A DNA stretch of 64,000 nt, taken from the NCBI GenBank assembly GCA_003962985.1, contig RXKA01000009.1, positions 1 to 64,000 of the forward strand. Reading direction: 5' to 3'. The position numbers and the translations under genes are program-made. This DNA is from Pseudomonadota bacterium (GTDB lineage Bacteria; Pseudomonadota; Gammaproteobacteria; Burkholderiales; UBA11063). A model generated the notes under the pieces. It searched no databases, was not told the DNA's origin, and worked only from the letters and a program-made list of their open reading frames with translations. Shown in pieces: positions 1 through 64,000 of the stretch. Positions within the stretch are counted from its first letter, which is position 1. Each line of letters opens with the position of its first letter.

Positions 1-2
1 AC

Positions 3-638
3 ACTACGGCTTTATTTTTTAATTACCAACTTGTTAAAGAACAATTTACTCAGCTTGAATTGCTTATTCAGCCATAAAAAGTGAGGACTGGGGTATACTC
101 TAATACCGAATATGATATTATCAAAAATAAAATAGATATTGCTATTATAGGACGAAGAATTGTCGCAAATGACAAACTAGAAGTAATACCACTGGCAACA
201 CAGTTATACTTACAGCTATATGGAACTCAGGAATATATAGATAAATATGGAATGCCAAATACACCTCAAGAAATTCAAAACCATCTCTTTCTTGGCTATA
301 TTAATGAAGAAATGAATGTACAAGAGTATTTCAAAGCAACACACAACTCAAGTGGTGAAAGTATAACAATACCAATGAGTAGTCAAATTGTAACAAATGA
401 TGGAGAAAACGGGTTGGCAATGATGCTATCTAATGAAATAATTGTCGGGATGATTGATATTGCAGCAAAAAATATTGAAAAGGTATACAACCGTAAAATC
501 GTTAATATTCTCCCCGATTGGCATGCTCAATTTATGAACTACTACTTAATTAAAAACACATTGAAAAACCAAAAAAATATCGAACTAGTATCTGAGTTCC
601 TCATAAACTGTTTCAATAAGATAGACTATTTAACATGA
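3..638 (+). pseudogene. LysR-type regulator effector domain, interrupted by an in-frame stop (5' end outside window)
   Basis: From position 3 the frame reads a LysR effector-domain stretch ending LELLIQP. It then meets TAA at 75-77 and continues in the same frame with YDIIKNKIDIAII, the usual next helix-strand of this domain, followed by LYGTQEYIDKYG and the rest of the domain to 638. The part after the stop could start at GTG 81, but there is no ribosome binding site and such a protein would lack the helix-turn-helix. It resembles the intact LysR protein at 48202 (LYCSPKYIERYG). Reading it as a gene broken by a nonsense codon is inference: the N-terminus is outside the window, and the spacing around the stop is about nine codons longer than usual. 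Confidence 0.55.
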
Positions 639-690
639 ATTTACATAATAAGATATTACTTTAATATTAGTTTGAAAAATACGCTCCAGA

Positions 691-2058
691 TCAATTTTTC
701 ATATTCGTGCTTAGTTTAACAATTAATTGCAATGCAATTGGTGTAATTACCGAAGTTACCACAACCATTAACAAAACACCAGCAAAAATATCTTGGCTAA
801 ATACACCAAGCTGACGACCCGAAAGCGCAAAAATTAATCCGATTTCGCCACGTGGAACCATACCAAACCCAACTATCCACCGATTAATATTTTTCGGTAA
901 AAATACACCACAAAAAATCTTACCCACAATCGCAGCAATACTTAGCAATAATCCAATTAACAAAGTATGCCAACTAGCAACAGCTATAATATCAACCTGC
1001 ATCCCCGCATAGACAAAGAAGAATGGAACTAGTACATAATTAAGTGGTTTTACCAATGAAATTAAATAATGACTTTGTTCTTCTGCGGTTTTAATACTAA
1101 CTAAATCATGATATGCCGAACTATGCTCGGGAGAGATAAATGCTTCTAATTGTTGGAACCATTGCGGTTTGCGCCGACTACTAAAAAACACCTCATCAAG
1201 AATTAGACCCGCCACAAATGAACCAATAATTGCAGCTAAACCAACCGCATTGGCAAACCATGCCCAAAGCAAACCAAAAGCAATCAAGATCACCATAACC
1301 GTTGCTTCTTCATCACTTATCCGTAAAAACCATTTAACTAATTTAGGTGTTACTCGTTGCGCCACTACAAAAGCTAAAATAAAGAAAATTACAACATTCA
1401 GTAAGATACTACCAACGGTTAATATACTCATTCCACCAGCAATTACTAAACCAGATACTAACGATAAAATAATTAGTCCCAAAATATCATCAATAATTGA
1501 TGCAGTCAACACAATCTGACAAGCTGGATTACGTAAAATTCCCAAATCTTTAAATACTCGCACCGAAATACCTGTCGAAGTTGCAGCCAAAGTTGCTCCT
1601 AAAAACAAATAAACATTTAATCCAGCCTCAGGAAATAACCAAACACCAACTGCAATTCCCAATGCAAACGGTGCTACAACACCCAAGATAGCGGCAATAG
1701 CGCCATGCTTACCTACAGACAACAAGTCTTTTAAGCGCGACTCCAAACCAATTTCATATAACAGTAAAATACTTCCTAATTCAGCCAACCACGTTATTAT
1801 TTGATGATTAACAGCTTGATCCCAATGCCAAATATGATAGTGTGCTAATACCGCTAAAAACATTCCAAGACCTAGTTCTCCCATTACGGCAGGAAATCCA
1901 AAGCGTTTAACCACCCAACTAAGTGCTGCGCCACTAATTATTATGGCAACCGCTAAAAGAATCCAGCTATCATTACTCCCATGCGCACCACCTGATGCCC
2001 ATGCTGATAGCGGAAGAATTAAGAATAAAATTAACGTCCTAAATTGATTTTTAATCAC
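691..2058 (-). CDS. CPA2-family cation/proton antiporter (KefB/Na+:H+ exchanger-like)
   Basis: A 455-residue membrane protein with roughly 12-13 hydrophobic segments. It carries the paired aspartates of CPA2 antiporters (ASIIDDILGL, D190-D191), expected to bind the exchanged ion, and a late GSFVAGLILDEVFF segment. The N-terminus looks like a signal sequence ending in AWASGGAHG. It lacks the cytosolic nucleotide-binding TrkA-N domain of full KefB/KefC, so it is more like a plain Na+ or K+/H+ exchanger; the substrate cannot be told from sequence. It is transcribed alone, convergent with the LysR remnant, with a candidate extended -10 promoter just upstream. Confidence 0.9.
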   Translation of the reverse strand: MIKNQFRTLILFLILPLSAWASGGAHGSNDSWILLAVAIIISGAALSWVVKRFGFPAVMGELGLGMFLAVLAHYHIWHWDQAVNHQIITWLAELGSILLLYEIGLESRLKDLLSVGKHGAIAAILGVVAPFALGIAVGVWLFPEAGLNVYLFLGATLAATSTGISVRVFKDLGILRNPACQIVLTASIIDDILGLIILSLVSGLVIAGGMSILTVGSILLNVVIFFILAFVVAQRVTPKLVKWFLRISDEEATVMVILIAFGLLWAWFANAVGLAAIIGSFVAGLILDEVFFSSRRKPQWFQQLEAFISPEHSSAYHDLVSIKTAEEQSHYLISLVKPLNYVLVPFFFVYAGMQVDIIAVASWHTLLIGLLLSIAAIVGKIFCGVFLPKNINRWIVGFGMVPRGEIGLIFALSGRQLGVFSQDIFAGVLLMVVVTSVITPIALQLIVKLSTNMKN

Positions 2059-2098
2059 AATAATCCCTATTACTACAAATAACTATTTAAACAACCTA

Positions 2099-2107
2099 AT
2101 TATACCA
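2099..2107 (-). promoter_or_regulatory. Extended -10 promoter of the antiporter gene
   Basis: On the minus strand the sequence reads TGG-TATAAT about 40 bases before the antiporter start. No good -35 box lies 16-18 bases further upstream, which is tolerated in extended -10 promoters. Confidence 0.5.
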
Positions 2108-2406
2108 GAGCAATTAGGTAATTGATTAATTATCAAAATAAATTTACCTGAATACTCAAGATTACAGAGACAATGATCTAAACATTATCATCGCTAATAA
2201 CCACTTGCAAAAATCATGCCCGTAGAATAGATTGATCACGTAAGCAGAATATACGATGAGAAAGTAAGATTTTGGTAAAACTTAATCCTCGGATATCACT
2301 TTGAAAATAGCTCATTATTTATGGACAGAATAGTTGACTTTATAATATTATCAAGATAAAGATAGTTCTTGTTTCGCATAAATTTATTTAATCACATTGA
2401 AATAAA

Positions 2407-2415
2407 TGCTAAAAT
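2407..2415 (+). promoter_or_regulatory. Extended -10 promoter candidate of phaC
   Basis: TGC-TAAAAT lies 38 bases before the phaC start codon with a weak TTTAAT at the -35 distance. The gene also has a strong ribosome binding site, GAGGAG at 2443-2448, five bases before ATG. Confidence 0.45.
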
Positions 2416-2453
2416 ATAGTCAGTTATAAACATAAAATACTTGAGGAGAGACT

Positions 2454-4214
2454 ATGTTTAATCAACCACCTAAGTTTGACGAGTTATTTGCTAGCATAGC
2501 AGAGTCAAATAAAAAATGGTTTGAGAACCTTACTAGCGCTACTAAAGCTCAAAATGAAGGTCAAGATAACCAATTGCTTGATACATTCAAATCATTTTTT
2601 GATAATACTAAAAGCTATCTAGAAACTCAAAATAGTTTCTACCAAGAACAATTGCAATCTTTATCTAAGATTATGCAAGGTGGTTCTGAAGCAGCTGAAG
2701 TTCCAGCAACAGGAAAAAGACCAATGATTGATCGCCGTTTCAGTGATCCAGATTGGCAAAAAAATCCTTTCTTTGCGTATATTCGCCAAAGTTATGATAA
2801 TTTCTCAAAACACATGCATGATTTTGTTAACAAAACAGAATCAGATGAAGATACTAAATCACGGATGAAATTTTTCTTGCAACAATACATTGATGCTATT
2901 GCACCAAGTAATTTTGCAGTAACAAATCCTGAAGTGATCAAAGCAATGATGGAAAGCAATGGACAATCAATTGCAGATGGCATGAAAAACATGCTTGAAG
3001 ATATGCAAAATGGTTATATTGCTATGACAGATGAATCAGCATTTGAAGTAGGTAAAAATCTAGCTGCTACAGAAGGTGCGGTAATCTTCCGTAATGAGTT
3101 AATTGAATTGATTCATTACAAACCAACTACCGAAAAAGTATATGAAGTGCCATTGGTAATCGTTCCACCATGTATTAATAAATACTATATCCTTGATTTA
3201 CAACAAGATAATTCAATGGTTAAATACTATGTTGACCAAGGTTATAATGTATACTTGATTTCATGGAAATCTGCGGATAGTTCAATTAAAAACTTCCGTT
3301 GGGAAGAATATGTAAATCTAGGCGTAATCAAAGCTATTGAAGTAGTACGTGAAGTTACGAAGAAACCAAAAGTAAATACAATTGGTTATTGTGTTGGTGG
3401 TGCGATTCTGACTTCAGCAGGAATTTTATTGAAATCTCGTGAGCAAGACTGGATTAATAGTATGTTACATATGACTACTATGTTAGATTATTCAGACCCT
3501 GGAGAAATCAAGGTATTCTTAGATGAGAATCTACAAAAAGCCAAAATTGCGAAAAAAGATATCGGTGGGGTAGTTTCAGGAAGAATGATTTCACAAACAT
3601 TCTCAGCATTACGTCCAAACGATTTAATTTGGAACTACTGGGTTAATAATTACCTATTAGGTAAAACTCCACAAAAATTTGATATTTTATATTGGAATTC
3701 TGATATTGTGGATTTACCATTACCAATGCACTATTTCTACTTAGATAACCTATATTTCAATAATAACTTTGCTAAAGGCGAGTTTATTGTTGATGGTGTA
3801 ACAATGGATTTAAGCAAAATTGATTATCCAGTATATCTATTTGCTGCTCAAAAAGATCACATTGTGCCATGGGAATCAGCTTATAAATCTGCTGCATTAT
3901 TACCTAATGCGCAAGTTAAATTTGTGCTTGGCGCATCTGGTCACACTGCTGGTGTTGTGAACCCTGCAAATACTGACAAACGTAACTACTGGGTTAATGA
4001 CAATTTACCAACTGATGCTAAAGAATGGTTCAAAACATCAACATCAATGCCTGGTAGCTGGTGGAAAGATGCTAATGAATGGTTAATTACTCAATCAGGA
4101 AAACAAATTAAAGCACCTAGTTTAGGTACTAAAGAGTATCCTGTATTGTGCGAAGCACCTGGCGACTATGTAAAAGCTAAAGGTTTAAGCATTATGGAAG
4201 CTGAAGCGATTTAA
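2454..4214 (+). CDS. phaC: Class I poly(3-hydroxyalkanoate) synthase
   Basis: Polymerises 3-hydroxyacyl-CoA into PHA/PHB at the granule surface. The protein has 586 residues, typical of class I. A helical N-terminal region (1-200) precedes an alpha/beta-hydrolase domain with the synthase lipase-like box GYCVG (311-315), nucleophile Cys313, Asp468 in AAQKDHIVPW and His497 in ASGHTAG. The C-terminus has the PGSWWKDANEW block conserved in PhaC. It is followed by its own terminator and then phaA. No phaB acetoacetyl-CoA reductase lies nearby, so that step must be encoded elsewhere. Confidence 0.97.
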   Translation: MFNQPPKFDELFASIAESNKKWFENLTSATKAQNEGQDNQLLDTFKSFFDNTKSYLETQNSFYQEQLQSLSKIMQGGSEAAEVPATGKRPMIDRRFSDPDWQKNPFFAYIRQSYDNFSKHMHDFVNKTESDEDTKSRMKFFLQQYIDAIAPSNFAVTNPEVIKAMMESNGQSIADGMKNMLEDMQNGYIAMTDESAFEVGKNLAATEGAVIFRNELIELIHYKPTTEKVYEVPLVIVPPCINKYYILDLQQDNSMVKYYVDQGYNVYLISWKSADSSIKNFRWEEYVNLGVIKAIEVVREVTKKPKVNTIGYCVGGAILTSAGILLKSREQDWINSMLHMTTMLDYSDPGEIKVFLDENLQKAKIAKKDIGGVVSGRMISQTFSALRPNDLIWNYWVNNYLLGKTPQKFDILYWNSDIVDLPLPMHYFYLDNLYFNNNFAKGEFIVDGVTMDLSKIDYPVYLFAAQKDHIVPWESAYKSAALLPNAQVKFVLGASGHTAGVVNPANTDKRNYWVNDNLPTDAKEWFKTSTSMPGSWWKDANEWLITQSGKQIKAPSLGTKEYPVLCEAPGDYVKAKGLSIMEAEAI

Positions 4215-4220
4215 TGTACT

Positions 4221-4254
4221 CAAGCTAATCATGGATATGGTTAGCTTGTTTTTT
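4221..4254 (+). terminator. Rho-independent terminator after phaC
   Basis: Eight-base stem CAAGCTAA / TTAGCTTG (4221-4228, 4241-4248) followed by six T. It separates phaC from phaA, so phaA probably depends on readthrough or on a promoter inside this short gap. Confidence 0.8.
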
Positions 4255-4282
4255 GTAATAAACTTGTTAAAAAGGAAACCAA

Positions 4283-5464
4283 ATGACTAAAGTTGTAGTA
4301 GTAGCAGCAAAAAGAACTGCCGTAGGTAGTTTTTTAGGAACATTAGCTAAAGTACCAGCACCTGATCTAGGTGGTATAGTAATTAAAGCTTTATTAGAAG
4401 AAACTGGTGTAAAACCTGAAATGGTTAGCGAAGTGATTTTAGGACAAGTATTACAAGCTAGCGTTGGACAGAATCCTGCACGCCAAGCAGTATTTAAAGG
4501 TGGTTTACCAAAAGAAACTCCTGCGTTAACAATTAACCAAGTATGTGGTTCAGGATTAAAAGCAGTTGATTTAGCTGTACAAGCAATCAAAGCTGGTGAT
4601 GCTGAAATTGTAATTGCTGGTGGTCAAGAAAACATGTCATTAGCACCACATTTTGTAACTGGCATGCGCGATGGTTTCAAAATGGGTAATGCTTCATTAG
4701 TTGATTCAATGGTGAGTGATGCTTTAACTGATGTTTATAACAAATATCACATGGGTATTACAGCTGAAAATATCGCTGAAAAATTAGGCATTACACGTGA
4801 AGAACAAGATGCGTTTGCAACTGCATCACAAAACAAAGCTGAAGCCGCTCAAAAAGCAGGTAAGTTTGATACACAAATCGTACCTGTAACTATTCCACAA
4901 CGTAAAGGTGATCCGATTGTATTTGCTAAAGATGAGTTTATCAAATCGGGTGTGACTGTTGAAGGTTTAGCTAAATTAAAACCAGCATTCAAAAAAGATG
5001 GTACTGTTACCGCTGGTAATGCATCAGGATTAAATGATGGCGCAGCCGCAGTAATGTTAATGTCAGAGGCTAAAGCACAAGAACTAGGCTTAACACCATT
5101 AGCTTACATCGTTGCTGGAGCATCAGCTGGTTTAGATCCTCAAATCATGGGTCTAGGTCCTGTTTATGCAACTCGCAAAACATTAGAAAAAGCAGGCTGG
5201 ACGGCTGAAGATTTAGATTTAGTGGAAGCTAATGAAGCATTTGCAGCACAAGCATGTGGTGTGAATAAAGAATTAGCTTGGGATACTAGCAAAGTAAATG
5301 TAAATGGTGGCGCAATTGCAATTGGTCATCCACTAGGTGCATCTGGTTGCCGTATCTTCGTTGATTTGCTACACGAAATGCAACGTCGCGATGCTAAAAA
5401 AGGTTTAGCTACATTATGTATCGGTGGTGGTATGGGTGTTGCTATCGCTGTTGAAAGAAAATAA
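4283..5464 (+). CDS. phaA: Acetyl-CoA C-acetyltransferase (beta-ketothiolase)
   Basis: Condenses two acetyl-CoA to acetoacetyl-CoA, the first step of PHB synthesis; it can also run in reverse. It has 393 residues, the usual thiolase length. The active residues are visible: Cys88 in [11 protein letters not shown], His349 in [10 protein letters not shown] and Cys379 in LCIGGGMG. An AAGGA ribosome binding site precedes ATG. Its position 68 bases after phaC supports the PHB role, although atoB is biochemically equivalent and the protein could also serve acetoacetate breakdown with AtoDA. Confidence 0.95.
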
Positions 5465-5485
5465 TAATCTTCACATTATTGATAT

Positions 5486-5508
5486 AATCTCCACCTCGGT
5501 GGAGATTT
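5486..5508 (+). terminator. Hairpin terminator after phaA
   Basis: Near-perfect inverted repeat AATCTCCACC / GGTGGAGATT with a very short loop. The downstream T-run is interrupted, so it may be a modest terminator. Confidence 0.65.
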
Positions 5509-5547
5509 ATCCATTTTTAATAAATTTATAATGAGGAAAAAAGATAA

Positions 5548-5880
5548 ATGGCTTATGTAATTACTGAACCATGTATCAAATGTAAACATACTGACTGTGT
5601 TGATGTTTGCCCTGTGGATTGTTTCCGTGAAGGTCCAAACTTCTTGGTTATTGATCCTAATGAATGTATTGATTGTACGTTATGTGTGGCAGAATGTCCA
5701 GTTGAAGCTATTTTTGCAGAAGATGAAGTACCTGAGGGTCAAGAACAATTTATCGCATTAAATGCCGAATTGGCAGAAAAATGGAAACCAATTACCGCTA
5801 AAAAACCAGCACCTGACGATGCTGAAGAGTGGGCACAAGTAAAAGAAAAACTCCACTTACTAGAACGCAATAATGCATAA
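5548..5880 (+). CDS. fdxA: 7Fe-8S ferredoxin
   Basis: A small electron carrier of 110 residues. The N-terminal cluster pattern (C9, C17, C21, then C40, C43, C46, C50) and [19 protein letters not shown] match the FdxA family, which carries one [3Fe-4S] and one [4Fe-4S] cluster. The C-terminal tail of about 45 residues is also typical. It forms a single-gene unit between two hairpins. Its redox partner may be the fpr product encoded at 21289; that link is inference. Confidence 0.95.
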
Positions 5881-5886
5881 GTAAAA

Positions 5887-5911
5887 ACCCTGTTTTAATT
5901 ATAAACAGGGT
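5887..5911. terminator. Bidirectional terminator between fdxA and tdh
   Basis: Stem ACCCTGTTT / AAACAGGGT with a seven-base loop. On the minus strand it is followed by TTTTT, so it is best placed to end the kbl-tdh transcript. On the plus strand CTTTA follows. Confidence 0.8.
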
Positions 5912-5930
5912 CTTTACATTGCTAATTAGA

Positions 5931-7004
5931 TTATAGCGTGCTCCAATCAAGAATAACCTTGCCACATTCACCAGATTTCATTAATTCAAATCCTTTGATA
6001 TAATCTTGAACAGGTAACACATTGGTGATAATATTATTAATATCTAGCCCAGACTTAACTAATGATACCATTTTGTACCAAGTTTCAAACATCTCACGAC
6101 CATAAACGCCTTTTAGATATAAGCTCTTAAATACTACCTTGTTCCAATCAAGCGCAACAGGTTTTGCAGAAATACCAAGCATGGCTATTTTACCACCGTT
6201 AATCATTAAGTCAATCATTGAGTGAATTGCGGTTTCTACACCAGACATTTCTAACCCAACATCAAACCCTTCGTCCATGCCTAACTTATCCATCACACCA
6301 CGTAATTTAGCATCAATTTGCGTAGCATCACTACAATCACCAACATTAACCACGGCATCAGCACCCATTTCTTTTGCTAAGCCCAACCGATAATCATTGA
6401 TATCCGTAATCACTACATTTTTTGCACCAACCTTTTTACAAATCGCAACCGCCATGCAACCGATTGGCCCAGCACCAGTAATTAAAACATCTTCACCAAT
6501 TAAGTCAAATGATAATGCGGTATGTGCTGCATTTCCAAATGGATCCAAAACACTTGCAATTTCATCAGAAACATAATCAGGAAGCTTAAAGACATTAAAT
6601 GCAGGAATAGCTAAGTATTCTGCAAAACAGCCTGGACGATTTACACCTACCCCAATGGTATTTGGGCATAAATGAAAGTGACCAGCCCGACAATTACGGC
6701 ACGTACCACAAACAATATGCCCTTCACCAGATACTCGATCACCTATTTTAAGATTATTCTGCCGTACATTTTTACCGATTTCAACTACTTCACCAACAAA
6801 CTCATGTCCAACATGCATTGGTGTAGGAATAGTTGCCTGTGCCCAAGCATCCCACTTATAAATATGTAAATCCGTACCACAAATTGCTGTTTTTTTAATT
6901 TTAATTAAAACTTCATCATCTTTAATTGTGGGAACATCAACTTCACCCATCCAAATACCCGGCTCTGGACGTTCTTTTATTAATGCTTTCATTTTCTTAG
7001 TCAC
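5931..7004 (-). CDS. tdh: L-threonine 3-dehydrogenase
   Basis: Oxidises L-threonine to 2-amino-3-ketobutyrate with NAD+. It is a zinc-dependent medium-chain dehydrogenase: [13 protein letters not shown] and GHEFVGEV give the catalytic zinc site, [15 protein letters not shown] the structural zinc, and [11 protein letters not shown] the NAD fold. I place the start at GTG 7004 because GGGAG lies eight bases upstream. A TTG at 7019 has no ribosome site, and ATG 6992 (MKALIK) matches the usual family N-terminus and remains possible. It lies 15 bases after kbl, so the two are one operon that converts threonine to glycine and acetyl-CoA. Confidence 0.95.
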
Positions 7005-7019
7005 TGAATTAACTCCCAA

Positions 7020-8216
7020 TTATTTAATTAAACCTAATTCTCTACCAACAGCCGTAAATGCAGCAATTGCTTTATCTATTTGCTCAGGCGCGTGTTTAGC
7101 AGACATTTGTGTTCTAATTCGCGCTTTACCCTTTGGCACCACAGGGAACGAGAATGGAATAACATAAATACCATGCTCTAAAAGTTTCTGCGCAAATTCT
7201 ACCGCTATTTTTTCATCATACAACATCACAGGGATAATTGCATGTTCACCTGGGATTAGATCAAAACCAACCGCACTCATACCATCACGGAACTGTTTTT
7301 TATTACGGTTTAATTGTTCGCGTAACTCATCAGCTGCAGTTACTTTTTCTAATACTTTTAGCGTTGCTGCCGTAATTGTTGGAGCTAATGAGTTTGAAAA
7401 TAAATATGGACGAGCACGATTACGTAATAAATCAATTACACATTTTTTACCAGAGATATAGCCACCCGAAGCACCTCCAAGAGCTTTACCCAAAGTACCA
7501 GTCATAACATCAATACGTCCTTCAACTCCACAATATTCTGGAGTTCCCCGACCATGTTTACCTGTAAATCCCGTCGCATGTGAATCGTCAACCATTACCA
7601 GAGCATTATATTTTTCTGCTAAATCACAAATCGCTTTTAGATTAGCAATAATTCCATCCATAGAGAATACGCCATCGGTCGCAATCATTTTAAAGCGCGC
7701 TCCAGCCTGATCTGCCTCAATCAATTTAGCTTCTAGATCTGTCATATCATTATTTTTATAGCGAAAACGTTTTGCTTTACACAACCGTACACCATCAATT
7801 ATCGAGGCATGGTTTAATTCATCTGAGATAATGGCATCTTGATCGCTAAGCATAGTTTCAAAAATACCACCATTTGCATCAAAACAAGAGCTAAATAAAA
7901 TAGTATCTTCAAAGCCTAAAAAATTACTAATTGCATCTTCTAAGTCTTTATGAATCTGATTAGTACCACAGATAAACCGTACTGATGCCATACCATAGCC
8001 ATATTTATCCAATGCTTGTTTAGCTGTTGCAATCACATCTGCATCATCAGCAAGACCTAGATAATTATTTGCACAAAAATTGATTAATTGCTTGCCATCT
8101 TTTAAAACCACCAATGGATTTTGTGGATTAACAATTACTCGTTCATGCTTAAATAGTTTATTATCAGTTATTTCTTGAATTTGTTGTTCAATATGGGTAT
8201 AATAAGATTTGTTCAT
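7020..8216 (-). CDS. kbl: 2-amino-3-ketobutyrate CoA ligase (glycine C-acetyltransferase)
   Basis: A PLP enzyme that cleaves 2-amino-3-ketobutyrate with CoA to glycine and acetyl-CoA, completing threonine breakdown begun by Tdh. It has 398 residues, the family length. The PLP lysine is K244 in TGTLGKALGGASGG, and DDSHATGF (210-217) holds the Asp and His that contact the cofactor. A GGAG ribosome site precedes ATG. It is first gene of the kbl-tdh operon. Confidence 0.96.
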   Translation of the reverse strand: MNKSYYTHIEQQIQEITDNKLFKHERVIVNPQNPLVVLKDGKQLINFCANNYLGLADDADVIATAKQALDKYGYGMASVRFICGTNQIHKDLEDAISNFLGFEDTILFSSCFDANGGIFETMLSDQDAIISDELNHASIIDGVRLCKAKRFRYKNNDMTDLEAKLIEADQAGARFKMIATDGVFSMDGIIANLKAICDLAEKYNALVMVDDSHATGFTGKHGRGTPEYCGVEGRIDVMTGTLGKALGGASGGYISGKKCVIDLLRNRARPYLFSNSLAPTITAATLKVLEKVTAADELREQLNRNKKQFRDGMSAVGFDLIPGEHAIIPVMLYDEKIAVEFAQKLLEHGIYVIPFSFPVVPKGKARIRTQMSAKHAPEQIDKAIAAFTAVGRELGLIK

Positions 8217-8255
8217 TAATGATCTCCAATAAATATATAATAGTTATATGCCACT

Positions 8256-8285
8256 ATTATACTGCTTTTTATCTGACATAGCCAA
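8256..8285 (-). promoter_or_regulatory. Promoter candidate of kbl-tdh
   Basis: On the minus strand TTGGCT (8280-8285) and a perfect TATAAT (8256-8261) are separated by 18 bases, about 40 bases before the kbl start. Confidence 0.5.
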
Positions 8286-8329
8286 AATTCGTTGAATATT
8301 GTTTATTGCTTAATTAAATTAAAAATTTA

Positions 8330-8338
8330 TGTTATAAT
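8330..8338 (+). promoter_or_regulatory. Extended -10 promoter of the small secreted protein gene at 8398
   Basis: TGT-TATAAT lies 60 bases before the start codon; no clear -35 is present. Confidence 0.55.
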
Positions 8339-8397
8339 CCAGCATTCTAGCAAGTGCTAGATTTGTATTAATTAATATCTTTCCTAAGGATTGAATC

Positions 8398-8685
8398 ATG
8401 AAAAAGCTACTTGGTTTATTATGTGCTGTTGGATTTATTGCAAGCGCAACTGCAGAGCCTACGCCACCACCAATGCCAATGATGCAAAATATGGATCCTG
8501 TATGCCAACAAGCCATGCAACATATACACGCTAGTCATACGCAAATTGAATCAGCAATTAAAGCTAATGATGCTAACAAAGTTGGTACATTGGTAATTGC
8601 TAATCATAACTATATGGAAAGCTTTATCAAACAGCATCCAGAATGTAAACCTAAACGCCCACCAATGCCACCAGCAGCACAATAA
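8398..8685 (+). CDS. Small secreted proline-rich protein of unknown function
   Basis: 95 residues. The first 19 or so form a clear Sec signal peptide (MKKLLGLLCAVGFIASATA) with an AXA cleavage site. The mature part begins PTPPPMPMMQ, holds two cysteines (near VCQQ and ECKP) that could form a disulfide, and ends PPMPPAAQ. I do not recognise a family. An SD-like AAGGA precedes the ATG, and the gene has its own promoter and terminator. It is probably periplasmic. Confidence 0.75.
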   Translation: MKKLLGLLCAVGFIASATAEPTPPPMPMMQNMDPVCQQAMQHIHASHTQIESAIKANDANKVGTLVIANHNYMESFIKQHPECKPKRPPMPPAAQ

Positions 8686-8687
8686 AA

Positions 8688-8710
8688 AATCCCCCATTAC
8701 TTGGGGGATT
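8688..8710. terminator. Bidirectional terminator between the small secreted gene and phosphoketolase
   Basis: GC-rich stem AATCCCCCA / TGGGGGATT with a five-base loop. On the minus strand it is followed by six T, giving a strong end to the phosphoketolase transcript. Confidence 0.88.
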
Positions 8711-8721
8711 CTTGATGTGAC

Positions 8722-11094
8722 CTATTGTTTATGAGGCCATTTCCAGCTTGTCTCTTCTGGTAAATCAACACCATGCTCGTAAGCATAATCTTGACAAACC
8801 AAACGACGTTGTTTCAATTTATTAATTACATTAATGTATTCAGTTTTTGACGTTGATACTTGTGTCAATGCATCAATAGCAACAGTGAAACGATCCACAC
8901 CATTTTGAATAGCTAATTCTAATGGCGTATTGATTGAACCTTGTTCTTGGTAACCGTGAACGCTGAAGTTCAAGTTATTAGAACGGTCTGCAATCATACG
9001 TTTAATCAAGTACGGATAACCATGGAAGTTAAAGATAACTGGTTTATCAGCCGTAAAGATACGGATGAAATCATTATCACTTAGACCGTGTCCATGTTTA
9101 TCTTCTGTTGATAAACGGAACAAGTCAATCACGTTTACAAAACGGATTTTAAGTTCAGGAGTAAGTCTATGTAACAAATCAACAGCTGCTAAAGCTTCAT
9201 AAGTTACGATATCACCACAACCACAGATAACTAGATCTGGTTCACCTTCACAACTTGCCCAATCCCAAATACTTACACCTTCAGCACAGTATTGAGTTGC
9301 TTTTTCAATTGGCACAAATTGAGCGTGATTTTGTTTATCAGAAACAATCACGTTTACATAGTTTTGGCTTCTGAAACAGTGATCAGCCATTGATAACAAT
9401 GTATTAGCATCCGCAGGGAAATATACACGTGTTACTGACGATTTTTTATTCACTACGATATCCACGAAACCAGGGTCTTGGTGCGTGAAACCATTGTGAT
9501 CTTGACGCCATACAGTTGAAGTCATTAACAAGTTCAATGAAGGAACTTTACGTCTCCAAGGCTCGTTATTTAACATATCTAACCATTTACAGTGTTGGTT
9601 AACCATAGAGTCAATTACGTGTGCAAATGATTCATAAGTTGATAATAAACCATGACGACCTGTTAATGTATATGCTTCCATCCAACCTTCTAGAGTATGC
9701 TCAGACAACATTTCCATTACGCGACCGTTACGGTTCAAATGAGTACCATCTGCATCGATAGGAAGGATATCACCCCAGAAACATTTTTCACTTACATCAT
9801 ATACTGCGTGTAATTTATTTGATGTATTTTCATCTGGACCAAACACACGGAAGCTCTTCATATTGCGTTTCATAATATCACGCATGAATTCGCCTAGTGG
9901 ATAAGTATTTTCTTTACGTGTAATTGCAGGAACTACATCTTTCACACCATAATCACGGTAATCAGGTAAATCTAATGTACGATTTTCATCATAACCACCG
10001 TTAGTTACTGGATGAGCACTCATACGTTTGTCACCTTTAGGCATTAAATCATGCAACTCAGCAACTAAATGACCATTCGCATCAAATAGCTCTTCATGAC
10101 CATAGCTACGTAACCAGCTTTCAATAGCATCAATTGAATGTTGTGGATCTTTGGCATCAAGTGTAATTGGCACTTGGTGAGAACGCCAGAAGTTTTCAAT
10201 TTTTTTACCATTGTATTCAACTGGACCAGTCCAACCTTTAGGACTACGTAATACTATCATTGGCCAGAATGGACGATCAAGATTACCTTCTACACGAGCT
10301 TTGTGTTGAATGTCTTTAATCATAGCAATACATTCATCCATTACTTTTGCCATTTTCTCATGCATTTCCATTGGGTCAGAACCCTCAACAAAGAATGGTG
10401 TATAACCATAACCTTTGAATAAGTTTTCTAATTCTTCATGTGAAACACGCGATAAAATTGATGGGTTATTAATTTTATAACCATTCAAATGTAAAATTGG
10501 CAATACCGCACCATCAGTAATTGGATTTAAGAATTTGTTACTGTGCCAAGCGGTTGCCAATGGACCAGTTTCAGATTCGCCATCACCTACTACAGCAGTA
10601 ACGATTAGATTAGGATGGTCAAATGCAGCACCATAAGCGTGTGATACACTATAACCTAACTCACCACCCTCATGGATAGAACCAGGTAATTCTGGAGTAC
10701 AGTGACTACCTAAGCCACCAGGGAATGAGAATTTTTTGAATAGAGTTTGCATACCAGCTTTATCTTGAGTGATATCTGGGTATTTCTCTGTATATGAACC
10801 TTCCAAGTACACAGGCGCAATCACACCAGGTGCACCATGACCAGGACCAGCAAGATAAATCATCTCTACATCATGTTTTAAAATTGCACGGTTACAGTGA
10901 GTATAAATGAAACTTAGACCAGGTGCAGAACCCCAGTGACCTAATAGACGTTCTTTAATTTGTTCTTTTGTCAATGGTTCTTCTAACAAAGGATTGTCAC
11001 GTAAGTAAATCATACCCGCTGCTAAATAATTACATGCGCGCCAGAATTTATTTAATTTCTGAGCTTCATCATGAGTCAAAACTTTATTTGTCAT
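8722..11094 (-). CDS. xfp: Xylulose-5-phosphate / fructose-6-phosphate phosphoketolase
   Basis: A thiamine-diphosphate enzyme that splits xylulose-5-P (and often fructose-6-P) with phosphate into acetyl phosphate and a shorter sugar phosphate. It has 790 residues, the full family length. LAGPGHGAPG (81-90) and the ThDP/Mg motif GDGESETGP (170-178) are present, as is the LNGYKINNPSILSR block. It stands alone with its own promoter and terminator; no phosphate acetyltransferase or acetate kinase is adjacent. It could give a carbon-saving route to C2 units feeding PhaA/PhaC, which is inference. Which sugar phosphate is preferred cannot be read from the sequence. Confidence 0.96.
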   Translation of the reverse strand: MTNKVLTHDEAQKLNKFWRACNYLAAGMIYLRDNPLLEEPLTKEQIKERLLGHWGSAPGLSFIYTHCNRAILKHDVEMIYLAGPGHGAPGVIAPVYLEGSYTEKYPDITQDKAGMQTLFKKFSFPGGLGSHCTPELPGSIHEGGELGYSVSHAYGAAFDHPNLIVTAVVGDGESETGPLATAWHSNKFLNPITDGAVLPILHLNGYKINNPSILSRVSHEELENLFKGYGYTPFFVEGSDPMEMHEKMAKVMDECIAMIKDIQHKARVEGNLDRPFWPMIVLRSPKGWTGPVEYNGKKIENFWRSHQVPITLDAKDPQHSIDAIESWLRSYGHEELFDANGHLVAELHDLMPKGDKRMSAHPVTNGGYDENRTLDLPDYRDYGVKDVVPAITRKENTYPLGEFMRDIMKRNMKSFRVFGPDENTSNKLHAVYDVSEKCFWGDILPIDADGTHLNRNGRVMEMLSEHTLEGWMEAYTLTGRHGLLSTYESFAHVIDSMVNQHCKWLDMLNNEPWRRKVPSLNLLMTSTVWRQDHNGFTHQDPGFVDIVVNKKSSVTRVYFPADANTLLSMADHCFRSQNYVNVIVSDKQNHAQFVPIEKATQYCAEGVSIWDWASCEGEPDLVICGCGDIVTYEALAAVDLLHRLTPELKIRFVNVIDLFRLSTEDKHGHGLSDNDFIRIFTADKPVIFNFHGYPYLIKRMIADRSNNLNFSVHGYQEQGSINTPLELAIQNGVDRFTVAIDALTQVSTSKTEYINVINKLKQRRLVCQDYAYEHGVDLPEETSWKWPHKQ

Positions 11095-11595
11095 ATCTTT
11101 TTTCTTCCATAGATTGTTATTACCACATGTCCGATGTGCGTATTATACCATAAAAAATTTATGGTTATTGTAAATAGATAGCCAATTCTTGCATTAGTTC
11201 CACGTCCAAAATATATCCATTCAGCGCTAGACCACAATTAAATTAATATATTTCAGTAGTTATTCAACAATCAAACATACCGCCCAAAAACTGTGCCACT
11301 AAATCACAATAGATTAACCGCGATTAGTATTTTAACACTATAAATCAATGAATAATTATTAATTAATTTAACCACTAAAATTCTGTCTTGCAATTATTTA
11401 CAGTTAAACTATAAAAACATATCACGTGAACAATTTTACTCAAATGAATGTGAATGTTGATTACATAGTAGTCAAAGATTATGTATTTTTTCTGTTGTTT
11501 CTTTATAGAAAATTTAAACAATAAGTAATCAAACAAGATATAATTACTACATTATAAATCATTGACAACATTCTTTAAATGGTAGAAAAATAATA
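11095..11595. other. Intergenic region between divergent phosphoketolase and parA-like genes
   Basis: About 500 AT-rich bases without a convincing gene. The left edge holds the phosphoketolase promoter. A TATAAT at 11539-11544, 51 bases before the parA-like start, is a candidate -10 with no clear -35. I see no repeats or RNA gene. Confidence 0.6.
11142..11150 (-). promoter_or_regulatory. Extended -10 promoter of phosphoketolase
   Basis: The minus strand reads TGG-TATAAT 48 bases before the start codon, without a good -35 box. Confidence 0.55.
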
Positions 11596-12243
11596 ATGAG
11601 TGCAAAAGTAATTGTAGTAACAAATCAAAAAGGCGGTTGTGGTAAAACAACTCTTGCGATAAATTTGTCAGGTGCACTTGGTCGTACTCATAAAGTATTG
11701 CTAGTTGATGGTGATCCACAAGGTAGCGCATCACGTTGGGTAGCCAGTGCTGATGACAATGTACCATTCCCTAGTGCGATTATGAACTTATCTCACGTTA
11801 CAGAGAAAGTTGGTCGTGAAATCAAAAAGTATCTTATTGATTATGAATACATTTTTGTTGACTGTCCACCCGCAATTGACAATAAATTCACATCATCTGC
11901 ACTGATGATTGCAGACTTAGCGATTGTGCCAGTTATACCAAGCCCGACTGATTTATGGTCAGCTGTTGGGATTCAACAATTAATTAGTAACGTAAGTGAG
12001 ATTAATGATAGTTTGCAAGCACGATTACTTGCTAATATGTGTCAGACCAATACCAGCATCTCCAAAGAAGCTTTAAGCTTAATCAGTGAATTTGACTTCC
12101 CTAAATTTGAGACTGACATATATCAACGAACGGCATATCGGCAAGCTGCTGCGTTTGGTGGTACAGTATTTAACTTAGATAACAGTAAGGCAAAACAAGA
12201 AATCACTAGCTTAATTAATGAAATAACTAATTTATTACAATAA
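11596..12243 (+). CDS. Orphan ParA/MinD-type ATPase
   Basis: A 215-residue deviant-Walker ATPase of the ParA superfamily: NQKGGCGKTTL (10-20, with signature Lys12 and Lys17), DGDPQ (38-42) and Walker B IFVDCPP (Asp89). It lacks the N-terminal DNA-binding extension of large ParAs, is shorter than typical chromosomal Soj/ParA, and no parB follows. The next gene, 31 bases downstream in the same transcription unit, is a phasin-like protein with a basic N-terminus. By analogy with known cargo-positioning ParA-type ATPases (for example McdA for carboxysomes), it may distribute PHB granules on the nucleoid. The ATPase family is certain; the cargo is inference. Confidence 0.9.
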   Translation: MSAKVIVVTNQKGGCGKTTLAINLSGALGRTHKVLLVDGDPQGSASRWVASADDNVPFPSAIMNLSHVTEKVGREIKKYLIDYEYIFVDCPPAIDNKFTSSALMIADLAIVPVIPSPTDLWSAVGIQQLISNVSEINDSLQARLLANMCQTNTSISKEALSLISEFDFPKFETDIYQRTAYRQAAAFGGTVFNLDNSKAKQEITSLINEITNLLQ

Positions 12244-12274
12244 AGCGTAATATTTATTTTTAGGAGCAAAAATC

Positions 12275-12748
12275 ATGGCAACTAAATTAGCATCATCACT
12301 AAGAAAATCAATTTCCGCAGAAAAAGTAACTGTTGAAGAAAAATTATCAGATACAAATGTGCAAGTAGCAGAAGAAGTAAAACCAATTACACCTAAAAAA
12401 ATGGCACAACCAAAAGTAGAAGCTACTAAGGTAACTGAACCGACACCCAAAAATGTGCCACAAGTAGAAGTTGTGACAAATACTAAATCTAAACCTGCAC
12501 CAGATACATCGGTAATAGATTTTTTTACAAAATCTAATCATACATTGGCAGCTATTAATGCAACTTTGGAAGCAGTGCAGTCAATCAATCAAGATATCAA
12601 TGCCTATACTCATAGTGCATTAAACGTAACAAGTTTTAGTGATTTGTACAAATTAAATAGTGAATTATTAACTAAATTGCGTTTACGTCAGCAAAAATTA
12701 ATTGAAGAAAATTTAGAAATATTTTCTCAAGCATTTAAGCAAATATAA
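12275..12748 (+). CDS. Phasin-like protein, putative ParA partner
   Basis: 157 residues in three parts. A short basic N-terminus (MATKLASSLRKSIS) resembles the Lys/Arg-rich peptides by which ParB-like partners stimulate ParA ATPases. Next is a low-complexity K/P/V/E/T-rich linker (about 18-80). The C-terminal amphipathic helical region (about 85-157; AINATLEAVQSINQDINA and FSDLYKLNSELLTKLRLRQQ) has the pattern of phasin domains. An AGGAG site precedes ATG, and a strong terminator follows. It could tether PHA granules to the upstream ATPase. Similarity is judged by eye; it may instead be an unrelated coiled-coil adaptor. Confidence 0.65.
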   Translation: MATKLASSLRKSISAEKVTVEEKLSDTNVQVAEEVKPITPKKMAQPKVEATKVTEPTPKNVPQVEVVTNTKSKPAPDTSVIDFFTKSNHTLAAINATLEAVQSINQDINAYTHSALNVTSFSDLYKLNSELLTKLRLRQQKLIEENLEIFSQAFKQI

Positions 12749-12749
12749 A

Positions 12750-12784
12750 AATAAGCTCCAGTATAAAACTGGAGCTTATTTTTA
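12750..12784. terminator. Strong bidirectional terminator
   Basis: A 13-base perfect stem (AATAAGCTCCAGT and its complement) with loop ATAAA and T-runs on both sides. It ends both the parA/phasin-like unit and the leftward gene at 12782, whose stop codon it abuts. Confidence 0.92.
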
Positions 12785-13342
12785 CATGCTTTCCATATTT
12801 CTAAATAATTGCTGCTGCATCTTAAACATTTCTTCTTGCTGCTGTTGCATCAATTTATTCATATTATCAAAATACTGCTGCTGTGCTTTAAATTGTTGAT
12901 TAATTGAATCTTGCATTTTTTGCAGTTGTTTTTGATTCGCTAACTGACGTTCTTTCTGTAACCGCTTAAATTTGTCAACTTGTTGTTGCGTAATATTGAA
13001 TAAAACTTGATTAGAATTATAATCTTTACCATCAATATTAACTGTAACATATACGGCGCTAGATTCAGGCTCAGTTGGAGCTAAGGTAAATTTACTCATA
13101 AAGACATTACTACTCTCATCACTTGACGAGGTATTAAAATTAACCTCACGTCCTAAAACCTGAAAATTATCTAAACCAGTAAATTTAATATTTTTGATCT
13201 TTTGTGCATTTTTGATTTGCAACGTAAGATTCACTGATTCTGGTGAATTTATCCCACTTAAACTTAATACTGGATTAGCTGCCGCAAAAACACAACTGCT
13301 AGCTAATAATCCAGAAGATAATAATATGTATTTTAATTTCAT
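12782..13342 (-). CDS. Exported BatD-like domain protein with Q-rich coiled-coil tail
   Basis: 186 residues. A signal peptide (MKLKYILLSSGLLASSCVFA) is followed by a beta-rich segment, about 25-115. Its pattern VNLTLQIKNAQKIKNIKFTG...NFQVLGREVNFN...SSNVFMSKFTLAP resembles the first domain of BatD/BatD-like proteins. The last 70 residues are an Asn/Gln/Met-rich helix (QQQQEEMFKMQQQLF), probably coiled coil. Full BatD is much longer and membrane-anchored, so this may be a truncated relative or simply a similar fold. It is probably periplasmic. No other bat genes are nearby. Confidence 0.65.
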   Translation of the reverse strand: MKLKYILLSSGLLASSCVFAAANPVLSLSGINSPESVNLTLQIKNAQKIKNIKFTGLDNFQVLGREVNFNTSSSDESSNVFMSKFTLAPTEPESSAVYVTVNIDGKDYNSNQVLFNITQQQVDKFKRLQKERQLANQKQLQKMQDSINQQFKAQQQYFDNMNKLMQQQQEEMFKMQQQLFRNMESM

Positions 13343-13400
13343 AATTAATTACCTCAATAAATTTATCACAGGCAGATATTTTACCGAAAATTTCACGATT

Positions 13401-13447
13401 TGCCAAGAAACAAGTTAATTAAAATTATTTAACCTACTTTCTTGGCA
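13401..13447 (-). terminator. Long inverted repeat after the C45 hydrolase gene
   Basis: Arms TGCCAAGAAA / TTTCTTGGCA enclose 27 bases that themselves pair partly (GTTAAT / ATTTAAC). It lies just downstream of the gene ending at 13463, but no T-run follows, so termination is uncertain. Confidence 0.35.
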
Positions 13448-13462
13448 ATATCATTAAATAAC

Positions 13463-14773
13463 TTATTTGCTAAAATATTTATATAGCGACAAATCTATCC
13501 ACAAATCTTTATTTTGATGATTACTATAGATAAACTTTCCTGAATTCAAATCACCAATAACCGTATGAATAGTAACTTCAGCAACGGGATAATTTGTTGA
13601 ATTACCGGTTTGATAAATTCCACCATCATCAAGTGAGGTATAGAAAAAAGTTTTTAAATCCACAATATCAAACTGACTATTTTTTGCAATAAATTGCTCT
13701 AAATGATGGTAGCGAACACAAGCATAACTAGGAGTATCTTTAATTTTCTCAACACAATTATGCATAGTTAATTTTGCTCCCTTAAATTCACTACGATATA
13801 AATTAGTGAAGAATAAATAACCATCACCTTGTCCATCTAATATACTTAATGGATTATTTACCGCATGTTCTAATGCTTGGGCTTGAGTTGTATCGACAAT
13901 AGCGGTAAAGTTGGAAACAAACGCGGGATGATTATTCACATATTGGGTAAACTCTGCGCGATTATTAGCACTAAACATACCATAAAAAGCAGTATTTAAA
14001 CCAATATAACCATCAACAAAATTAAATCCAGATACCGATCTTCGTCCATCATTATATTCAGCAAATAAGCCTTTGCTATTTACCCATGTGAATCCAGGAA
14101 TAAAACCAATAAAACCAAAAACAGCAACTCCATTATCATTATTAGCGCTTGGATTATAAATTACTAGATTATGATAATTATCTAATTGAGTAACGGGTGT
14201 GGATAAATCTAAATTACGCGCGACTAACATGGTGTCTGATTGAGAACGTTGTCCCCAAATTGATAAAAATGAACAATGACCCAAACCACCAGCATCAGAT
14301 AATTTATCACCATTAAAACCACTATACAAGGTGATTAATGTAGGTAACATCTCAATAGATAATAATTGACGATACGTTAAACCAGAAGTTTTTGCCATCC
14401 CTTGTAAAATTGCTCTTTCGCGTGCATCTAAACGCCAATTATAATAAGTCCGTAAGACAAAAGATAAAATAGTTTTATAATTTAATTCCGAGAAATATTT
14501 TGGAACTAAGTTTTGATAAATTTCATTCAATTGGTTATATGCCAATGCGCCATATTGTTGACCCATTTCATCATAAGACCCATGAAGATTAAAAATACTT
14601 AATTCACCATTTTTCTCAAAACTACCACGATTACCTTCACTTGAGGTATAACTATCCAATTGCTTACGTTGTGGATTAGATACTGCCTTATCAATTGAAT
14701 AAACCACAAAACCACATACTAATGCTATCAAGGTTAATATAGCAAAGAATATTCCACGAATAAGTTTAATCAT
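13463..14773 (-). CDS. C45-type autocatalytic acyltransferase/hydrolase family protein
   Basis: 436 residues with an N-terminal membrane anchor (about 4-26), so the catalytic part should face the periplasm. The family signature is GHCSFLSIWG (Cys167) followed by DTMLVARNLDL. In the C45/Ntn superfamily (isopenicillin N acyltransferase, carcinine hydrolase, acid ceramidase-like) the Cys becomes the N-terminal nucleophile after self-cleavage. Upstream, HGSYDEMGQQYGALA matches the propeptide region of the group. The substrate is unknown. It lies 49 bases after the VOC gene on the same strand and may be cotranscribed. Confidence 0.8.
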   Translation of the reverse strand: MIKLIRGIFFAILTLIALVCGFVVYSIDKAVSNPQRKQLDSYTSSEGNRGSFEKNGELSIFNLHGSYDEMGQQYGALAYNQLNEIYQNLVPKYFSELNYKTILSFVLRTYYNWRLDARERAILQGMAKTSGLTYRQLLSIEMLPTLITLYSGFNGDKLSDAGGLGHCSFLSIWGQRSQSDTMLVARNLDLSTPVTQLDNYHNLVIYNPSANNDNGVAVFGFIGFIPGFTWVNSKGLFAEYNDGRRSVSGFNFVDGYIGLNTAFYGMFSANNRAEFTQYVNNHPAFVSNFTAIVDTTQAQALEHAVNNPLSILDGQGDGYLFFTNLYRSEFKGAKLTMHNCVEKIKDTPSYACVRYHHLEQFIAKNSQFDIVDLKTFFYTSLDDGGIYQTGNSTNYPVAEVTIHTVIGDLNSGKFIYSNHQNKDLWIDLSLYKYFSK

Positions 14774-14822
14774 TATTATTCTCCATCAAATAAAATTATA
14801 ACTATTTGCAATAAATTGGTTC

Positions 14823-15257
14823 TTACTCAATTATTAACATCTCATTATCATCAAATTGCCACCCATCCCAATAAGCAACCTCCCAATAATAACCATCTAG
14901 ATCTTGAAAATAACCACTATAACCACCCCATACAGTAACTTGCGGTGCTTTGGCTATTACACCACCGATTTGTTCTATTTTAGCAAAAATAGCATCCACT
15001 TCAGCTCTAGATTTAGCATTATAAGCTAAAGTAATACCTGCAAAACCATGATTAATCGAAGGTGGATTATCATGATTAATGTCTTTAGCTAAACTACTCA
15101 AAGGGTATAATTCTAATTTAGTACCACCATTATTAAAAAACACAATCGCAGGATCTGGTTCATTATTCGTAGTTAAAAAACCCAATCCATCACGATAAAA
15201 TTCACGTGCTTTAACTAAATCACGTACACCTAATGCAATTAAATTTATTCGATTCAT
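14823..15257 (-). CDS. VOC-superfamily (glyoxalase / bleomycin-resistance-like) protein
   Basis: 144 residues with two beta-alpha-beta-beta-beta modules typical of the vicinal oxygen chelate fold: LGVRDLVKAREFYRDGLGF at the start and GGYSGYFQDLDGYYWEVAYW at the end, where the Asp-Gly-x-x-x-Glu segment normally provides metal ligands. I chose ATG 15257 because GGAGAG lies seven bases upstream; a further in-frame ATG at 15278 has no ribosome site. Substrate unknown. It follows waaA after a palindrome that contains a parS-like site. Confidence 0.85.
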   Translation of the reverse strand: MNRINLIALGVRDLVKAREFYRDGLGFLTTNNEPDPAIVFFNNGGTKLELYPLSSLAKDINHDNPPSINHGFAGITLAYNAKSRAEVDAIFAKIEQIGGVIAKAPQVTVWGGYSGYFQDLDGYYWEVAYWDGWQFDDNEMLIIE

Positions 15258-15276
15258 TATAATCTCTCCAGAAAAC

Positions 15277-15308
15277 AAAATAGATGTTTCACATGAAACA
15301 TCTATTTT
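15277..15308. terminator. Palindromic hairpin over the end of waaA
   Basis: A perfect inverted repeat with 15-base arms (AAAATAGATGTTTCA and complement) around CA. It overlaps the waaA stop codon, and on the minus strand TTTTGTTTT follows, so the RNA could act as a terminator or attenuator before the VOC gene. The centre of the palindrome is a parS-like site, so it may serve two purposes. Confidence 0.6.
15285..15300. promoter_or_regulatory. parS-like ParB binding site 1
   Basis: TGTTTCACATGAAACA differs from the widely conserved chromosomal parS consensus TGTTTCACGTGAAACA at one central base. It lies 5.3 kb left of the predicted origin. Confidence 0.7.
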
Positions 15309-16546
15309 AAATTAGTAATCAATTCAGCAAAAATCCGCTGTGAAGCACCTTGATATTTATGAGTAAACTCAACACAATTTACTCTAATCTGTTGATATTG
15401 TTCATTATTCATCACAAACTCATCGAGAGTAGCATTTAATTTATTCACATCAGTGAGTTGCACCCCACAACCGTCAGTTAAACAGTTTTTAGCAACCTCA
15501 GTAAAATTATACATTGATGAACCAAAAATTACAGGTACTCCCATAAATATTGCTTCAATCGGATTTTGCCCACCACAATCAGTAAAACTACCACCGATAA
15601 CAGCTAAGTAGCTAATGGCATAATAAGCAAGCATTTCTCCCATACTATCACCAATCACAACTTGAGTACTTGGTAGTATTGGTTGATTAGCTGAGCGTTT
15701 TTGATAACTAATTTGGCGTGATTTTAATAATTCCTCTAACTCTGAAAAACGCTCTGGATGCCTAGGGATTATGAGATATAACACATTTGATCTTAAGGTT
15801 AAATTATCCAAAAATAGTTTATCTTCACCCTCACGAGTTGATGCAAAAGTTATTATTTTACGCGCCCCAAACATAGTAGCAAAATTATTAATCAATGATT
15901 TGATTGATGGCGTGATAACTAAATCAAATTTAGTATTACCGACCACTTGTAATTTACCTTGATAGTTTAGTTTACTAAAATTAGTTGCTGTTTGTTGATC
16001 TTGGCACAAAATGCCTGCTAACTGGTTTATTATTGGCATTAATGCCCAATTAAAACGCTGGTAACCACGACAAGAACGATCCGATAATCGCGCATTAACC
16101 AAATATAATGGAATCTGATAGTGATCGGCAAAATGAATCAGATTTGGCCAAATTTCAGTTTCCATAATTACACCGAGTTTAGGCTTGAATATACGATAAA
16201 ACTGTTTTACACAAAAACTTAAATCATATGGCACATAGTGAATAATAGCCTGTGGGTATAATTGGTGTGCAGTTGCACGACCTGTTGGAGTCATTGTAGT
16301 AATCAAAATCTGATATTCAGGTAATTCACTAGAAATTAACTCTACCAGTTTTTGCATTGCCCTAGTCTCACCCACTGATACCGAGTGCAACCATATAATT
16401 GGCTTAGTACTAGGGTTAGTTAATTTATAACCAAACCGTTCAGACCAATTATCTAGATATGCTGGGTTTTTTTTACCGCGTTTTTTAAGATACAATGGTA
16501 ATAATGGCGCAACTAAATAAGTTAATGCCGAATAAAGTTTACGCAT
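15302..16546 (-). CDS. waaA: 3-deoxy-D-manno-octulosonic acid (Kdo) transferase
   Basis: Adds Kdo to lipid IVA in the inner core of lipopolysaccharide, on the cytoplasmic face of the inner membrane. 414 residues. The N-terminal hydrophobic anchor (about 6-20) precedes IWLHSVSVGE, where Glu60 corresponds to the catalytic glutamate of the family. The C-terminal GT-B half has GGSFTDCGGQNPIEA for CMP-Kdo binding. The start lies two bases after the stop of the small upstream gene, so the two are translated together. Whether it adds one or two Kdo cannot be judged. Confidence 0.95.
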   Translation of the reverse strand: MRKLYSALTYLVAPLLPLYLKKRGKKNPAYLDNWSERFGYKLTNPSTKPIIWLHSVSVGETRAMQKLVELISSELPEYQILITTMTPTGRATAHQLYPQAIIHYVPYDLSFCVKQFYRIFKPKLGVIMETEIWPNLIHFADHYQIPLYLVNARLSDRSCRGYQRFNWALMPIINQLAGILCQDQQTATNFSKLNYQGKLQVVGNTKFDLVITPSIKSLINNFATMFGARKIITFASTREGEDKLFLDNLTLRSNVLYLIIPRHPERFSELEELLKSRQISYQKRSANQPILPSTQVVIGDSMGEMLAYYAISYLAVIGGSFTDCGGQNPIEAIFMGVPVIFGSSMYNFTEVAKNCLTDGCGVQLTDVNKLNATLDEFVMNNEQYQQIRVNCVEFTHKYQGASQRIFAELITNLK

Positions 16547-16548
16547 TG

Positions 16549-16836
16549 TTATTCTTCATTATCCACAGGCTTGTCGGTAGATGACTTATCAGTTTTTGGC
16601 GTTTCTTTTGGCTTCATCATTGAAGCTGAGGTACTCATAAAATCCATAAACTTATTCATCATTGTTATAGGATTAACTTCTTGCAATGCTTTAGCTGAGT
16701 TTGCCATAGTTTTCATTGCTTCCATCTGCATTTTGTATTGTTCCAAATATGTGATTAGATTATTTGCAAAACTAATTTGTTTTTCGCATTCTTCAATACA
16801 TTTATCTGGTGATGTAAACATTTCATTATTAAACAT
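16549..16836 (-). CDS. Small helical, possibly phasin-like protein
   Basis: 95 residues, mostly helical: MFTSPDKCIEECEKQISFANNLITYL, then AKALQEVNPITMMNKFMDFM, and a charged disordered tail KPKETPKTDKSSTDKPVDNEE. The opening MFTSPDK and the AKALQEV block recall short phasins, but the similarity is weak and by eye. AGGAG precedes ATG. It is directly coupled to waaA, whose start is two bases away. A DnaA-box sequence (16559-16567) lies within its last codons. Confidence 0.55.
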   Translation of the reverse strand: MFNNEMFTSPDKCIEECEKQISFANNLITYLEQYKMQMEAMKTMANSAKALQEVNPITMMNKFMDFMSTSASMMKPKETPKTDKSSTDKPVDNEE

Positions 16837-16975
16837 TATTATTTCTCCTGTTTAAAACCTTACTTAGCTGTGAAATATAATTTCATTGTTAATTTTTTGT
16901 GTAGTGGTTGTAAATACTTTATTATTAACACCTGAAATTTCGCAGATACAAATTGGCTGTAATAAAATCAATTCT

Positions 16976-17006
16976 CATGTCGAAAAAAGTGTAAATTTTC
17001 GACATG
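16976..17006. other. Inverted repeat, hairpin of unknown role
   Basis: CATGTCGAAAA (16976-16986) pairs with TTTTCGACATG (16996-17006). It lies in a 223-base gap between mdaB and the small gene at 16836. The T-run on the plus strand is poor and no rightward gene ends here. It could be a terminator for mdaB on the minus strand or an operator. Confidence 0.4.
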
Positions 17007-17059
17007 TTATTTTCTTATGATGAAAAATCAGTCTTTTTTCACCATCTGATAATGTTTTA

Positions 17060-17638
17060 CTATTTCAATAAATCTTCAATCATTCCTGCTAAACGCAAAG
17101 TATCGGCTTCAATTTGCGGGGCTTTAAAAATATCATTGGCGATAAAAGTCGGTAACGGTGTTGCGCCAACGAATTTAAACGCGTTGTGGACAGCAATAAA
17201 AGCATCATCGATACCAAGACCATGGAATAACTGTTCTTTTGCGTTAAACGCCTCTAAAGGAGCATTAGCGGTGATTGATAACATATATTTGTTAGTCAAT
17301 AATCCACCACTACCATATAATGCATTTTCTACATCACGTCCATCACTGCGATAAATTTTGCCATAACCACTCATAAATACTTCATCAATATATTTTTTAC
17401 CTAACCATGGTAATCCCATCCAATACATTGGGAATTGTAAAATAACAATATCTGCCGCAACAATACTTGCTACTTCATTTTCAATAGTATAACCATCATC
17501 AATATTAGTAACCGTATAATTTACATTATGTTGTGCTAAGACATTAGTAATGGTACTAACAAAATGTTTAGTTAAGTTACCATCAGCAACACCTTCCCAA
17601 CGTTGGTGAGCATTTATTATATGAACATTTTTAATCAT
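17060..17638 (-). CDS. mdaB: NAD(P)H-dependent quinone reductase, MdaB type
   Basis: A flavodoxin-fold FAD/FMN enzyme that reduces quinones in two-electron steps and protects against oxidative stress. 192 residues. Long family blocks are readable: ILQFPMYWMGLPWLGKKYID, YGSGGLLTNKYMLSITANAP and PLPTFIANDI, matching the MdaB pattern. It is monocistronic by spacing. Low uncertainty on family. Confidence 0.93.
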   Translation of the reverse strand: MIKNVHIINAHQRWEGVADGNLTKHFVSTITNVLAQHNVNYTVTNIDDGYTIENEVASIVAADIVILQFPMYWMGLPWLGKKYIDEVFMSGYGKIYRSDGRDVENALYGSGGLLTNKYMLSITANAPLEAFNAKEQLFHGLGIDDAFIAVHNAFKFVGATPLPTFIANDIFKAPQIEADTLRLAGMIEDLLK

Positions 17639-17801
17639 GATAATCCTGTGAATATGTCAAGCCTTAATAATTAAAGCTGAGTGTTTAAAATAATTCTGAT
17701 ATTACCTATATTGTGTAATATCTTTTGATAATTGATTGATAAATTCTAATTGTAAATCAATAAAGTTTATAAAATACATCATTATTATAAAACAAAAATT
17801 A

Positions 17802-17832
17802 AAAACCTTTGATTGATTTAACCAAAGGTTTT
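17802..17832 (-). terminator. Terminator after the lipase-like gene
   Basis: Stem AAAACCTTTG / CAAAGGTTTT with an 11-base loop, followed on the minus strand by TTTAATTTTTG. Confidence 0.7.
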
Positions 17833-17867
17833 AATAAAATAATTAAATAGCTAAACTAAATTATTGA

Positions 17868-19373
17868 TTAAGGAAAAAATTTATTCAGTATACCTACCGT
17901 TGCAGCATACATTATTGGGTTATTGTGATCTATTTGTGCATTGTGCTCCTGATATCTATCATTGTGAATAGCTGAGATAGATACTAGACCAGATTTGGAA
18001 CGCTTGCTAACATTTTTATATGCAACTAATGAGTTAAACGGTGTTACTAATGAATCACGATCTAAATGTAAATAAAGTATTGGTGATTGTGTTTGCCAAT
18101 CTTTCAAATCAATAGCATGATATGTTTGTAGATAGTCTAATGATAATTGATTATCTGGTAGTACTATGTTAGCAATGGAGTTATTATATTCCGCATATTG
18201 AGTTGCTTTAGTTGCTCGATTATAAATAATATCTTGGATTGCTAATGTACTTGGTGCAGAAGGTAAAAATAAATCCATTAATTTTAAGTTCTGCCCTGAT
18301 TCATTAACAAAATTACATAAACTAGCTTGCAGGATTTGTTGACAGCTAGTTTTAGTGTAATAGTTGTATGAATTTACCGCATATGCGACTAACCCAGGCT
18401 TAGCTAACGCCGTTACGTATTGATTTTGTGCCAAGTAAGTATTATGTTGTTGCACACTTTCATTAGCATATTCTTTTTTGATTTGACTATCCGACAAATC
18501 AAATGCACCAGACATTGGTAATGTCAAAGCCAATTTAGTATTTGTATTTGTCAATGATGCAGTATTATTTTGAATCAGATATGAAGCCCATTGACTTAGC
18601 ATACCACCTTCGGAGAAACCATTTAAAATCAATGGTAATTTATTTGATGGTGATAGAGCTAATTTAGTCAATAAGTTATTAGTTGCACGCAACATATTAA
18701 TACCTGCAGCTACATTCACTTTAGGATACATATATGGATGCGCTTCATTTGCATCAACACCAAAACCTAGTAAATCTGGTAAAACGACAATATAGCCTTG
18801 TGATGCATACATAGCAGGATAAAATAAACCTGTTTTAGGGTTGTTCTCAGGGCTGTAATCATATGGATTATACATGGTTGGATGGTAATACAAGATAACA
18901 CCTTTAATCTTATTAGCATGTATGCCATGAGGTACAAAGATACTTCCCGAAACTGTTTTTACTTGATAATTATGATTATTGGCAGGGATCATATTCAAAG
19001 TATCATAAGTAATATTATACACATTGACACTAGTAACTCCTAATTTATTGTTCTTGATTGATTTTAGATCAAAAGCAAAATCATGATTCAGGTTAGTTAA
19101 ATTTTGTTGGCAAATTTTTGAATCTTGATTCATTCCCATACATAAATTTTGTACAGCATTATTTTTTATCGTATCAAGTGAATAATTAGTAATGTATTCT
19201 GAACTTAGTAAATTACCATAGTTAGCGGAAAATAATTGTTCTTGAGCAATAATTTGAGGAGTTTTTTTAATGACTTGCTTGGATGAATCATTATTTAATT
19301 GTAGCTGATTGGTGGTACATGATATTAAACCTAAACTTAATCCAATCGCAAATAATTTACTTTTATTATTCAT
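17868..19373 (-). CDS. Secreted lipase/esterase-like lipoprotein (alpha/beta hydrolase)
   Basis: 501 residues from ATG 19373. This start gives a lipoprotein signal peptide with lipobox LISC (MNNKSKLFAIGLSLGLISC), and AAGAG precedes it; an earlier in-frame start at 19430 would put 19 extra residues before the signal. The hydrolase core shows the nucleophile elbow GFSEGG, a late Asp in LHLDRDSLVTPFNS, and a His near SAIHNDRYQEH. The layout resembles secretory lipases. It is probably anchored in the outer membrane or periplasm, with unknown substrate. Confidence 0.8.
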   Translation of the reverse strand: MNNKSKLFAIGLSLGLISCTTNQLQLNNDSSKQVIKKTPQIIAQEQLFSANYGNLLSSEYITNYSLDTIKNNAVQNLCMGMNQDSKICQQNLTNLNHDFAFDLKSIKNNKLGVTSVNVYNITYDTLNMIPANNHNYQVKTVSGSIFVPHGIHANKIKGVILYYHPTMYNPYDYSPENNPKTGLFYPAMYASQGYIVVLPDLLGFGVDANEAHPYMYPKVNVAAGINMLRATNNLLTKLALSPSNKLPLILNGFSEGGMLSQWASYLIQNNTASLTNTNTKLALTLPMSGAFDLSDSQIKKEYANESVQQHNTYLAQNQYVTALAKPGLVAYAVNSYNYYTKTSCQQILQASLCNFVNESGQNLKLMDLFLPSAPSTLAIQDIIYNRATKATQYAEYNNSIANIVLPDNQLSLDYLQTYHAIDLKDWQTQSPILYLHLDRDSLVTPFNSLVAYKNVSKRSKSGLVSISAIHNDRYQEHNAQIDHNNPIMYAATVGILNKFFP

Positions 19374-19404
19374 TTTGTAACTCTTAAAAAAATTTATATT
19401 TAAG

Positions 19405-19413
19405 TTATCCACA
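19405..19413 (+). promoter_or_regulatory. Outlying DnaA box
   Basis: An exact TTATCCACA in the leader of the lipase-like gene, 1.1 kb left of the origin cluster. Confidence 0.5.
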
Positions 19414-19480
19414 GATAATAACAAATTCATTTTAAGATAACAATAGTCAATTTTGTCTAATTGTAAAAAATAATGAGAAA

Positions 19481-19513
19481 GTCTTAATTAACAATTTAAT
19501 TGCTAATTAAGAC
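19481..19513 (-). terminator. Weak hairpin after waaC
   Basis: GTCTTAATTA / TAATTAAGAC just beyond the waaC stop on its strand. The stem is AT-rich and only a broken T-run follows. Confidence 0.4.
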
Positions 19514-19527
19514 TAATGATATGATTA

Positions 19528-20481
19528 TTAAATCAAACCTTGGATATGTTCTATTACTGTTGCTGGTGCAACTTGCTGTTGATAACCACCCAAATTATGA
19601 GCAATTTCACTCTCTAACATACCGACATAATTAGGATTACTGTCTAGATAAATAGCTAATGTAGCTTTACCCAATAGATTGGCACAATGTGTAAATCCTG
19701 TATCAACACCAATAACTAAATCAGCATTATTAATCAAACCAATTAATTGTAGTGGTAACATTTTATCGATTAGTTTAACTCTATCATGCGATAAAGCACT
19801 AACTAACTGTTGGGCAAATTTTTGCTCAGCAGAATTACTATAAGTTAAAACAATTTGTTTAGAGGTATTGTTTATAATCCAGTTTGATATAGTTAACCAA
19901 TTCACTAAATTCCATTGTTTACTAACTTTGGATGTTCCATGTAAAAACAAAATATAGCCATCATTAAATTCATAATCTAAATTTTCTTGTTTAAGTATAA
20001 AATTAATTTGGCGTAAATCATGCTCTAAATTAAAAATTTTTGCAATTAAACCTCTAAATCTAACGACAGCAATATCATTTTGATTCACAGTATAGGTGAA
20101 ATCATAAAATAAACTAGCTAATGATTCACGAGCAGATTTCTTATCATAACCATATACATAGCCATTAAACAAAAATTTAGCCAACAATGCAGACTTTAAT
20201 AATCCCTGTGTATCAATGATGTAATCATATTCAATATTTGGTAGTGATTTTTTATATTGAATTAACTTACTGATTAAAGATAACTTATTTTTTTTCCATT
20301 TTCGTAAAGGTATAGGAATAACATTATCAATTAACGGTGATAACTTGGCTATTTCAGTAAAATTTTCATCAACTAGCCAATCAATAGTAGCATCTGGAAA
20401 AACTTTCTTTAAATCAGGTAAAATGGTAAATCCATGGAATATATCACCAATTGATGAAAGTCTAATAACAAGAATACGCAA
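19528..20481 (-). CDS. waaC: Lipopolysaccharide heptosyltransferase I
   Basis: Adds the first L-glycero-D-manno-heptose to Kdo in the LPS inner core. 317 residues, GT9 family. The N-terminus RILVIRLSSIGDIFHGFTIL and FPDATIDWLVDENF match WaaC, and the donor-site region reads LVIGVDTGFTHCANLLGKATLAIY. Both possible starts are TTG; I chose 20481 because GGGGGA lies five bases upstream and the family begins M-R-I-L. The adjacent waaA lies 3 kb away on the same strand. Its promoter must lie inside the predicted origin. Confidence 0.93.
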   Translation of the reverse strand: MRILVIRLSSIGDIFHGFTILPDLKKVFPDATIDWLVDENFTEIAKLSPLIDNVIPIPLRKWKKNKLSLISKLIQYKKSLPNIEYDYIIDTQGLLKSALLAKFLFNGYVYGYDKKSARESLASLFYDFTYTVNQNDIAVVRFRGLIAKIFNLEHDLRQINFILKQENLDYEFNDGYILFLHGTSKVSKQWNLVNWLTISNWIINNTSKQIVLTYSNSAEQKFAQQLVSALSHDRVKLIDKMLPLQLIGLINNADLVIGVDTGFTHCANLLGKATLAIYLDSNPNYVGMLESEIAHNLGGYQQQVAPATVIEHIQGLI

Positions 20482-20572
20482 AATATCCCCCAATAAAATA
20501 AATCTAAGTACTACATAATACTATAAATCAATATTTAATTAACAATAAAAATGTTATCAACTAAAAAAGGTA

Positions 20573-20599
20573 GTTATCCACAGGATATTGTGGATAACT
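20573..20599. repeat. Inverted pair of DnaA boxes
   Basis: AGTTATCCACA and its complement TGTGGATAACT separated by six bases, at the waaC-side edge of the origin. It holds the only exact minus-strand box in the cluster. Confidence 0.8.
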
Positions 20600-20745
20600 C
20601 TATTTTATGGTGTTAGCCTCTATATAGTTATCCACATAATTACAAATTATCAAAATTTGATTCACATTTTTATATAATTACATTACTAAGTTAATCACAC
20701 CTTAAATTAATGCATAATAATTTGATATATAATTAAATTTTATAC

Positions 20746-20816
20746 TTATCCACAGGTTTTTATTTACTAATAGTAATAATAAGATATATATATTATATTA
20801 GTTAATAATAGAAATG
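20746..20816 (+). repeat. Box/triplet/AT-tract module A of oriC
   Basis: TTATCCACAGG, then TAATAGTAATAATAAG, then ATATATATATTATATTAG and a TTAATAATAG tail. It resembles module B 300 bases further right. The TAA/TAG triplets fit the published DnaA-trio pattern of bacterial unwinding elements; function is inferred. Confidence 0.55.
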
Positions 20817-21046
20817 AACAACTATTAAAAAAATTCATCTTGTGAATAAAAATAGAAAATTTTCTTAAATTTTGATTAAATAATATCTTGTTTACTTAAC
20901 GCTATAATTATGTACATAAATTAATACTTATCCACAGAATTTAACTAATTAAAATTTTTATCCACAATATATTAGTCAGTAATAATGAAGATTATCTACA
21001 AATTTAGTTTAATGCTATTTACTTGATTTACATAATAAAATTGTGG

Positions 21047-21116
21047 TTATCCACAGCCAACTAGTCTAATAATAATAACTATAAAAGATATATATTATTT
21101 TATTAACTAATAAATG
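21047..21116 (+). repeat. Box/triplet/AT-tract module B of oriC
   Basis: TTATCCACAGCC, then CTAATAATAATAACT, then AAAGATATATATTATTTTA and a TTAACTAATAAATG tail. The box-to-GATATATA distance is 40 bases here and 37 in module A. Confidence 0.55.
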
Positions 21117-21288
21117 TTAAAATTGAGAGCTGAAATCTAATTTATTAATACATATTTTTTATTAAATGCTTAACTATTTGATATGTTTATAAAAATAGTT
21201 ATCTTCTTAAATTTTATTTAAGCGTAACATTTTGATATATAAAGATATTTTGTACTAATAAATATTAGTTAACTAAAAGGACACTTAG

Positions 21289-22065
21289 ATGGCAAAAGAA
21301 AATAAATATACAATTCAAAAAATAACTTATTTACATCAATGGACAGATCATTTATTTAGTTTTAGAATTACTCGTGATGAAGGATATAAATTTATTCCAG
21401 GTCAATTCGCTCGTTTGGGTGTAAAAAAAGAAGATGATACTATTGTATGGCGTGCTTATTCGATTGTATCAGCTGATTATGATGAAGAACTAGAATTTTA
21501 TTCAATTGTAGTACCTGATGGTGAGTTTACACAACGTTTAAAAAACCTTAAAATAAATGATGAAATATATATAGATAAAACAAATTATGGTTTATTAACT
21601 ACTGATCGTTTTGAAAACGGTAAAGATCTTTGGTTTTTATCCACAGGTACAGGCTTAGCACCATTTATTTCTATTATGTATGATTTCTCAATTTGGGAAC
21701 AATATGACAAAGTTATTTTGGTACATGGTGTTCGTGAAGCTAATGAATTAGCATACCAAGATAAAATAAATGAATTTTTTACTCATGAATACTATGGCGA
21801 TTTAGTTAAAGATAAATTACAGTATGTAAAAATTGTTTCACGTGAAACATTTGGTGCAGATTTATACGGCAGAATTACTACTTTAATTGAAAATGGTGAA
21901 TTGGAAAAATTTACTAATACACCAATTACTATTGAAAATAGTCGAATCATGATTTGTGGTAATCCACAGATGGTAGATGATACACGTAAATGCTTGGGTG
22001 CACGAGGGTTAACCATTTCTAAGCGTGCCAATCCAGGTAATATGGCTGTTGAGAATTTGTGGTAA
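21289..22065 (+). CDS. fpr: Ferredoxin/flavodoxin-NADP+ reductase
   Basis: Transfers electrons between NADPH and ferredoxin or flavodoxin using FAD. 258 residues, typical of the short bacterial class. RAYS (55-58) binds FAD, STGTGLAPFIS (118-128) binds NADP, and the protein ends NPGNMAVENLW, a C-terminus usual in Fpr. A good AAAGGA site precedes ATG. The coding sequence carries a perfect parS (21834-21849) and a DnaA box (21637-21645), so its codons are shared with chromosome-maintenance sites. Confidence 0.95.
   Translation: MAKENKYTIQKITYLHQWTDHLFSFRITRDEGYKFIPGQFARLGVKKEDDTIVWRAYSIVSADYDEELEFYSIVVPDGEFTQRLKNLKINDEIYIDKTNYGLLTTDRFENGKDLWFLSTGTGLAPFISIMYDFSIWEQYDKVILVHGVREANELAYQDKINEFFTHEYYGDLVKDKLQYVKIVSRETFGADLYGRITTLIENGELEKFTNTPITIENSRIMICGNPQMVDDTRKCLGARGLTISKRANPGNMAVENLW
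21637..21645 (+). promoter_or_regulatory. DnaA box inside fpr
   Basis: Exact TTATCCACA within the STGTG codons of fpr, 350 bases right of the intergenic origin. Confidence 0.5.
21834..21849. promoter_or_regulatory. parS ParB binding site 2 (perfect consensus)
   Basis: TGTTTCACGTGAAACA, a complete 16-base match to the conserved chromosomal parS, inside fpr and within 0.6 kb of the predicted origin. Confidence 0.88.
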
Positions 22066-22082
22066 AGACAATAACTAAAATT

Positions 22083-22110
22083 AGACCTCTAATTATTTGG
22101 AGGTCTTTTT
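22083..22110 (+). terminator. Terminator after fpr
   Basis: Stem AGACCTC / GAGGTCT followed by TTTT, ending the fpr transcript immediately before the third parS-like site. Confidence 0.85.
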
Positions 22111-22125
22111 GTTTCATGTGAAACT
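22110..22125. promoter_or_regulatory. parS-like ParB binding site 3
   Basis: TGTTTCATGTGAAACT, 14 of 16 matches to parS, between the fpr terminator and the rsmB start. Confidence 0.6.
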
Positions 22126-22129
22126 AAAA

Positions 22130-23365
22130 ATGAAATTATATAAGCAAGTAAAAGAAATATTAGAATTAGTTTATAGTGGTAGTAATTTAAATTTAGTAAT
22201 GGATCAATATAAAGGTATAGAAGATGAACCTCGTCTTAAATATTTAGTATATGGTGTAATTCGTTATAATTTTGCATTAGAATACCTAATTAGAAAATTA
22301 TCCAAACATCCTAATGATAAAGTACAAACTATTTTATTTATTGGTATCTTTGAGTTATGGTTTAGTAATAAACCTAATTATGCGGTAGTAAATGATTTAG
22401 TTGAGTTTACAAAAGAATCTTTTGAAAATCCAAAAATAGCTAGTTTTGTTAATGCAATCCTCAGATCTTTTCAACGTGATAAAGAGTCTCTGCTTAGTGA
22501 ACTTAATAAAGATTATTCAACTAAATTTAACTTACCTAACTGGTTTATTGATAAACTCAAGATTAGTGATAAACCTAATTATTTATCAATTATATCTGGT
22601 TTAAGTTATCACCCTGCTTTTGGTATTCGTGTAAATCAACGTAAAATAAAGTTAGTTGATTATGTTAGTAAATTAGTTAATGCTAATATTGAATATGAAT
22701 TGATTAATAATAAATTAGTTTTATCTGAAGCTTGTGCAATTGAAAAATTACCAGGTTTTTTTGATGGTGAGGTTAGTGTTCAAGATATTGGTGCCCAATA
22801 TGTAGTTGATATTTTAACTAGAAATAATGTTAGTCCTAAATTTGTTTTAGATGCATGTAGCGCCCCTGGTGGTAAAGCATGTCAAATCTTAGAAAATTAT
22901 GATTGCGATTTATTGGCTGTAGATATAGCTCATGAACGCTTAGCTAAGGTTAAGCAGAATTTAGACCGCCTTAATTTATCTGCCCAATTAATCGTTGGTG
23001 ATGCTACTAATCAAAAATGGAATAAAGATCATCAAATGTTTGATTTAGTGATCGCGGATGTTCCGTGTTCGGCAACTGGTACTATTAAACGTAATCCAGA
23101 TATCAAATTAACCCGTAAACTAAGTGATATTGATAATTTTGTTATGCAACAACGTGAAATAATCAATAATTTATGGAGTAATGTTAGTAACGATGGTTAC
23201 TTGATGTATATAACCTGTTCAGTTTTACATGATGAGAATCAAGATAATGTAACATGGATTAAAGCTAACCTAGCAAATTCTATTCTTATTGAAGAATTGC
23301 AAATTTTACCAAGTTTACATAATGATGGTTTATTTTATGCATTAATAAAAAAACATAATGGATAA
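22130..23365 (+). CDS. rsmB: 16S rRNA m5C967 methyltransferase
   Basis: Methylates C967 of 16S rRNA with S-adenosylmethionine. 411 residues from ATG 22130. An earlier in-frame TTG (22097) lies inside the fpr terminator hairpin and is unlikely. An N-terminal NusB-like helical domain (1-130) precedes the methyltransferase domain with the SAM loop DACSAPGGKA. The two active cysteines are in DVPCSATGTIKRNPDIK and MYITCSVLHDEN. The ribosome site is weak. It begins a rightward run with ntrY and ntrX. Confidence 0.93.
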   Translation: MKLYKQVKEILELVYSGSNLNLVMDQYKGIEDEPRLKYLVYGVIRYNFALEYLIRKLSKHPNDKVQTILFIGIFELWFSNKPNYAVVNDLVEFTKESFENPKIASFVNAILRSFQRDKESLLSELNKDYSTKFNLPNWFIDKLKISDKPNYLSIISGLSYHPAFGIRVNQRKIKLVDYVSKLVNANIEYELINNKLVLSEACAIEKLPGFFDGEVSVQDIGAQYVVDILTRNNVSPKFVLDACSAPGGKACQILENYDCDLLAVDIAHERLAKVKQNLDRLNLSAQLIVGDATNQKWNKDHQMFDLVIADVPCSATGTIKRNPDIKLTRKLSDIDNFVMQQREIINNLWSNVSNDGYLMYITCSVLHDENQDNVTWIKANLANSILIEELQILPSLHNDGLFYALIKKHNG

Positions 23366-23370
23366 TTAAA

Positions 23371-25497
23371 ATGAAAAAAGTAAATATAATTTTTTTAATA
23401 ACGCTGTTAATTTTGATTATTTTTAGTTACTTTTATGTGACGATCTATTCTAAATTTGATGTTATGCTGTATTTAAAAGATTACAAACAAATAATTCAGC
23501 TAAATCATATAATCGAAACATTACTAATTGTCACGATAGTATTTTTTATCTATCGGATATTTTTTCGTAAGACCTATGTCTTTGGTTCGGTCATAACTAA
23601 AAAAATATTTTTGTTATTAGCTTCTGTAATTATCATACCTTCATTAATAAATATTAAAATTGCTAATTATTTTATTGATAATACAGTTAATCGTTTGTTT
23701 AATCCGCAAATAGAAGAACTTTTAGATAATAGTTTTAATATTGCTGAAGAAAGTATTAAGTATTTTTCTAAGGAATTACGGAAGAAATCAATTATTGCGG
23801 CTGAGTATCTTAAATTAATGGATAAAAATGAAAGTAAGAATGATCTAAATAAAGTACGTAATATTTTAGATGTTAATGGTCTTAGTATTTATGATAATAG
23901 TGGTAAAATGATTATTCAGGATCAGGTTAATAAACAAAATTATTTTCTACCTAAATTGCCACGTTACATAGTGAATAAAATTGTTAATACGGGTTATTTT
24001 TATGAAATCAACCGTGATATAAATGGTAATTATGTTTTTTATTATTATCAAGCATATGATAACAATAAGATTGTCGCCCTAACTCAGTTTGCACCTGACT
24101 TTATTCGTATTGATAATACCAAGATCATTCAGAATAAAGATTTATACCAAGGCTTATTGTTAAACAAAGATAATCTAAAAGCTGTTTATACTAGTACATT
24201 GATAATTAGTGTGTTATTATCTATATCAATTGCGGTTTTATTAACATTGTTTTTTGCGCAGTTTTTAATTAAACGGATTTCTAATCTAATTGAGAATATT
24301 GAGTTAATTAAAAAAGGTTCTTACAAAAATAATAACTCATTCCAAGGAAATGATGAACTATCGCAATTAATAACTGCATTCAATGATATGAGTCATAGTC
24401 TTGAAAAAGCGAATATGATTGAAAAATTTCAACGCGAACAGATTATAGATTACAAAAATTATCTTGAAAACTTAATTAATAATTTAAGTTTGAGTGTAGT
24501 TGTGTATGATGAACACTTACATATAAAAAATATTAATTCAATTACCGAACAAATTCTCGGCATTAAAATTGAAGAAATTATTGATACGCCGATTGATCAA
24601 TGGAATGATAAATATACTCATTTGGAAGATATAATTGATTTAATCAAAGCTAATATTGGTAAACATTATAATGATTGGGAAGAAAATGTTATAGTACGCT
24701 ATAAACATTCTATCCGTAATTTATACATCAAGACGCTTAAATATCAAGTGAAAGATGGAGTGGAATATATTACCCTTATTAGTGATGTGACTAATCTTAT
24801 TAAAGCTAAACAAAATCAAGCATGGGCTGATATTGCTAAACGTTTAGCGCATGAAATTAAAAATCCATTAACACCAATTGTACTGTCTGCTGAACGTATT
24901 GAAATGAAGTTGGTACCTAAATTATCAGAACCTGACCAGCAATTTTTACAGCGCTTAGTAAGGCAAATTATTATTCAGGTTGAAGATTTGAAAGGATTAG
25001 TTAATAAATTTAGAGATTTTGCTAATATTAATAAACCTAATTTGTCAAGAACGGATTTGAAGCATTTCTTCAATCAGTTTATGGCACTTTATGAAAATAT
25101 GAATTTTATTAATCTTGAATTTGACTTATTAGATGGTGAAACTGAAATCATGGGAGACTCTAGTCTATTACGGCAAGTATTCCATAATTTGGTAAAAAAT
25201 GCTATTGAGAGCGTTGAAAATCAAGAGAATAAACAAGTATTAGTGAAAATAACTAAAGAAAATGAATATGCTTGTATCTTAATAAAAGATAATGGTAGTG
25301 GATTTGATGATATCATTATGAATAATTTATTTGAACCATATCGAACCACTAAAGGAGTTAAAGGTAGTGGTCTTGGCATGGCGATTGTTAAGAAAATTAT
25401 TGATGAACATAATGGTAAAATAGAAGTATTTAATGACAATGGAGCTAACATTGTAGTAAAATTGCCGTTTATAACAAATAATGTTGTTTTTTTATAG
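23371..25497 (+). CDS. ntrY: NtrY-type membrane sensor histidine kinase
   Basis: 708 residues. Membrane helices lie near 5-25, 47-62, 78-100 and 273-298, with an extracytoplasmic sensor region between the last two. Then come a HAMP segment (about 300-350), a PAS domain (about 362-475), the H-box LAHEIKNPLTPIVLSAERI with phospho-acceptor His494, an N-box HNLVKNAIESVEN, and ATP-binding loops KDNGSGFDD and KGSGLGMAIVKKI. The layout is that of NtrY. The start is five bases after the rsmB stop, and the partner regulator follows nine bases downstream. Its signal is unknown; redox or nitrogen control is usual for the family. Confidence 0.9.
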   Translation: MKKVNIIFLITLLILIIFSYFYVTIYSKFDVMLYLKDYKQIIQLNHIIETLLIVTIVFFIYRIFFRKTYVFGSVITKKIFLLLASVIIIPSLINIKIANYFIDNTVNRLFNPQIEELLDNSFNIAEESIKYFSKELRKKSIIAAEYLKLMDKNESKNDLNKVRNILDVNGLSIYDNSGKMIIQDQVNKQNYFLPKLPRYIVNKIVNTGYFYEINRDINGNYVFYYYQAYDNNKIVALTQFAPDFIRIDNTKIIQNKDLYQGLLLNKDNLKAVYTSTLIISVLLSISIAVLLTLFFAQFLIKRISNLIENIELIKKGSYKNNNSFQGNDELSQLITAFNDMSHSLEKANMIEKFQREQIIDYKNYLENLINNLSLSVVVYDEHLHIKNINSITEQILGIKIEEIIDTPIDQWNDKYTHLEDIIDLIKANIGKHYNDWEENVIVRYKHSIRNLYIKTLKYQVKDGVEYITLISDVTNLIKAKQNQAWADIAKRLAHEIKNPLTPIVLSAERIEMKLVPKLSEPDQQFLQRLVRQIIIQVEDLKGLVNKFRDFANINKPNLSRTDLKHFFNQFMALYENMNFINLEFDLLDGETEIMGDSSLLRQVFHNLVKNAIESVENQENKQVLVKITKENEYACILIKDNGSGFDDIIMNNLFEPYRTTKGVKGSGLGMAIVKKIIDEHNGKIEVFNDNGANIVVKLPFITNNVVFL

Positions 25498-25506
25498 GCT
25501 GACGAC

Positions 25507-26088
25507 ATGGATAAGATGATATTAATCGTCGATGACGAATTAGGTATTCGCGAATTACTACGTGAATGTTTAGAAGATGAAGGTTATATAGTTAAGTTAG
25601 CAGAAAATGCGCTAGAAGCCGATAAAATAGTAAAAGAACACCGTTTTGATTTAATTTTAATGGATGTTTGGTTACCTGATATGGATGGTGTTTCATTATT
25701 TAAACGCTTCTTGTCAAATGGAATTATTACACCAGTTATTATGATGTCTGGTCATGCATCTATTACAAGTGCATTGGAAGCTATTCGTATTGGTGCTCGT
25801 GATTTCTTAGAAAAACCTCTTTCATTAAGCAAATTATTGCCATTAGTTGATAAACATATTTTAAAAGAACATGTGAATAATGATGGTGTTTTAGAAGATG
25901 TTTCTGAAATTATCACTTTAGATTTAAACAGTCCATTAAAAGGAATTAAAGAAAATCTTGAGCGTCGTTATTTCTTATATCATATGAATAAGTATCGCGG
26001 TAATATTACAAAAATAGCTGAAGTTTCAGGTGTAGATCGTGCACACCTATATCGTAAATTTAAAACGTTAGGTATTAAAATTAAATAA
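25507..26088 (+). CDS. NtrX-like response regulator lacking the AAA+ domain
   Basis: 193 residues. The receiver domain (1-120) has Asp9/Asp10, phospho-acceptor Asp53 in LMDVWLPDMDG and Lys103 in LEKPLS, and its MMSGHASITSALEAIRIGARDFLEKP block is NtrX-like. The C-terminus (about 148-193, RRYFLYHMNKYRGNITKIAEVSGVDRAHLYRKFK) is a Fis-type helix-turn-helix. The sigma-54-activating AAA+ domain normally between them is absent, so it cannot be a canonical sigma-54 activator. This gives a RegA/PrrA-like architecture with NtrX-like sequence. It ends in a strong terminator. Confidence 0.9.
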   Translation: MDKMILIVDDELGIRELLRECLEDEGYIVKLAENALEADKIVKEHRFDLILMDVWLPDMDGVSLFKRFLSNGIITPVIMMSGHASITSALEAIRIGARDFLEKPLSLSKLLPLVDKHILKEHVNNDGVLEDVSEIITLDLNSPLKGIKENLERRYFLYHMNKYRGNITKIAEVSGVDRAHLYRKFKTLGIKIK

Positions 26089-26090
26089 AT

Positions 26091-26125
26091 AATTCCGTAG
26101 TAGATACTACGGAATTCTCTTTTTA
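26091..26125 (+). terminator. Terminator after the response regulator gene
   Basis: Twelve-base perfect arms AATTCCGTAGTA / TACTACGGAATT followed by CTCTTTTT. Confidence 0.9.
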
Positions 26126-26138
26126 TAGTGTGAAAATA

Positions 26139-27506
26139 ATGCAGATATTTAATACATTAAGTAAGCAAAAAGAAGAACTTAAAACCATAGAACCAAATAA
26201 ATTAAAAATGTATGCTTGTGGTTTAACTGTATATGATTATGCGCATCTAGGTCATGGACGTCAGGCTGTCGCATTTGATATGATTAGACGCTGGTTTATA
26301 GCAAGTGGTTATGATGTAACATATGTTAAAAACATTACTGATATTGATGATAAAATTATTACTCGTGCTAATGAAAATGGTGAAACTATTCAACAATTAA
26401 CAGAACGTTTCATTCAATATATGCATGAAGATTTCGATCGTTTAGGCGTATTAAGACCTGATTTTGAGCCAAAGGCTACTGAATATATTCCGCAAATGTT
26501 GAATATCATTCAGGATTTAGTTAATAAAGAATTTGCTTATCAAGCGCTGAATGGTGATGTGTATTACCGCGTACGAAAATTTGAAGGATATGGTAAATTA
26601 TCAGGTAAATCATTAGATGATTTGCGCGCTGGTGAACGTGTTGATATTGATAATTATAAAGAAGATCCACTAGATTTTGTATTATGGAAATCGTCCAAAG
26701 AAGGTGAACCGTATTGGGATTCACAATTTGGTAAAGGTCGTCCTGGTTGGCATATTGAATGTTCCGCTATGTCAGAAGATATTTTGGGTAACCATTTTGA
26801 TATTCATGGTGGTGGTCAAGATTTGCAATTTCCACATCATGAAAATGAAATTGCACAAAGTGAGGCTCATAATGGTTGCTCTTTTGCTAATTATTGGATG
26901 CACAATGGTTTTCTCAATATCAATGATGAAAAAATGTCTAAATCTCTAGGTAATTTTTTTACTTTACGTGATGTATTAAATGAATACAGTCCAGAAGTTG
27001 TTCGCTTCTTTATGTTACGAACTCATTATCGGAGTCCATTAAATTTTAGTTATGATAACTTAATTGATGCCAAAAATGCACTAAGTAAAATGTATCAAAG
27101 TTTAAGAAAGTATGATAGCTTAATTGTTGATAGTAAAAATATTGATTGGTCAAATCAGTACGCACAAAAATTTAAAGATGCAATGGATGATGATTTTAAT
27201 ACTTCATTAGCTATTAGCGTATTATTTGAATTAGTTTCTGAAATTAATCGTACCAGTGATATTAATTTGGCGCAGTTATTATTAAATTTGGCAAATTTAA
27301 TTGGTATTTTGATTAGTAATCCTGATGATTTCTTAAAATCAGGTATTGATACAGATAGTAACTATGTTGAAGAAATGATTGCTAAACGTAATCAAGCACG
27401 TGCAGATAAAAATTTTAAATTATCTGATGAAATTCGCGACCAATTACTAGCTGAAGGAATACTTCTGGAAGATAGTAAAAATGGTACAACTTGGCGTAAA
27501 CTATAA
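26139..27506 (+). CDS. cysS: Cysteinyl-tRNA synthetase
   Basis: Charges tRNA-Cys. 455 residues from ATG 26139, where MQIFNTLSKQKEE matches the family N-terminus; GTG 26130 would add three residues. Neither has a clear ribosome site. The class I HIGH-type motif is HLGHGR, and KMSKS lies in DEKMSKSLGNF. Zinc ligands include the Cys of YACGLTVYD, the Cys of WHIECSAMS and the HH of FPHHENEIAQ. It is a single-gene unit between two hairpins. Confidence 0.97.
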   Translation: MQIFNTLSKQKEELKTIEPNKLKMYACGLTVYDYAHLGHGRQAVAFDMIRRWFIASGYDVTYVKNITDIDDKIITRANENGETIQQLTERFIQYMHEDFDRLGVLRPDFEPKATEYIPQMLNIIQDLVNKEFAYQALNGDVYYRVRKFEGYGKLSGKSLDDLRAGERVDIDNYKEDPLDFVLWKSSKEGEPYWDSQFGKGRPGWHIECSAMSEDILGNHFDIHGGGQDLQFPHHENEIAQSEAHNGCSFANYWMHNGFLNINDEKMSKSLGNFFTLRDVLNEYSPEVVRFFMLRTHYRSPLNFSYDNLIDAKNALSKMYQSLRKYDSLIVDSKNIDWSNQYAQKFKDAMDDDFNTSLAISVLFELVSEINRTSDINLAQLLLNLANLIGILISNPDDFLKSGIDTDSNYVEEMIAKRNQARADKNFKLSDEIRDQLLAEGILLEDSKNGTTWRKL

Positions 27507-27517
27507 CAATGATAAAG

Positions 27518-27543
27518 TGCAGAAATAAAATTTATCTTCTGCA
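27518..27543 (+). terminator. Weak hairpin after cysS
   Basis: TGCAGAAATAAA pairs with TTTATCTTCTGCA with one bulged base; only a broken T-run (TGTTATTATT) follows. Confidence 0.4.
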
Positions 27544-27616
27544 TGTTATTATTGTATATAATAGTTAAGTTTAAATTTACATTTATCTAACAATTTAATA
27601 ATTTGAGTATGCTATA

Positions 27617-28808
<1,192 letters not shown>

Positions 28809-28819
28809 ATCGGTGAAGA

Positions 28820-28843
28820 ATCCTTTCTAAAAGGATGTTTTTT
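28820..28843 (+). terminator. Terminator-like hairpin between atpB and atpE
   Basis: ATCCTTT / AAAGGAT with a three-base loop, then GTTTTTTT. It sits inside an operon that must be read through, so it may act as a partial terminator, a processing site or an mRNA-end stabiliser. Confidence 0.6.
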
Positions 28844-28873
28844 TAAAATTTAATTTTTTCATTTTTTACGTAG

Positions 28874-29170
<297 letters not shown>

Positions 29171-29205
29171 TTCAAAATAGCTAGACTTTGTAAAGGAGTT
29201 TAAGC

Positions 29206-29676
29206 GTGGATATTAACGCAACATTACTAGGACAAGCGATAACCTTTGCTATTCTAGTATGGTTTACAATGAAATTCGTTTGGCCGCCTTTAAACGGAAT
29301 GATTGAAGAGCGTTCTAAGCGTATTGCTGATGGTTTGGCAGCTGCTGAAAAAGGTAAGCAACAATTATTAGATGCAGAATCTAGAGTCGCTGATGAATTG
29401 AAAAAAGTTCAAGGACGTGCGAATGAGATTATTGCGAATGCTGAAAAGCGCTCTAATCAAATTGTTGAAGCTGCTAAAGACAAAGCTCAGTCAGAGGCTG
29501 ATAGAATTATCGCCGATGCTAAATCTCAAATCGAGCAAGAGTTTTTACGCATGAAAGAAGATTTACGTTTACAAGTGTCTGATTTGGTTGTACGTGGTGC
29601 AGAGCAAATCTTACGTGCGGAGATAGATCGTTCTCGTCATGAGAAAATTTTAGCTCAACTTAAGACGGAGTTATAA
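29206..29676 (+). CDS. atpF: F1F0 ATP synthase subunit b
   Basis: 156 residues: one N-terminal transmembrane helix (about 8-27, with [11 protein letters not shown] after it) and a long charged coiled coil that forms the peripheral stalk. The start is GTG 29206 with AAGGAG upstream. Standard place between atpE and atpH. Confidence 0.95.
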
Positions 29677-29681
29677 TTACA

Positions 29682-30218
29682 ATGTCACAACTGAATGTTA
29701 TAGCTCATCCATACGCTCAAGCTTTATTTAAGATAGCTAAAGAGAAGAAACAAGAGAAATCTTGGATGAATGTTTTAGAAGATTTATCTCTAATTACACA
29801 AAATTCTACCTTTAAAGATATTTTAAATAATCCAAAAGTAAATAGTGAAGATATTATTTCAGTATTAAAATCGCTTTTGAAAAAAGATTTTAATGAAGAA
29901 GTAGTAAATCTTATTGAAGTTTTGGTTGAAAATAATCGTCTCTTGGCGTTAACAGAAATATACTCTATTTTTAGAGAATTAGTTCTGGAAGATCAAAAAC
30001 GTTCAGATGCGATAATTGAGTCTGCGTATGATATGAGTAAAGCAGAAATTGAAGAATTTGAGCATATCTTGTCAAAAAAATTTGGAAAAACTATTACAGC
30101 TACTGTAAATGTAAATCCTGAATTAATCGCAGGTATCAAAGTGACTATCAATGATAAGGTTATTGATGGCTCAGTTAAGGGCAGATTAGATAATTTAGCT
30201 GCTCAACTTACTAAATGA
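29682..30218 (+). CDS. atpH: F1F0 ATP synthase subunit delta
   Basis: 178 residues, connecting the stalk to the F1 head. The N-terminal helical bundle begins VIAHPYAQALFKIAKE, and the C-terminus has the family end block VNPELIAGIKVTINDKVIDGS-x-x-GRL. Five bases separate it from atpF. Confidence 0.95.
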   Translation: MSQLNVIAHPYAQALFKIAKEKKQEKSWMNVLEDLSLITQNSTFKDILNNPKVNSEDIISVLKSLLKKDFNEEVVNLIEVLVENNRLLALTEIYSIFRELVLEDQKRSDAIIESAYDMSKAEIEEFEHILSKKFGKTITATVNVNPELIAGIKVTINDKVIDGSVKGRLDNLAAQLTK

Positions 30219-30233
30219 AAATAGGAGCGATTC

Positions 30234-31775
30234 ATGCAATTAAATCCTTCTGAAATTAGCGATATTATCAAGTCAAAAATTGATGGTAGTCAAAGTTCCA
30301 GTGATTATCGTAGTAAAGGTACGGTTGTATCTGTTACTGATGGTATCGTACGTATTTATGGCTTATCAGAAGTAATGCAAGGGGAAATGATTTTATTCCC
30401 TGGTAATGTTTATGGTATGGCAATGAACTTGGAACGTGATTCCGTTGGTGCGGTAGTTCTCGGTGATTATGAACATATCAAAGAAGGCGATGAAGTATCT
30501 TGTACAGGACGCATTTTAGAAGTTCCTGTAGGTCCAGAATTGGTTGGTCGTGTAGTTGATGCACTAGGTCGTCCAATTGATGGTAAAGGTATTATCAATA
30601 CAAAACTAACTTCTCCAGTTGAGAAAGTTGCACCTGGTGTGATTGCTCGTCAATCCGTTAGTCAACCATTACAAACTGGTTTAAAAGCAATTGATGCAAT
30701 GGTGCCAATTGGACGTGGTCAACGTGAGTTAATCATTGGCGATCGTCAAACTGGTAAAACAGCAATTGCATTAGACACTATTATTAATCAAAAAGGTACT
30801 GGAGTAACTTGTATCTATGTAGCAATTGGTCAAAAAGCCTCTTCAATTGCGAACGTTGTTCGTAAACTTGAAGAACATGGTGCTTTAGGACATACAATTA
30901 TAGTGGCTGCGACAGCATCAGAATCAGCAGCACTACAATTCCTTGCTCCATATTCAGGTTGTACAATGGGTGAGTATTTCCGCGATATCGGTCAAGATGC
31001 GTTAATTGTTTATGATGATTTATCTAAACAAGCGGTTGCATATCGTCAAATTTCATTATTGTTACGTCGTCCACCTGGTCGTGAGGCTTATCCTGGTGAT
31101 GTATTCTATCTACATTCACGTTTATTAGAGCGTGCTGCGCGTGTAAATGCACACTATGTAGAAGAGTTAACTAAAGGTGAAGTTAAAGGCAAAACTGGTT
31201 CGTTAACTGCCCTACCTATTATTGAAACTCAAGCTGGTGACGTATCTGCATTCGTACCTACGAATGTGATTTCGATTACTGATGGTCAGATTTTCGTTGA
31301 AACTGATTTGTTTAATGCTGGTATTCGTCCTGCGATGAACCCTGGTATTTCGGTTTCTCGTGTGGGTGGTGCTGCTCAAACTAAAGTTATTAAAAAACAA
31401 GGTGGTGGTATTCGTTTGGCATTGGCTCAATACCGTGAATTGGCTGCTTTTGCGCAATTTGCTTCTGATTTAGATGATGCTACACGTAAACAATTACGCC
31501 ATGGTCAGATCGTAACTGAATTAATGAAACAGAAACAATTTTCACCATTGAAAGTTTCAGAAATGGCATTAACATTATATGCTATTAATAATGGTGTTTA
31601 TGAGAATGTTCCAGTTAATAAAGCATTAGAGTTTGAAGCTGGCTTTATGGCTTATGCTAAAGCAAATTGTCAAGAAATGCTTGAGCGTGTTGAAAAATCT
31701 GGTGATTTATCTAAAGATGATGAACAGGTTTTAGTTAAAGCGCTTGAAGAATTCAAACTTACATTTGCATTATAA
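30234..31775 (+). CDS. atpA: F1F0 ATP synthase subunit alpha
   Basis: 513 residues, the usual length. It forms the non-catalytic nucleotide sites of F1. The P-loop is [11 protein letters not shown], and the alpha/beta signature [17 protein letters not shown] is present. GGAG precedes ATG. Part of atpIBEFHAGDC. Confidence 0.98.
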
Positions 31776-31799
31776 GCTTTATTTTCTTAAGGAATAAAG

Positions 31800-34072
<2,273 letters not shown>

Positions 34073-34087
34073 TAGGAGCAAGGGGTT

Positions 34088-34522
34088 ATGACAACGATGC
34101 AAGTTGAATTAGTAAGCTCGGAAGAACACATTTTTTCGGGTGAAGCTGAGTATGTTGTAGCGCCTGGTTCTGAAGGTGAGTTGGGGATTTATCCCCATCA
34201 CATTTCTTTAATAAATAAGTTAAAACCAGGATTGTTCCGTGTCAAATTACCACAAAAAGAAATACAATTAATTTACGTTATTTCTGGTGGTTTTTTAGAA
34301 GTTCAAGGCAACAAAGTTACTGTTTTAGCGGATGTAGTTGAACGTACTGACGATTTAGATGAAGCTAAGTTGTTAGAGCAAAAACGTATTGCAGAAGAGA
34401 AGCTTAAGAATTCTGGTGCTAGTATGGATAAGGATGATGCCAAGTCCTATGCTGCATTAGAATTGATTATAGCGCAACTTCAAGCTGTTGATTATATGCG
34501 CAAACAGTCGCGTAGAAGTTAA
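34088..34522 (+). CDS. atpC: F1F0 ATP synthase subunit epsilon
   Basis: 144 residues: a beta-sandwich domain (VAPGSEGELGIYPHHISLINKLKPG) and a C-terminal helical hairpin that can inhibit ATP hydrolysis. Last gene of the operon. No terminator follows directly, so transcripts may run on to the strong hairpin at 34867. Confidence 0.96.
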   Translation: MTTMQVELVSSEEHIFSGEAEYVVAPGSEGELGIYPHHISLINKLKPGLFRVKLPQKEIQLIYVISGGFLEVQGNKVTVLADVVERTDDLDEAKLLEQKRIAEEKLKNSGASMDKDDAKSYAALELIIAQLQAVDYMRKQSRRS

Positions 34523-34550
34523 TTTTTTGTCTTGGTTTATTTAATTTTGG

Positions 34551-34579
34551 TTGCGTATATAAAACTCCTGTGCTAAAAT
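34551..34579 (+). promoter_or_regulatory. Promoter of the small lipoprotein gene
   Basis: TTGCGT (34551-34556), 17-base spacer ending TGC, then TAAAAT (34574-34579). It lies about 70 bases before the start codon. Confidence 0.7.
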
Positions 34580-34647
34580 ACGCCCTAAGCTATTGTTTAA
34601 TAAAATAGATAGATTTTATTGCAAAAATTATTGATGAAAGGTATGAA

Positions 34648-34848
34648 ATGAAAAAATTACTAGCTGTTTTGGTTGCTGGTCTTGCTCTAGTAGCATGTTC
34701 ACATAACGAAGAGTCTTCTGCTGCTAATGCATCAGCTACTGAAGCGTCTGCTCCTGCTGCTGAAGCATCAGCTCCTGAAGCATCTGCTCCAGCTCACGAA
34801 GCATCTGCTGTTGAAGCATCAGCTCCTGAAGCGTCTGCTGCAAAATAA
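34648..34848 (+). CDS. Small Ala/Ser/Glu-repeat lipoprotein
   Basis: 66 residues. The signal peptide MKKLLAVLVAGLALVAC ends in a lipobox, so Cys17 should be lipidated. The remainder is a low-complexity repeat of EASAPA-type units (EASAPAAEASAPEASAPA), probably extended and unstructured. No family assignment. It has its own promoter and a strong terminator, which suggests an abundant transcript. AAAGG lies eight bases before the ATG. Confidence 0.75.
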   Translation: MKKLLAVLVAGLALVACSHNEESSAANASATEASAPAAEASAPEASAPAHEASAVEASAPEASAAK

Positions 34849-34866
34849 TTAGTTTTAGTTTTGCAA

Positions 34867-34902
34867 GATAAAAGCCAAGCTCTCAACAGCTTGGCTTTTA
34901 TC
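34867..34902 (+). terminator. Strong terminator after the small lipoprotein gene
   Basis: 15-base perfect arms GATAAAAGCCAAGCT and complement with loop CTCAAC. The T-run is partly inside the stem, and CGTTT follows. Confidence 0.85.
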
Positions 34903-34918
34903 GTTTATAAGTAATAAA

Positions 34919-36007
34919 ATGAATATGATATCAAGTATGCTATCTGCTTTGCGTAGGATTTTTATTGGTTATAGAACCCCACCATGCATGGGCATTGATA
35001 TAGATAGTTCTGCAATTAAAATTGTTGAGCTAAATACAAATACATTAAAAATAAAGAATTATGGTATTAAAGCATTAAATCATGGTTTAATCTCAGTAAT
35101 TAATTCTTCTATTAACGATTTGGATAAAGTTTCAAGTCTAATTAGCCAACAATTGACATTGTTTAGACACAAAATTGATAACGTTGCTATTTCTATACCG
35201 TATGGATCTGTTATCGTTCGTGAATTCATTGTACCAAAAATTAAATCTAAATTAGATTTAGATGATTATGTATTAGAGCAGTTAGTTATCAATTTAGGTA
35301 TAGATGATATTGATTTTGATTATACAATAATTGAAACAACAGATGAAAACTATAAGTTAAATGTAGTTGTAGCGAAAAAAGATCAATTAGATGAATATCA
35401 AGCAATGATTCAAATGACTGGTACCAATATAGCAGCAATTGATATTGAACCATTTGCTATCCAATATCTGTATAGTATTTTGTTGAAAAGAAGAAGCTTT
35501 CAAAATAATGTGTTGGTTTTAGATGTTGGTTATCATCGTATTTATGGATATGTGTTTCAAGATAATAAACCAATTTATTTTAATCATATTAATGTTAGTT
35601 ATAACTATATTTTTGAAGAATATTTACAGCATAATAACATCAAATTAAACAATAACGAAAATATTAGTGTTTTCACAGTTGAATATTTGATAAATAATCA
35701 AATTTATTTAGATAATTTAGTTCAGACCATTTCAACAGATGTAAGTAAGCTGATACAAATTATTAAATCAAGCATACTGGTTGAGAAGAAAATAACCTTG
35801 ACTTCTGATTTTATGACTTATTTAATAGGTGATCAAGCATTATTACCTAACTTATTAGATAATATTGCAGCAAATAATAATATGAATATTTATTATGGTG
35901 ATGAATTGCTGCGTCCATTGAATAATCATGTACCTCGTCAGCATTTAATCCGTCTAATGACAGCTATATCACTTGCTACTTGGGGACATAAAATTGATGA
36001 GAATTAA
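34919..36007 (+). CDS. pilM: Type IV pilus assembly protein PilM
   Basis: 362 residues, an actin-like cytoplasmic ATP-binding protein that docks to PilN. The N-terminal MGIDIDSSAIKIVELN strand-loop and later VLVLDVGYHRIYG are the phosphate-binding loops of the FtsA/PilM fold. It begins the pilMNOPQ operon. The end overlaps pilN by 11 bases. Confidence 0.92.
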   Translation: MNMISSMLSALRRIFIGYRTPPCMGIDIDSSAIKIVELNTNTLKIKNYGIKALNHGLISVINSSINDLDKVSSLISQQLTLFRHKIDNVAISIPYGSVIVREFIVPKIKSKLDLDDYVLEQLVINLGIDDIDFDYTIIETTDENYKLNVVVAKKDQLDEYQAMIQMTGTNIAAIDIEPFAIQYLYSILLKRRSFQNNVLVLDVGYHRIYGYVFQDNKPIYFNHINVSYNYIFEEYLQHNNIKLNNNENISVFTVEYLINNQIYLDNLVQTISTDVSKLIQIIKSSILVEKKITLTSDFMTYLIGDQALLPNLLDNIAANNNMNIYYGDELLRPLNNHVPRQHLIRLMTAISLATWGHKIDEN

Positions 36008-36563
36008 TTTATACAATTATCGTAGTCGTGAAATTTATTATCGTAAATTACGTTTATATGCACTAGCTATAATTTGTATGTTAATAGCGATTATTATCAA
36101 TCTAGCTGCATATTTGTACATTCAATTGGAAATAGCTAATCAGGAAGAGCGTAATAAATTTTTAACAACGCAGATTAGTACAATAAATAATCAAATTTTA
36201 CCAATTCGTAAATTTAAAGCAACAGTAAAAGACATTGAGAATAAAGTTAAAATAATAAATGCAATAGATCATAAGCGGGATATATCTGTTGCGATATTAC
36301 AAAAATTATATTTAGTTATTCCTGAGCGCATTTACTTAAATAGTATGTCTGTTTCGCGTAATGGGGTTGATTTTAAAGGAACATCAGCAGGACCTCTTCC
36401 TATTGCTGTATTTTTGGATAAATTAAGAGAATCGAGTAGTCCTTTTAATGATCCTATTTTGAAATCGAATGATACTAAAGATCAAATTGTGTATGATTTT
36501 GAAATAACAGCAAATCTGAATTTAAACAATCTTCATGCGGAATATGAATCTAATGGCATCTAA
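35997..36563 (+). CDS. pilN: Type IV pilus inner-membrane protein PilN
   Basis: 188 residues from ATG 35997, where MRINLYNYRSREIYYRK matches the PilM-binding N-terminus (RINLLPYRE-like). An earlier in-frame codon at 35973 would extend it into pilM. One transmembrane helix (about 20-45), then coiled coil and a small periplasmic domain that pairs with PilO. Confidence 0.88.
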   Translation: MRINLYNYRSREIYYRKLRLYALAIICMLIAIIINLAAYLYIQLEIANQEERNKFLTTQISTINNQILPIRKFKATVKDIENKVKIINAIDHKRDISVAILQKLYLVIPERIYLNSMSVSRNGVDFKGTSAGPLPIAVFLDKLRESSSPFNDPILKSNDTKDQIVYDFEITANLNLNNLHAEYESNGI

Positions 36564-37155
36564 AATTGAATTAAAAATGAAGATCCGCCCGATTTATTTG
36601 TGGGATATTAAATTATTACTTTTGGTTGCAATACTTTTTACCATGATGATAAGTTTTTTAATTTACAATAATTACACAGTAGACTACCATTTACAACTAG
36701 ATAATTTAAAAATTGAAGAAAATACTCTCAAGCAAGAAGTTAAAGAAAAGTATGGTTTAACTAAAAGTGTTTCGGAGTATACGAACCGAATTAGTCAATT
36801 AACTCAAATTGAAAGTATTGTTAACAGTAGATTTCCTGATCGTGATGAAATTCCTAGTGTTTTGATTCAGGTTAATGAAATGGCAGAGCAATCCAATGTC
36901 GCAATTTCTAGCTTGATACCAAATAATAATGATCGGGTTTTTACTGAAAGCAGCTTACAACTACCTAGTGATATCAGAATTGTTGCTAAAGACTTTAATA
37001 TTTCAGCTACATCTAATTTTAATGATTTTGTGAATTTTGTTTATGGTATAGCTAGTTATCCACGAGTAATGCAAATTCGTGATGTACGAATCAATCGAAT
37101 TGATGATAACAAAGTTAGTATGGATATGGTGTTAACAATATTTTATACAAAATAA
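36553..37155 (+). CDS. pilO: Type IV pilus inner-membrane protein PilO
   Basis: About 200 residues; starts at 36535, 36544 or 36553 are possible, and I chose 36553 because its 11-base overlap mirrors the pilM/pilN junction. A single membrane helix (about 18-40) is followed by a coiled coil and a periplasmic ferredoxin-like domain (SLIPNNNDRVF...FNISATSNFNDFVNFVYGIASYPRV). Forms the alignment complex with PilN. Confidence 0.85.
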   Translation: MASKIELKMKIRPIYLWDIKLLLLVAILFTMMISFLIYNNYTVDYHLQLDNLKIEENTLKQEVKEKYGLTKSVSEYTNRISQLTQIESIVNSRFPDRDEIPSVLIQVNEMAEQSNVAISSLIPNNNDRVFTESSLQLPSDIRIVAKDFNISATSNFNDFVNFVYGIASYPRVMQIRDVRINRIDDNKVSMDMVLTIFYTK

Positions 37156-37159
37156 AATT

Positions 37160-37612
37160 ATGCGTAGGTATATGTTAATTGCGGTGCTTATTGCTCATTG
37201 TGTATATGCAAATACTAGTGATTTAGAACAGATGATGCAAGAATTACATTATCAAAAAACAGATATTGTTGTACCTAGTATTCCTGATTATAAGATGCCA
37301 GCAGTAAATTTTAAGTCAGTACATTTTAAAAACATATTTTCGCAAAATAGATTACAAGATAATACAGAATCAAATTTAAACTTACAAAATTATTCTTTAA
37401 ACCAATTAGAAATGGTTGGTTACATGAGACAAAAAAGCATTGACTACGCTTTTTTAAAGACTCCTTATGAAACGATATTGGTCAAAGTCGGAGATAAAGT
37501 TAAACAAGGATATGTAATAAAAATTTATCCCAATTCAGTTGAGATAGAGGAGTTACAGATTCAAGATAATAAGCATTACCATAGAAAAGTTTACTTAAAA
37601 CTTAAAACTTGA
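37160..37612 (+). CDS. pilP: Type IV pilus assembly protein PilP
   Basis: 150 residues linking the inner-membrane complex to the PilQ secretin. The C-terminal beta-domain reads LEMVGYMRQKSIDYAFLKTP...VKVGDKVKQGYVIKIYPNSVEIEE, the PilP pattern. PilP is normally a lipoprotein; here the N-terminus ends LIAHCVYA, which is a poor lipobox, so cleavage by signal peptidase I after VYA is also possible. Confidence 0.85.
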   Translation: MRRYMLIAVLIAHCVYANTSDLEQMMQELHYQKTDIVVPSIPDYKMPAVNFKSVHFKNIFSQNRLQDNTESNLNLQNYSLNQLEMVGYMRQKSIDYAFLKTPYETILVKVGDKVKQGYVIKIYPNSVEIEELQIQDNKHYHRKVYLKLKT

Positions 37613-37648
37613 AGCGAATAACTATAACAGTTCGAGGTCGAGAATAAA

Positions 37649-39853
37649 ATGAGAAAAACTTTAATCACACTATGTTTAAGCCTTTCAATGTCAATTGTGA
37701 ATGCAGTAACATTAACAAATCTAAATAGCCAACAAAACGGTAATTCACAACTTATCAGTTTTTTCTTCGATACTAATGCAGTTAGCCCATTTATAATGGC
37801 ATCAGGAAATGATTTAATTGTTGACTTTAATAATGTATCTGGGAATAATTTGCAGAACCAATATACTTTTACCAGTGGTTATGTTAAACGAGTTAATCTA
37901 GCAACTGATGGCAATAGATTAAGATTTATTATTTCTGATGGAGCATTATATAACTATCATATCAGACAAAATGGTAATAATGTAATTTTAAGTTTTAATG
38001 GGCAGACCCCTAAGTCATCTGTTACACAAAAATCGGTGGGTAAAATTTATGCCAAAAATACTTATAATTTAGCAGTTACAACTGTTACAGATACAAAGTT
38101 TACTCGTGATGATAGTGGTGGTGGGGTTGTTGAGATTACATATTCAGGCGATAGTCAAATTAGATTAAAAGAGCAGCGCTTAGGTGATAAATTAACCGTT
38201 TCTTTAAATGAGGTCAGTTATGCAGAAAGTATTATTAAACGTTTAGATGTGAGTGATTTCTCAACTCCCATTAAATATATAGATATACAAAAATGGAATA
38301 ATAACCAACTAAACTTAAATATATTGAACCGAGGTTCATGGGATTATGCTATTTACCAATTACAGCATAAATTAGTTATAAACATTCGTAACAATACAGC
38401 GAGTACTGGTTCAACAGGTATTCCTAATCTAAAGCAAGATAAATCAGATCGTATTTCCTTAAACTTTCAAAATATTGATGTGAGAGCGCTATTACAACTA
38501 CTCGCTGATTTTAGTGGTTATAATATATTGGTAAGCGATTCAGTTTCAGGAACAATATCCCTCAAATTGAATAATGTACCATGGGATCAAGCATTACAAA
38601 TTATTTTAAACTCCAAAGGTTTGGGAATGAGACGTGATGGTAATGTTATTCGGATTGCACCAGTATCTGAATTATCTGCGTTAAGTAAAATGCAACAGGA
38701 TAGTCAGAGAGCTCAAGAGGCAGTTGAACCAGTAGATTCATTAACAATACGTTTGAGGTATGCACAAGCGGCATCCGTCCAAGGAATGTTAATGCAAAAT
38801 TCGACAGTATCATCAGTCGCTAATAATGTTTCAAATCCTTTATCAAACAATCCGAATAGTTTATATAGTGGTTTGGGGGGAACTGTTGCAGTAAATACTA
38901 ATAATACCAATACTCCTAGTGGTACAGATACCTTAGTAAGTGGTTCTGCTGCATCCTCAAATGGCATGTTGTCTAATCGCGGTAGTATTTTGGTCGATAC
39001 TCGTACCAATACCCTTATCATCAATGATACACCCTCTCGATTGAAAGAAATTAAAGATTTAATAGATAAAATAGATATTCCAGTAAAACAAGTCCTAATT
39101 GAAGCACGAATAGTTGAAGCAAATAATACATTTGAGCGCGATTTAGGGACTAGACTATTAGTAGCTGGTATCAATGGTAGTGTAACTGTGTCAAATACGC
39201 TAGAAAACGCGATAAACATCAACCAAAAAGGTATTGGGACAATAGTTAATGATCCTAGTGGGTTTATTAATTCCAACTTTAAAACTGCTAGTACGAGTTC
39301 GATGGCAGCAATTTATCAACCCAATAGTAATACTTTAATTGGTTTGGAGATTGATGCATTAGAAGCACAGTATCAAGGGCGTACAATTTCTAGTCCAAAA
39401 GTAATTACAGCAAATTATCAACCAGCCATGATTCAACAAGGGGTACAGATTCCATATCAACAAGCTTCAAGTGCTGGAAATACAAATGTATCGTTTGTAA
39501 ATGCAACTTTAGCGCTACAAGTTACCCCACAGATAACAGAAGATGGTAATATTATGCTAAATGTGGATATCCAGAAAAATTCCCCAAGTAGTACCTTGAG
39601 CGTTCAGGGTACGCCAGCGATTGATACGAGTAGTGTAAATACGCAGGTTTTGGTGCAAGATGGTTCAACTGTGTTGGTGGGCGGTATTTTTATTGATGAC
39701 CAGTCAACGGCAACCAGCCAAGTACCTGGTTTGGGTGATATTCCATATTTGGGGTGGTTATTTAAGAGCCAAATAGTGAAAAACCAGAAAAAAGAGTTAT
39801 TAATATTTTTAACTCCTAGAATTGTAGCAAGTAATCCGAATGACATTCAGTAA
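37649..39853 (+). CDS. pilQ: Type IV pilus secretin PilQ
   Basis: 734 residues, the outer-membrane pore for the pilus. A signal peptide (ends VNAV) precedes two AMIN domains (about 20-115 and 130-245), which bind peptidoglycan. Then come the STN/N0 domain (ISLNFQNIDVRALLQLLADFSGYNI), N1, and the secretin barrel with GRTISSPKVITANYQPAMIQQG and VPGLGDIPYLGWLFKS. A Ser/Asn/Gly-rich insert lies near 385-435 inside the N1 domain. The end overlaps aroK by 14 bases. Confidence 0.95.
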   Translation: MRKTLITLCLSLSMSIVNAVTLTNLNSQQNGNSQLISFFFDTNAVSPFIMASGNDLIVDFNNVSGNNLQNQYTFTSGYVKRVNLATDGNRLRFIISDGALYNYHIRQNGNNVILSFNGQTPKSSVTQKSVGKIYAKNTYNLAVTTVTDTKFTRDDSGGGVVEITYSGDSQIRLKEQRLGDKLTVSLNEVSYAESIIKRLDVSDFSTPIKYIDIQKWNNNQLNLNILNRGSWDYAIYQLQHKLVINIRNNTASTGSTGIPNLKQDKSDRISLNFQNIDVRALLQLLADFSGYNILVSDSVSGTISLKLNNVPWDQALQIILNSKGLGMRRDGNVIRIAPVSELSALSKMQQDSQRAQEAVEPVDSLTIRLRYAQAASVQGMLMQNSTVSSVANNVSNPLSNNPNSLYSGLGGTVAVNTNNTNTPSGTDTLVSGSAASSNGMLSNRGSILVDTRTNTLIINDTPSRLKEIKDLIDKIDIPVKQVLIEARIVEANNTFERDLGTRLLVAGINGSVTVSNTLENAININQKGIGTIVNDPSGFINSNFKTASTSSMAAIYQPNSNTLIGLEIDALEAQYQGRTISSPKVITANYQPAMIQQGVQIPYQQASSAGNTNVSFVNATLALQVTPQITEDGNIMLNVDIQKNSPSSTLSVQGTPAIDTSSVNTQVLVQDGSTVLVGGIFIDDQSTATSQVPGLGDIPYLGWLFKSQIVKNQKKELLIFLTPRIVASNPNDIQ

Positions 39854-40376
39854 TATAATTATTGTGGGTATTACCGGCGTAGGTAAAACTACGATTGGTA
39901 AAATATTAGCCGATAAATTAAATAAGCCGTTTATTGATCTTGATAAGTATATTGAAAATACTTGTGGTGTCGATATTCCAACTATTTTTGCTTTAGAAGG
40001 TGAAAATGGTTTTCGTGATCGTGAGACATTTGCATTATCTCAAGTAATAAATCATGAAAGTGAGTATGTTTTATCTTTAGGTGGTGGTTGTGTAATTCGT
40101 AATGAAAATCGTCAGATGATCATGCGTGATAACAGCATAACCGTACAGTTAATTGCGGATTTAGATGCAATTGCTAACAGATTATTAAAATCACCAGGTA
40201 AGCGTCCGTTATTAACCAGTCAAGATATTAAAGCAAAAATCTATCAACTTTATGCAGAGCGTAAGGAGTTATATGATTTAGTTAGTGATATTACTATAAA
40301 CAATACTAATTTACGTCCAATGCAAGCCGCAGATAAAGTAGAAGAATTATTATTGGCAAAATTATTGAAAGAATAG
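39840..40376 (+). CDS. aroK: Shikimate kinase
   Basis: Phosphorylates shikimate in aromatic amino acid synthesis. 178 residues. P-loop GITGVGKTTIGK, shikimate-binding DLDKYIE and GENGFRDRE, then LSLGGGCVIR. The pilMNOPQ-aroK order is common in proteobacteria, usually followed by aroB, but here a terminator ends the operon after aroK. Confidence 0.95.
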   Translation: MTFSNIIIVGITGVGKTTIGKILADKLNKPFIDLDKYIENTCGVDIPTIFALEGENGFRDRETFALSQVINHESEYVLSLGGGCVIRNENRQMIMRDNSITVQLIADLDAIANRLLKSPGKRPLLTSQDIKAKIYQLYAERKELYDLVSDITINNTNLRPMQAADKVEELLLAKLLKE

Positions 40377-40380
40377 ATAA

Positions 40381-40411
40381 ATAAAAAGTTTCCTTAAAGG
40401 AAACTTTTTAT
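40381..40411. terminator. Bidirectional terminator between aroK and atoA
   Basis: 15-base perfect arms (ATAAAAAGTTTCCTT and complement) around a single A; T-rich on both strands. Confidence 0.88.
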
Positions 40412-40419
40412 TTTAGGTT

Positions 40420-41073
40420 TTAGTTAGCACTAAAGGTACCAATTTGTTTAGCTAGAATCAATGGTGCTTCTGTTTTAGCTATAACATCATCAACAGTTGT
40501 ATTATCTGCTATTTCCAATAATTTTAAGCCATCAGTGGTAACTTCCATTACCGCCAATTCAGTTACAATCAAATCACAGCATTTCATACCAGTTAATGGT
40601 AATGAACATTGTTTTAATATTTTAGAGTTACCAAATTTATCTGTATGTGTAGTAACTACAATAACTTTTTTTGAGCCTGTCACTAAATCCATAGCGCCAC
40701 CCATGCCTGGTACCATTTTGCCTGGAATCATATAATTAGCGATATTACCATGTTGGTCAACTTCTAGAGTTCCCAATACAGTCACATCAACATGACCACC
40801 ACGAATTAAGGCAAATGAGAACGCAGAGTCAAAACAACTACCATGAGGTAAAATAGTTACCGTGCGACCACCTGCGTTAGTTAAGTTTCTATCATGTTCA
40901 CCATCAACAATATGACCCATACCAATCATTCCATTTTCTGATTGTAAGATAACATTGATGTCAGAAGGTATATAATCAGCTACCAATGTAGGTAACCCGA
41001 TACCTAAGTTTACTAAGTCACCATTTTTAAGTTCTTTTGCTACTCGACGAACGATAATTTGTTTGGCATCCAT
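40420..41073 (-). CDS. atoA: Acetate/acetoacetate CoA-transferase subunit beta
   Basis: 217 residues. With AtoD it moves CoA from acetyl-CoA (or succinyl-CoA in Sco enzymes) to acetoacetate, giving acetoacetyl-CoA. The active-site glutamate is in ILQSENGMIGMG, and VPGKMVPGMGGAMDLVTGSKKV is the family block. Sequence pattern and length fit AtoA better than ScoB, but the CoA donor is not certain. Four bases after atoD. Confidence 0.92.
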   Translation of the reverse strand: MDAKQIIVRRVAKELKNGDLVNLGIGLPTLVADYIPSDINVILQSENGMIGMGHIVDGEHDRNLTNAGGRTVTILPHGSCFDSAFSFALIRGGHVDVTVLGTLEVDQHGNIANYMIPGKMVPGMGGAMDLVTGSKKVIVVTTHTDKFGNSKILKQCSLPLTGMKCCDLIVTELAVMEVTTDGLKLLEIADNTTVDDVIAKTEAPLILAKQIGTFSAN

Positions 41074-41077
41074 TATT

Positions 41078-41740
41078 TTAAACCTCCTCTATTTTTACAA
41101 TGTAATCAATTAAAACACCATGGATAGTAACTGATGATGGATCTATGGTACCAGGTTCACGTACATCATACGTTCCCATTACTACCAAATCGGCTGCCAT
41201 TGCCATAAGAGGATTAAAATTACGTGTAGTACCAATATTTACACCATTACCGAAATTATCTGCATATGAAGCATCAACAAGAGCTAAATCGGCGCCAAGT
41301 GGCTTTTCTAACAAATATTGTTTTCCACTAACCGTAATTACATCTTTGCCTTCTTGTACTAGAGTTCCAAGTCCTGTTGGTGTTAATACGCCACCAAGAC
41401 CAGCACCCTTAGCTCGAATGATTTCTGCTAAAGTTCCTTGTGGTACTAATTGAACTTCTAGTTCACCACTATTCATTAATTTAGCTACATTGGGATTTAA
41501 ACCAACATGAGATGCAATTAGAGTTTTTACTTGACCATTAGCAATTAGTTTTCCTACTCCACGGTCAGGATAACCACCATCATTACAGATAATCGTCAAA
41601 TTCTTAACTCCAGATTCAACCATAGCATCAATCAACTGCTCAGGTGTGCCATCAGTCATGAAACCACCAACCATAACTTTCATGTTATTTTTTAGTAAAG
41701 ATTTAAATTTATCCTTAGCAATAACCTTACTTTGTGGCAT
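41078..41740 (-). CDS. atoD: Acetate/acetoacetate CoA-transferase subunit alpha
   Basis: 220 residues from ATG 41740, chosen because AAGGAG lies six bases before it; ATG 41746 abuts the ribosome site. Family blocks: VMVGGFMTDGTPEQLIDA (CoA-binding GGF), GAGLGGVLTPTGLGT and RNFNPLMAMAADLVV. Operon with atoA, facing the divergent adc/patatin pair across rsmA. Confidence 0.92.
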   Translation of the reverse strand: MPQSKVIAKDKFKSLLKNNMKVMVGGFMTDGTPEQLIDAMVESGVKNLTIICNDGGYPDRGVGKLIANGQVKTLIASHVGLNPNVAKLMNSGELEVQLVPQGTLAEIIRAKGAGLGGVLTPTGLGTLVQEGKDVITVSGKQYLLEKPLGADLALVDASYADNFGNGVNIGTTRNFNPLMAMAADLVVMGTYDVREPGTIDPSSVTIHGVLIDYIVKIEEV

Positions 41741-41803
41741 AAACATCTCCTTTTTAGTTGTTATTCCGTAGTTATTTTAGCATTAATCATGATAGGGTGA
41801 TAA

Positions 41804-42565
41804 CTATTTTATGCAATTACTTAGTTGAATATATTGCTCTATAGTGACATTTTCTGCACGACTTTTTAGGTCGATTCCAATGTTAGTTAATTGTTCAGTT
41901 GTAATTAAACCTTTTAGACTATTACTAATCGTTTTACGCCGTTGATTAAAAGCCTTACTTACAACAATATTTAGTTGCTCTTCATTAACTTGTGAGAAAT
42001 CATAATCAGTTCGTGGCGTCAGTGATACTATTGCTGAATCAACTTTGGGTGCGGGATAAAAACTTTCGGGAGGCACATCTAAAAGGTAACGGCACTTAAA
42101 TTTATACTGTAGCATAATCGTCAATTTTCCATAGTCAGAGCTGTTTGGTTTAGCGCAAATTCGTTCGACTACTTCTTTTTGTAACATGAAAACCATATTT
42201 TTGATATTACTAAATTGACTTAGGTAAAAGAGTATTGGTGTGGATATATTGTATGGTAAATTACCAACAACTCTAATTGGAGTATTATTAAAGCTAAAAT
42301 CAGCCTTTAATGCATCACCATTATGAATGGTTATTTGTTCTGCTGTGAATTTTTTTGTAAGATGAGTAATGATATCACGATCTAATTCAACTACATCAAT
42401 ATGCCCAACTTTATTTATTAAGGGCTCAGTTAATGCTGCAAGACCTGGTCCAATTTCGACTATTTTTATATCTTTTTGGGGATTAATACATTCAATTATT
42501 TTATGTATAATCGCCTGATCTTGTAGGAAATTTTGCCCAAAACGCTTACGAGGAATGTGTGCCAT
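41804..42565 (-). CDS. rsmA: 16S rRNA dimethyladenosine transferase (KsgA)
   Basis: Dimethylates A1518 and A1519 of 16S rRNA. 253 residues from ATG 42565 (MAHIPRKRFGQNFLQD), the standard N-terminus; a 31-residue in-frame extension upstream is not conserved. SAM motif IVEIGPGLAALTEPL and catalytic NLPYNIS are present. It sits between atoDA and adc on the atoDA strand, 63 bases before atoD, so the spacing allows separate transcription. Confidence 0.96.
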   Translation of the reverse strand: MAHIPRKRFGQNFLQDQAIIHKIIECINPQKDIKIVEIGPGLAALTEPLINKVGHIDVVELDRDIITHLTKKFTAEQITIHNGDALKADFSFNNTPIRVVGNLPYNISTPILFYLSQFSNIKNMVFMLQKEVVERICAKPNSSDYGKLTIMLQYKFKCRYLLDVPPESFYPAPKVDSAIVSLTPRTDYDFSQVNEEQLNIVVSKAFNQRRKTISNSLKGLITTEQLTNIGIDLKSRAENVTIEQYIQLSNCIK

Positions 42566-42611
42566 AAGTTTGTTACCGTAGAAACTAAATACTAAATTGT
42601 ACCGAAATATT

Positions 42612-42639
42612 TTGAAGTGTGTACAACTTATGTTAAAAT
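42612..42639 (+). promoter_or_regulatory. Promoter of adc and patatin genes
   Basis: TTGAAG (42612-42617), 16-base spacer ending TGT, then TAAAAT (42634-42639). It is 37 bases before the adc start. Confidence 0.7.
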
Positions 42640-42675
42640 GTTCCTCACAATTAATCAATGAATGGATAAGTACAT

Positions 42676-43422
42676 ATGAAAATTAATGAGATAAAACAAA
42701 ATGCATTTGCAATGCCATTAACTTCACCAAGTGCATTACAAATTGACTATCGCTTTGTAGATCGTGAGTATTTCATTATTTCTTACGAAACGGATTATGA
42801 TGTTTTGCAAGAAATTGTACCAGAACCGTTAAAAGTTATTAGTAATATCGTCAAATTTGAATTTATGCGGATGCCTGATGCTCATGGATTTGGTAGCTTT
42901 ACTGAAGCAGGTCAGGTGATTGAAGTTGAATTTGAAGGTAAACCTGGAACTTATTCACATATGATGTTTTTAGATGATTTAGCACCAATTGCGGCAGGTC
43001 GTGAAATCTGGGGATTTCCTAAAAAATATGCAAGTCCAAAATTAGAAATTGATGTTGATACTCTGTTGGGCACCCTCAGATATAATAGTGTGCCAGTTGC
43101 TATTGGTACAATGGGTTTTAAATATAAAACCTTGGATGCCGAAGCGGTACAGCAATCATTAACCAATACACCAAATTATTTATTAAAGATTATTCCGCAT
43201 GCTAATGGTAAAGACATGAGTATTTGCCAGTTAGTTAGATATTTCTTAAAAGATGTTACAGTGAAAGGTGCGTGGACTGGACCTTCTGATTTACAGTTAT
43301 TTAGTCATGCCTTGGCTCCTGTTGCAAAATTACCTGTGCGCAAAGTAATCAGCGGTACTCATTTAGTAGCCGATCTTACGCTTGGTTTTGGCGAAGTTGT
43401 TTATGATTATTTAGTGGACTAA
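42676..43422 (+). CDS. adc: Acetoacetate decarboxylase
   Basis: Converts acetoacetate to acetone and CO2 through a Schiff-base lysine. 248 residues, the family length. The hallmark GREIWGFPKKYASPK carries the two adjacent lysines, one catalytic. PEPLKV and YSHMMFLDDLAPIAAGRE are also typical. It lies 4 bases from the patatin gene, so the two are one operon. Related ADC-fold enzymes exist, but the active-site match is good. Confidence 0.93.
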   Translation: MKINEIKQNAFAMPLTSPSALQIDYRFVDREYFIISYETDYDVLQEIVPEPLKVISNIVKFEFMRMPDAHGFGSFTEAGQVIEVEFEGKPGTYSHMMFLDDLAPIAAGREIWGFPKKYASPKLEIDVDTLLGTLRYNSVPVAIGTMGFKYKTLDAEAVQQSLTNTPNYLLKIIPHANGKDMSICQLVRYFLKDVTVKGAWTGPSDLQLFSHALAPVAKLPVRKVISGTHLVADLTLGFGEVVYDYLVD

Positions 43423-43426
43423 GACA

Positions 43427-44587
43427 ATGAATACGCAAACAAAAAAAACTAGTAATCGTGAAGCTCACCATGAGCGGAAGATAATTTATGTATTTCAGGG
43501 CGGCGGTGCATTAGGTTCTTTTCAAGTTGGTGGTGTTGAAGCGCTATATGAAAATGATTACCGTGCAAATATGGTGGTGGGTATTTCAATTGGCGGTTTT
43601 AATGCTGCGATTATTGCGGGTAACCCACCAGAAAAACGAGTTGCTAAATTAAAGCAATTTTGGGATACGATTACTACTCATGTTCCGTTTCCTAATATTC
43701 CTTTTGCAGGTTGTGCCAAAGTTCATAATTCATTGGGTGCTCATAGTGCATTGTTGTTTGGGCAACAAGGGTTTTTCTCACCTCGTCCAATGAATCCATG
43801 GTTAATTGCCAATGGACATCCAGAAGATTTTAGTTTTTATGATACCACGCCAATGCGTGAAACTTTAAAGCAAGTAATTGACTTTGATTACTTGAATGCA
43901 GCACATGTAAGACTTTGTTTGGGTGTTACTGATTTAGAAAATGGTGATTTTATTTTCTTTGACAATACCAAGGAAAAAATTACCGCAGATCATATCTTAG
44001 CATCTGGTGCACTACCGCCTGGGTTTCCAGCGATAAAAATTGATGGTCGCTATTATGTTGATGGTGGAGTTTATGCAAATACTCCGTTGTCTAAAGTGTT
44101 AGATGAATTTGCAGACAATGAAAGTAATATTTGTAATGTGTTGTGTTTCATGTTTGATTTATTTTCAGCATCAGGTCCATTGCCACATTCAATGGATGGA
44201 ATGTTAGAGCGAATTAAAGATATTCAATATTCATCACATTCAAAACGTTCAAATGCAATTTACGCAACAACACAAAATTTGTCACATGCAATTCGCTTTT
44301 TAGGAGATAAATTACCTCCTGAAGTACGTAATGATCCGCAAGTTCAAGAAGTTCTTAAATTGGGGCATGCGCATCGTTTGGATTTGGTTCATGTGATTTA
44401 TCATTCAACTCGCGGTACTGAATTACATAGTAAAGATTATAATTTTAGTGCTGAAACCGCGCAGATTCATTATCAGCAGGGTTATGATATCACTAAGCAG
44501 TTAATTCAACGCGAGGCAAAACAATGGGATAAATATCATTCAGAAGGTACTACTATTTATACTATTGATGGTAATAAAGCAATTTAA
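43427..44587 (+). CDS. Patatin-like phospholipase/esterase
   Basis: 386 residues. Oxyanion loop QGGGALGSFQVGG, nucleophile elbow GISIGGFNAA (Ser of GxSxG) and dyad Asp in DGGVYANTPL. The long C-terminal part (ERIKDIQYSSHSKRSNAI and later) is of the type found in DUF3734-containing patatins. Co-operonic with adc. In other bacteria patatins of this kind sit with 3-hydroxybutyrate dehydrogenase, so a link to PHB/ketone-body or lipid turnover is plausible but unproven. Confidence 0.9.
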   Translation: MNTQTKKTSNREAHHERKIIYVFQGGGALGSFQVGGVEALYENDYRANMVVGISIGGFNAAIIAGNPPEKRVAKLKQFWDTITTHVPFPNIPFAGCAKVHNSLGAHSALLFGQQGFFSPRPMNPWLIANGHPEDFSFYDTTPMRETLKQVIDFDYLNAAHVRLCLGVTDLENGDFIFFDNTKEKITADHILASGALPPGFPAIKIDGRYYVDGGVYANTPLSKVLDEFADNESNICNVLCFMFDLFSASGPLPHSMDGMLERIKDIQYSSHSKRSNAIYATTQNLSHAIRFLGDKLPPEVRNDPQVQEVLKLGHAHRLDLVHVIYHSTRGTELHSKDYNFSAETAQIHYQQGYDITKQLIQREAKQWDKYHSEGTTIYTIDGNKAI

Positions 44588-44602
44588 ATCAATTAAATAA
44601 AA

Positions 44603-44628
44603 AAGTGGAGTATATTTTAACTCCACTT
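44603..44628. terminator. Terminator between patatin and phasin-like genes
   Basis: AAGTGGAGT / ACTCCACTT with an eight-base loop; six T follow on the minus strand, fewer on plus. Confidence 0.78.
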
Positions 44629-44650
44629 CATTAAGTCAGCTATTGTTGCG

Positions 44651-45022
44651 TTAATTTTTCAATATTTCTTCACCTTTTTGTTTTGCTTCTTGGCATAACT
44701 CAAGGAATTTTTGTTGACGAATATTGACAATACTTAAGAACTTTTCATAATAATCCGTATTAGGTAATGTATTCACAATATTGACAATATTAAAAAATTG
44801 GTGAGTAAAGCGCATAAAATAAAAATACATATCAGAACCTTTAAATGTGTGCGTTTGCGCAAGTGCTTGTGAGTTTAACTCACTGTAATGCTGCTTGGTA
44901 AATTGCAAACCTTCATTTAATTTATGCAATACTGGTTTAATATCCTGTAGGTAATCTTGAGCATTTTGTAAGACTTGTATCGTTTCTTCTAGCTTTTTTT
45001 TTGCTTCATTAAATAAATCCAT
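44651..45022 (-). CDS. Small helical, phasin-like protein
   Basis: 123 residues, almost all amphipathic helix: MDLFNEAKKKLEETIQVLQN, then LNEGLQFTKQHYSELNSQAL and a C-terminal NIRQQKFLELCQEAKQKGEE. The last block resembles the C-terminus of the phasin-like protein at 12275 (LRLRQQKLIEENLEIF). GGAGAT precedes ATG. Its neighbours are acetoacetate/PHB-linked genes, which suits a granule-associated role, but the family assignment is by eye only. Confidence 0.55.
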   Translation of the reverse strand: MDLFNEAKKKLEETIQVLQNAQDYLQDIKPVLHKLNEGLQFTKQHYSELNSQALAQTHTFKGSDMYFYFMRFTHQFFNIVNIVNTLPNTDYYEKFLSIVNIRQQKFLELCQEAKQKGEEILKN

Positions 45023-45169
45023 GTTATCTCCATTACCTTAAACGATGTAATATTTATTTTACGGTATATATTGTATCTTAACTTACGCTATAACAAATAA
45101 CATCTTATTGTTCAGTGCAGCACAAAATTAACAATTAATTATTTCCTCAATGTTAAATTTAACATTTGG

Positions 45170-45676
45170 CTATCCCATTAATTCTGATAATATTTCATAT
45201 TCATGTTTTAATATTGCCATGATGTATTGCGATGCATATTGGTTATTACGTAAATAAGACTCAATTAATTTACCTTCCTCCCGAAATCCAACTTGTTTAT
45301 AAAGGTTATACGCTCGCTGATTATCAACAAAAACATCTAACCATAGACGATGCGCATTTAGTTCTTCAAAAGCAAGTTTTTGGATTAGGCGTACAGTTTG
45401 TTTGCCAATTGATTCTCCTTTACGTGTGACCACTAAACGACGTAAGTTAATGGAGTTACTACTATCTTTCACATTGTCAAGAATCACATAGCCCAAAAAC
45501 TTATGTTCTGGGTTGGTGATCACATAATGTCTAAAATTATCATCAGTCAAGGCATTGAAGTGTGTTTGATAATCCCATTGATAAACAAAATTACAATTAT
45601 CTGGATGTTGTTCAGCACTAAGCACCAAATCTAAATCACTAGCTTTGGTACTGCGTAATAAAATATTTATGGTCAT
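45170..45676 (-). CDS. GNAT-family N-acetyltransferase
   Basis: 168 residues. GNAT layout: LRSTKASDLDLVLSAEQ at the start, RRLVVTRKGESIGKQTVRLI (acetyl-CoA pyrophosphate loop) and VDNQRAYNLYKQVGFREEGKL near the end, as in RimJ/RimL/SpeG-like members. Substrate unknown. Eleven bases after pdxY on the same strand, so probably cotranscribed. Confidence 0.88.
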   Translation of the reverse strand: MTINILLRSTKASDLDLVLSAEQHPDNCNFVYQWDYQTHFNALTDDNFRHYVITNPEHKFLGYVILDNVKDSSNSINLRRLVVTRKGESIGKQTVRLIQKLAFEELNAHRLWLDVFVDNQRAYNLYKQVGFREEGKLIESYLRNNQYASQYIMAILKHEYEILSELMG

Positions 45677-45687
45677 GGCATTTGCAA

Positions 45688-46542
45688 CTATAATTTATGG
45701 GCAACAAACTTTGTGCGTGGTTCAACTATTTCATCTTGTGCCTGAATAATAGCTAATTCGCGTTGTTGTAGTTGCTGTGTTTTGAGAAAGACAGCATAAA
45801 TAGTTGCTGCAGTATGCTCTAAGCTTTGTTTTAAATCCTGAGTTTCTAAAAATTTAGCGGTAAATACAGCCGCAGTCATATCACCTGAACCATTTGGAGC
45901 TATTGGCATATTTAATTTAGGGGTAGCGATTAAATAGGTTTCTTGTGCATTAGAGACCAACATTTCAATATTATCCTCATTACCATTACGAGTAAGGCTG
46001 GTTACTAAAATAGTTTGGACACCTTTAACATGTAATATTTGGCAAGCTTTTAGAGCATCATCAAGGGTATTAATTTCTATACCGGTTAGATAAGTTAACT
46101 CAAATTGGTTAGGAGTTAAAATTGAAGCATAAGACAATGCTTGGTTTTGAAAAAATTCTGGTACTCCAGGGCGGACAAAAACACCACGTCCAACATCACC
46201 AATTACAGGGTCGCAACAATAAAGTAGATTCGGATTTTTAGCTTTTATCTTATCCAACCATTTTAATAATACTTCGCCCAAAGCTTTATCTCCGAGATAA
46301 CCAGTTAGTACCGCATCTAAATTATCTAGTACCTGCCGATCATCAAGCCCTTTGAAAATATTATCAATGTGTTCGATTGACATAATATCACCAGTCCAAG
46401 AACCATATCCAGTATGATTAGAGAATTGCACCGTATTAACATTAATGACATCATGACCTAAGCGTTGCATTGGAAACACAGCTGCTTTATTACCTACATA
46501 ACCAAATGCAACATGAGATTGCATTGAAAGAATATTTGCCAT
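45688..46542 (-). CDS. pdxY: Pyridoxal kinase
   Basis: Phosphorylates pyridoxal in vitamin B6 salvage. 284 residues. MANILSMQSHVAFGYVGNKAAVFPMQRLG and VNTVQFSNHTGYGSWTG match PdxY, and the late ATP/anion-hole motif reads IAPNGSGDMTAAVF. First gene of a small leftward unit with the GNAT gene, divergent from ubiD. Confidence 0.95.
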   Translation of the reverse strand: MANILSMQSHVAFGYVGNKAAVFPMQRLGHDVINVNTVQFSNHTGYGSWTGDIMSIEHIDNIFKGLDDRQVLDNLDAVLTGYLGDKALGEVLLKWLDKIKAKNPNLLYCCDPVIGDVGRGVFVRPGVPEFFQNQALSYASILTPNQFELTYLTGIEINTLDDALKACQILHVKGVQTILVTSLTRNGNEDNIEMLVSNAQETYLIATPKLNMPIAPNGSGDMTAAVFTAKFLETQDLKQSLEHTAATIYAVFLKTQQLQQRELAIIQAQDEIVEPRTKFVAHKL

Positions 46543-46721
46543 AATAAGATATCCCTAGATTTATCAATTCATAAGCTGTAATTATACTTTATGATAGTAG
46601 TAAAAATAAATATATAAAAACTATAATCATTACTGTTAGAATAAGATGTGCAATTCAGCCAATAAATAATACTTATAACGTGGTAAAATTTTGCCATTAT
46701 TTATCTTATAGGTACCACAAG

Positions 46722-48188
46722 ATGCAATACCGTGATTTACGCGAGTTTATTACTAAATTAGAAGAATTAGGCGAACTAAAACGAGTAACACAACCTGTTT
46801 CACCACATTTGGAAATGACTGCATTTTGCGATACTGTTTTACAAAATCAAGGACCCGCAATTTTTTTTGAAAACCCAATTGATTCTGATATTCCTGTCCT
46901 AGGTAATTTATTTGGAACAACTCGTCGTGTTGCCTTAGGAATGGGATGTGATTCTATCCAAGAATTGCGTCAAGTTGGTGAGTTTTTGGCGGAATTAAAA
47001 GAACCACAACCACCCAAAGGTCTAAAGGATGCGTGGGATAAATTACCATTATTAAAGCAACTATATAATATGCTGCCTAAGGTCATCAAAAAAGCTCCTG
47101 TGCATGAGGTTATTATTGAAAAAGATGCGGTTGATTTAACCAAGTTACCAATTTGGCATTGCCATAGTGAAGATATTGCACCATTAATTACATGGGGGTT
47201 GGTAGTTACGCGTGGACCAAATAAGAAACGGCAAAATTTGGGTATTTATCGTCAACAAGTAATCGGTAAAAATCGTGTAATTATGCGTTGGTTATCACAT
47301 CGTGGTGGCGCGCTAGATTATCGCGAGCACTGTCAACAATTCCCTGATAAACCATATCCAATTGCGGTGGTACTTGGTTGTGATCCTGCTACTATTCTCG
47401 GTGCCGTAACACCTGTTCCTGATAGTTTATCTGAATATCAATTTGCGGGCTTACTACGCGGTAGTCGTACTGAATTAACTGAGTGTTTATTATCAGATTT
47501 ACAAGTTCCTGCTTATGCCGAGATTGTCCTAGAAGGATTTATTTATCCTAATGATACGGCAGTTGAAGGTCCATATGGTGATCATACTGGTTATTATAAT
47601 GAACAAGATACATTTCCCGTAATGACGATTGAAAAAATTACTACTCGTGAAAAACCAATTTATCATAGTACTTACACTGGTAAGCCATTGGATGAACCAG
47701 CTATCTTGGGTGAAGCGTTAAATGAAGTTTTTGTTCCATTATTGCAAAAACAATTTCCTGAAATAGTTGATTTCTATTTACCACCAGAAGGATGTAGTTA
47801 TCGTTTAGCGGTGGTGTCTATTAAAAAACAATATGCTGGACATGCTAAACGAGTTATGTTGGGAATCTGGAGTTATTTACGGCAATTTATGTATACTAAA
47901 TTTATTATTGTGGTGGATGATGATGTTAATATTCGTGATTGGAAAGATGTGATTTGGGCATTGACGACACGGGTAGATCCGCTACGTGATACGACGATGA
48001 TAGATCGTACTCCAATTGATTATTTAGATTTTGCTTCACCTATATCTGGATTAGGTAGTAAAATGGGGATTGATGCAACCAATAAATTGCACGGAGAGAC
48101 TAATCGCGAGTGGGGACGCCCGATTGTAAAAGATAAAAAAGTACAAGAGAAGATGGATAAATTATATTCTGACATGTTTAATTCTTGA
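46722..48188 (+). CDS. ubiD: 4-hydroxy-3-polyprenylbenzoate decarboxylase
   Basis: Prenyl-FMN-dependent decarboxylase of ubiquinone synthesis. 488 residues from ATG 46722 ([20 protein letters not shown]), the usual N-terminus. Long family blocks are readable: [47 protein letters not shown] and [13 protein letters not shown]. The ribosome site is weak. UbiX, which makes the cofactor, is not in the window. Confidence 0.97.
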
Positions 48189-48201
48189 ATGGGTTGAAGT
48201 T

Positions 48202-49113
48202 ATGTACAATGATATGGCAATTTTTCTTGAGATAGTTGATGCAAATAGCCTGATTCGGGCGGCCAAAAATTTGAAGATATCTCAAGCGACGGTTAGTAGA
48301 AGACTAAAAGCTTTGGAACAAGAATTGGAAGTGCCATTAATTATTCGTAATACTCGTGGGCTTGAAGTCACTACTGAAGGTATGATGCTATATCATGAAT
48401 TGAAAAAGCAGCAAGTTAGTTTAATGCGTACTGTTGATGAGTTAAGACAGGTTCAATCATCAGCCGTTGGGCGGATACGAGTTGCTTTGCCTGTTGTTCT
48501 GTCTTACGACATCATAACACCATACTTAGCTGAATTTGTCCAAAATCACCCAGAGATTGAGTTAGAGATTTGTTATCATAATCGTGAAATTGACATTTTG
48601 CGGGAACATTTTGACATAGCTATTGTCAACTATGTCCCACGTCAGCAAACGGTAAAAATGCGGCGATTATACAGTATTGATACGGCTTTGTATTGTTCTC
48701 CTAAATATATAGAACGTTACGGAGAACCAAAAAATATAGAAAGTTTAAATATTGACCACCTCTGTGTGGGGCATATTAATTTTGATATGACTACCAATCG
48801 AATGGTTTATGTCAAACATGATATTGATGGTGATTCAGTTCATAGGAATCGAGGCAGATTTTTTACTAATAATGCATTACATAATAAGCAAATTGCTTTA
48901 AGCGGTCATGCAATAGCTGGTGGATGGGATGAGTTATTTATGGAAGAGTTACAATCTGGAGAGTTAATCAGGTTGTTTCCTGAATATACCTTCGGTACAA
49001 TCTCATTTTATTTATTGAAATTAACCGAATATGATAATGTTGCCGTGAAAGCTTTTTTGGAGTTTTTGGAAAGTTGTTTTGCACGAGTTAATAAGCAAAA
49101 ACCGACCTTATAA
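48202..49113 (+). CDS. LysR-family transcriptional regulator
   Basis: 303 residues. N-terminal winged helix-turn-helix (FLEIVDANSLIRAAKNLKISQATVSRRLKALEQEL) and effector domain (about 90-295). Thirteen bases after ubiD, so possibly cotranscribed. The target is unknown; the convergent or adjacent genes are not obviously a classic LysR divergent target. It resembles the interrupted LysR at the left edge. Confidence 0.93.
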   Translation: MYNDMAIFLEIVDANSLIRAAKNLKISQATVSRRLKALEQELEVPLIIRNTRGLEVTTEGMMLYHELKKQQVSLMRTVDELRQVQSSAVGRIRVALPVVLSYDIITPYLAEFVQNHPEIELEICYHNREIDILREHFDIAIVNYVPRQQTVKMRRLYSIDTALYCSPKYIERYGEPKNIESLNIDHLCVGHINFDMTTNRMVYVKHDIDGDSVHRNRGRFFTNNALHNKQIALSGHAIAGGWDELFMEELQSGELIRLFPEYTFGTISFYLLKLTEYDNVAVKAFLEFLESCFARVNKQKPTL

Positions 49114-49289
49114 GCACTGCACATAGAATATCTTAGATGAATTAGGGTAAAATAAGACCGTTTATATTGATTTACTACACCGTTGTAAAATTACTGGTGG
49201 TTTATAATGGAAATAAGAAGAATTTATTATAGTAATTGGTTGATATAGTTTTAATTAAATTATTAGCGATTTCTTACAAGGAGTTTATT

Positions 49290-51044
49290 GTGAGTGTTTT
49301 AGATATTATTGTTCCTGATATTGGTGGACATAGCGATGTTAATGTTGCTGAAGTATATGTAAAAGTTGGTGATAAAGTAAATATCGATGATAATTTGATT
49401 ATGCTGGAAACTGATAAAGCAACAATGGAAGTGCCTGCTGATAAAGTAGGGGTAGTTACAGAGGTATTGGTTAAAGTCGGTTCTAAAGTCAATGAAGGTG
49501 ATGTGATTGTACGGGTAGAGGCTGAAGGTCAAGCTGCGGCACCAAGTGCAACACCTGCTCAATCTTCTGCTCCTGTTGCTCCAGTGGCAGCGCCAACTGC
49601 AGCACCAACACCAAGTGCAGCTGCTGGTGAAATTGAATGTGATGTGATGGTATTGGGTGCTGGTCCTGGCGGTTATACTGCAGCATTCCGTGCCGCTGAT
49701 TTAGGCTTAAAAACAGTTTTAGTTGAAAAATATAAAACTCTTGGTGGTGTTTGTTTAAATGTTGGTTGTATTCCATCAAAAGCATTATTACACGTAGCCA
49801 AGGTAATCAATGAAGCTGATGAAATGAGCCATCATGGTGTGGTATTTGGTAAACCTCAATTAGATATTGATAAAATTCGTGATTTCAAAGCTGGTGTAGT
49901 AGGTCAGTTGACTAAGGGTTTGGATGGTTTAGCTAAACAACGTAAAGTACAAAAAGTAGAAGGATTAGCTAAATTTACCTCACCATACACTATTGAAGTT
50001 GAAACGGCGGAAGGTAAGAAAACAGTACGTTTCAAAAATGCAATTATTGCTGCTGGTTCTCAATCATTTAAAGTACCAGGATTCCCGTTTGAAGATTCAC
50101 GAGTGATTGATTCAACAGGTGCCTTGGAGTTGAAAGAAATTCCTGAGCGTATGCTGGTTGTTGGTGGTGGTATAATTGGTCTTGAAATGGCTGAAGTTTA
50201 CAGTACATTAGGTTCTAAAATCACGGTTGTTGAATTGGGCGCTGGATTGATTCCTGGAGCTGATCGTGACGTGGTAAAAGTACTAGAGAATCGCATTAAA
50301 AAACGTTTTGAAGCAATTTATACCAATACTAAGTGTGCCAAAGTTGAAGCAAAAGCAGATGGTATCTGGGTTACTTTTGAAGGTAATGGTGCACCAACTG
50401 AACCACAAAAATTTGATAAAGTGCTGGTAGCGGCTGGTCGTCGTCCAAATGGTAAGTTGATTGGTGCTGAAAATGCTGGTGTGATTGTACAAGATAATGG
50501 TTTTATTCCTGCTGATAAGCAACAACGTACTAATGTTGCGCATATCTATGCTATCGGTGATGTAATCGGTCAACCTATGTTGGCTCATAAGGCGGTACAC
50601 GAAGGTCGTGTGGCTGCAGAAAATTGTGCTGGCATGAAGTCATTCTTTGATGCGCGTGTTATTCCTGGTATTGCGTATACCGATCCTGAAGTGGCTTGGG
50701 TTGGTGTGACTGAGACTGAAGCTAAAGAAAAAGGCATGGAAATTGAAGTAGGAAAATTCCCATGGGCTGCTTCTGGGCGTGCTTTAGGCAATGGACGTTC
50801 TGATGGTTTCACTAAGTTGATTGCTGATAAAGCAACTCACCGCATTATTGGTGCAGCAATTGTTGGCGCTGGTGCTGGTGAGTTATTGGCGGAAGCATGT
50901 TTAGCAATTGAAATGGGTGCTGATATTCATGATGTAGCCCTAACGGTACATGCTCATCCAACATTATCAGAATCTGTGGCATTTGCTTGTGAAATCATTG
51001 ATGGGTCAATTACCGATTTGTTTATGCCAAAAAAGAAAAAATAG
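49290..51044 (+). CDS. lpdA: Dihydrolipoamide dehydrogenase with N-terminal lipoyl domain (P64k-like)
   Basis: 584 residues from GTG 49290, six bases after AAGGAG; upstream in-frame codons to 49236 lack a site. An E2-type lipoyl domain (1-78, lipoyl Lys43 in LETDKATMEVP) is joined by an Ala/Pro linker (80-112) to a full E3: FAD loop VLGAGPGGYTAAF, redox pair Cys155/Cys160 in GGVCLNVGCIPS, and His/Glu end TVHAHPTLSESV. This fusion is known in Neisseria P64k. It regenerates lipoamide for pyruvate or 2-oxoacid dehydrogenase, whose E1/E2 are not adjacent. Confidence 0.94.
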   Translation: MSVLDIIVPDIGGHSDVNVAEVYVKVGDKVNIDDNLIMLETDKATMEVPADKVGVVTEVLVKVGSKVNEGDVIVRVEAEGQAAAPSATPAQSSAPVAPVAAPTAAPTPSAAAGEIECDVMVLGAGPGGYTAAFRAADLGLKTVLVEKYKTLGGVCLNVGCIPSKALLHVAKVINEADEMSHHGVVFGKPQLDIDKIRDFKAGVVGQLTKGLDGLAKQRKVQKVEGLAKFTSPYTIEVETAEGKKTVRFKNAIIAAGSQSFKVPGFPFEDSRVIDSTGALELKEIPERMLVVGGGIIGLEMAEVYSTLGSKITVVELGAGLIPGADRDVVKVLENRIKKRFEAIYTNTKCAKVEAKADGIWVTFEGNGAPTEPQKFDKVLVAAGRRPNGKLIGAENAGVIVQDNGFIPADKQQRTNVAHIYAIGDVIGQPMLAHKAVHEGRVAAENCAGMKSFFDARVIPGIAYTDPEVAWVGVTETEAKEKGMEIEVGKFPWAASGRALGNGRSDGFTKLIADKATHRIIGAAIVGAGAGELLAEACLAIEMGADIHDVALTVHAHPTLSESVAFACEIIDGSITDLFMPKKKK

Positions 51045-51058
51045 CGTAATCTAAAATA

Positions 51059-51088
51059 AAAACCTCTCTATTGATAGAGAGGTTTTTT
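51059..51088. terminator. Terminator after lpdA
   Basis: AAAACCTCTCTAT / ATAGAGAGGTTTT with a tiny loop and TTTTTT on plus; also A/T-rich on minus for the peptide transporter. Confidence 0.88.
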
Positions 51089-51109
51089 CATATGAGACCA
51101 AGTGATATA

Positions 51110-52405
51110 CTAATCTAATAATAATGTTTGTTCAATTTTCTTATTAGTTAGTAAATGACCAATTGCAAAAACTATACTTAAACCAATTACCCACCAAAAC
51201 AAAGTTGCAGGATTAGTTTGCTCTGTCATTGCGCCAAACTCTCCACCCAGCCATGCGCCAATTGCCCATGAAATAGCCATATTTAGAGATACCATGGTAG
51301 CCGAGAAATTTTTTGGGGCAAAGGTTGTTGCGGCAGCTAGCATTACTGGCAACGTTAGTAATTCACTAAATGAAAATAACGAATAAAAACCGATGATATA
51401 CCAAGCACTACCAATGTAGTGACTATTAGCACCAATTGCTTTGACTAATGGTAATAATACAAAACTACCTAATGCAACCAGTAAATATCCCATTGATAAT
51501 TTGAAACTTAAAGTCATATCCTTACCAGTTCTTTGACGATATTTTTGATATAACGTTGCAACTATCGGAGAGTAAATAATAATGAGTAACCCATACATAC
51601 CAAAGAACCATGTGGATGGAATTTCAAAACTACCGATATGGCGGTCGATGTTTTTCTCTGCATATAAAGTTAATAAGCCATAGGGTAAGACATAAATTAC
51701 ATTCCAGAAAATATTGCTGATACATAATAGAATATATACGGTTGCTTTAGTTTTTTCATTTTTTGTCCACGGTTCTTTTATCTGTTTAGTTTTATCAATA
51801 ACATTACCAACATGGCGTAAACTATGATTTCGTGTAATTAAAAAGTTAATGACCCCAATAAATAAACCAAATGCAGCTAAAACGAATGCATACTCAAAAC
51901 TAAATTGCTGCTGAACGATTCCTCCAATCATTGGACCTAAGAATCCACCAATATTGATAGACATATAAAAGATAGCAAACGATGCATCTTTACGTGAACT
52001 TTCTTTTGCCGTAAAAAACTCGCCAACCATAGCACTAATCGCTGGTTTTAATAAACCACAGCCAGTGATTAAGAGTGCTAATCCAATATATAATGCGGTT
52101 TCACCATGAACAACAAGAGTCGCATGTCCGCACATCATGATAATAGCACCAAAAAACACTGCCAGTTTACGCCCAATTATCCGATCGGCAATTAAGCCAC
52201 CAATTATAGGTGAAACGTACACTAAAGCACCATAATAACCAACTAAACGTAATGCCGATGCGTCACTCCAACCTAAACCACCTGCGCTAATTTTGGCTGA
52301 TGCGTAAAGAACTAATAGGCTTTGCATAGTGTAGAAACTGAAACGTTCCCACATTTCTATAGATGATAATGCGATCACTCCACGAGGATAGTTTATTTTG
52401 AACAT
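51110..52405 (-). CDS. POT-family proton-coupled di/tripeptide transporter
   Basis: 431 residues with about 12 hydrophobic segments. The N-terminal ExxERF motif is EMWERFSFYTM, and the PTR2 signature region reads FYMSINIGGFLGPMIGG. Imports short peptides with protons across the inner membrane. Close to DtpA-type proteins, but I cannot tell which. It converges with lpdA and diverges from rpoH. Confidence 0.9.
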   Translation of the reverse strand: MFKINYPRGVIALSSIEMWERFSFYTMQSLLVLYASAKISAGGLGWSDASALRLVGYYGALVYVSPIIGGLIADRIIGRKLAVFFGAIIMMCGHATLVVHGETALYIGLALLITGCGLLKPAISAMVGEFFTAKESSRKDASFAIFYMSINIGGFLGPMIGGIVQQQFSFEYAFVLAAFGLFIGVINFLITRNHSLRHVGNVIDKTKQIKEPWTKNEKTKATVYILLCISNIFWNVIYVLPYGLLTLYAEKNIDRHIGSFEIPSTWFFGMYGLLIIIYSPIVATLYQKYRQRTGKDMTLSFKLSMGYLLVALGSFVLLPLVKAIGANSHYIGSAWYIIGFYSLFSFSELLTLPVMLAAATTFAPKNFSATMVSLNMAISWAIGAWLGGEFGAMTEQTNPATLFWWVIGLSIVFAIGHLLTNKKIEQTLLLD

Positions 52406-52619
52406 AGTGTAATCTCAAAAAAGTGTTAATGTGAAATATATATTTTACTTTATAATCAGTTGTAGTATAAATGTTTTTGTAGTTATTAATCTGTATAAGA
52501 TAATGATTATTAAGGTTATATTTTCTTATTCAACTTGTATGTCTATGTAAGCTGTAATGAATTGTATTTTATAAATAAACCATAAGGTTATTTATATTAG
52601 TTATATCTAATGTAATGTA

Positions 52620-52648
52620 TTGACTATCTTGGTCATATTTGTTATAAT
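52620..52648 (+). promoter_or_regulatory. Strong sigma-70-type promoter of rpoH
   Basis: TTGACT (52620-52625), 17-base spacer ending TGT, then perfect TATAAT (52643-52648). This is the best promoter match in the window; the leader to the start codon is about 30 bases. Confidence 0.85.
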
Positions 52649-52684
52649 AACAAATTGAGGATTATTAATGAAAGGAGGCTTGTA

Positions 52685-53542
52685 ATGACAAGTTTAGCAC
52701 TCTCAAATTTACCAGTAGTTTCTAATGGTAGTATGGATGCATATATTAACTATGTTAATAGCCTACCATTATTAACAGAACAAGAAGAATATGATTATGC
52801 TGAAAAATGGCGTCAGAACGAAGATGCTGAAGCAGCTAAATACCTAGTACTCTCTCATTTACGCTTGGTTGTCTCAATTTCGCGTAACTATTTGGGTTAT
52901 GGTTTGCCTTTGGCAGACATTGTGCAAGAGGGTACGATTGGCTTGATGAAAGCGGTAAAACGTTTTGATGCACGTCGCAAAGTACGATTAGTTACTTTTG
53001 CTATGCATTGGATTAAAGCCGAAATTAATGAATTTGTAATTAAAAATTGGCGAATAGTAAAAACTGTTACAACTAAGGCACAACGTAAATTATTTTTTAA
53101 TTTGCGCTCTCAACGTGAAGATATTGGCAATTTATCTGAGCGGGAAGCAAATAGCATTGCAACCTCATTAGGAGTAACTCGTGATGATGTCGTTGAAATG
53201 AATATGCGTTTAACTGGCAGTGATGTAGCACTAATTGGTGATGGTAATAGTGATGAATCAGCTCCGATTGATTGGTTAACTGATACTGAACATACACCAG
53301 AAATGATTATTGAGCGTAAAGCAAGCGAGAATTTACAAACTGTTGGTATTGAGCATGCTTTAAGTCAGTTGGATGATCGTAGTCGACGGATAATTGAAAG
53401 TAGATGGTTAGTTGACAGTGATGAACAGCTAACATTGCATGATTTAGCCGCAGAATTTGGTATTTCAGCTGAACGAGTGCGTCAGATTGAGAATAAAGCT
53501 TTGCAAAAAATGCGTGGTTCGTTGGAAACATTTGTTAACTAA
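52685..53542 (+). CDS. rpoH: RNA polymerase sigma factor RpoH (sigma-32)
   Basis: Heat-shock sigma factor. 285 residues from ATG 52685, six bases after the very strong site AAAGGAGG; an in-frame ATG at 52655 is upstream of that site. Region 2 (LVLSHLRLVVSISRNYLGYGLPLADIVQEGTIGLMKAVKRFD), RpoH box (QRKLFFNLRSQRED) and region 4.2 (LTLHDLAAEFGISAERVRQIENKALQKMR) are clear. Monocistronic. Confidence 0.96.
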   Translation: MTSLALSNLPVVSNGSMDAYINYVNSLPLLTEQEEYDYAEKWRQNEDAEAAKYLVLSHLRLVVSISRNYLGYGLPLADIVQEGTIGLMKAVKRFDARRKVRLVTFAMHWIKAEINEFVIKNWRIVKTVTTKAQRKLFFNLRSQREDIGNLSEREANSIATSLGVTRDDVVEMNMRLTGSDVALIGDGNSDESAPIDWLTDTEHTPEMIIERKASENLQTVGIEHALSQLDDRSRRIIESRWLVDSDEQLTLHDLAAEFGISAERVRQIENKALQKMRGSLETFVN

Positions 53543-53551
53543 ATAATAAAT

Positions 53552-53586
53552 AAAAAACCTTCAGATTTTTGATCTGAAGGTTTTTT
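53552..53586 (+). terminator. Terminator after rpoH
   Basis: 15-base perfect arms AAAAAACCTTCAGAT and complement with loop TTTTG, then T/A-rich sequence. Confidence 0.9.
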
Positions 53587-53676
53587 ATTTAGTCAAGAAT
53601 GTCATATATTAAGACAACATCCAACTATCGATATCTCAACTTTAGGGAGTCATTTTAATGAGCTCCCTAAACGCTA

Positions 53677-55167
53677 TTAATGAGCAGATGATTGAGCTTT
53701 TGTTGCAGGAATTTCTTCGGTTGAGTCTTTAAGTGTAAACCATAACAATGCAGAAATACCTAATGTTATAGCACATACAGCAAATACTAAATCTTTATTT
53801 TCAACAACACTCAGAGCTTGACCAATACCTAAACTTGCTACCAATTGCGGTAACACTACTGAAAGGTTAAACAATCCCATGTATAGACCAATCTTATTAC
53901 TACCCACTTTTTGTGTCATAATAGCAAATGGTAAGCTGATTGTTGATGCCCAACCAATACCAACAAACGCCATTACTACATAGATCATAATTGGAGTTAT
54001 ACCTAGATAAATCATGGCAAAATAACTAACAGCCATACTAGCAATACAAATAGCATGCGTACGCGCACGTCCGATTTTACGTGTTAGTGGCTCTAGGATT
54101 GCAACAGGCAATAATGCACCAGTCACATTAAGAATCAAGAATGAAATAGATACGATTTGACCCATTTTCATATTGTCTAAACCAGGCATTTTGTATTGTA
54201 CATATGCAAACATGTAAACAAACATTGTTTGCACACCAATCCACGTAAATGAATGTGCAGCAAGAAGTTTTTTGAAACCAATGATACCAGCTTCCTCTTT
54301 TGATTTACCAGCTTCTTTTTGAGCTAAAGTGTAGAATATAAAGAAGAATGTAATAATTAGACATAAAATTACTACATAATCAATTTCTATACCATGAATA
54401 GATAATGAATAACCGTTAAAGCCAATTAATTTTTTAGCAATCGCATATACTGAATAAGCTAGGAACCCCCATAATGGTTGAATATCCATCATGATTTTAC
54501 CAAATGAGCTTTTTTCTTGAATTTGCGCTAATTTTTCACGATCTTCAACTAATTCACGTGGCTCTTCAATAAATAATACAGGGAATATTGATAATACTAA
54601 CACTAATACTACACCAACATAGATTAATACGTAGTTATCAAGCCATGCACCGATCACATATGCACCAACCCCAAATAAGCCAGATACTGTTTGCATCCAA
54701 GTGTAACCTTTAGTACGCTCTTTACCTTCAGGTGTTACATCGGCAATAATTGAACGAGTTGGGTTAAAACTCACATTAATTGACAAATCTAATAATAAAG
54801 CAACGGTAATAGCTACGCCCAAAACTCCATGTAAACCCAATGCAGAAGAAATAACATCAAGATTTGGTAATGCCAATAACATTAATGAACATAAAATACC
54901 ACCAATGATAATAAATGGACGACGGCGACCATTCATAAACCATACGTTATCACTGATTAGACCAACAATAACTTGTCCTAAGATACCAGCGATTGGACCT
55001 GAAGCCCAGACTAGACCGATTTCATCAATTTTTAGACCATACTTAGTGCTTAAGATCCAGCTTAATGCTGAAATTTGAATACAAAGAGCAAAACCCATCG
55101 CAGTAGATGGAAGCCCAAGGACGATATAGAAAAAATTACTCAATTTTTTCTGCATGTTGGTTAACAT
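53677..55167 (-). CDS. SLC45/sucrose-type MFS sugar transporter
   Basis: 496 residues with 12 predicted membrane helices. LPSTAMGFALCIQISALSWILSTKYG, ISDNVWFMNGRRRPFIIIGG (MFS loop 2-3) and DLSINVSFNPTRSIIADVTP are typical of SLC45-like sugar/H+ symporters found beside amylase or glucosidase genes. It lies 86 bases downstream of the amylase gene with a hairpin between, so expression may be shared or separate. Probable substrate: maltose or malto-oligosaccharides, by context. Confidence 0.88.
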   Translation of the reverse strand: MLTNMQKKLSNFFYIVLGLPSTAMGFALCIQISALSWILSTKYGLKIDEIGLVWASGPIAGILGQVIVGLISDNVWFMNGRRRPFIIIGGILCSLMLLALPNLDVISSALGLHGVLGVAITVALLLDLSINVSFNPTRSIIADVTPEGKERTKGYTWMQTVSGLFGVGAYVIGAWLDNYVLIYVGVVLVLVLSIFPVLFIEEPRELVEDREKLAQIQEKSSFGKIMMDIQPLWGFLAYSVYAIAKKLIGFNGYSLSIHGIEIDYVVILCLIITFFFIFYTLAQKEAGKSKEEAGIIGFKKLLAAHSFTWIGVQTMFVYMFAYVQYKMPGLDNMKMGQIVSISFLILNVTGALLPVAILEPLTRKIGRARTHAICIASMAVSYFAMIYLGITPIMIYVVMAFVGIGWASTISLPFAIMTQKVGSNKIGLYMGLFNLSVVLPQLVASLGIGQALSVVENKDLVFAVCAITLGISALLWFTLKDSTEEIPATKAQSSAH

Positions 55168-55215
55168 AATTTAGTACCTCACAAAAATATATTAATTAAT
55201 AGAAAAGATAATAAA

Positions 55216-55244
55216 AATGGAATCCTGAGTAACAAGATTCCATT
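55216..55244 (-). terminator. Terminator after the amylase gene
   Basis: AATGGAATC / GATTCCATT with an 11-base loop; TTTTTATT follows on the minus strand. Confidence 0.75.
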
Positions 55245-55253
55245 GAGTTTTAA

Positions 55254-57410
55254 TTATGACGCGCTACAAGTAAATCCAGCACTGCTAGGAACTGCTCCAG
55301 TGTAAGGAACAAAGTACATTACTGACTGTCCTGGTACGTATAATTGATTAATTTCACCGTTGTGGATATTAACGATTTGATGAGACATCAAATCAATATA
55401 ACAGCCACTAGCTAAACTGGTTGACGAATTTGTTAATTCGTAAGCAGTAGTTGATTTATTAACAATAAACACATAGTTATTACCACGAGTTAATGCTGCA
55501 ACATTATCGCCACCGCTTTCTACACTGGTATTAATGTTTGCCCATGTCATTGTTTTACCAAGTGCTTGATTGTGGAAATAAATACCTGCAATAACTTCAT
55601 TTAGATTCCAATAAGACACACTACCATTACCTAGACCTGATACCATTTTACCAGCTGAATTTACACCTATATTTGATTCGGCTTGTAAATCAGCGAATAC
55701 ATATGGAGTACCAGCCTCAATTGCCATGATAATACCGTATGCTAATGGTGCATTATAATAATTCATAGCAAAGTCCCAGTTTCCTTGCGCTGGAATCCAT
55801 GGGCACATAGCGCGTGGGTTGAAACTATCTGGCACAGTGTCTTGATCCATCGCTAGATTAATAGCATTAACCCCAGCTAGAGTTCCATTGTTGCTTGATT
55901 GGTAAGCATTGCTACTGCTTATCATTGAAGTCAATGATGCTTGTAATGCTCCTCCCATATTAAGCGCAGATACTAATCCTGCTAACAATGGGAAATTTAA
56001 CATCTTCATAGTATTACCAGATGAGTTATTACCAGATGCTGTTTTGATAGAGGTATAGCTGTTATATGGACTAGCACTAGTGTTTGGATACTCACCAAAG
56101 AAAACGTTAGTATCTTTATTATACGCACTAGTATCGCTAAATAATTGATTCCAGAAGGTGACGCTTTGTCCACTAATATCATCAATACGGAAACCATCAA
56201 CATTAAACCCTGCGGTAGCACTAGCATTGCCACTCATTGTACCAGCACTGTTATTGTAACCCATCAACCATGCAGCGTAACCATCAAATACCGATTGAGT
56301 TCCGCAAGATGCAGCGCCAGACCAACCGCTTGATGAGTTTGATGCGGAAGGTAGTACATTATCAAACCAGCCAGCAGTACCAGAAAAATCTGCTTTCCAC
56401 GGTGCAGAAGTAGGATTTGGAGTTGGGTTATATGTTGTATTTGGATTGTTTGCCCACAAGGCAGTTACGCCATTGGTATTATTGGCAAAAGAAGCACAAG
56501 TAGTAGCGGTATTACCAAAAGGAAGATAGCCAGATACTTTAGTTTGTGGCCACCAGAATTGCGATAAAGCTTGTGTATTGCCACTATTGTAGTTGTATGT
56601 TTGCCCGCTATATGCTTCGTAATATGTTGTTGCAGAATTAGCATTGATGTTTGTTTGTGCACCTGGTTGTGCAAATTGATGAATCGCTACATCCACAATA
56701 ACTTGTAAACCAGCGGCATGAGCATTTGTAACCAATGTCGCAAGTTGCGCTGCAGTACCGTAAGTCAATGGATTACTCTCATTACCAATTTGTCCAAAAT
56801 CCATCGGTTGGTAAGCGCCATACCATGCAGGAATATTGCCAGTATACCAAGCTGGTTGTGCCATATCTGGTGGTGCAGAGTACATTACTGCCGCATTATA
56901 TTGTGGTGGTGAAACCCAAATTGAAGTATAACCCATAGCTGCGTATTGTTTTAGCATCGCTGGTGTGATATTTGCAAAAGGTGTATTAAATAACTCCAAA
57001 ATAACATCAGTATTACGACTTGAGTTTGTACCATAACCTGTTTTTGCAGCAGCAATTCCGCTTGGTAAGCTCATGCCATATGCAGCAGAACCAAATGATG
57101 TAGATGTTCCACCGTAAGATGTATTTGTACCTGTACAGTATTGTTCTATAGTTTGCGATCCTTTAATGTTTTGATTCGCACTGTTTGACCAAGTACAAGT
57201 GTTATTTTGGCAAATTGCATTTTCTAAACCTGTTACTGGAACAGTGTTCTGAATACTAACTTTATTAGCAGACTTTGTTGTCCCAACTGGTACTAATGTC
57301 ATATTTAATGTGGATGTATTTGGGTTGCTACTACTACCAGATGAACATCCATTAATTACCATCGCAGTCCCTAGTGTTGCAATAAGTAATGCTATCGGTT
57401 TCAATTTCAT
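55254..57410 (-). CDS. Surface lipoprotein alpha-amylase, GH13 family
   Basis: 718 residues from ATG 57410, six bases after GAAGGG. Lipoprotein signal with lipobox VINGC. An Asn/Ser/Thr-rich stretch precedes a GH13 barrel: region I VIVDVAIHQFA, region II GFNVDGFRIDDIS (nucleophile Asp), region III FFGEYPN (acid Glu) and region IV around DQDTVPDS (stabilising Asp). The common NH of region I and NHD of region IV are altered. Likely hydrolyses starch or maltodextrin outside the inner membrane and feeds the adjacent MFS transporter. Divergent from the barrel protein at 57776. Confidence 0.9.
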   Translation of the reverse strand: MKLKPIALLIATLGTAMVINGCSSGSSSNPNTSTLNMTLVPVGTTKSANKVSIQNTVPVTGLENAICQNNTCTWSNSANQNIKGSQTIEQYCTGTNTSYGGTSTSFGSAAYGMSLPSGIAAAKTGYGTNSSRNTDVILELFNTPFANITPAMLKQYAAMGYTSIWVSPPQYNAAVMYSAPPDMAQPAWYTGNIPAWYGAYQPMDFGQIGNESNPLTYGTAAQLATLVTNAHAAGLQVIVDVAIHQFAQPGAQTNINANSATTYYEAYSGQTYNYNSGNTQALSQFWWPQTKVSGYLPFGNTATTCASFANNTNGVTALWANNPNTTYNPTPNPTSAPWKADFSGTAGWFDNVLPSASNSSSGWSGAASCGTQSVFDGYAAWLMGYNNSAGTMSGNASATAGFNVDGFRIDDISGQSVTFWNQLFSDTSAYNKDTNVFFGEYPNTSASPYNSYTSIKTASGNNSSGNTMKMLNFPLLAGLVSALNMGGALQASLTSMISSSNAYQSSNNGTLAGVNAINLAMDQDTVPDSFNPRAMCPWIPAQGNWDFAMNYYNAPLAYGIIMAIEAGTPYVFADLQAESNIGVNSAGKMVSGLGNGSVSYWNLNEVIAGIYFHNQALGKTMTWANINTSVESGGDNVAALTRGNNYVFIVNKSTTAYELTNSSTSLASGCYIDLMSHQIVNIHNGEINQLYVPGQSVMYFVPYTGAVPSSAGFTCSAS

Positions 57411-57775
57411 GAAATACCCTTCCATTTATTTTTGTTTTATGTGTTTAAATCTGCTTTATTCTTTAAGTTAGTACAAAGCATAGTACAACATTATACCGTA
57501 TAAATAATCGTTTATAGTCGCAATTATTGTTTTTATTCAACATTAAATTTGTACTTGTTACTACAGATAACATTATTGCGAGTATATGTTATTTTTTTTG
57601 TGTAAAAGATGCAACAAAATTAACCCTGCATAAGGTACTGATTTAATTTGATGGTTGTTTATGTGTCTTATTTATGTGGGATTTTTGGATGTATAGTTAT
57701 GAATTATCTACATAATATGTATGTCTTGTTTTATAATCACTCATGAAAAAACTATATTTATTGAGGGCTTTTATA
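57411..57775. promoter_or_regulatory. Divergent amylase/porin regulatory region
   Basis: 365 bases without a gene. AGTACAA occurs at 57470-57476 and 57482-57488 on plus and 57549-57555 on minus. A minus-strand TATAAT is at 57490-57495 for the amylase, and TATAAT at 57732-57737 lies before the porin gene. The repeated word could be an operator for a sugar-responsive regulator, which is inference. Confidence 0.45.
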
Positions 57776-59314
57776 ATGAAAAAAACGCTTTTATGTACTA
57801 TTTTGGGATGTTTAGCAAGTGTAGCTTTTGCCGACACTGTTGAATCTGCGGTTGTTAGCGCTACTCCTACCGCTCCTCCCGCTCCTGTGGCGGTAACTGA
57901 TACAAATCCGAATGCTGGGTTTATTGGAAGATATAATTATTTTCAAAATCCATATGGATGGATGATGTCTGGTGGTGGAACACTGCATTTGACAGAAAGC
58001 CAAATTGAGCAACAGAATTGGGCAGAGAAATTATTTGCAGGTGGTACATATAACGTTTTTGCTGGTGCAACATATAATCAATGGGATGGCAGTTATGCAT
58101 CAGCAGGTAAATCTTATGGTGCAAACATATTTGCACAAACAGGTCAGATTGGTGGGTTTTCTCTTGGTGGTGTTGTTTCAATTATGAACCCTGTTGGTCA
58201 ATTAAATAATGACGTTAATCCAATTCGTCCAGGAACTAATGTTAGTGGGCGTTTCCAATCAATGTATATTCCAACTTTTACATCGTTAACGTTGCCAGAA
58301 GCTTTTATTGAATATCAATATAAAAATGTAGTTAATGCAGATTTGGGTTATGTTGCATTTGATAATAGTCCATGGTTGTCTGGTAATATGTATACCAATA
58401 TGTTAACTGTTCCTACTACGTATCAAGGTATTGGTGTCAACGTATACGCTGGTAATGGTTGGGTTCTTTCTGCATTAGGGTTTAATGCGGCTGAATTTGG
58501 TGCAGAAAAAACTGGTTTTACAGGACAGACTAACTATACTAGTTGGATTGATTCTCCTAATGCTGGCTCAAATGGTACAGCTGCCATAGGTGCTCAGTAC
58601 ACTGATAATAGTGGTAATTATAATGCACGTATGTGGGGCTATCAATTTGATAATTATGGTACACTATTGTACGGTGATGGTAGCATTAACTTCCCAATTA
58701 AAGGTACAGGACACTCGTTCAATCTTGGGGCACAGTTTGCAACCAGTCAACAATGGTTCCAATCGAGCAATGCGATGAATACAAGTTCAGTATCAGGTGC
58801 TGGTAACATTCAAGCCTACGCAACTGGTGTGAAAGCTGGTTGGGCATATGATCAATATATGTGGCAGTTGAATTTAAGTGCCAATACAATGTGGGGTCCT
58901 AGTAATGCATGGCAGGGTGGTGCAATAGTTTCTCCTTATACACAATCATTACAAGTAGATCCATTGTATTCTGAGGCATGGTCATACAATATGGTAACTA
59001 GTGGTCAACCTGGTAATATGTATAAAGCGCAAGCACAGTTTGCGTTAGGTAACTGGGGGCAAAATTTAATCTTCCAACCTGTTTATGTTTATGTAGCAAA
59101 TAATAACCCAAATACCAACGGGCTACAAGAGTTGGATTTAGTAATGAACTATCCATTACCACAAGTTCGCGGTTTGTACCTATTTGGTGTATATGCTCAA
59201 CAGTGGTATAGTCAATCAGCTGTAGGTTCTGTAGGTGGACAAGCTGGTAGTGGTGGAAATAATGGAAATTATCAACCAATTGAGATTCAAGCTGGTATAT
59301 ACTATACGTGGTAA
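57776..59314 (+). CDS. Outer-membrane beta-barrel protein (porin-like)
   Basis: 512 residues from ATG 57776, nine bases after GAGGG. An in-frame ATG at 57743 is upstream of that site. Signal peptide ends VAFA, then a Pro/Ala stretch. The rest alternates polar and hydrophobic residues in many Tyr/Trp/Gly-rich strands, ending IEIQAGIYYTW with an aromatic last residue as in BamA-inserted barrels. Family not recognised. The divergent position suggests it imports maltodextrins; I am sure only of the barrel nature. Confidence 0.75.
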   Translation: MKKTLLCTILGCLASVAFADTVESAVVSATPTAPPAPVAVTDTNPNAGFIGRYNYFQNPYGWMMSGGGTLHLTESQIEQQNWAEKLFAGGTYNVFAGATYNQWDGSYASAGKSYGANIFAQTGQIGGFSLGGVVSIMNPVGQLNNDVNPIRPGTNVSGRFQSMYIPTFTSLTLPEAFIEYQYKNVVNADLGYVAFDNSPWLSGNMYTNMLTVPTTYQGIGVNVYAGNGWVLSALGFNAAEFGAEKTGFTGQTNYTSWIDSPNAGSNGTAAIGAQYTDNSGNYNARMWGYQFDNYGTLLYGDGSINFPIKGTGHSFNLGAQFATSQQWFQSSNAMNTSSVSGAGNIQAYATGVKAGWAYDQYMWQLNLSANTMWGPSNAWQGGAIVSPYTQSLQVDPLYSEAWSYNMVTSGQPGNMYKAQAQFALGNWGQNLIFQPVYVYVANNNPNTNGLQELDLVMNYPLPQVRGLYLFGVYAQQWYSQSAVGSVGGQAGSGGNNGNYQPIEIQAGIYYTW

Positions 59315-59337
59315 CTTTATTAAAAAGGAATTAACAC

Positions 59338-59775
59338 ATGAAAAAACTATTAATGACTTTATTAACTTGCGCCGTAGCAAGCTCGTTTGCGATGACAACC
59401 GTTAATTTAGATACTTCAAATTATCATTGTAATGGTACTAAGTTAACGTCACAGACTACAATTACAAGTATTCAAAATAATTGTCATAATGTAAAAGTGA
59501 TTGTACATGCAGAGCCTACTGGTGGGATGTATGCCGATCGTGAGCCAGGCGGTGGTGCTCAAATGACTATGATTACTCCAACTGATGATGACACTATGTT
59601 GGATAAAGTTGAATTTTATTCTGACAAAAATACTTATTTGATTTGTTATTACAAAAATAACAAATATGTTAAATGTAAAGCTAAACCAGCTAAAAAACCA
59701 GCGGTTGCTAAAGCTACAACGTCAGCACCAGCGGCAGCTACAACTGCGACATCAGCGCCTGTTGCTAGCAAATAG
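59338..59775 (+). CDS. Small secreted protein with Lys/Ala/Pro tail
   Basis: 145 residues. Signal peptide MKKLLMTLLTCAVASSFA, then a domain of about 100 residues with four cysteines (YHCNG, NNCHN, LICYY, VKCKA) that could form two disulfides. The tail AKPAKKPAVAKATTSAPAAATTATSAPVASK is low complexity. Family unknown. AAGGA precedes ATG, and the gene lies 23 bases after the barrel gene, so it may be cotranscribed. Confidence 0.7.
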   Translation: MKKLLMTLLTCAVASSFAMTTVNLDTSNYHCNGTKLTSQTTITSIQNNCHNVKVIVHAEPTGGMYADREPGGGAQMTMITPTDDDTMLDKVEFYSDKNTYLICYYKNNKYVKCKAKPAKKPAVAKATTSAPAAATTATSAPVASK

Positions 59776-59791
59776 TTGTTATAAAATTTGT

Positions 59792-59822
59792 AAAACGCTC
59801 CATCATTATGATGGGGCGTTTT
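59792..59822 (+). terminator. Terminator after the small secreted gene
   Basis: AAAACGCTCCATCAT / ATGATGGGGCGTTTT with one G-T pair; the T-run is within the stem end and TATTATATT. Confidence 0.85.
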
Positions 59823-59928
59823 ATTATATTGAAACTGAAAGAATTTTCTTTCTAATAACTTGAATAATCTTTAATTAGATAAACTTTCTCCATTATAATA
59901 ATGCTTTAATTTATATTAAAGGTTTGTA

Positions 59929-60513
59929 ATGTCAACACACCAAGTCAGTTATACAGCACATAGTTCCGCAGTTATTGATAACGGGGCGCAAATCGGTGAT
60001 GATACACGCATTTGGCATTTCACACATGTGTGTGGTGGTGCGCAAATTGGGCAAAAATGTTCATTAGGACAAAATGTATTTATCGGCAATGATGTGAAAA
60101 TTGGTAATAACGTTAAAATCCAGAATAATGTTTCTATTTATGATGCCGTATATCTAGAAGATGACGTTTTTTGTGGACCATCAATGGTTTTTACTAATGT
60201 CTTTAATCCGCGTAGTCATGTAATTCGTAAGCACGAATATCGTAAAACGTTAGTAAAACGTGGTGCAACTATTGGTGCTAATGCAACCGTAGTTTGTGGA
60301 ATTACCATTGGTGAATATGCCTTTATTGGTGCGGGCAGTGTTGTTAATAAAAATGTTTTACCGTACGCAATGATGGTGGGTGTACCTGCCCGTCAAATTG
60401 GTTGGATGTGCCAATGTGGGGTGAAATTAGAGTTTAATGATAACGTTGCGACATGTTCATGCTGTGGTACTGAATATTTTCTACATACCAATCATTGCGC
60501 GCCTAAATCATGA
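59929..60513 (+). CDS. Hexapeptide acetyltransferase, WbpD/WlbB-like
   Basis: 194 residues of left-handed beta-helix repeats ([36 protein letters not shown]). The family block [17 protein letters not shown] is that of UDP-2-acetamido-3-amino-2,3-dideoxy-glucuronate N-acetyltransferases, which make diacetyl-uronic acids of O-antigen. The end adds two Cys pairs (CQCG and CSCC) like a zinc ribbon. The partner wbpA/B/E genes are absent here. Overlaps prmC by four bases. Confidence 0.85.
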
Positions 60514-61310
60514 ATTTACGCTCCTTGATGGCAGAAAGTTTGTTACCACGTCTTGAAACGCGAATTTTATTGCAACATATTATGGGATTTAGTCAAGCTC
60601 AATTAATTAGTCGTGATGATACCTGCGTGACGGCAGAGCAACTAAAATGCTTTTTGGATTATCAGCAGCGAGCGTTATTAGGTGAGCCAATCGCGTATCT
60701 TCTCGGTTATAAAGAATTTTATGGACGCAATTTTCAAGTCACACCAGCAACGCTCATTCCGCGCCCAGAAACCGAATTATTAGTTGATAAAGTTTTAGAG
60801 CTAGCGCCTAGCGATGCGCGTATCATTGATTTAGGAACTGGGAGTGGTTGTATTGCAATTTCTTGTAAACTTGAACGTTCAGATTTACAGGTTGTTGCGG
60901 TTGATGTTTCACCTGATGCACTCCATGTTGCAACTAATAATGCTTGTCAATTAAGTGCGGCAGTTGAGTTTATTAGTAGTAATTGGTTAAATAGTGTTAG
61001 TGGTAAATTTGCTATAATTGTTAGTAATCCACCGTACATAGAACACGATGATCAGCATTTAGCAAACTTACGCTATGAACCTATCTCTGCGTTGACAGAT
61101 TTTGGGGATGGATTAGAACATATTCGTATAATTTGTGCACAAAGTCAAAAATATCTACAAAATAATGGTTGGCTTTTGATTGAACATGGTTATAATCAAG
61201 GGTTATCTGTCCGCGAAATTTTTAATAGTAATAATTTTAGCAGTGTAGAGACGATTCGTGACTATGCTAATCTTGAACGTTTTACGCTTGGATGTTACTT
61301 AAAGAATTAA
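60510..61310 (+). CDS. prmC: Release factor glutamine methyltransferase
   Basis: Methylates the GGQ glutamine of release factors 1 and 2. 266 residues. N-terminal helical domain, [18 protein letters not shown] loop [14 protein letters not shown] and catalytic NPPY in [12 protein letters not shown]. The start ATG overlaps the end of the acetyltransferase gene (ATGA). The usual neighbour prfA is not present. Confidence 0.96.
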
Positions 61311-61334
61311 TTTATCATATTGGAGTATTTGTAG

Positions 61335-62018
61335 ATGCCATACAAAAACAATGAGTTTTCATTAATAACAACTAAATCACAACCCCTAATCCCACCATAT
61401 TCTCTGGTTTTATTTTTACTTAGTATTGCAGGTGGAGTTTTTATTTGGTATTCTGGGTTAAATAAAGAAGTCTTTTTACTAATTAACCATCAACATGGAA
61501 TTTTGCCTGATGATGTTTGGCTTGCATTTAATATGCTGTCGTATAGTAAATATTTTATTTTACCAACTCTTTTAATTTTGGCGACCATATTACTGCGACG
61601 AGATAAACTGCTGAATGTAATTTTATTAATTGGCGCTTATTTTGTCTTATTTGCAGCACTTAAGCATCTAATTGGTGAGGCTCGTCCATATATTGTTCTG
61701 CCTCAAGATAGCTTTTTTTGGTTAAATCAGTATGAAAACGCAGTGAAATCTGCACATTTATCTTTTCCTTCTGGACATACGGGTAATGTTGCAGTATTTG
61801 CTTTTGGTTTAAACTATTTACTCTTTGCAAATAAGAAATGGTTACAATTTCTAATGCTCATGTTGGTTATTATGGTGGCATTAGCACGTATTTGTACTGG
61901 GTGGCATTGGCCTTTGGATGTGTTAGCTAGTAGTTTAATTGGATATGTATTGGTGAAAATTATTTTAGCACCAGACTTGCGTAATCTGTTGAGGAAAAAA
62001 GAGCATGTTCGTTACTAA
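61335..62018 (+). CDS. PAP2-family membrane phosphatase
   Basis: 227 residues with about six membrane helices. The three PAP2 motifs are KHLIGEARPY, FPSGHTGN and ARICTGWHWPLDV. Members dephosphorylate undecaprenyl-PP, phosphatidate or lipid A; the substrate is not clear here. Followed by metF with a 14-base overlap. Confidence 0.9.
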   Translation: MPYKNNEFSLITTKSQPLIPPYSLVLFLLSIAGGVFIWYSGLNKEVFLLINHQHGILPDDVWLAFNMLSYSKYFILPTLLILATILLRRDKLLNVILLIGAYFVLFAALKHLIGEARPYIVLPQDSFFWLNQYENAVKSAHLSFPSGHTGNVAVFAFGLNYLLFANKKWLQFLMLMLVIMVALARICTGWHWPLDVLASSLIGYVLVKIILAPDLRNLLRKKEHVRY

Positions 62019-62955
62019 GCATTTAGAGGATGCAACGAAACCACTATTTAGCTATGAGATTGTACCACCATTAAGGGGTAGTTCTTCAATTGGGAATGTA
62101 TTTTCTATAATTGAGCAACTGTTACCCTATGATCCTAAGTGGATTAATGTGACTACTCATGCGTCATCTCTCTTATATGTAGAAAAAGGTGATGGTTCTT
62201 TGGTGCGCCGCATTCATAAAAAACGTCCTGGTACGATAGGTATTTGTGGGGCTATCCAAAATAAATATGGTATTGATGCCGTTGCCCATGTTTTATGTCA
62301 GGGATTTTCGCAACAAGAGACTGAAGATGCTCTAATTGAATTAAACTATTTGGGAATAGATAATATTTTGGCATTAAAAGGCGATAACCTAAATTATAAT
62401 CGTGTTATTGCTGAATATGAATCAGTTAATAAACATGCGGTAGATTTAGTTGGGCAAGTAGCTTTAATGAAGCAAGGGAAATTTTTAGGCAATACTGAAT
62501 ATTCGCCGATGCATTTTTGTACTGGTGTAGCAGCTTACCCTGAGAAACACTTTGAAGCAGCTAATATGGAGCTAAACTTAGAGTATCTTAAACAAAAAAT
62601 TGCAGCAGGTGCTGATTATATTGTTACTCAAATGTTTTTTGATAATCAAAAATTTTTTGCGTTTGTAAAAGCTTGTCGAGATGCAGGAATTACTGTGCCG
62701 ATTATTCCAGGCATCAAAGTAATTAAATCAGTTGCCCAAATTAACTCCTTACCGCGCTTATTTCATATTGATCTTCCGCATGAATTAGTTACGCGGTTAC
62801 TAACTAATCCAGATAATGCGGTAAACATTGGTAAAGAATGGGCAATGCAACAAGTTGGTGAGTTATTAGATTTTGGTGTACCATGCGTGCATTTTTTCTT
62901 GATGAATGATGTGGATAATGTCTTAGATATCATTCGTAATTATAATAATAAATAA
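62005..62955 (+). CDS. metF: 5,10-methylenetetrahydrofolate reductase
   Basis: A flavoenzyme giving 5-methyl-THF for methionine synthesis. 316 residues, slightly longer than the usual 290-300. FSYEIVPPLRG (Glu for catalysis), DNILALKGDNLNYN and ADYIVTQMFFDNQKF are family blocks. It overlaps the PAP2 gene, and GGAAAA-type sequence upstream is a modest ribosome site; ATG within the overlap is supported by the family N-terminus. Confidence 0.9.
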   Translation: MFVTKHLEDATKPLFSYEIVPPLRGSSSIGNVFSIIEQLLPYDPKWINVTTHASSLLYVEKGDGSLVRRIHKKRPGTIGICGAIQNKYGIDAVAHVLCQGFSQQETEDALIELNYLGIDNILALKGDNLNYNRVIAEYESVNKHAVDLVGQVALMKQGKFLGNTEYSPMHFCTGVAAYPEKHFEAANMELNLEYLKQKIAAGADYIVTQMFFDNQKFFAFVKACRDAGITVPIIPGIKVIKSVAQINSLPRLFHIDLPHELVTRLLTNPDNAVNIGKEWAMQQVGELLDFGVPCVHFFLMNDVDNVLDIIRNYNNK

Positions 62956-62968
62956 AGAAAGGTCTGGA

Positions 62969-63775
62969 ATGCGAAAGCCGATTATTGGTATTACTTCCAA
63001 TATCGATAGTATTAATGCAATGTCAAATAGTAGTGATGAATTTATCTTTGTACGTACTAATTATACTCATGCAATAATCGAAAATGGTGGAATTCCAATT
63101 ATTTTAAATAGTTTAATTGGAAACGAGGATGCTTCTGCGATAGTCGAGCGTCTTGATGGGATTTTATTTATTGGTGGACAAGATGTTGATCCACGTTGTT
63201 ATAATGAAGATTGTAAAATTACGTATTGTGAGAGTATTGTTGGCTCAGGAACTCCGTACAATCGTCCATTGCGTGATAAGCCCAATTATGAACGCGATTG
63301 TTTTGAGATCTCATTATACAATGCTGCAAAAAAATTAAAAATGCCAGTTTTGGGTATTTGTCGTGGTTATCAATTGATTAATGTGGCTGAAGGCGGTAGT
63401 TTACATCAGGAAATTCCAATTGAAGGTGTTTTGCATACGATTTTACCTAATGAGACGATTCCTACTCATGAACTATTAATCCATGAAAATTCGCATGCCC
63501 ATGAGATATTTGGTTCAACTTGCTTTTTGACTTGTTCAATTCATCATCAAGGAATTAAACATATCGGTGATGGATTAATTGCAACAGGGTTTGCCAAAGA
63601 TGGTTTGGTTGAAGTAGTTGAGAGTCGCGATCCAGAACATTTTGTCATTGGTGTGCAAGGTCACCCTGAACGAATTTGTAAGCAATACGATGAGCACAAC
63701 TCATTGTTTGCTGCATTTATTGACGCATCTAAAGAGTATGATAAACGTCGTTATCATGAGATAGATGCCAAGTAG
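62969..63775 (+). CDS. Class I glutamine amidotransferase-like hydrolase (PuuD family)
   Basis: 268 residues. Nucleophile Cys131 in LGICRGYQLINV and His in VIGVQGHPERI form the class I site. FIGGQDVDPRCYNE and DKPNYERDCFEISL are PuuD-like (gamma-glutamyl-GABA hydrolase), but no other putrescine genes are present, so the substrate is uncertain. AAAGG precedes ATG. Confidence 0.87.
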   Translation: MRKPIIGITSNIDSINAMSNSSDEFIFVRTNYTHAIIENGGIPIILNSLIGNEDASAIVERLDGILFIGGQDVDPRCYNEDCKITYCESIVGSGTPYNRPLRDKPNYERDCFEISLYNAAKKLKMPVLGICRGYQLINVAEGGSLHQEIPIEGVLHTILPNETIPTHELLIHENSHAHEIFGSTCFLTCSIHHQGIKHIGDGLIATGFAKDGLVEVVESRDPEHFVIGVQGHPERICKQYDEHNSLFAAFIDASKEYDKRRYHEIDAK

Positions 63776-63820
63776 CATAATTTATTTAAATAATTAGTTT
63801 AATAATTAAAGGATTTAGTC

Positions 63821-64000
63821 ATGAAAAAATTTTCTCTAGTTTTAGGTTTGTGTGTTGCATCATCAGCATTTGCTGCTAACCAATGTGCTAATCCAGTTGC
63901 ACAGCTTACAACGAATCAAGGCGTGATTGAGATTCAATTAAACCAAGCTAAAGCACCTAAAAGCGTAGCGAATTTTGAACAATATGTTAATTCTGGATTT
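63821..64000 (+). CDS. ppiA: Periplasmic peptidyl-prolyl cis-trans isomerase (cyclophilin), 3' end beyond window
   Basis: Sixty codons are visible before the window ends. The signal peptide MKKFSLVLGLCVASSAFA is followed by VAQLTTNQGVIEIQLNQAKAPKSVANFEQYVNSGF, the first strand and helix of a cyclophilin-type PPIase. AAAGGA lies eight bases before the ATG. The gene symbol assumes the exported PpiA type. Confidence 0.85.
   Translation, partial: MKKFSLVLGLCVASSAFAANQCANPVAQLTTNQGVIEIQLNQAKAPKSVANFEQYVNSGF

Follow-up and report, generated by a model that had tools for sequence, protein, structure and literature searches.

We found that the gene-free spacer between waaC and fpr in this Aquella species is very probably oriC, within a window of 64 kb (the whole stretch of DNA that was analysed). 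An unannotated origin between these two genes had been proposed in the initial annotation, and the DnaA boxes, the skew minimum and the clustering of parS sites agree on that place. Our computations covered the box cluster, the switch in strand composition, the parS clustering, the conservation of place and box positions among congeners, the stability of two candidate unwinding modules, and the dnaA locus, where no origin signature was seen.

DnaA boxes and flanking genes

The spacer is 795 bp long with an AT content of 82%. Recounting recovered the seven exact and two near-match boxes first reported in about 800 gene-free, AT-rich bases, with exact TTATCCACA boxes at 20574+, 20589−, 20628+, 20746+, 20928+, 20958+ and 21047+. 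Seven exact boxes are far beyond chance, as 500 Markov sequences with the same dinucleotide make-up held a mean of 0.006 and a maximum of 1. The 30-bp register of the boxes at 20928 and 20958 is retained in congeners G005 and G002/G008. An extra exact box occurs at 21637, within fpr.

Family searches identified the neighbours as waaC and an fpr-type reductase, in agreement with the heptosyltransferase and ferredoxin reductase named initially, although waaC may instead start at a TTG codon at ~20481. The same searches placed waaA, rsmB, an NtrY/NtrX-like two-component pair, cysS and the atp operon near the spacer. Genes on the left and right are transcribed away from it: every ORF of at least 120 aa within 12782–20493 lies on the minus strand, and those within 21289–40376 lie on the plus strand, save one antisense ORF, which bears out the earlier remark that gene direction turns to plus rightward. 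An Rfam search gave no match at the waaC-fpr locus.

Table 1 Features of the putative origin region (window coordinates).
Feature	Position	Strand	Evidence or remark
waaC, LPS heptosyltransferase I, left flank	19528–20493	−	Family match TIGR02193
Gene-free spacer between waaC and fpr, very probably oriC	20494–21288	.	Skew minimum; congener skew at orthologous junction
Inverted DnaA box pair (20574+/20589−)	20574–20597	.	Position kept in most congeners
DnaA box	20628–20636	+	Exact TTATCCACA; spacer alignment
Predicted unwinding module 1: DnaA box, spacer, TAC-TAA-TAG-TAA-TAA-TAA, TA-rich	20746–20815	+	Duplex stability
DnaA box with one mismatch, TTATTCACA	20841–20849	−	
Two direct DnaA boxes (20928 and 20958), 30 bp apart	20928–20966	+	Spacer alignment
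DnaA box with one mismatch, TTATCTACA	20992–21000	+	
Predicted unwinding module 2: DnaA box, 11 bp, TAATAATAATAA, TA-rich	21047–21124	+	Duplex stability
fpr, ferredoxin--NADP reductase family, right flank	21289–22065	+	PRK10926, E 2e-57, under the curated cut-off of that model
Imperfect parS, 1 mismatch	15285–15300	+	
Exact parS palindrome TGTTTCACGTGAAACA	21834–21849	+	Inside fpr reading frame, 546 bp in
Imperfect parS, 2 mismatches	22110–22125	+	

Strand composition and parS sites

Cumulative GC skew in the window reached its minimum at 21079, inside the spacer, and keto skew at 21350. Because the host draft consists of 207 contigs (2.54 Mb), host skew was taken from contig stretches. The chromosome of Aquella oligotrophica P08 (G016) is a single contig of 2,820,660 bp (PMC6612550), which we sampled in forty spaced stretches (~17% of the chromosome) plus the contiguous 100–240 kb. 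Within this contiguous region the cumulative GC minimum was at 161127, at the same waaC-fpr junction, with fpr on the minus strand at 160475–161251. We equate this junction with that of the window because synteny is shared around fpr and waaA, with fpr, rsmB, the two-component pair, cysS and atp on one side and waaA and a ParA-like ATPase on the other. Keto skew in A. oligotrophica was negative from ~1.6 Mb via the record end to ~160 kb and positive between ~200 kb and 1.5 Mb, the stretch at 280 kb being the one clear exception, and a second switch occurred at ~1.54–1.55 Mb, about half a chromosome from fpr (exactly opposite point, 1.57 Mb). The GC-skew check suggested with the initial annotation, run on the window and on the sampled complete congener, thus put the minimum at the box cluster.

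A pattern search of the 2.54-Mb draft returned only three parS-like sites, all at 15.3–22.1 kb of the window, and the perfect parS first noted 0.6 kb away proved to be the exact copy within fpr. Many congeners also have parS-like sites in or close to fpr. A ParA-family ATPase is encoded near the origin in the host (11596–12243) and in A. oligotrophica, and the sole parB is distant from it (A. oligotrophica 2,309,588, ~670 kb off; host contig C51).

These signals bear on whether the boxes, instead of forming an origin, might titrate or reactivate DnaA in the manner of datA or DARS sites, or belong to a waaC/fpr promoter under DnaA control. Similar box groups occur outside oriC in the host genome, such as one upstream of a recC-like gene with a counterpart in A. 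oligotrophica, and the DARS sites of E. coli are located in the uvrB and mutH promoters (PMC5835720). However, the skew minimum, the switch in gene polarity and the sole parS sites all meet at the spacer, and a regulatory role would leave the origin unaccounted for, such that we consider this explanation very improbable.

Separation from dnaA

Neither dnaA nor dnaN lies beside the box cluster. The host dnaA-dnaN-gyrB genes are on contig C84 at 19.4–24.5 kb, which puts dnaA at least 43.5 kb from the spacer (20.5 + 23.0 kb from contig ends), and in A. oligotrophica 47 kb separate the origin from the dnaA start at 208268. The early suspicion that origin and dnaA had separated was therefore correct, and the position of dnaA, which it was advised to check, is elsewhere and has no denser box cluster. 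The 3.5 kb surrounding dnaA contained no TTWTNCACA box in the host or in any of four congeners, and the dnaA-dnaN spacer was short (10–101 bp) and box-free in 17 of 17 Aquella genomes, host included. Skew drops steadily across dnaA on the host contig with no switch; A. oligotrophica also shows a local dip around dnaA, less deep than the fpr minimum.

Elsewhere in the order, most families have a dnaA-dnaN spacer of ~175–530 bp that often bears boxes, and dnaA is flanked by box clusters in many of them, which might favour two origins in Aquella or an active one retained at dnaA. The short, box-free spacers of the genus, the lack of boxes in the 3.5 kb at dnaA and the uninterrupted skew at host dnaA all speak against this, and we give it next to no weight. 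The dnaA-dnaN spacer is short (36–106 bp) in some of the other families too, so displacement of the origin may not be confined to Aquella. Short spacers without boxes (36–88 bp) were seen in other families at L129, L130, L131, L133 and L144.

An origin belonging to a plasmid or secondary replicon is hardly credible here: box clusters and parS occur on plasmids too, but this contig carries the atp operon and cysS, and the syntenic block sits on the single 2.82-Mb chromosome of A. oligotrophica. A search of a plasmid collection yielded only weak matches to the fpr gene.

Twin candidate unwinding modules

Basal unwinding of the B. subtilis type, by a DnaA box and DnaA-trios, was reportedly described by Richardson et al. 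in 2016. The rule for this system is a DnaA box, 0–16 bp and at least three trios (PMC8287927), an arrangement that occurs at both 20746 and 21047 in the spacer. The two modules share one plan, in which TTATCCACA is followed by 10 or 11 bp (the search rule used), TA(A/G)-type trios and TATATATTATAT-like DNA, and they lie ~300 bp apart in direct orientation. Each sets AT-rich DNA of low duplex stability next to a box: the least stable 60-mer of 18–24 kb is 20756–20815, in module 1, and the second least stable is 21065–21124, in module 2. Their mutual alignment score was 27.5, compared to 4.4 ± 4.0 (maximum 17, n = 500) for random spacer-like sequence.

Among congeners, a strict module search found a single module in G020, G022, G002 and G016 and none in G013, G015, G018 and G004, with TAATAA tracts visible in the alignment for both groups. 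The second half of the spacer (boxes 20928, 20958 and 21047 plus module 2) is present in the alignment in G005, G020, G022, G013 and G002 and missing in G016, G015, G018 and G004.

From this layout we infer DnaA binding, melting and the use of both modules. DnaA from a gene at least ~43.5 kb distant would bind the box array and spread from the boxes at 20746 and 21047 onto the adjoining TA(A/G) repeats, one or both TA-rich modules would melt and permit helicase loading, forks would depart both ways from the spacer, and the nearby parS sites would serve segregation of the origin. We are highly confident in this joint account of the spacer as oriC, with a distant dnaA, melting by box array and module, bidirectional forks and parS-based segregation.

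Box drift and DnaA residues across Aquella

The waaC-fpr spacers of ten Aquella genomes could be aligned with conserved box positions, and TTATNNACA was enriched ~4- to 15-fold in each. Orthologous boxes mostly retain their terminal TTAT and ACA and vary at positions 5–6, which are CC in the host species and G005 and TA, TC, AC or CA in most boxes of the remaining congeners. Drifted boxes frequently read TTATTAACA, which occurs four times in the spacers of G013 and G004 (0.09 and 0.07 expected). The A. oligotrophica spacer, an origin by skew, holds no exact TTATCCACA. The exact boxes first reported are thus real for the host, but their perfection does not serve as a signature, as it is limited to the host species and one close relative.

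Within DnaA, the base-contacting residues R399 and R432–H434 are unchanged. The basic-loop residue that we take to be K397 in E. coli numbering is lysine in G000 (host), G005 and G020 and serine or alanine in the other congeners examined, and T435 is serine in G015 and G018 and alanine in G020. Both T435 and R399 matter in box binding (PMC5742627). Canonical TTATCCACA boxes occur in two of the three K397 species, the host's group, and because these three form one nested clade in the DnaA tree, the coincidence of K397 and box sequence amounts to a single event, does not count as a statistical association and is only a lead. K397 alone failed as an explanation for canonical boxes, since G020 has the lysine, without a canonical spacer box, and carries T435A. 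A wider reading, in which an origin fixed in place had its boxes rewritten (TTAT(T/C)(A/C)ACA with S/A397 in most species versus the K397 clade) and a duplicated module provides some species with two possible melting sites, is offered tentatively, as a combination we think rather unlikely to hold in full.

Comparison with known origins

The host spacer resembles E. coli oriC in having a box array adjoining an AT-rich unwinding element and in lying apart from dnaA (PMC8287927), but its neighbours are waaC and fpr compared to gidA and mioC, and it has two unwinding modules compared to one. The adjacent mnmG/gidA of E. coli-type origins is missing from the junction; the gene is on contig C157 in the host and at 299 kb in A. 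oligotrophica, ~138 kb from the origin. GATC, enriched in E. coli-type origins, is absent from the 795-bp spacer, which therefore shows no sign of Dam/SeqA control. The B. subtilis-type basal unwinding system shares the order of box, ~11 bp, TA(A/G) repeats and TA-rich DNA (PMC8287927), whereas in the host spacer the module occurs twice, in direct orientation ~300 bp apart and away from dnaA. Betaproteobacterial origins, usually located at dnaA-dnaN, likewise have TTATCCACA boxes within a non-coding spacer, but the Aquella dnaA-dnaN spacer is short and empty and the boxes are at waaC-fpr. The oriC of Synechococcus lividus PCC 6715 is far from dnaA and dnaN, while that of its relatives is usually dnaN-adjacent (DoriC 10.0, PMC6323995); it parallels Aquella in this departure from its relatives' layout and differs in being cyanobacterial, with TTTTCCACA boxes.

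The separation of oriC and dnaA put forward initially therefore stands, but not as a novelty: this kind of arrangement is not new because it is known in E. coli and in single cases (PMC8287927, PMC6323995). Its place, twin modules and box drift set the Aquella origin apart as a variant worth recording. We found no description of a waaC-fpr origin in the literature searched, which was covered in part, and the paper describing Aquella mentions neither oriC nor dnaA.

These results place the origin for the entire genus, where it would escape a search confined to dnaA-dnaN or requiring perfect boxes, and add a betaproteobacterial example of oriC-dnaA separation. Aquella offers a natural series, fixed in place, for following how the boxes and the DNA-binding domain of DnaA change in concert, and also lends itself to asking if a single origin can melt at two sites.

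Other box groups in the genus

The group upstream of the recC-like gene (host contig C76) has three exact boxes at 1566–1757 and a fourth within the gene; as a rival origin it was rejected, no other origin sign being found there. Its intergenic boxes are at 1566+ and 1580− (an inverted pair), 1592− (TTATACACA) and 1749−, and the A. oligotrophica counterpart (L114, 2194–2228) is a DnaA-box group with an inverted pair, also upstream of a RecC-like gene. The group may be a site of the DARS or datA type, or else a recC promoter under DnaA control. TATCCACAGCTTTTGTGGATAA is common to intergenic DNA of G015 (C10, 2291–2313) and A. oligotrophica (L114, ~2220), beside unrelated genes; the RecC-like gene lies downstream of it not in G015 but in A. 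oligotrophica.
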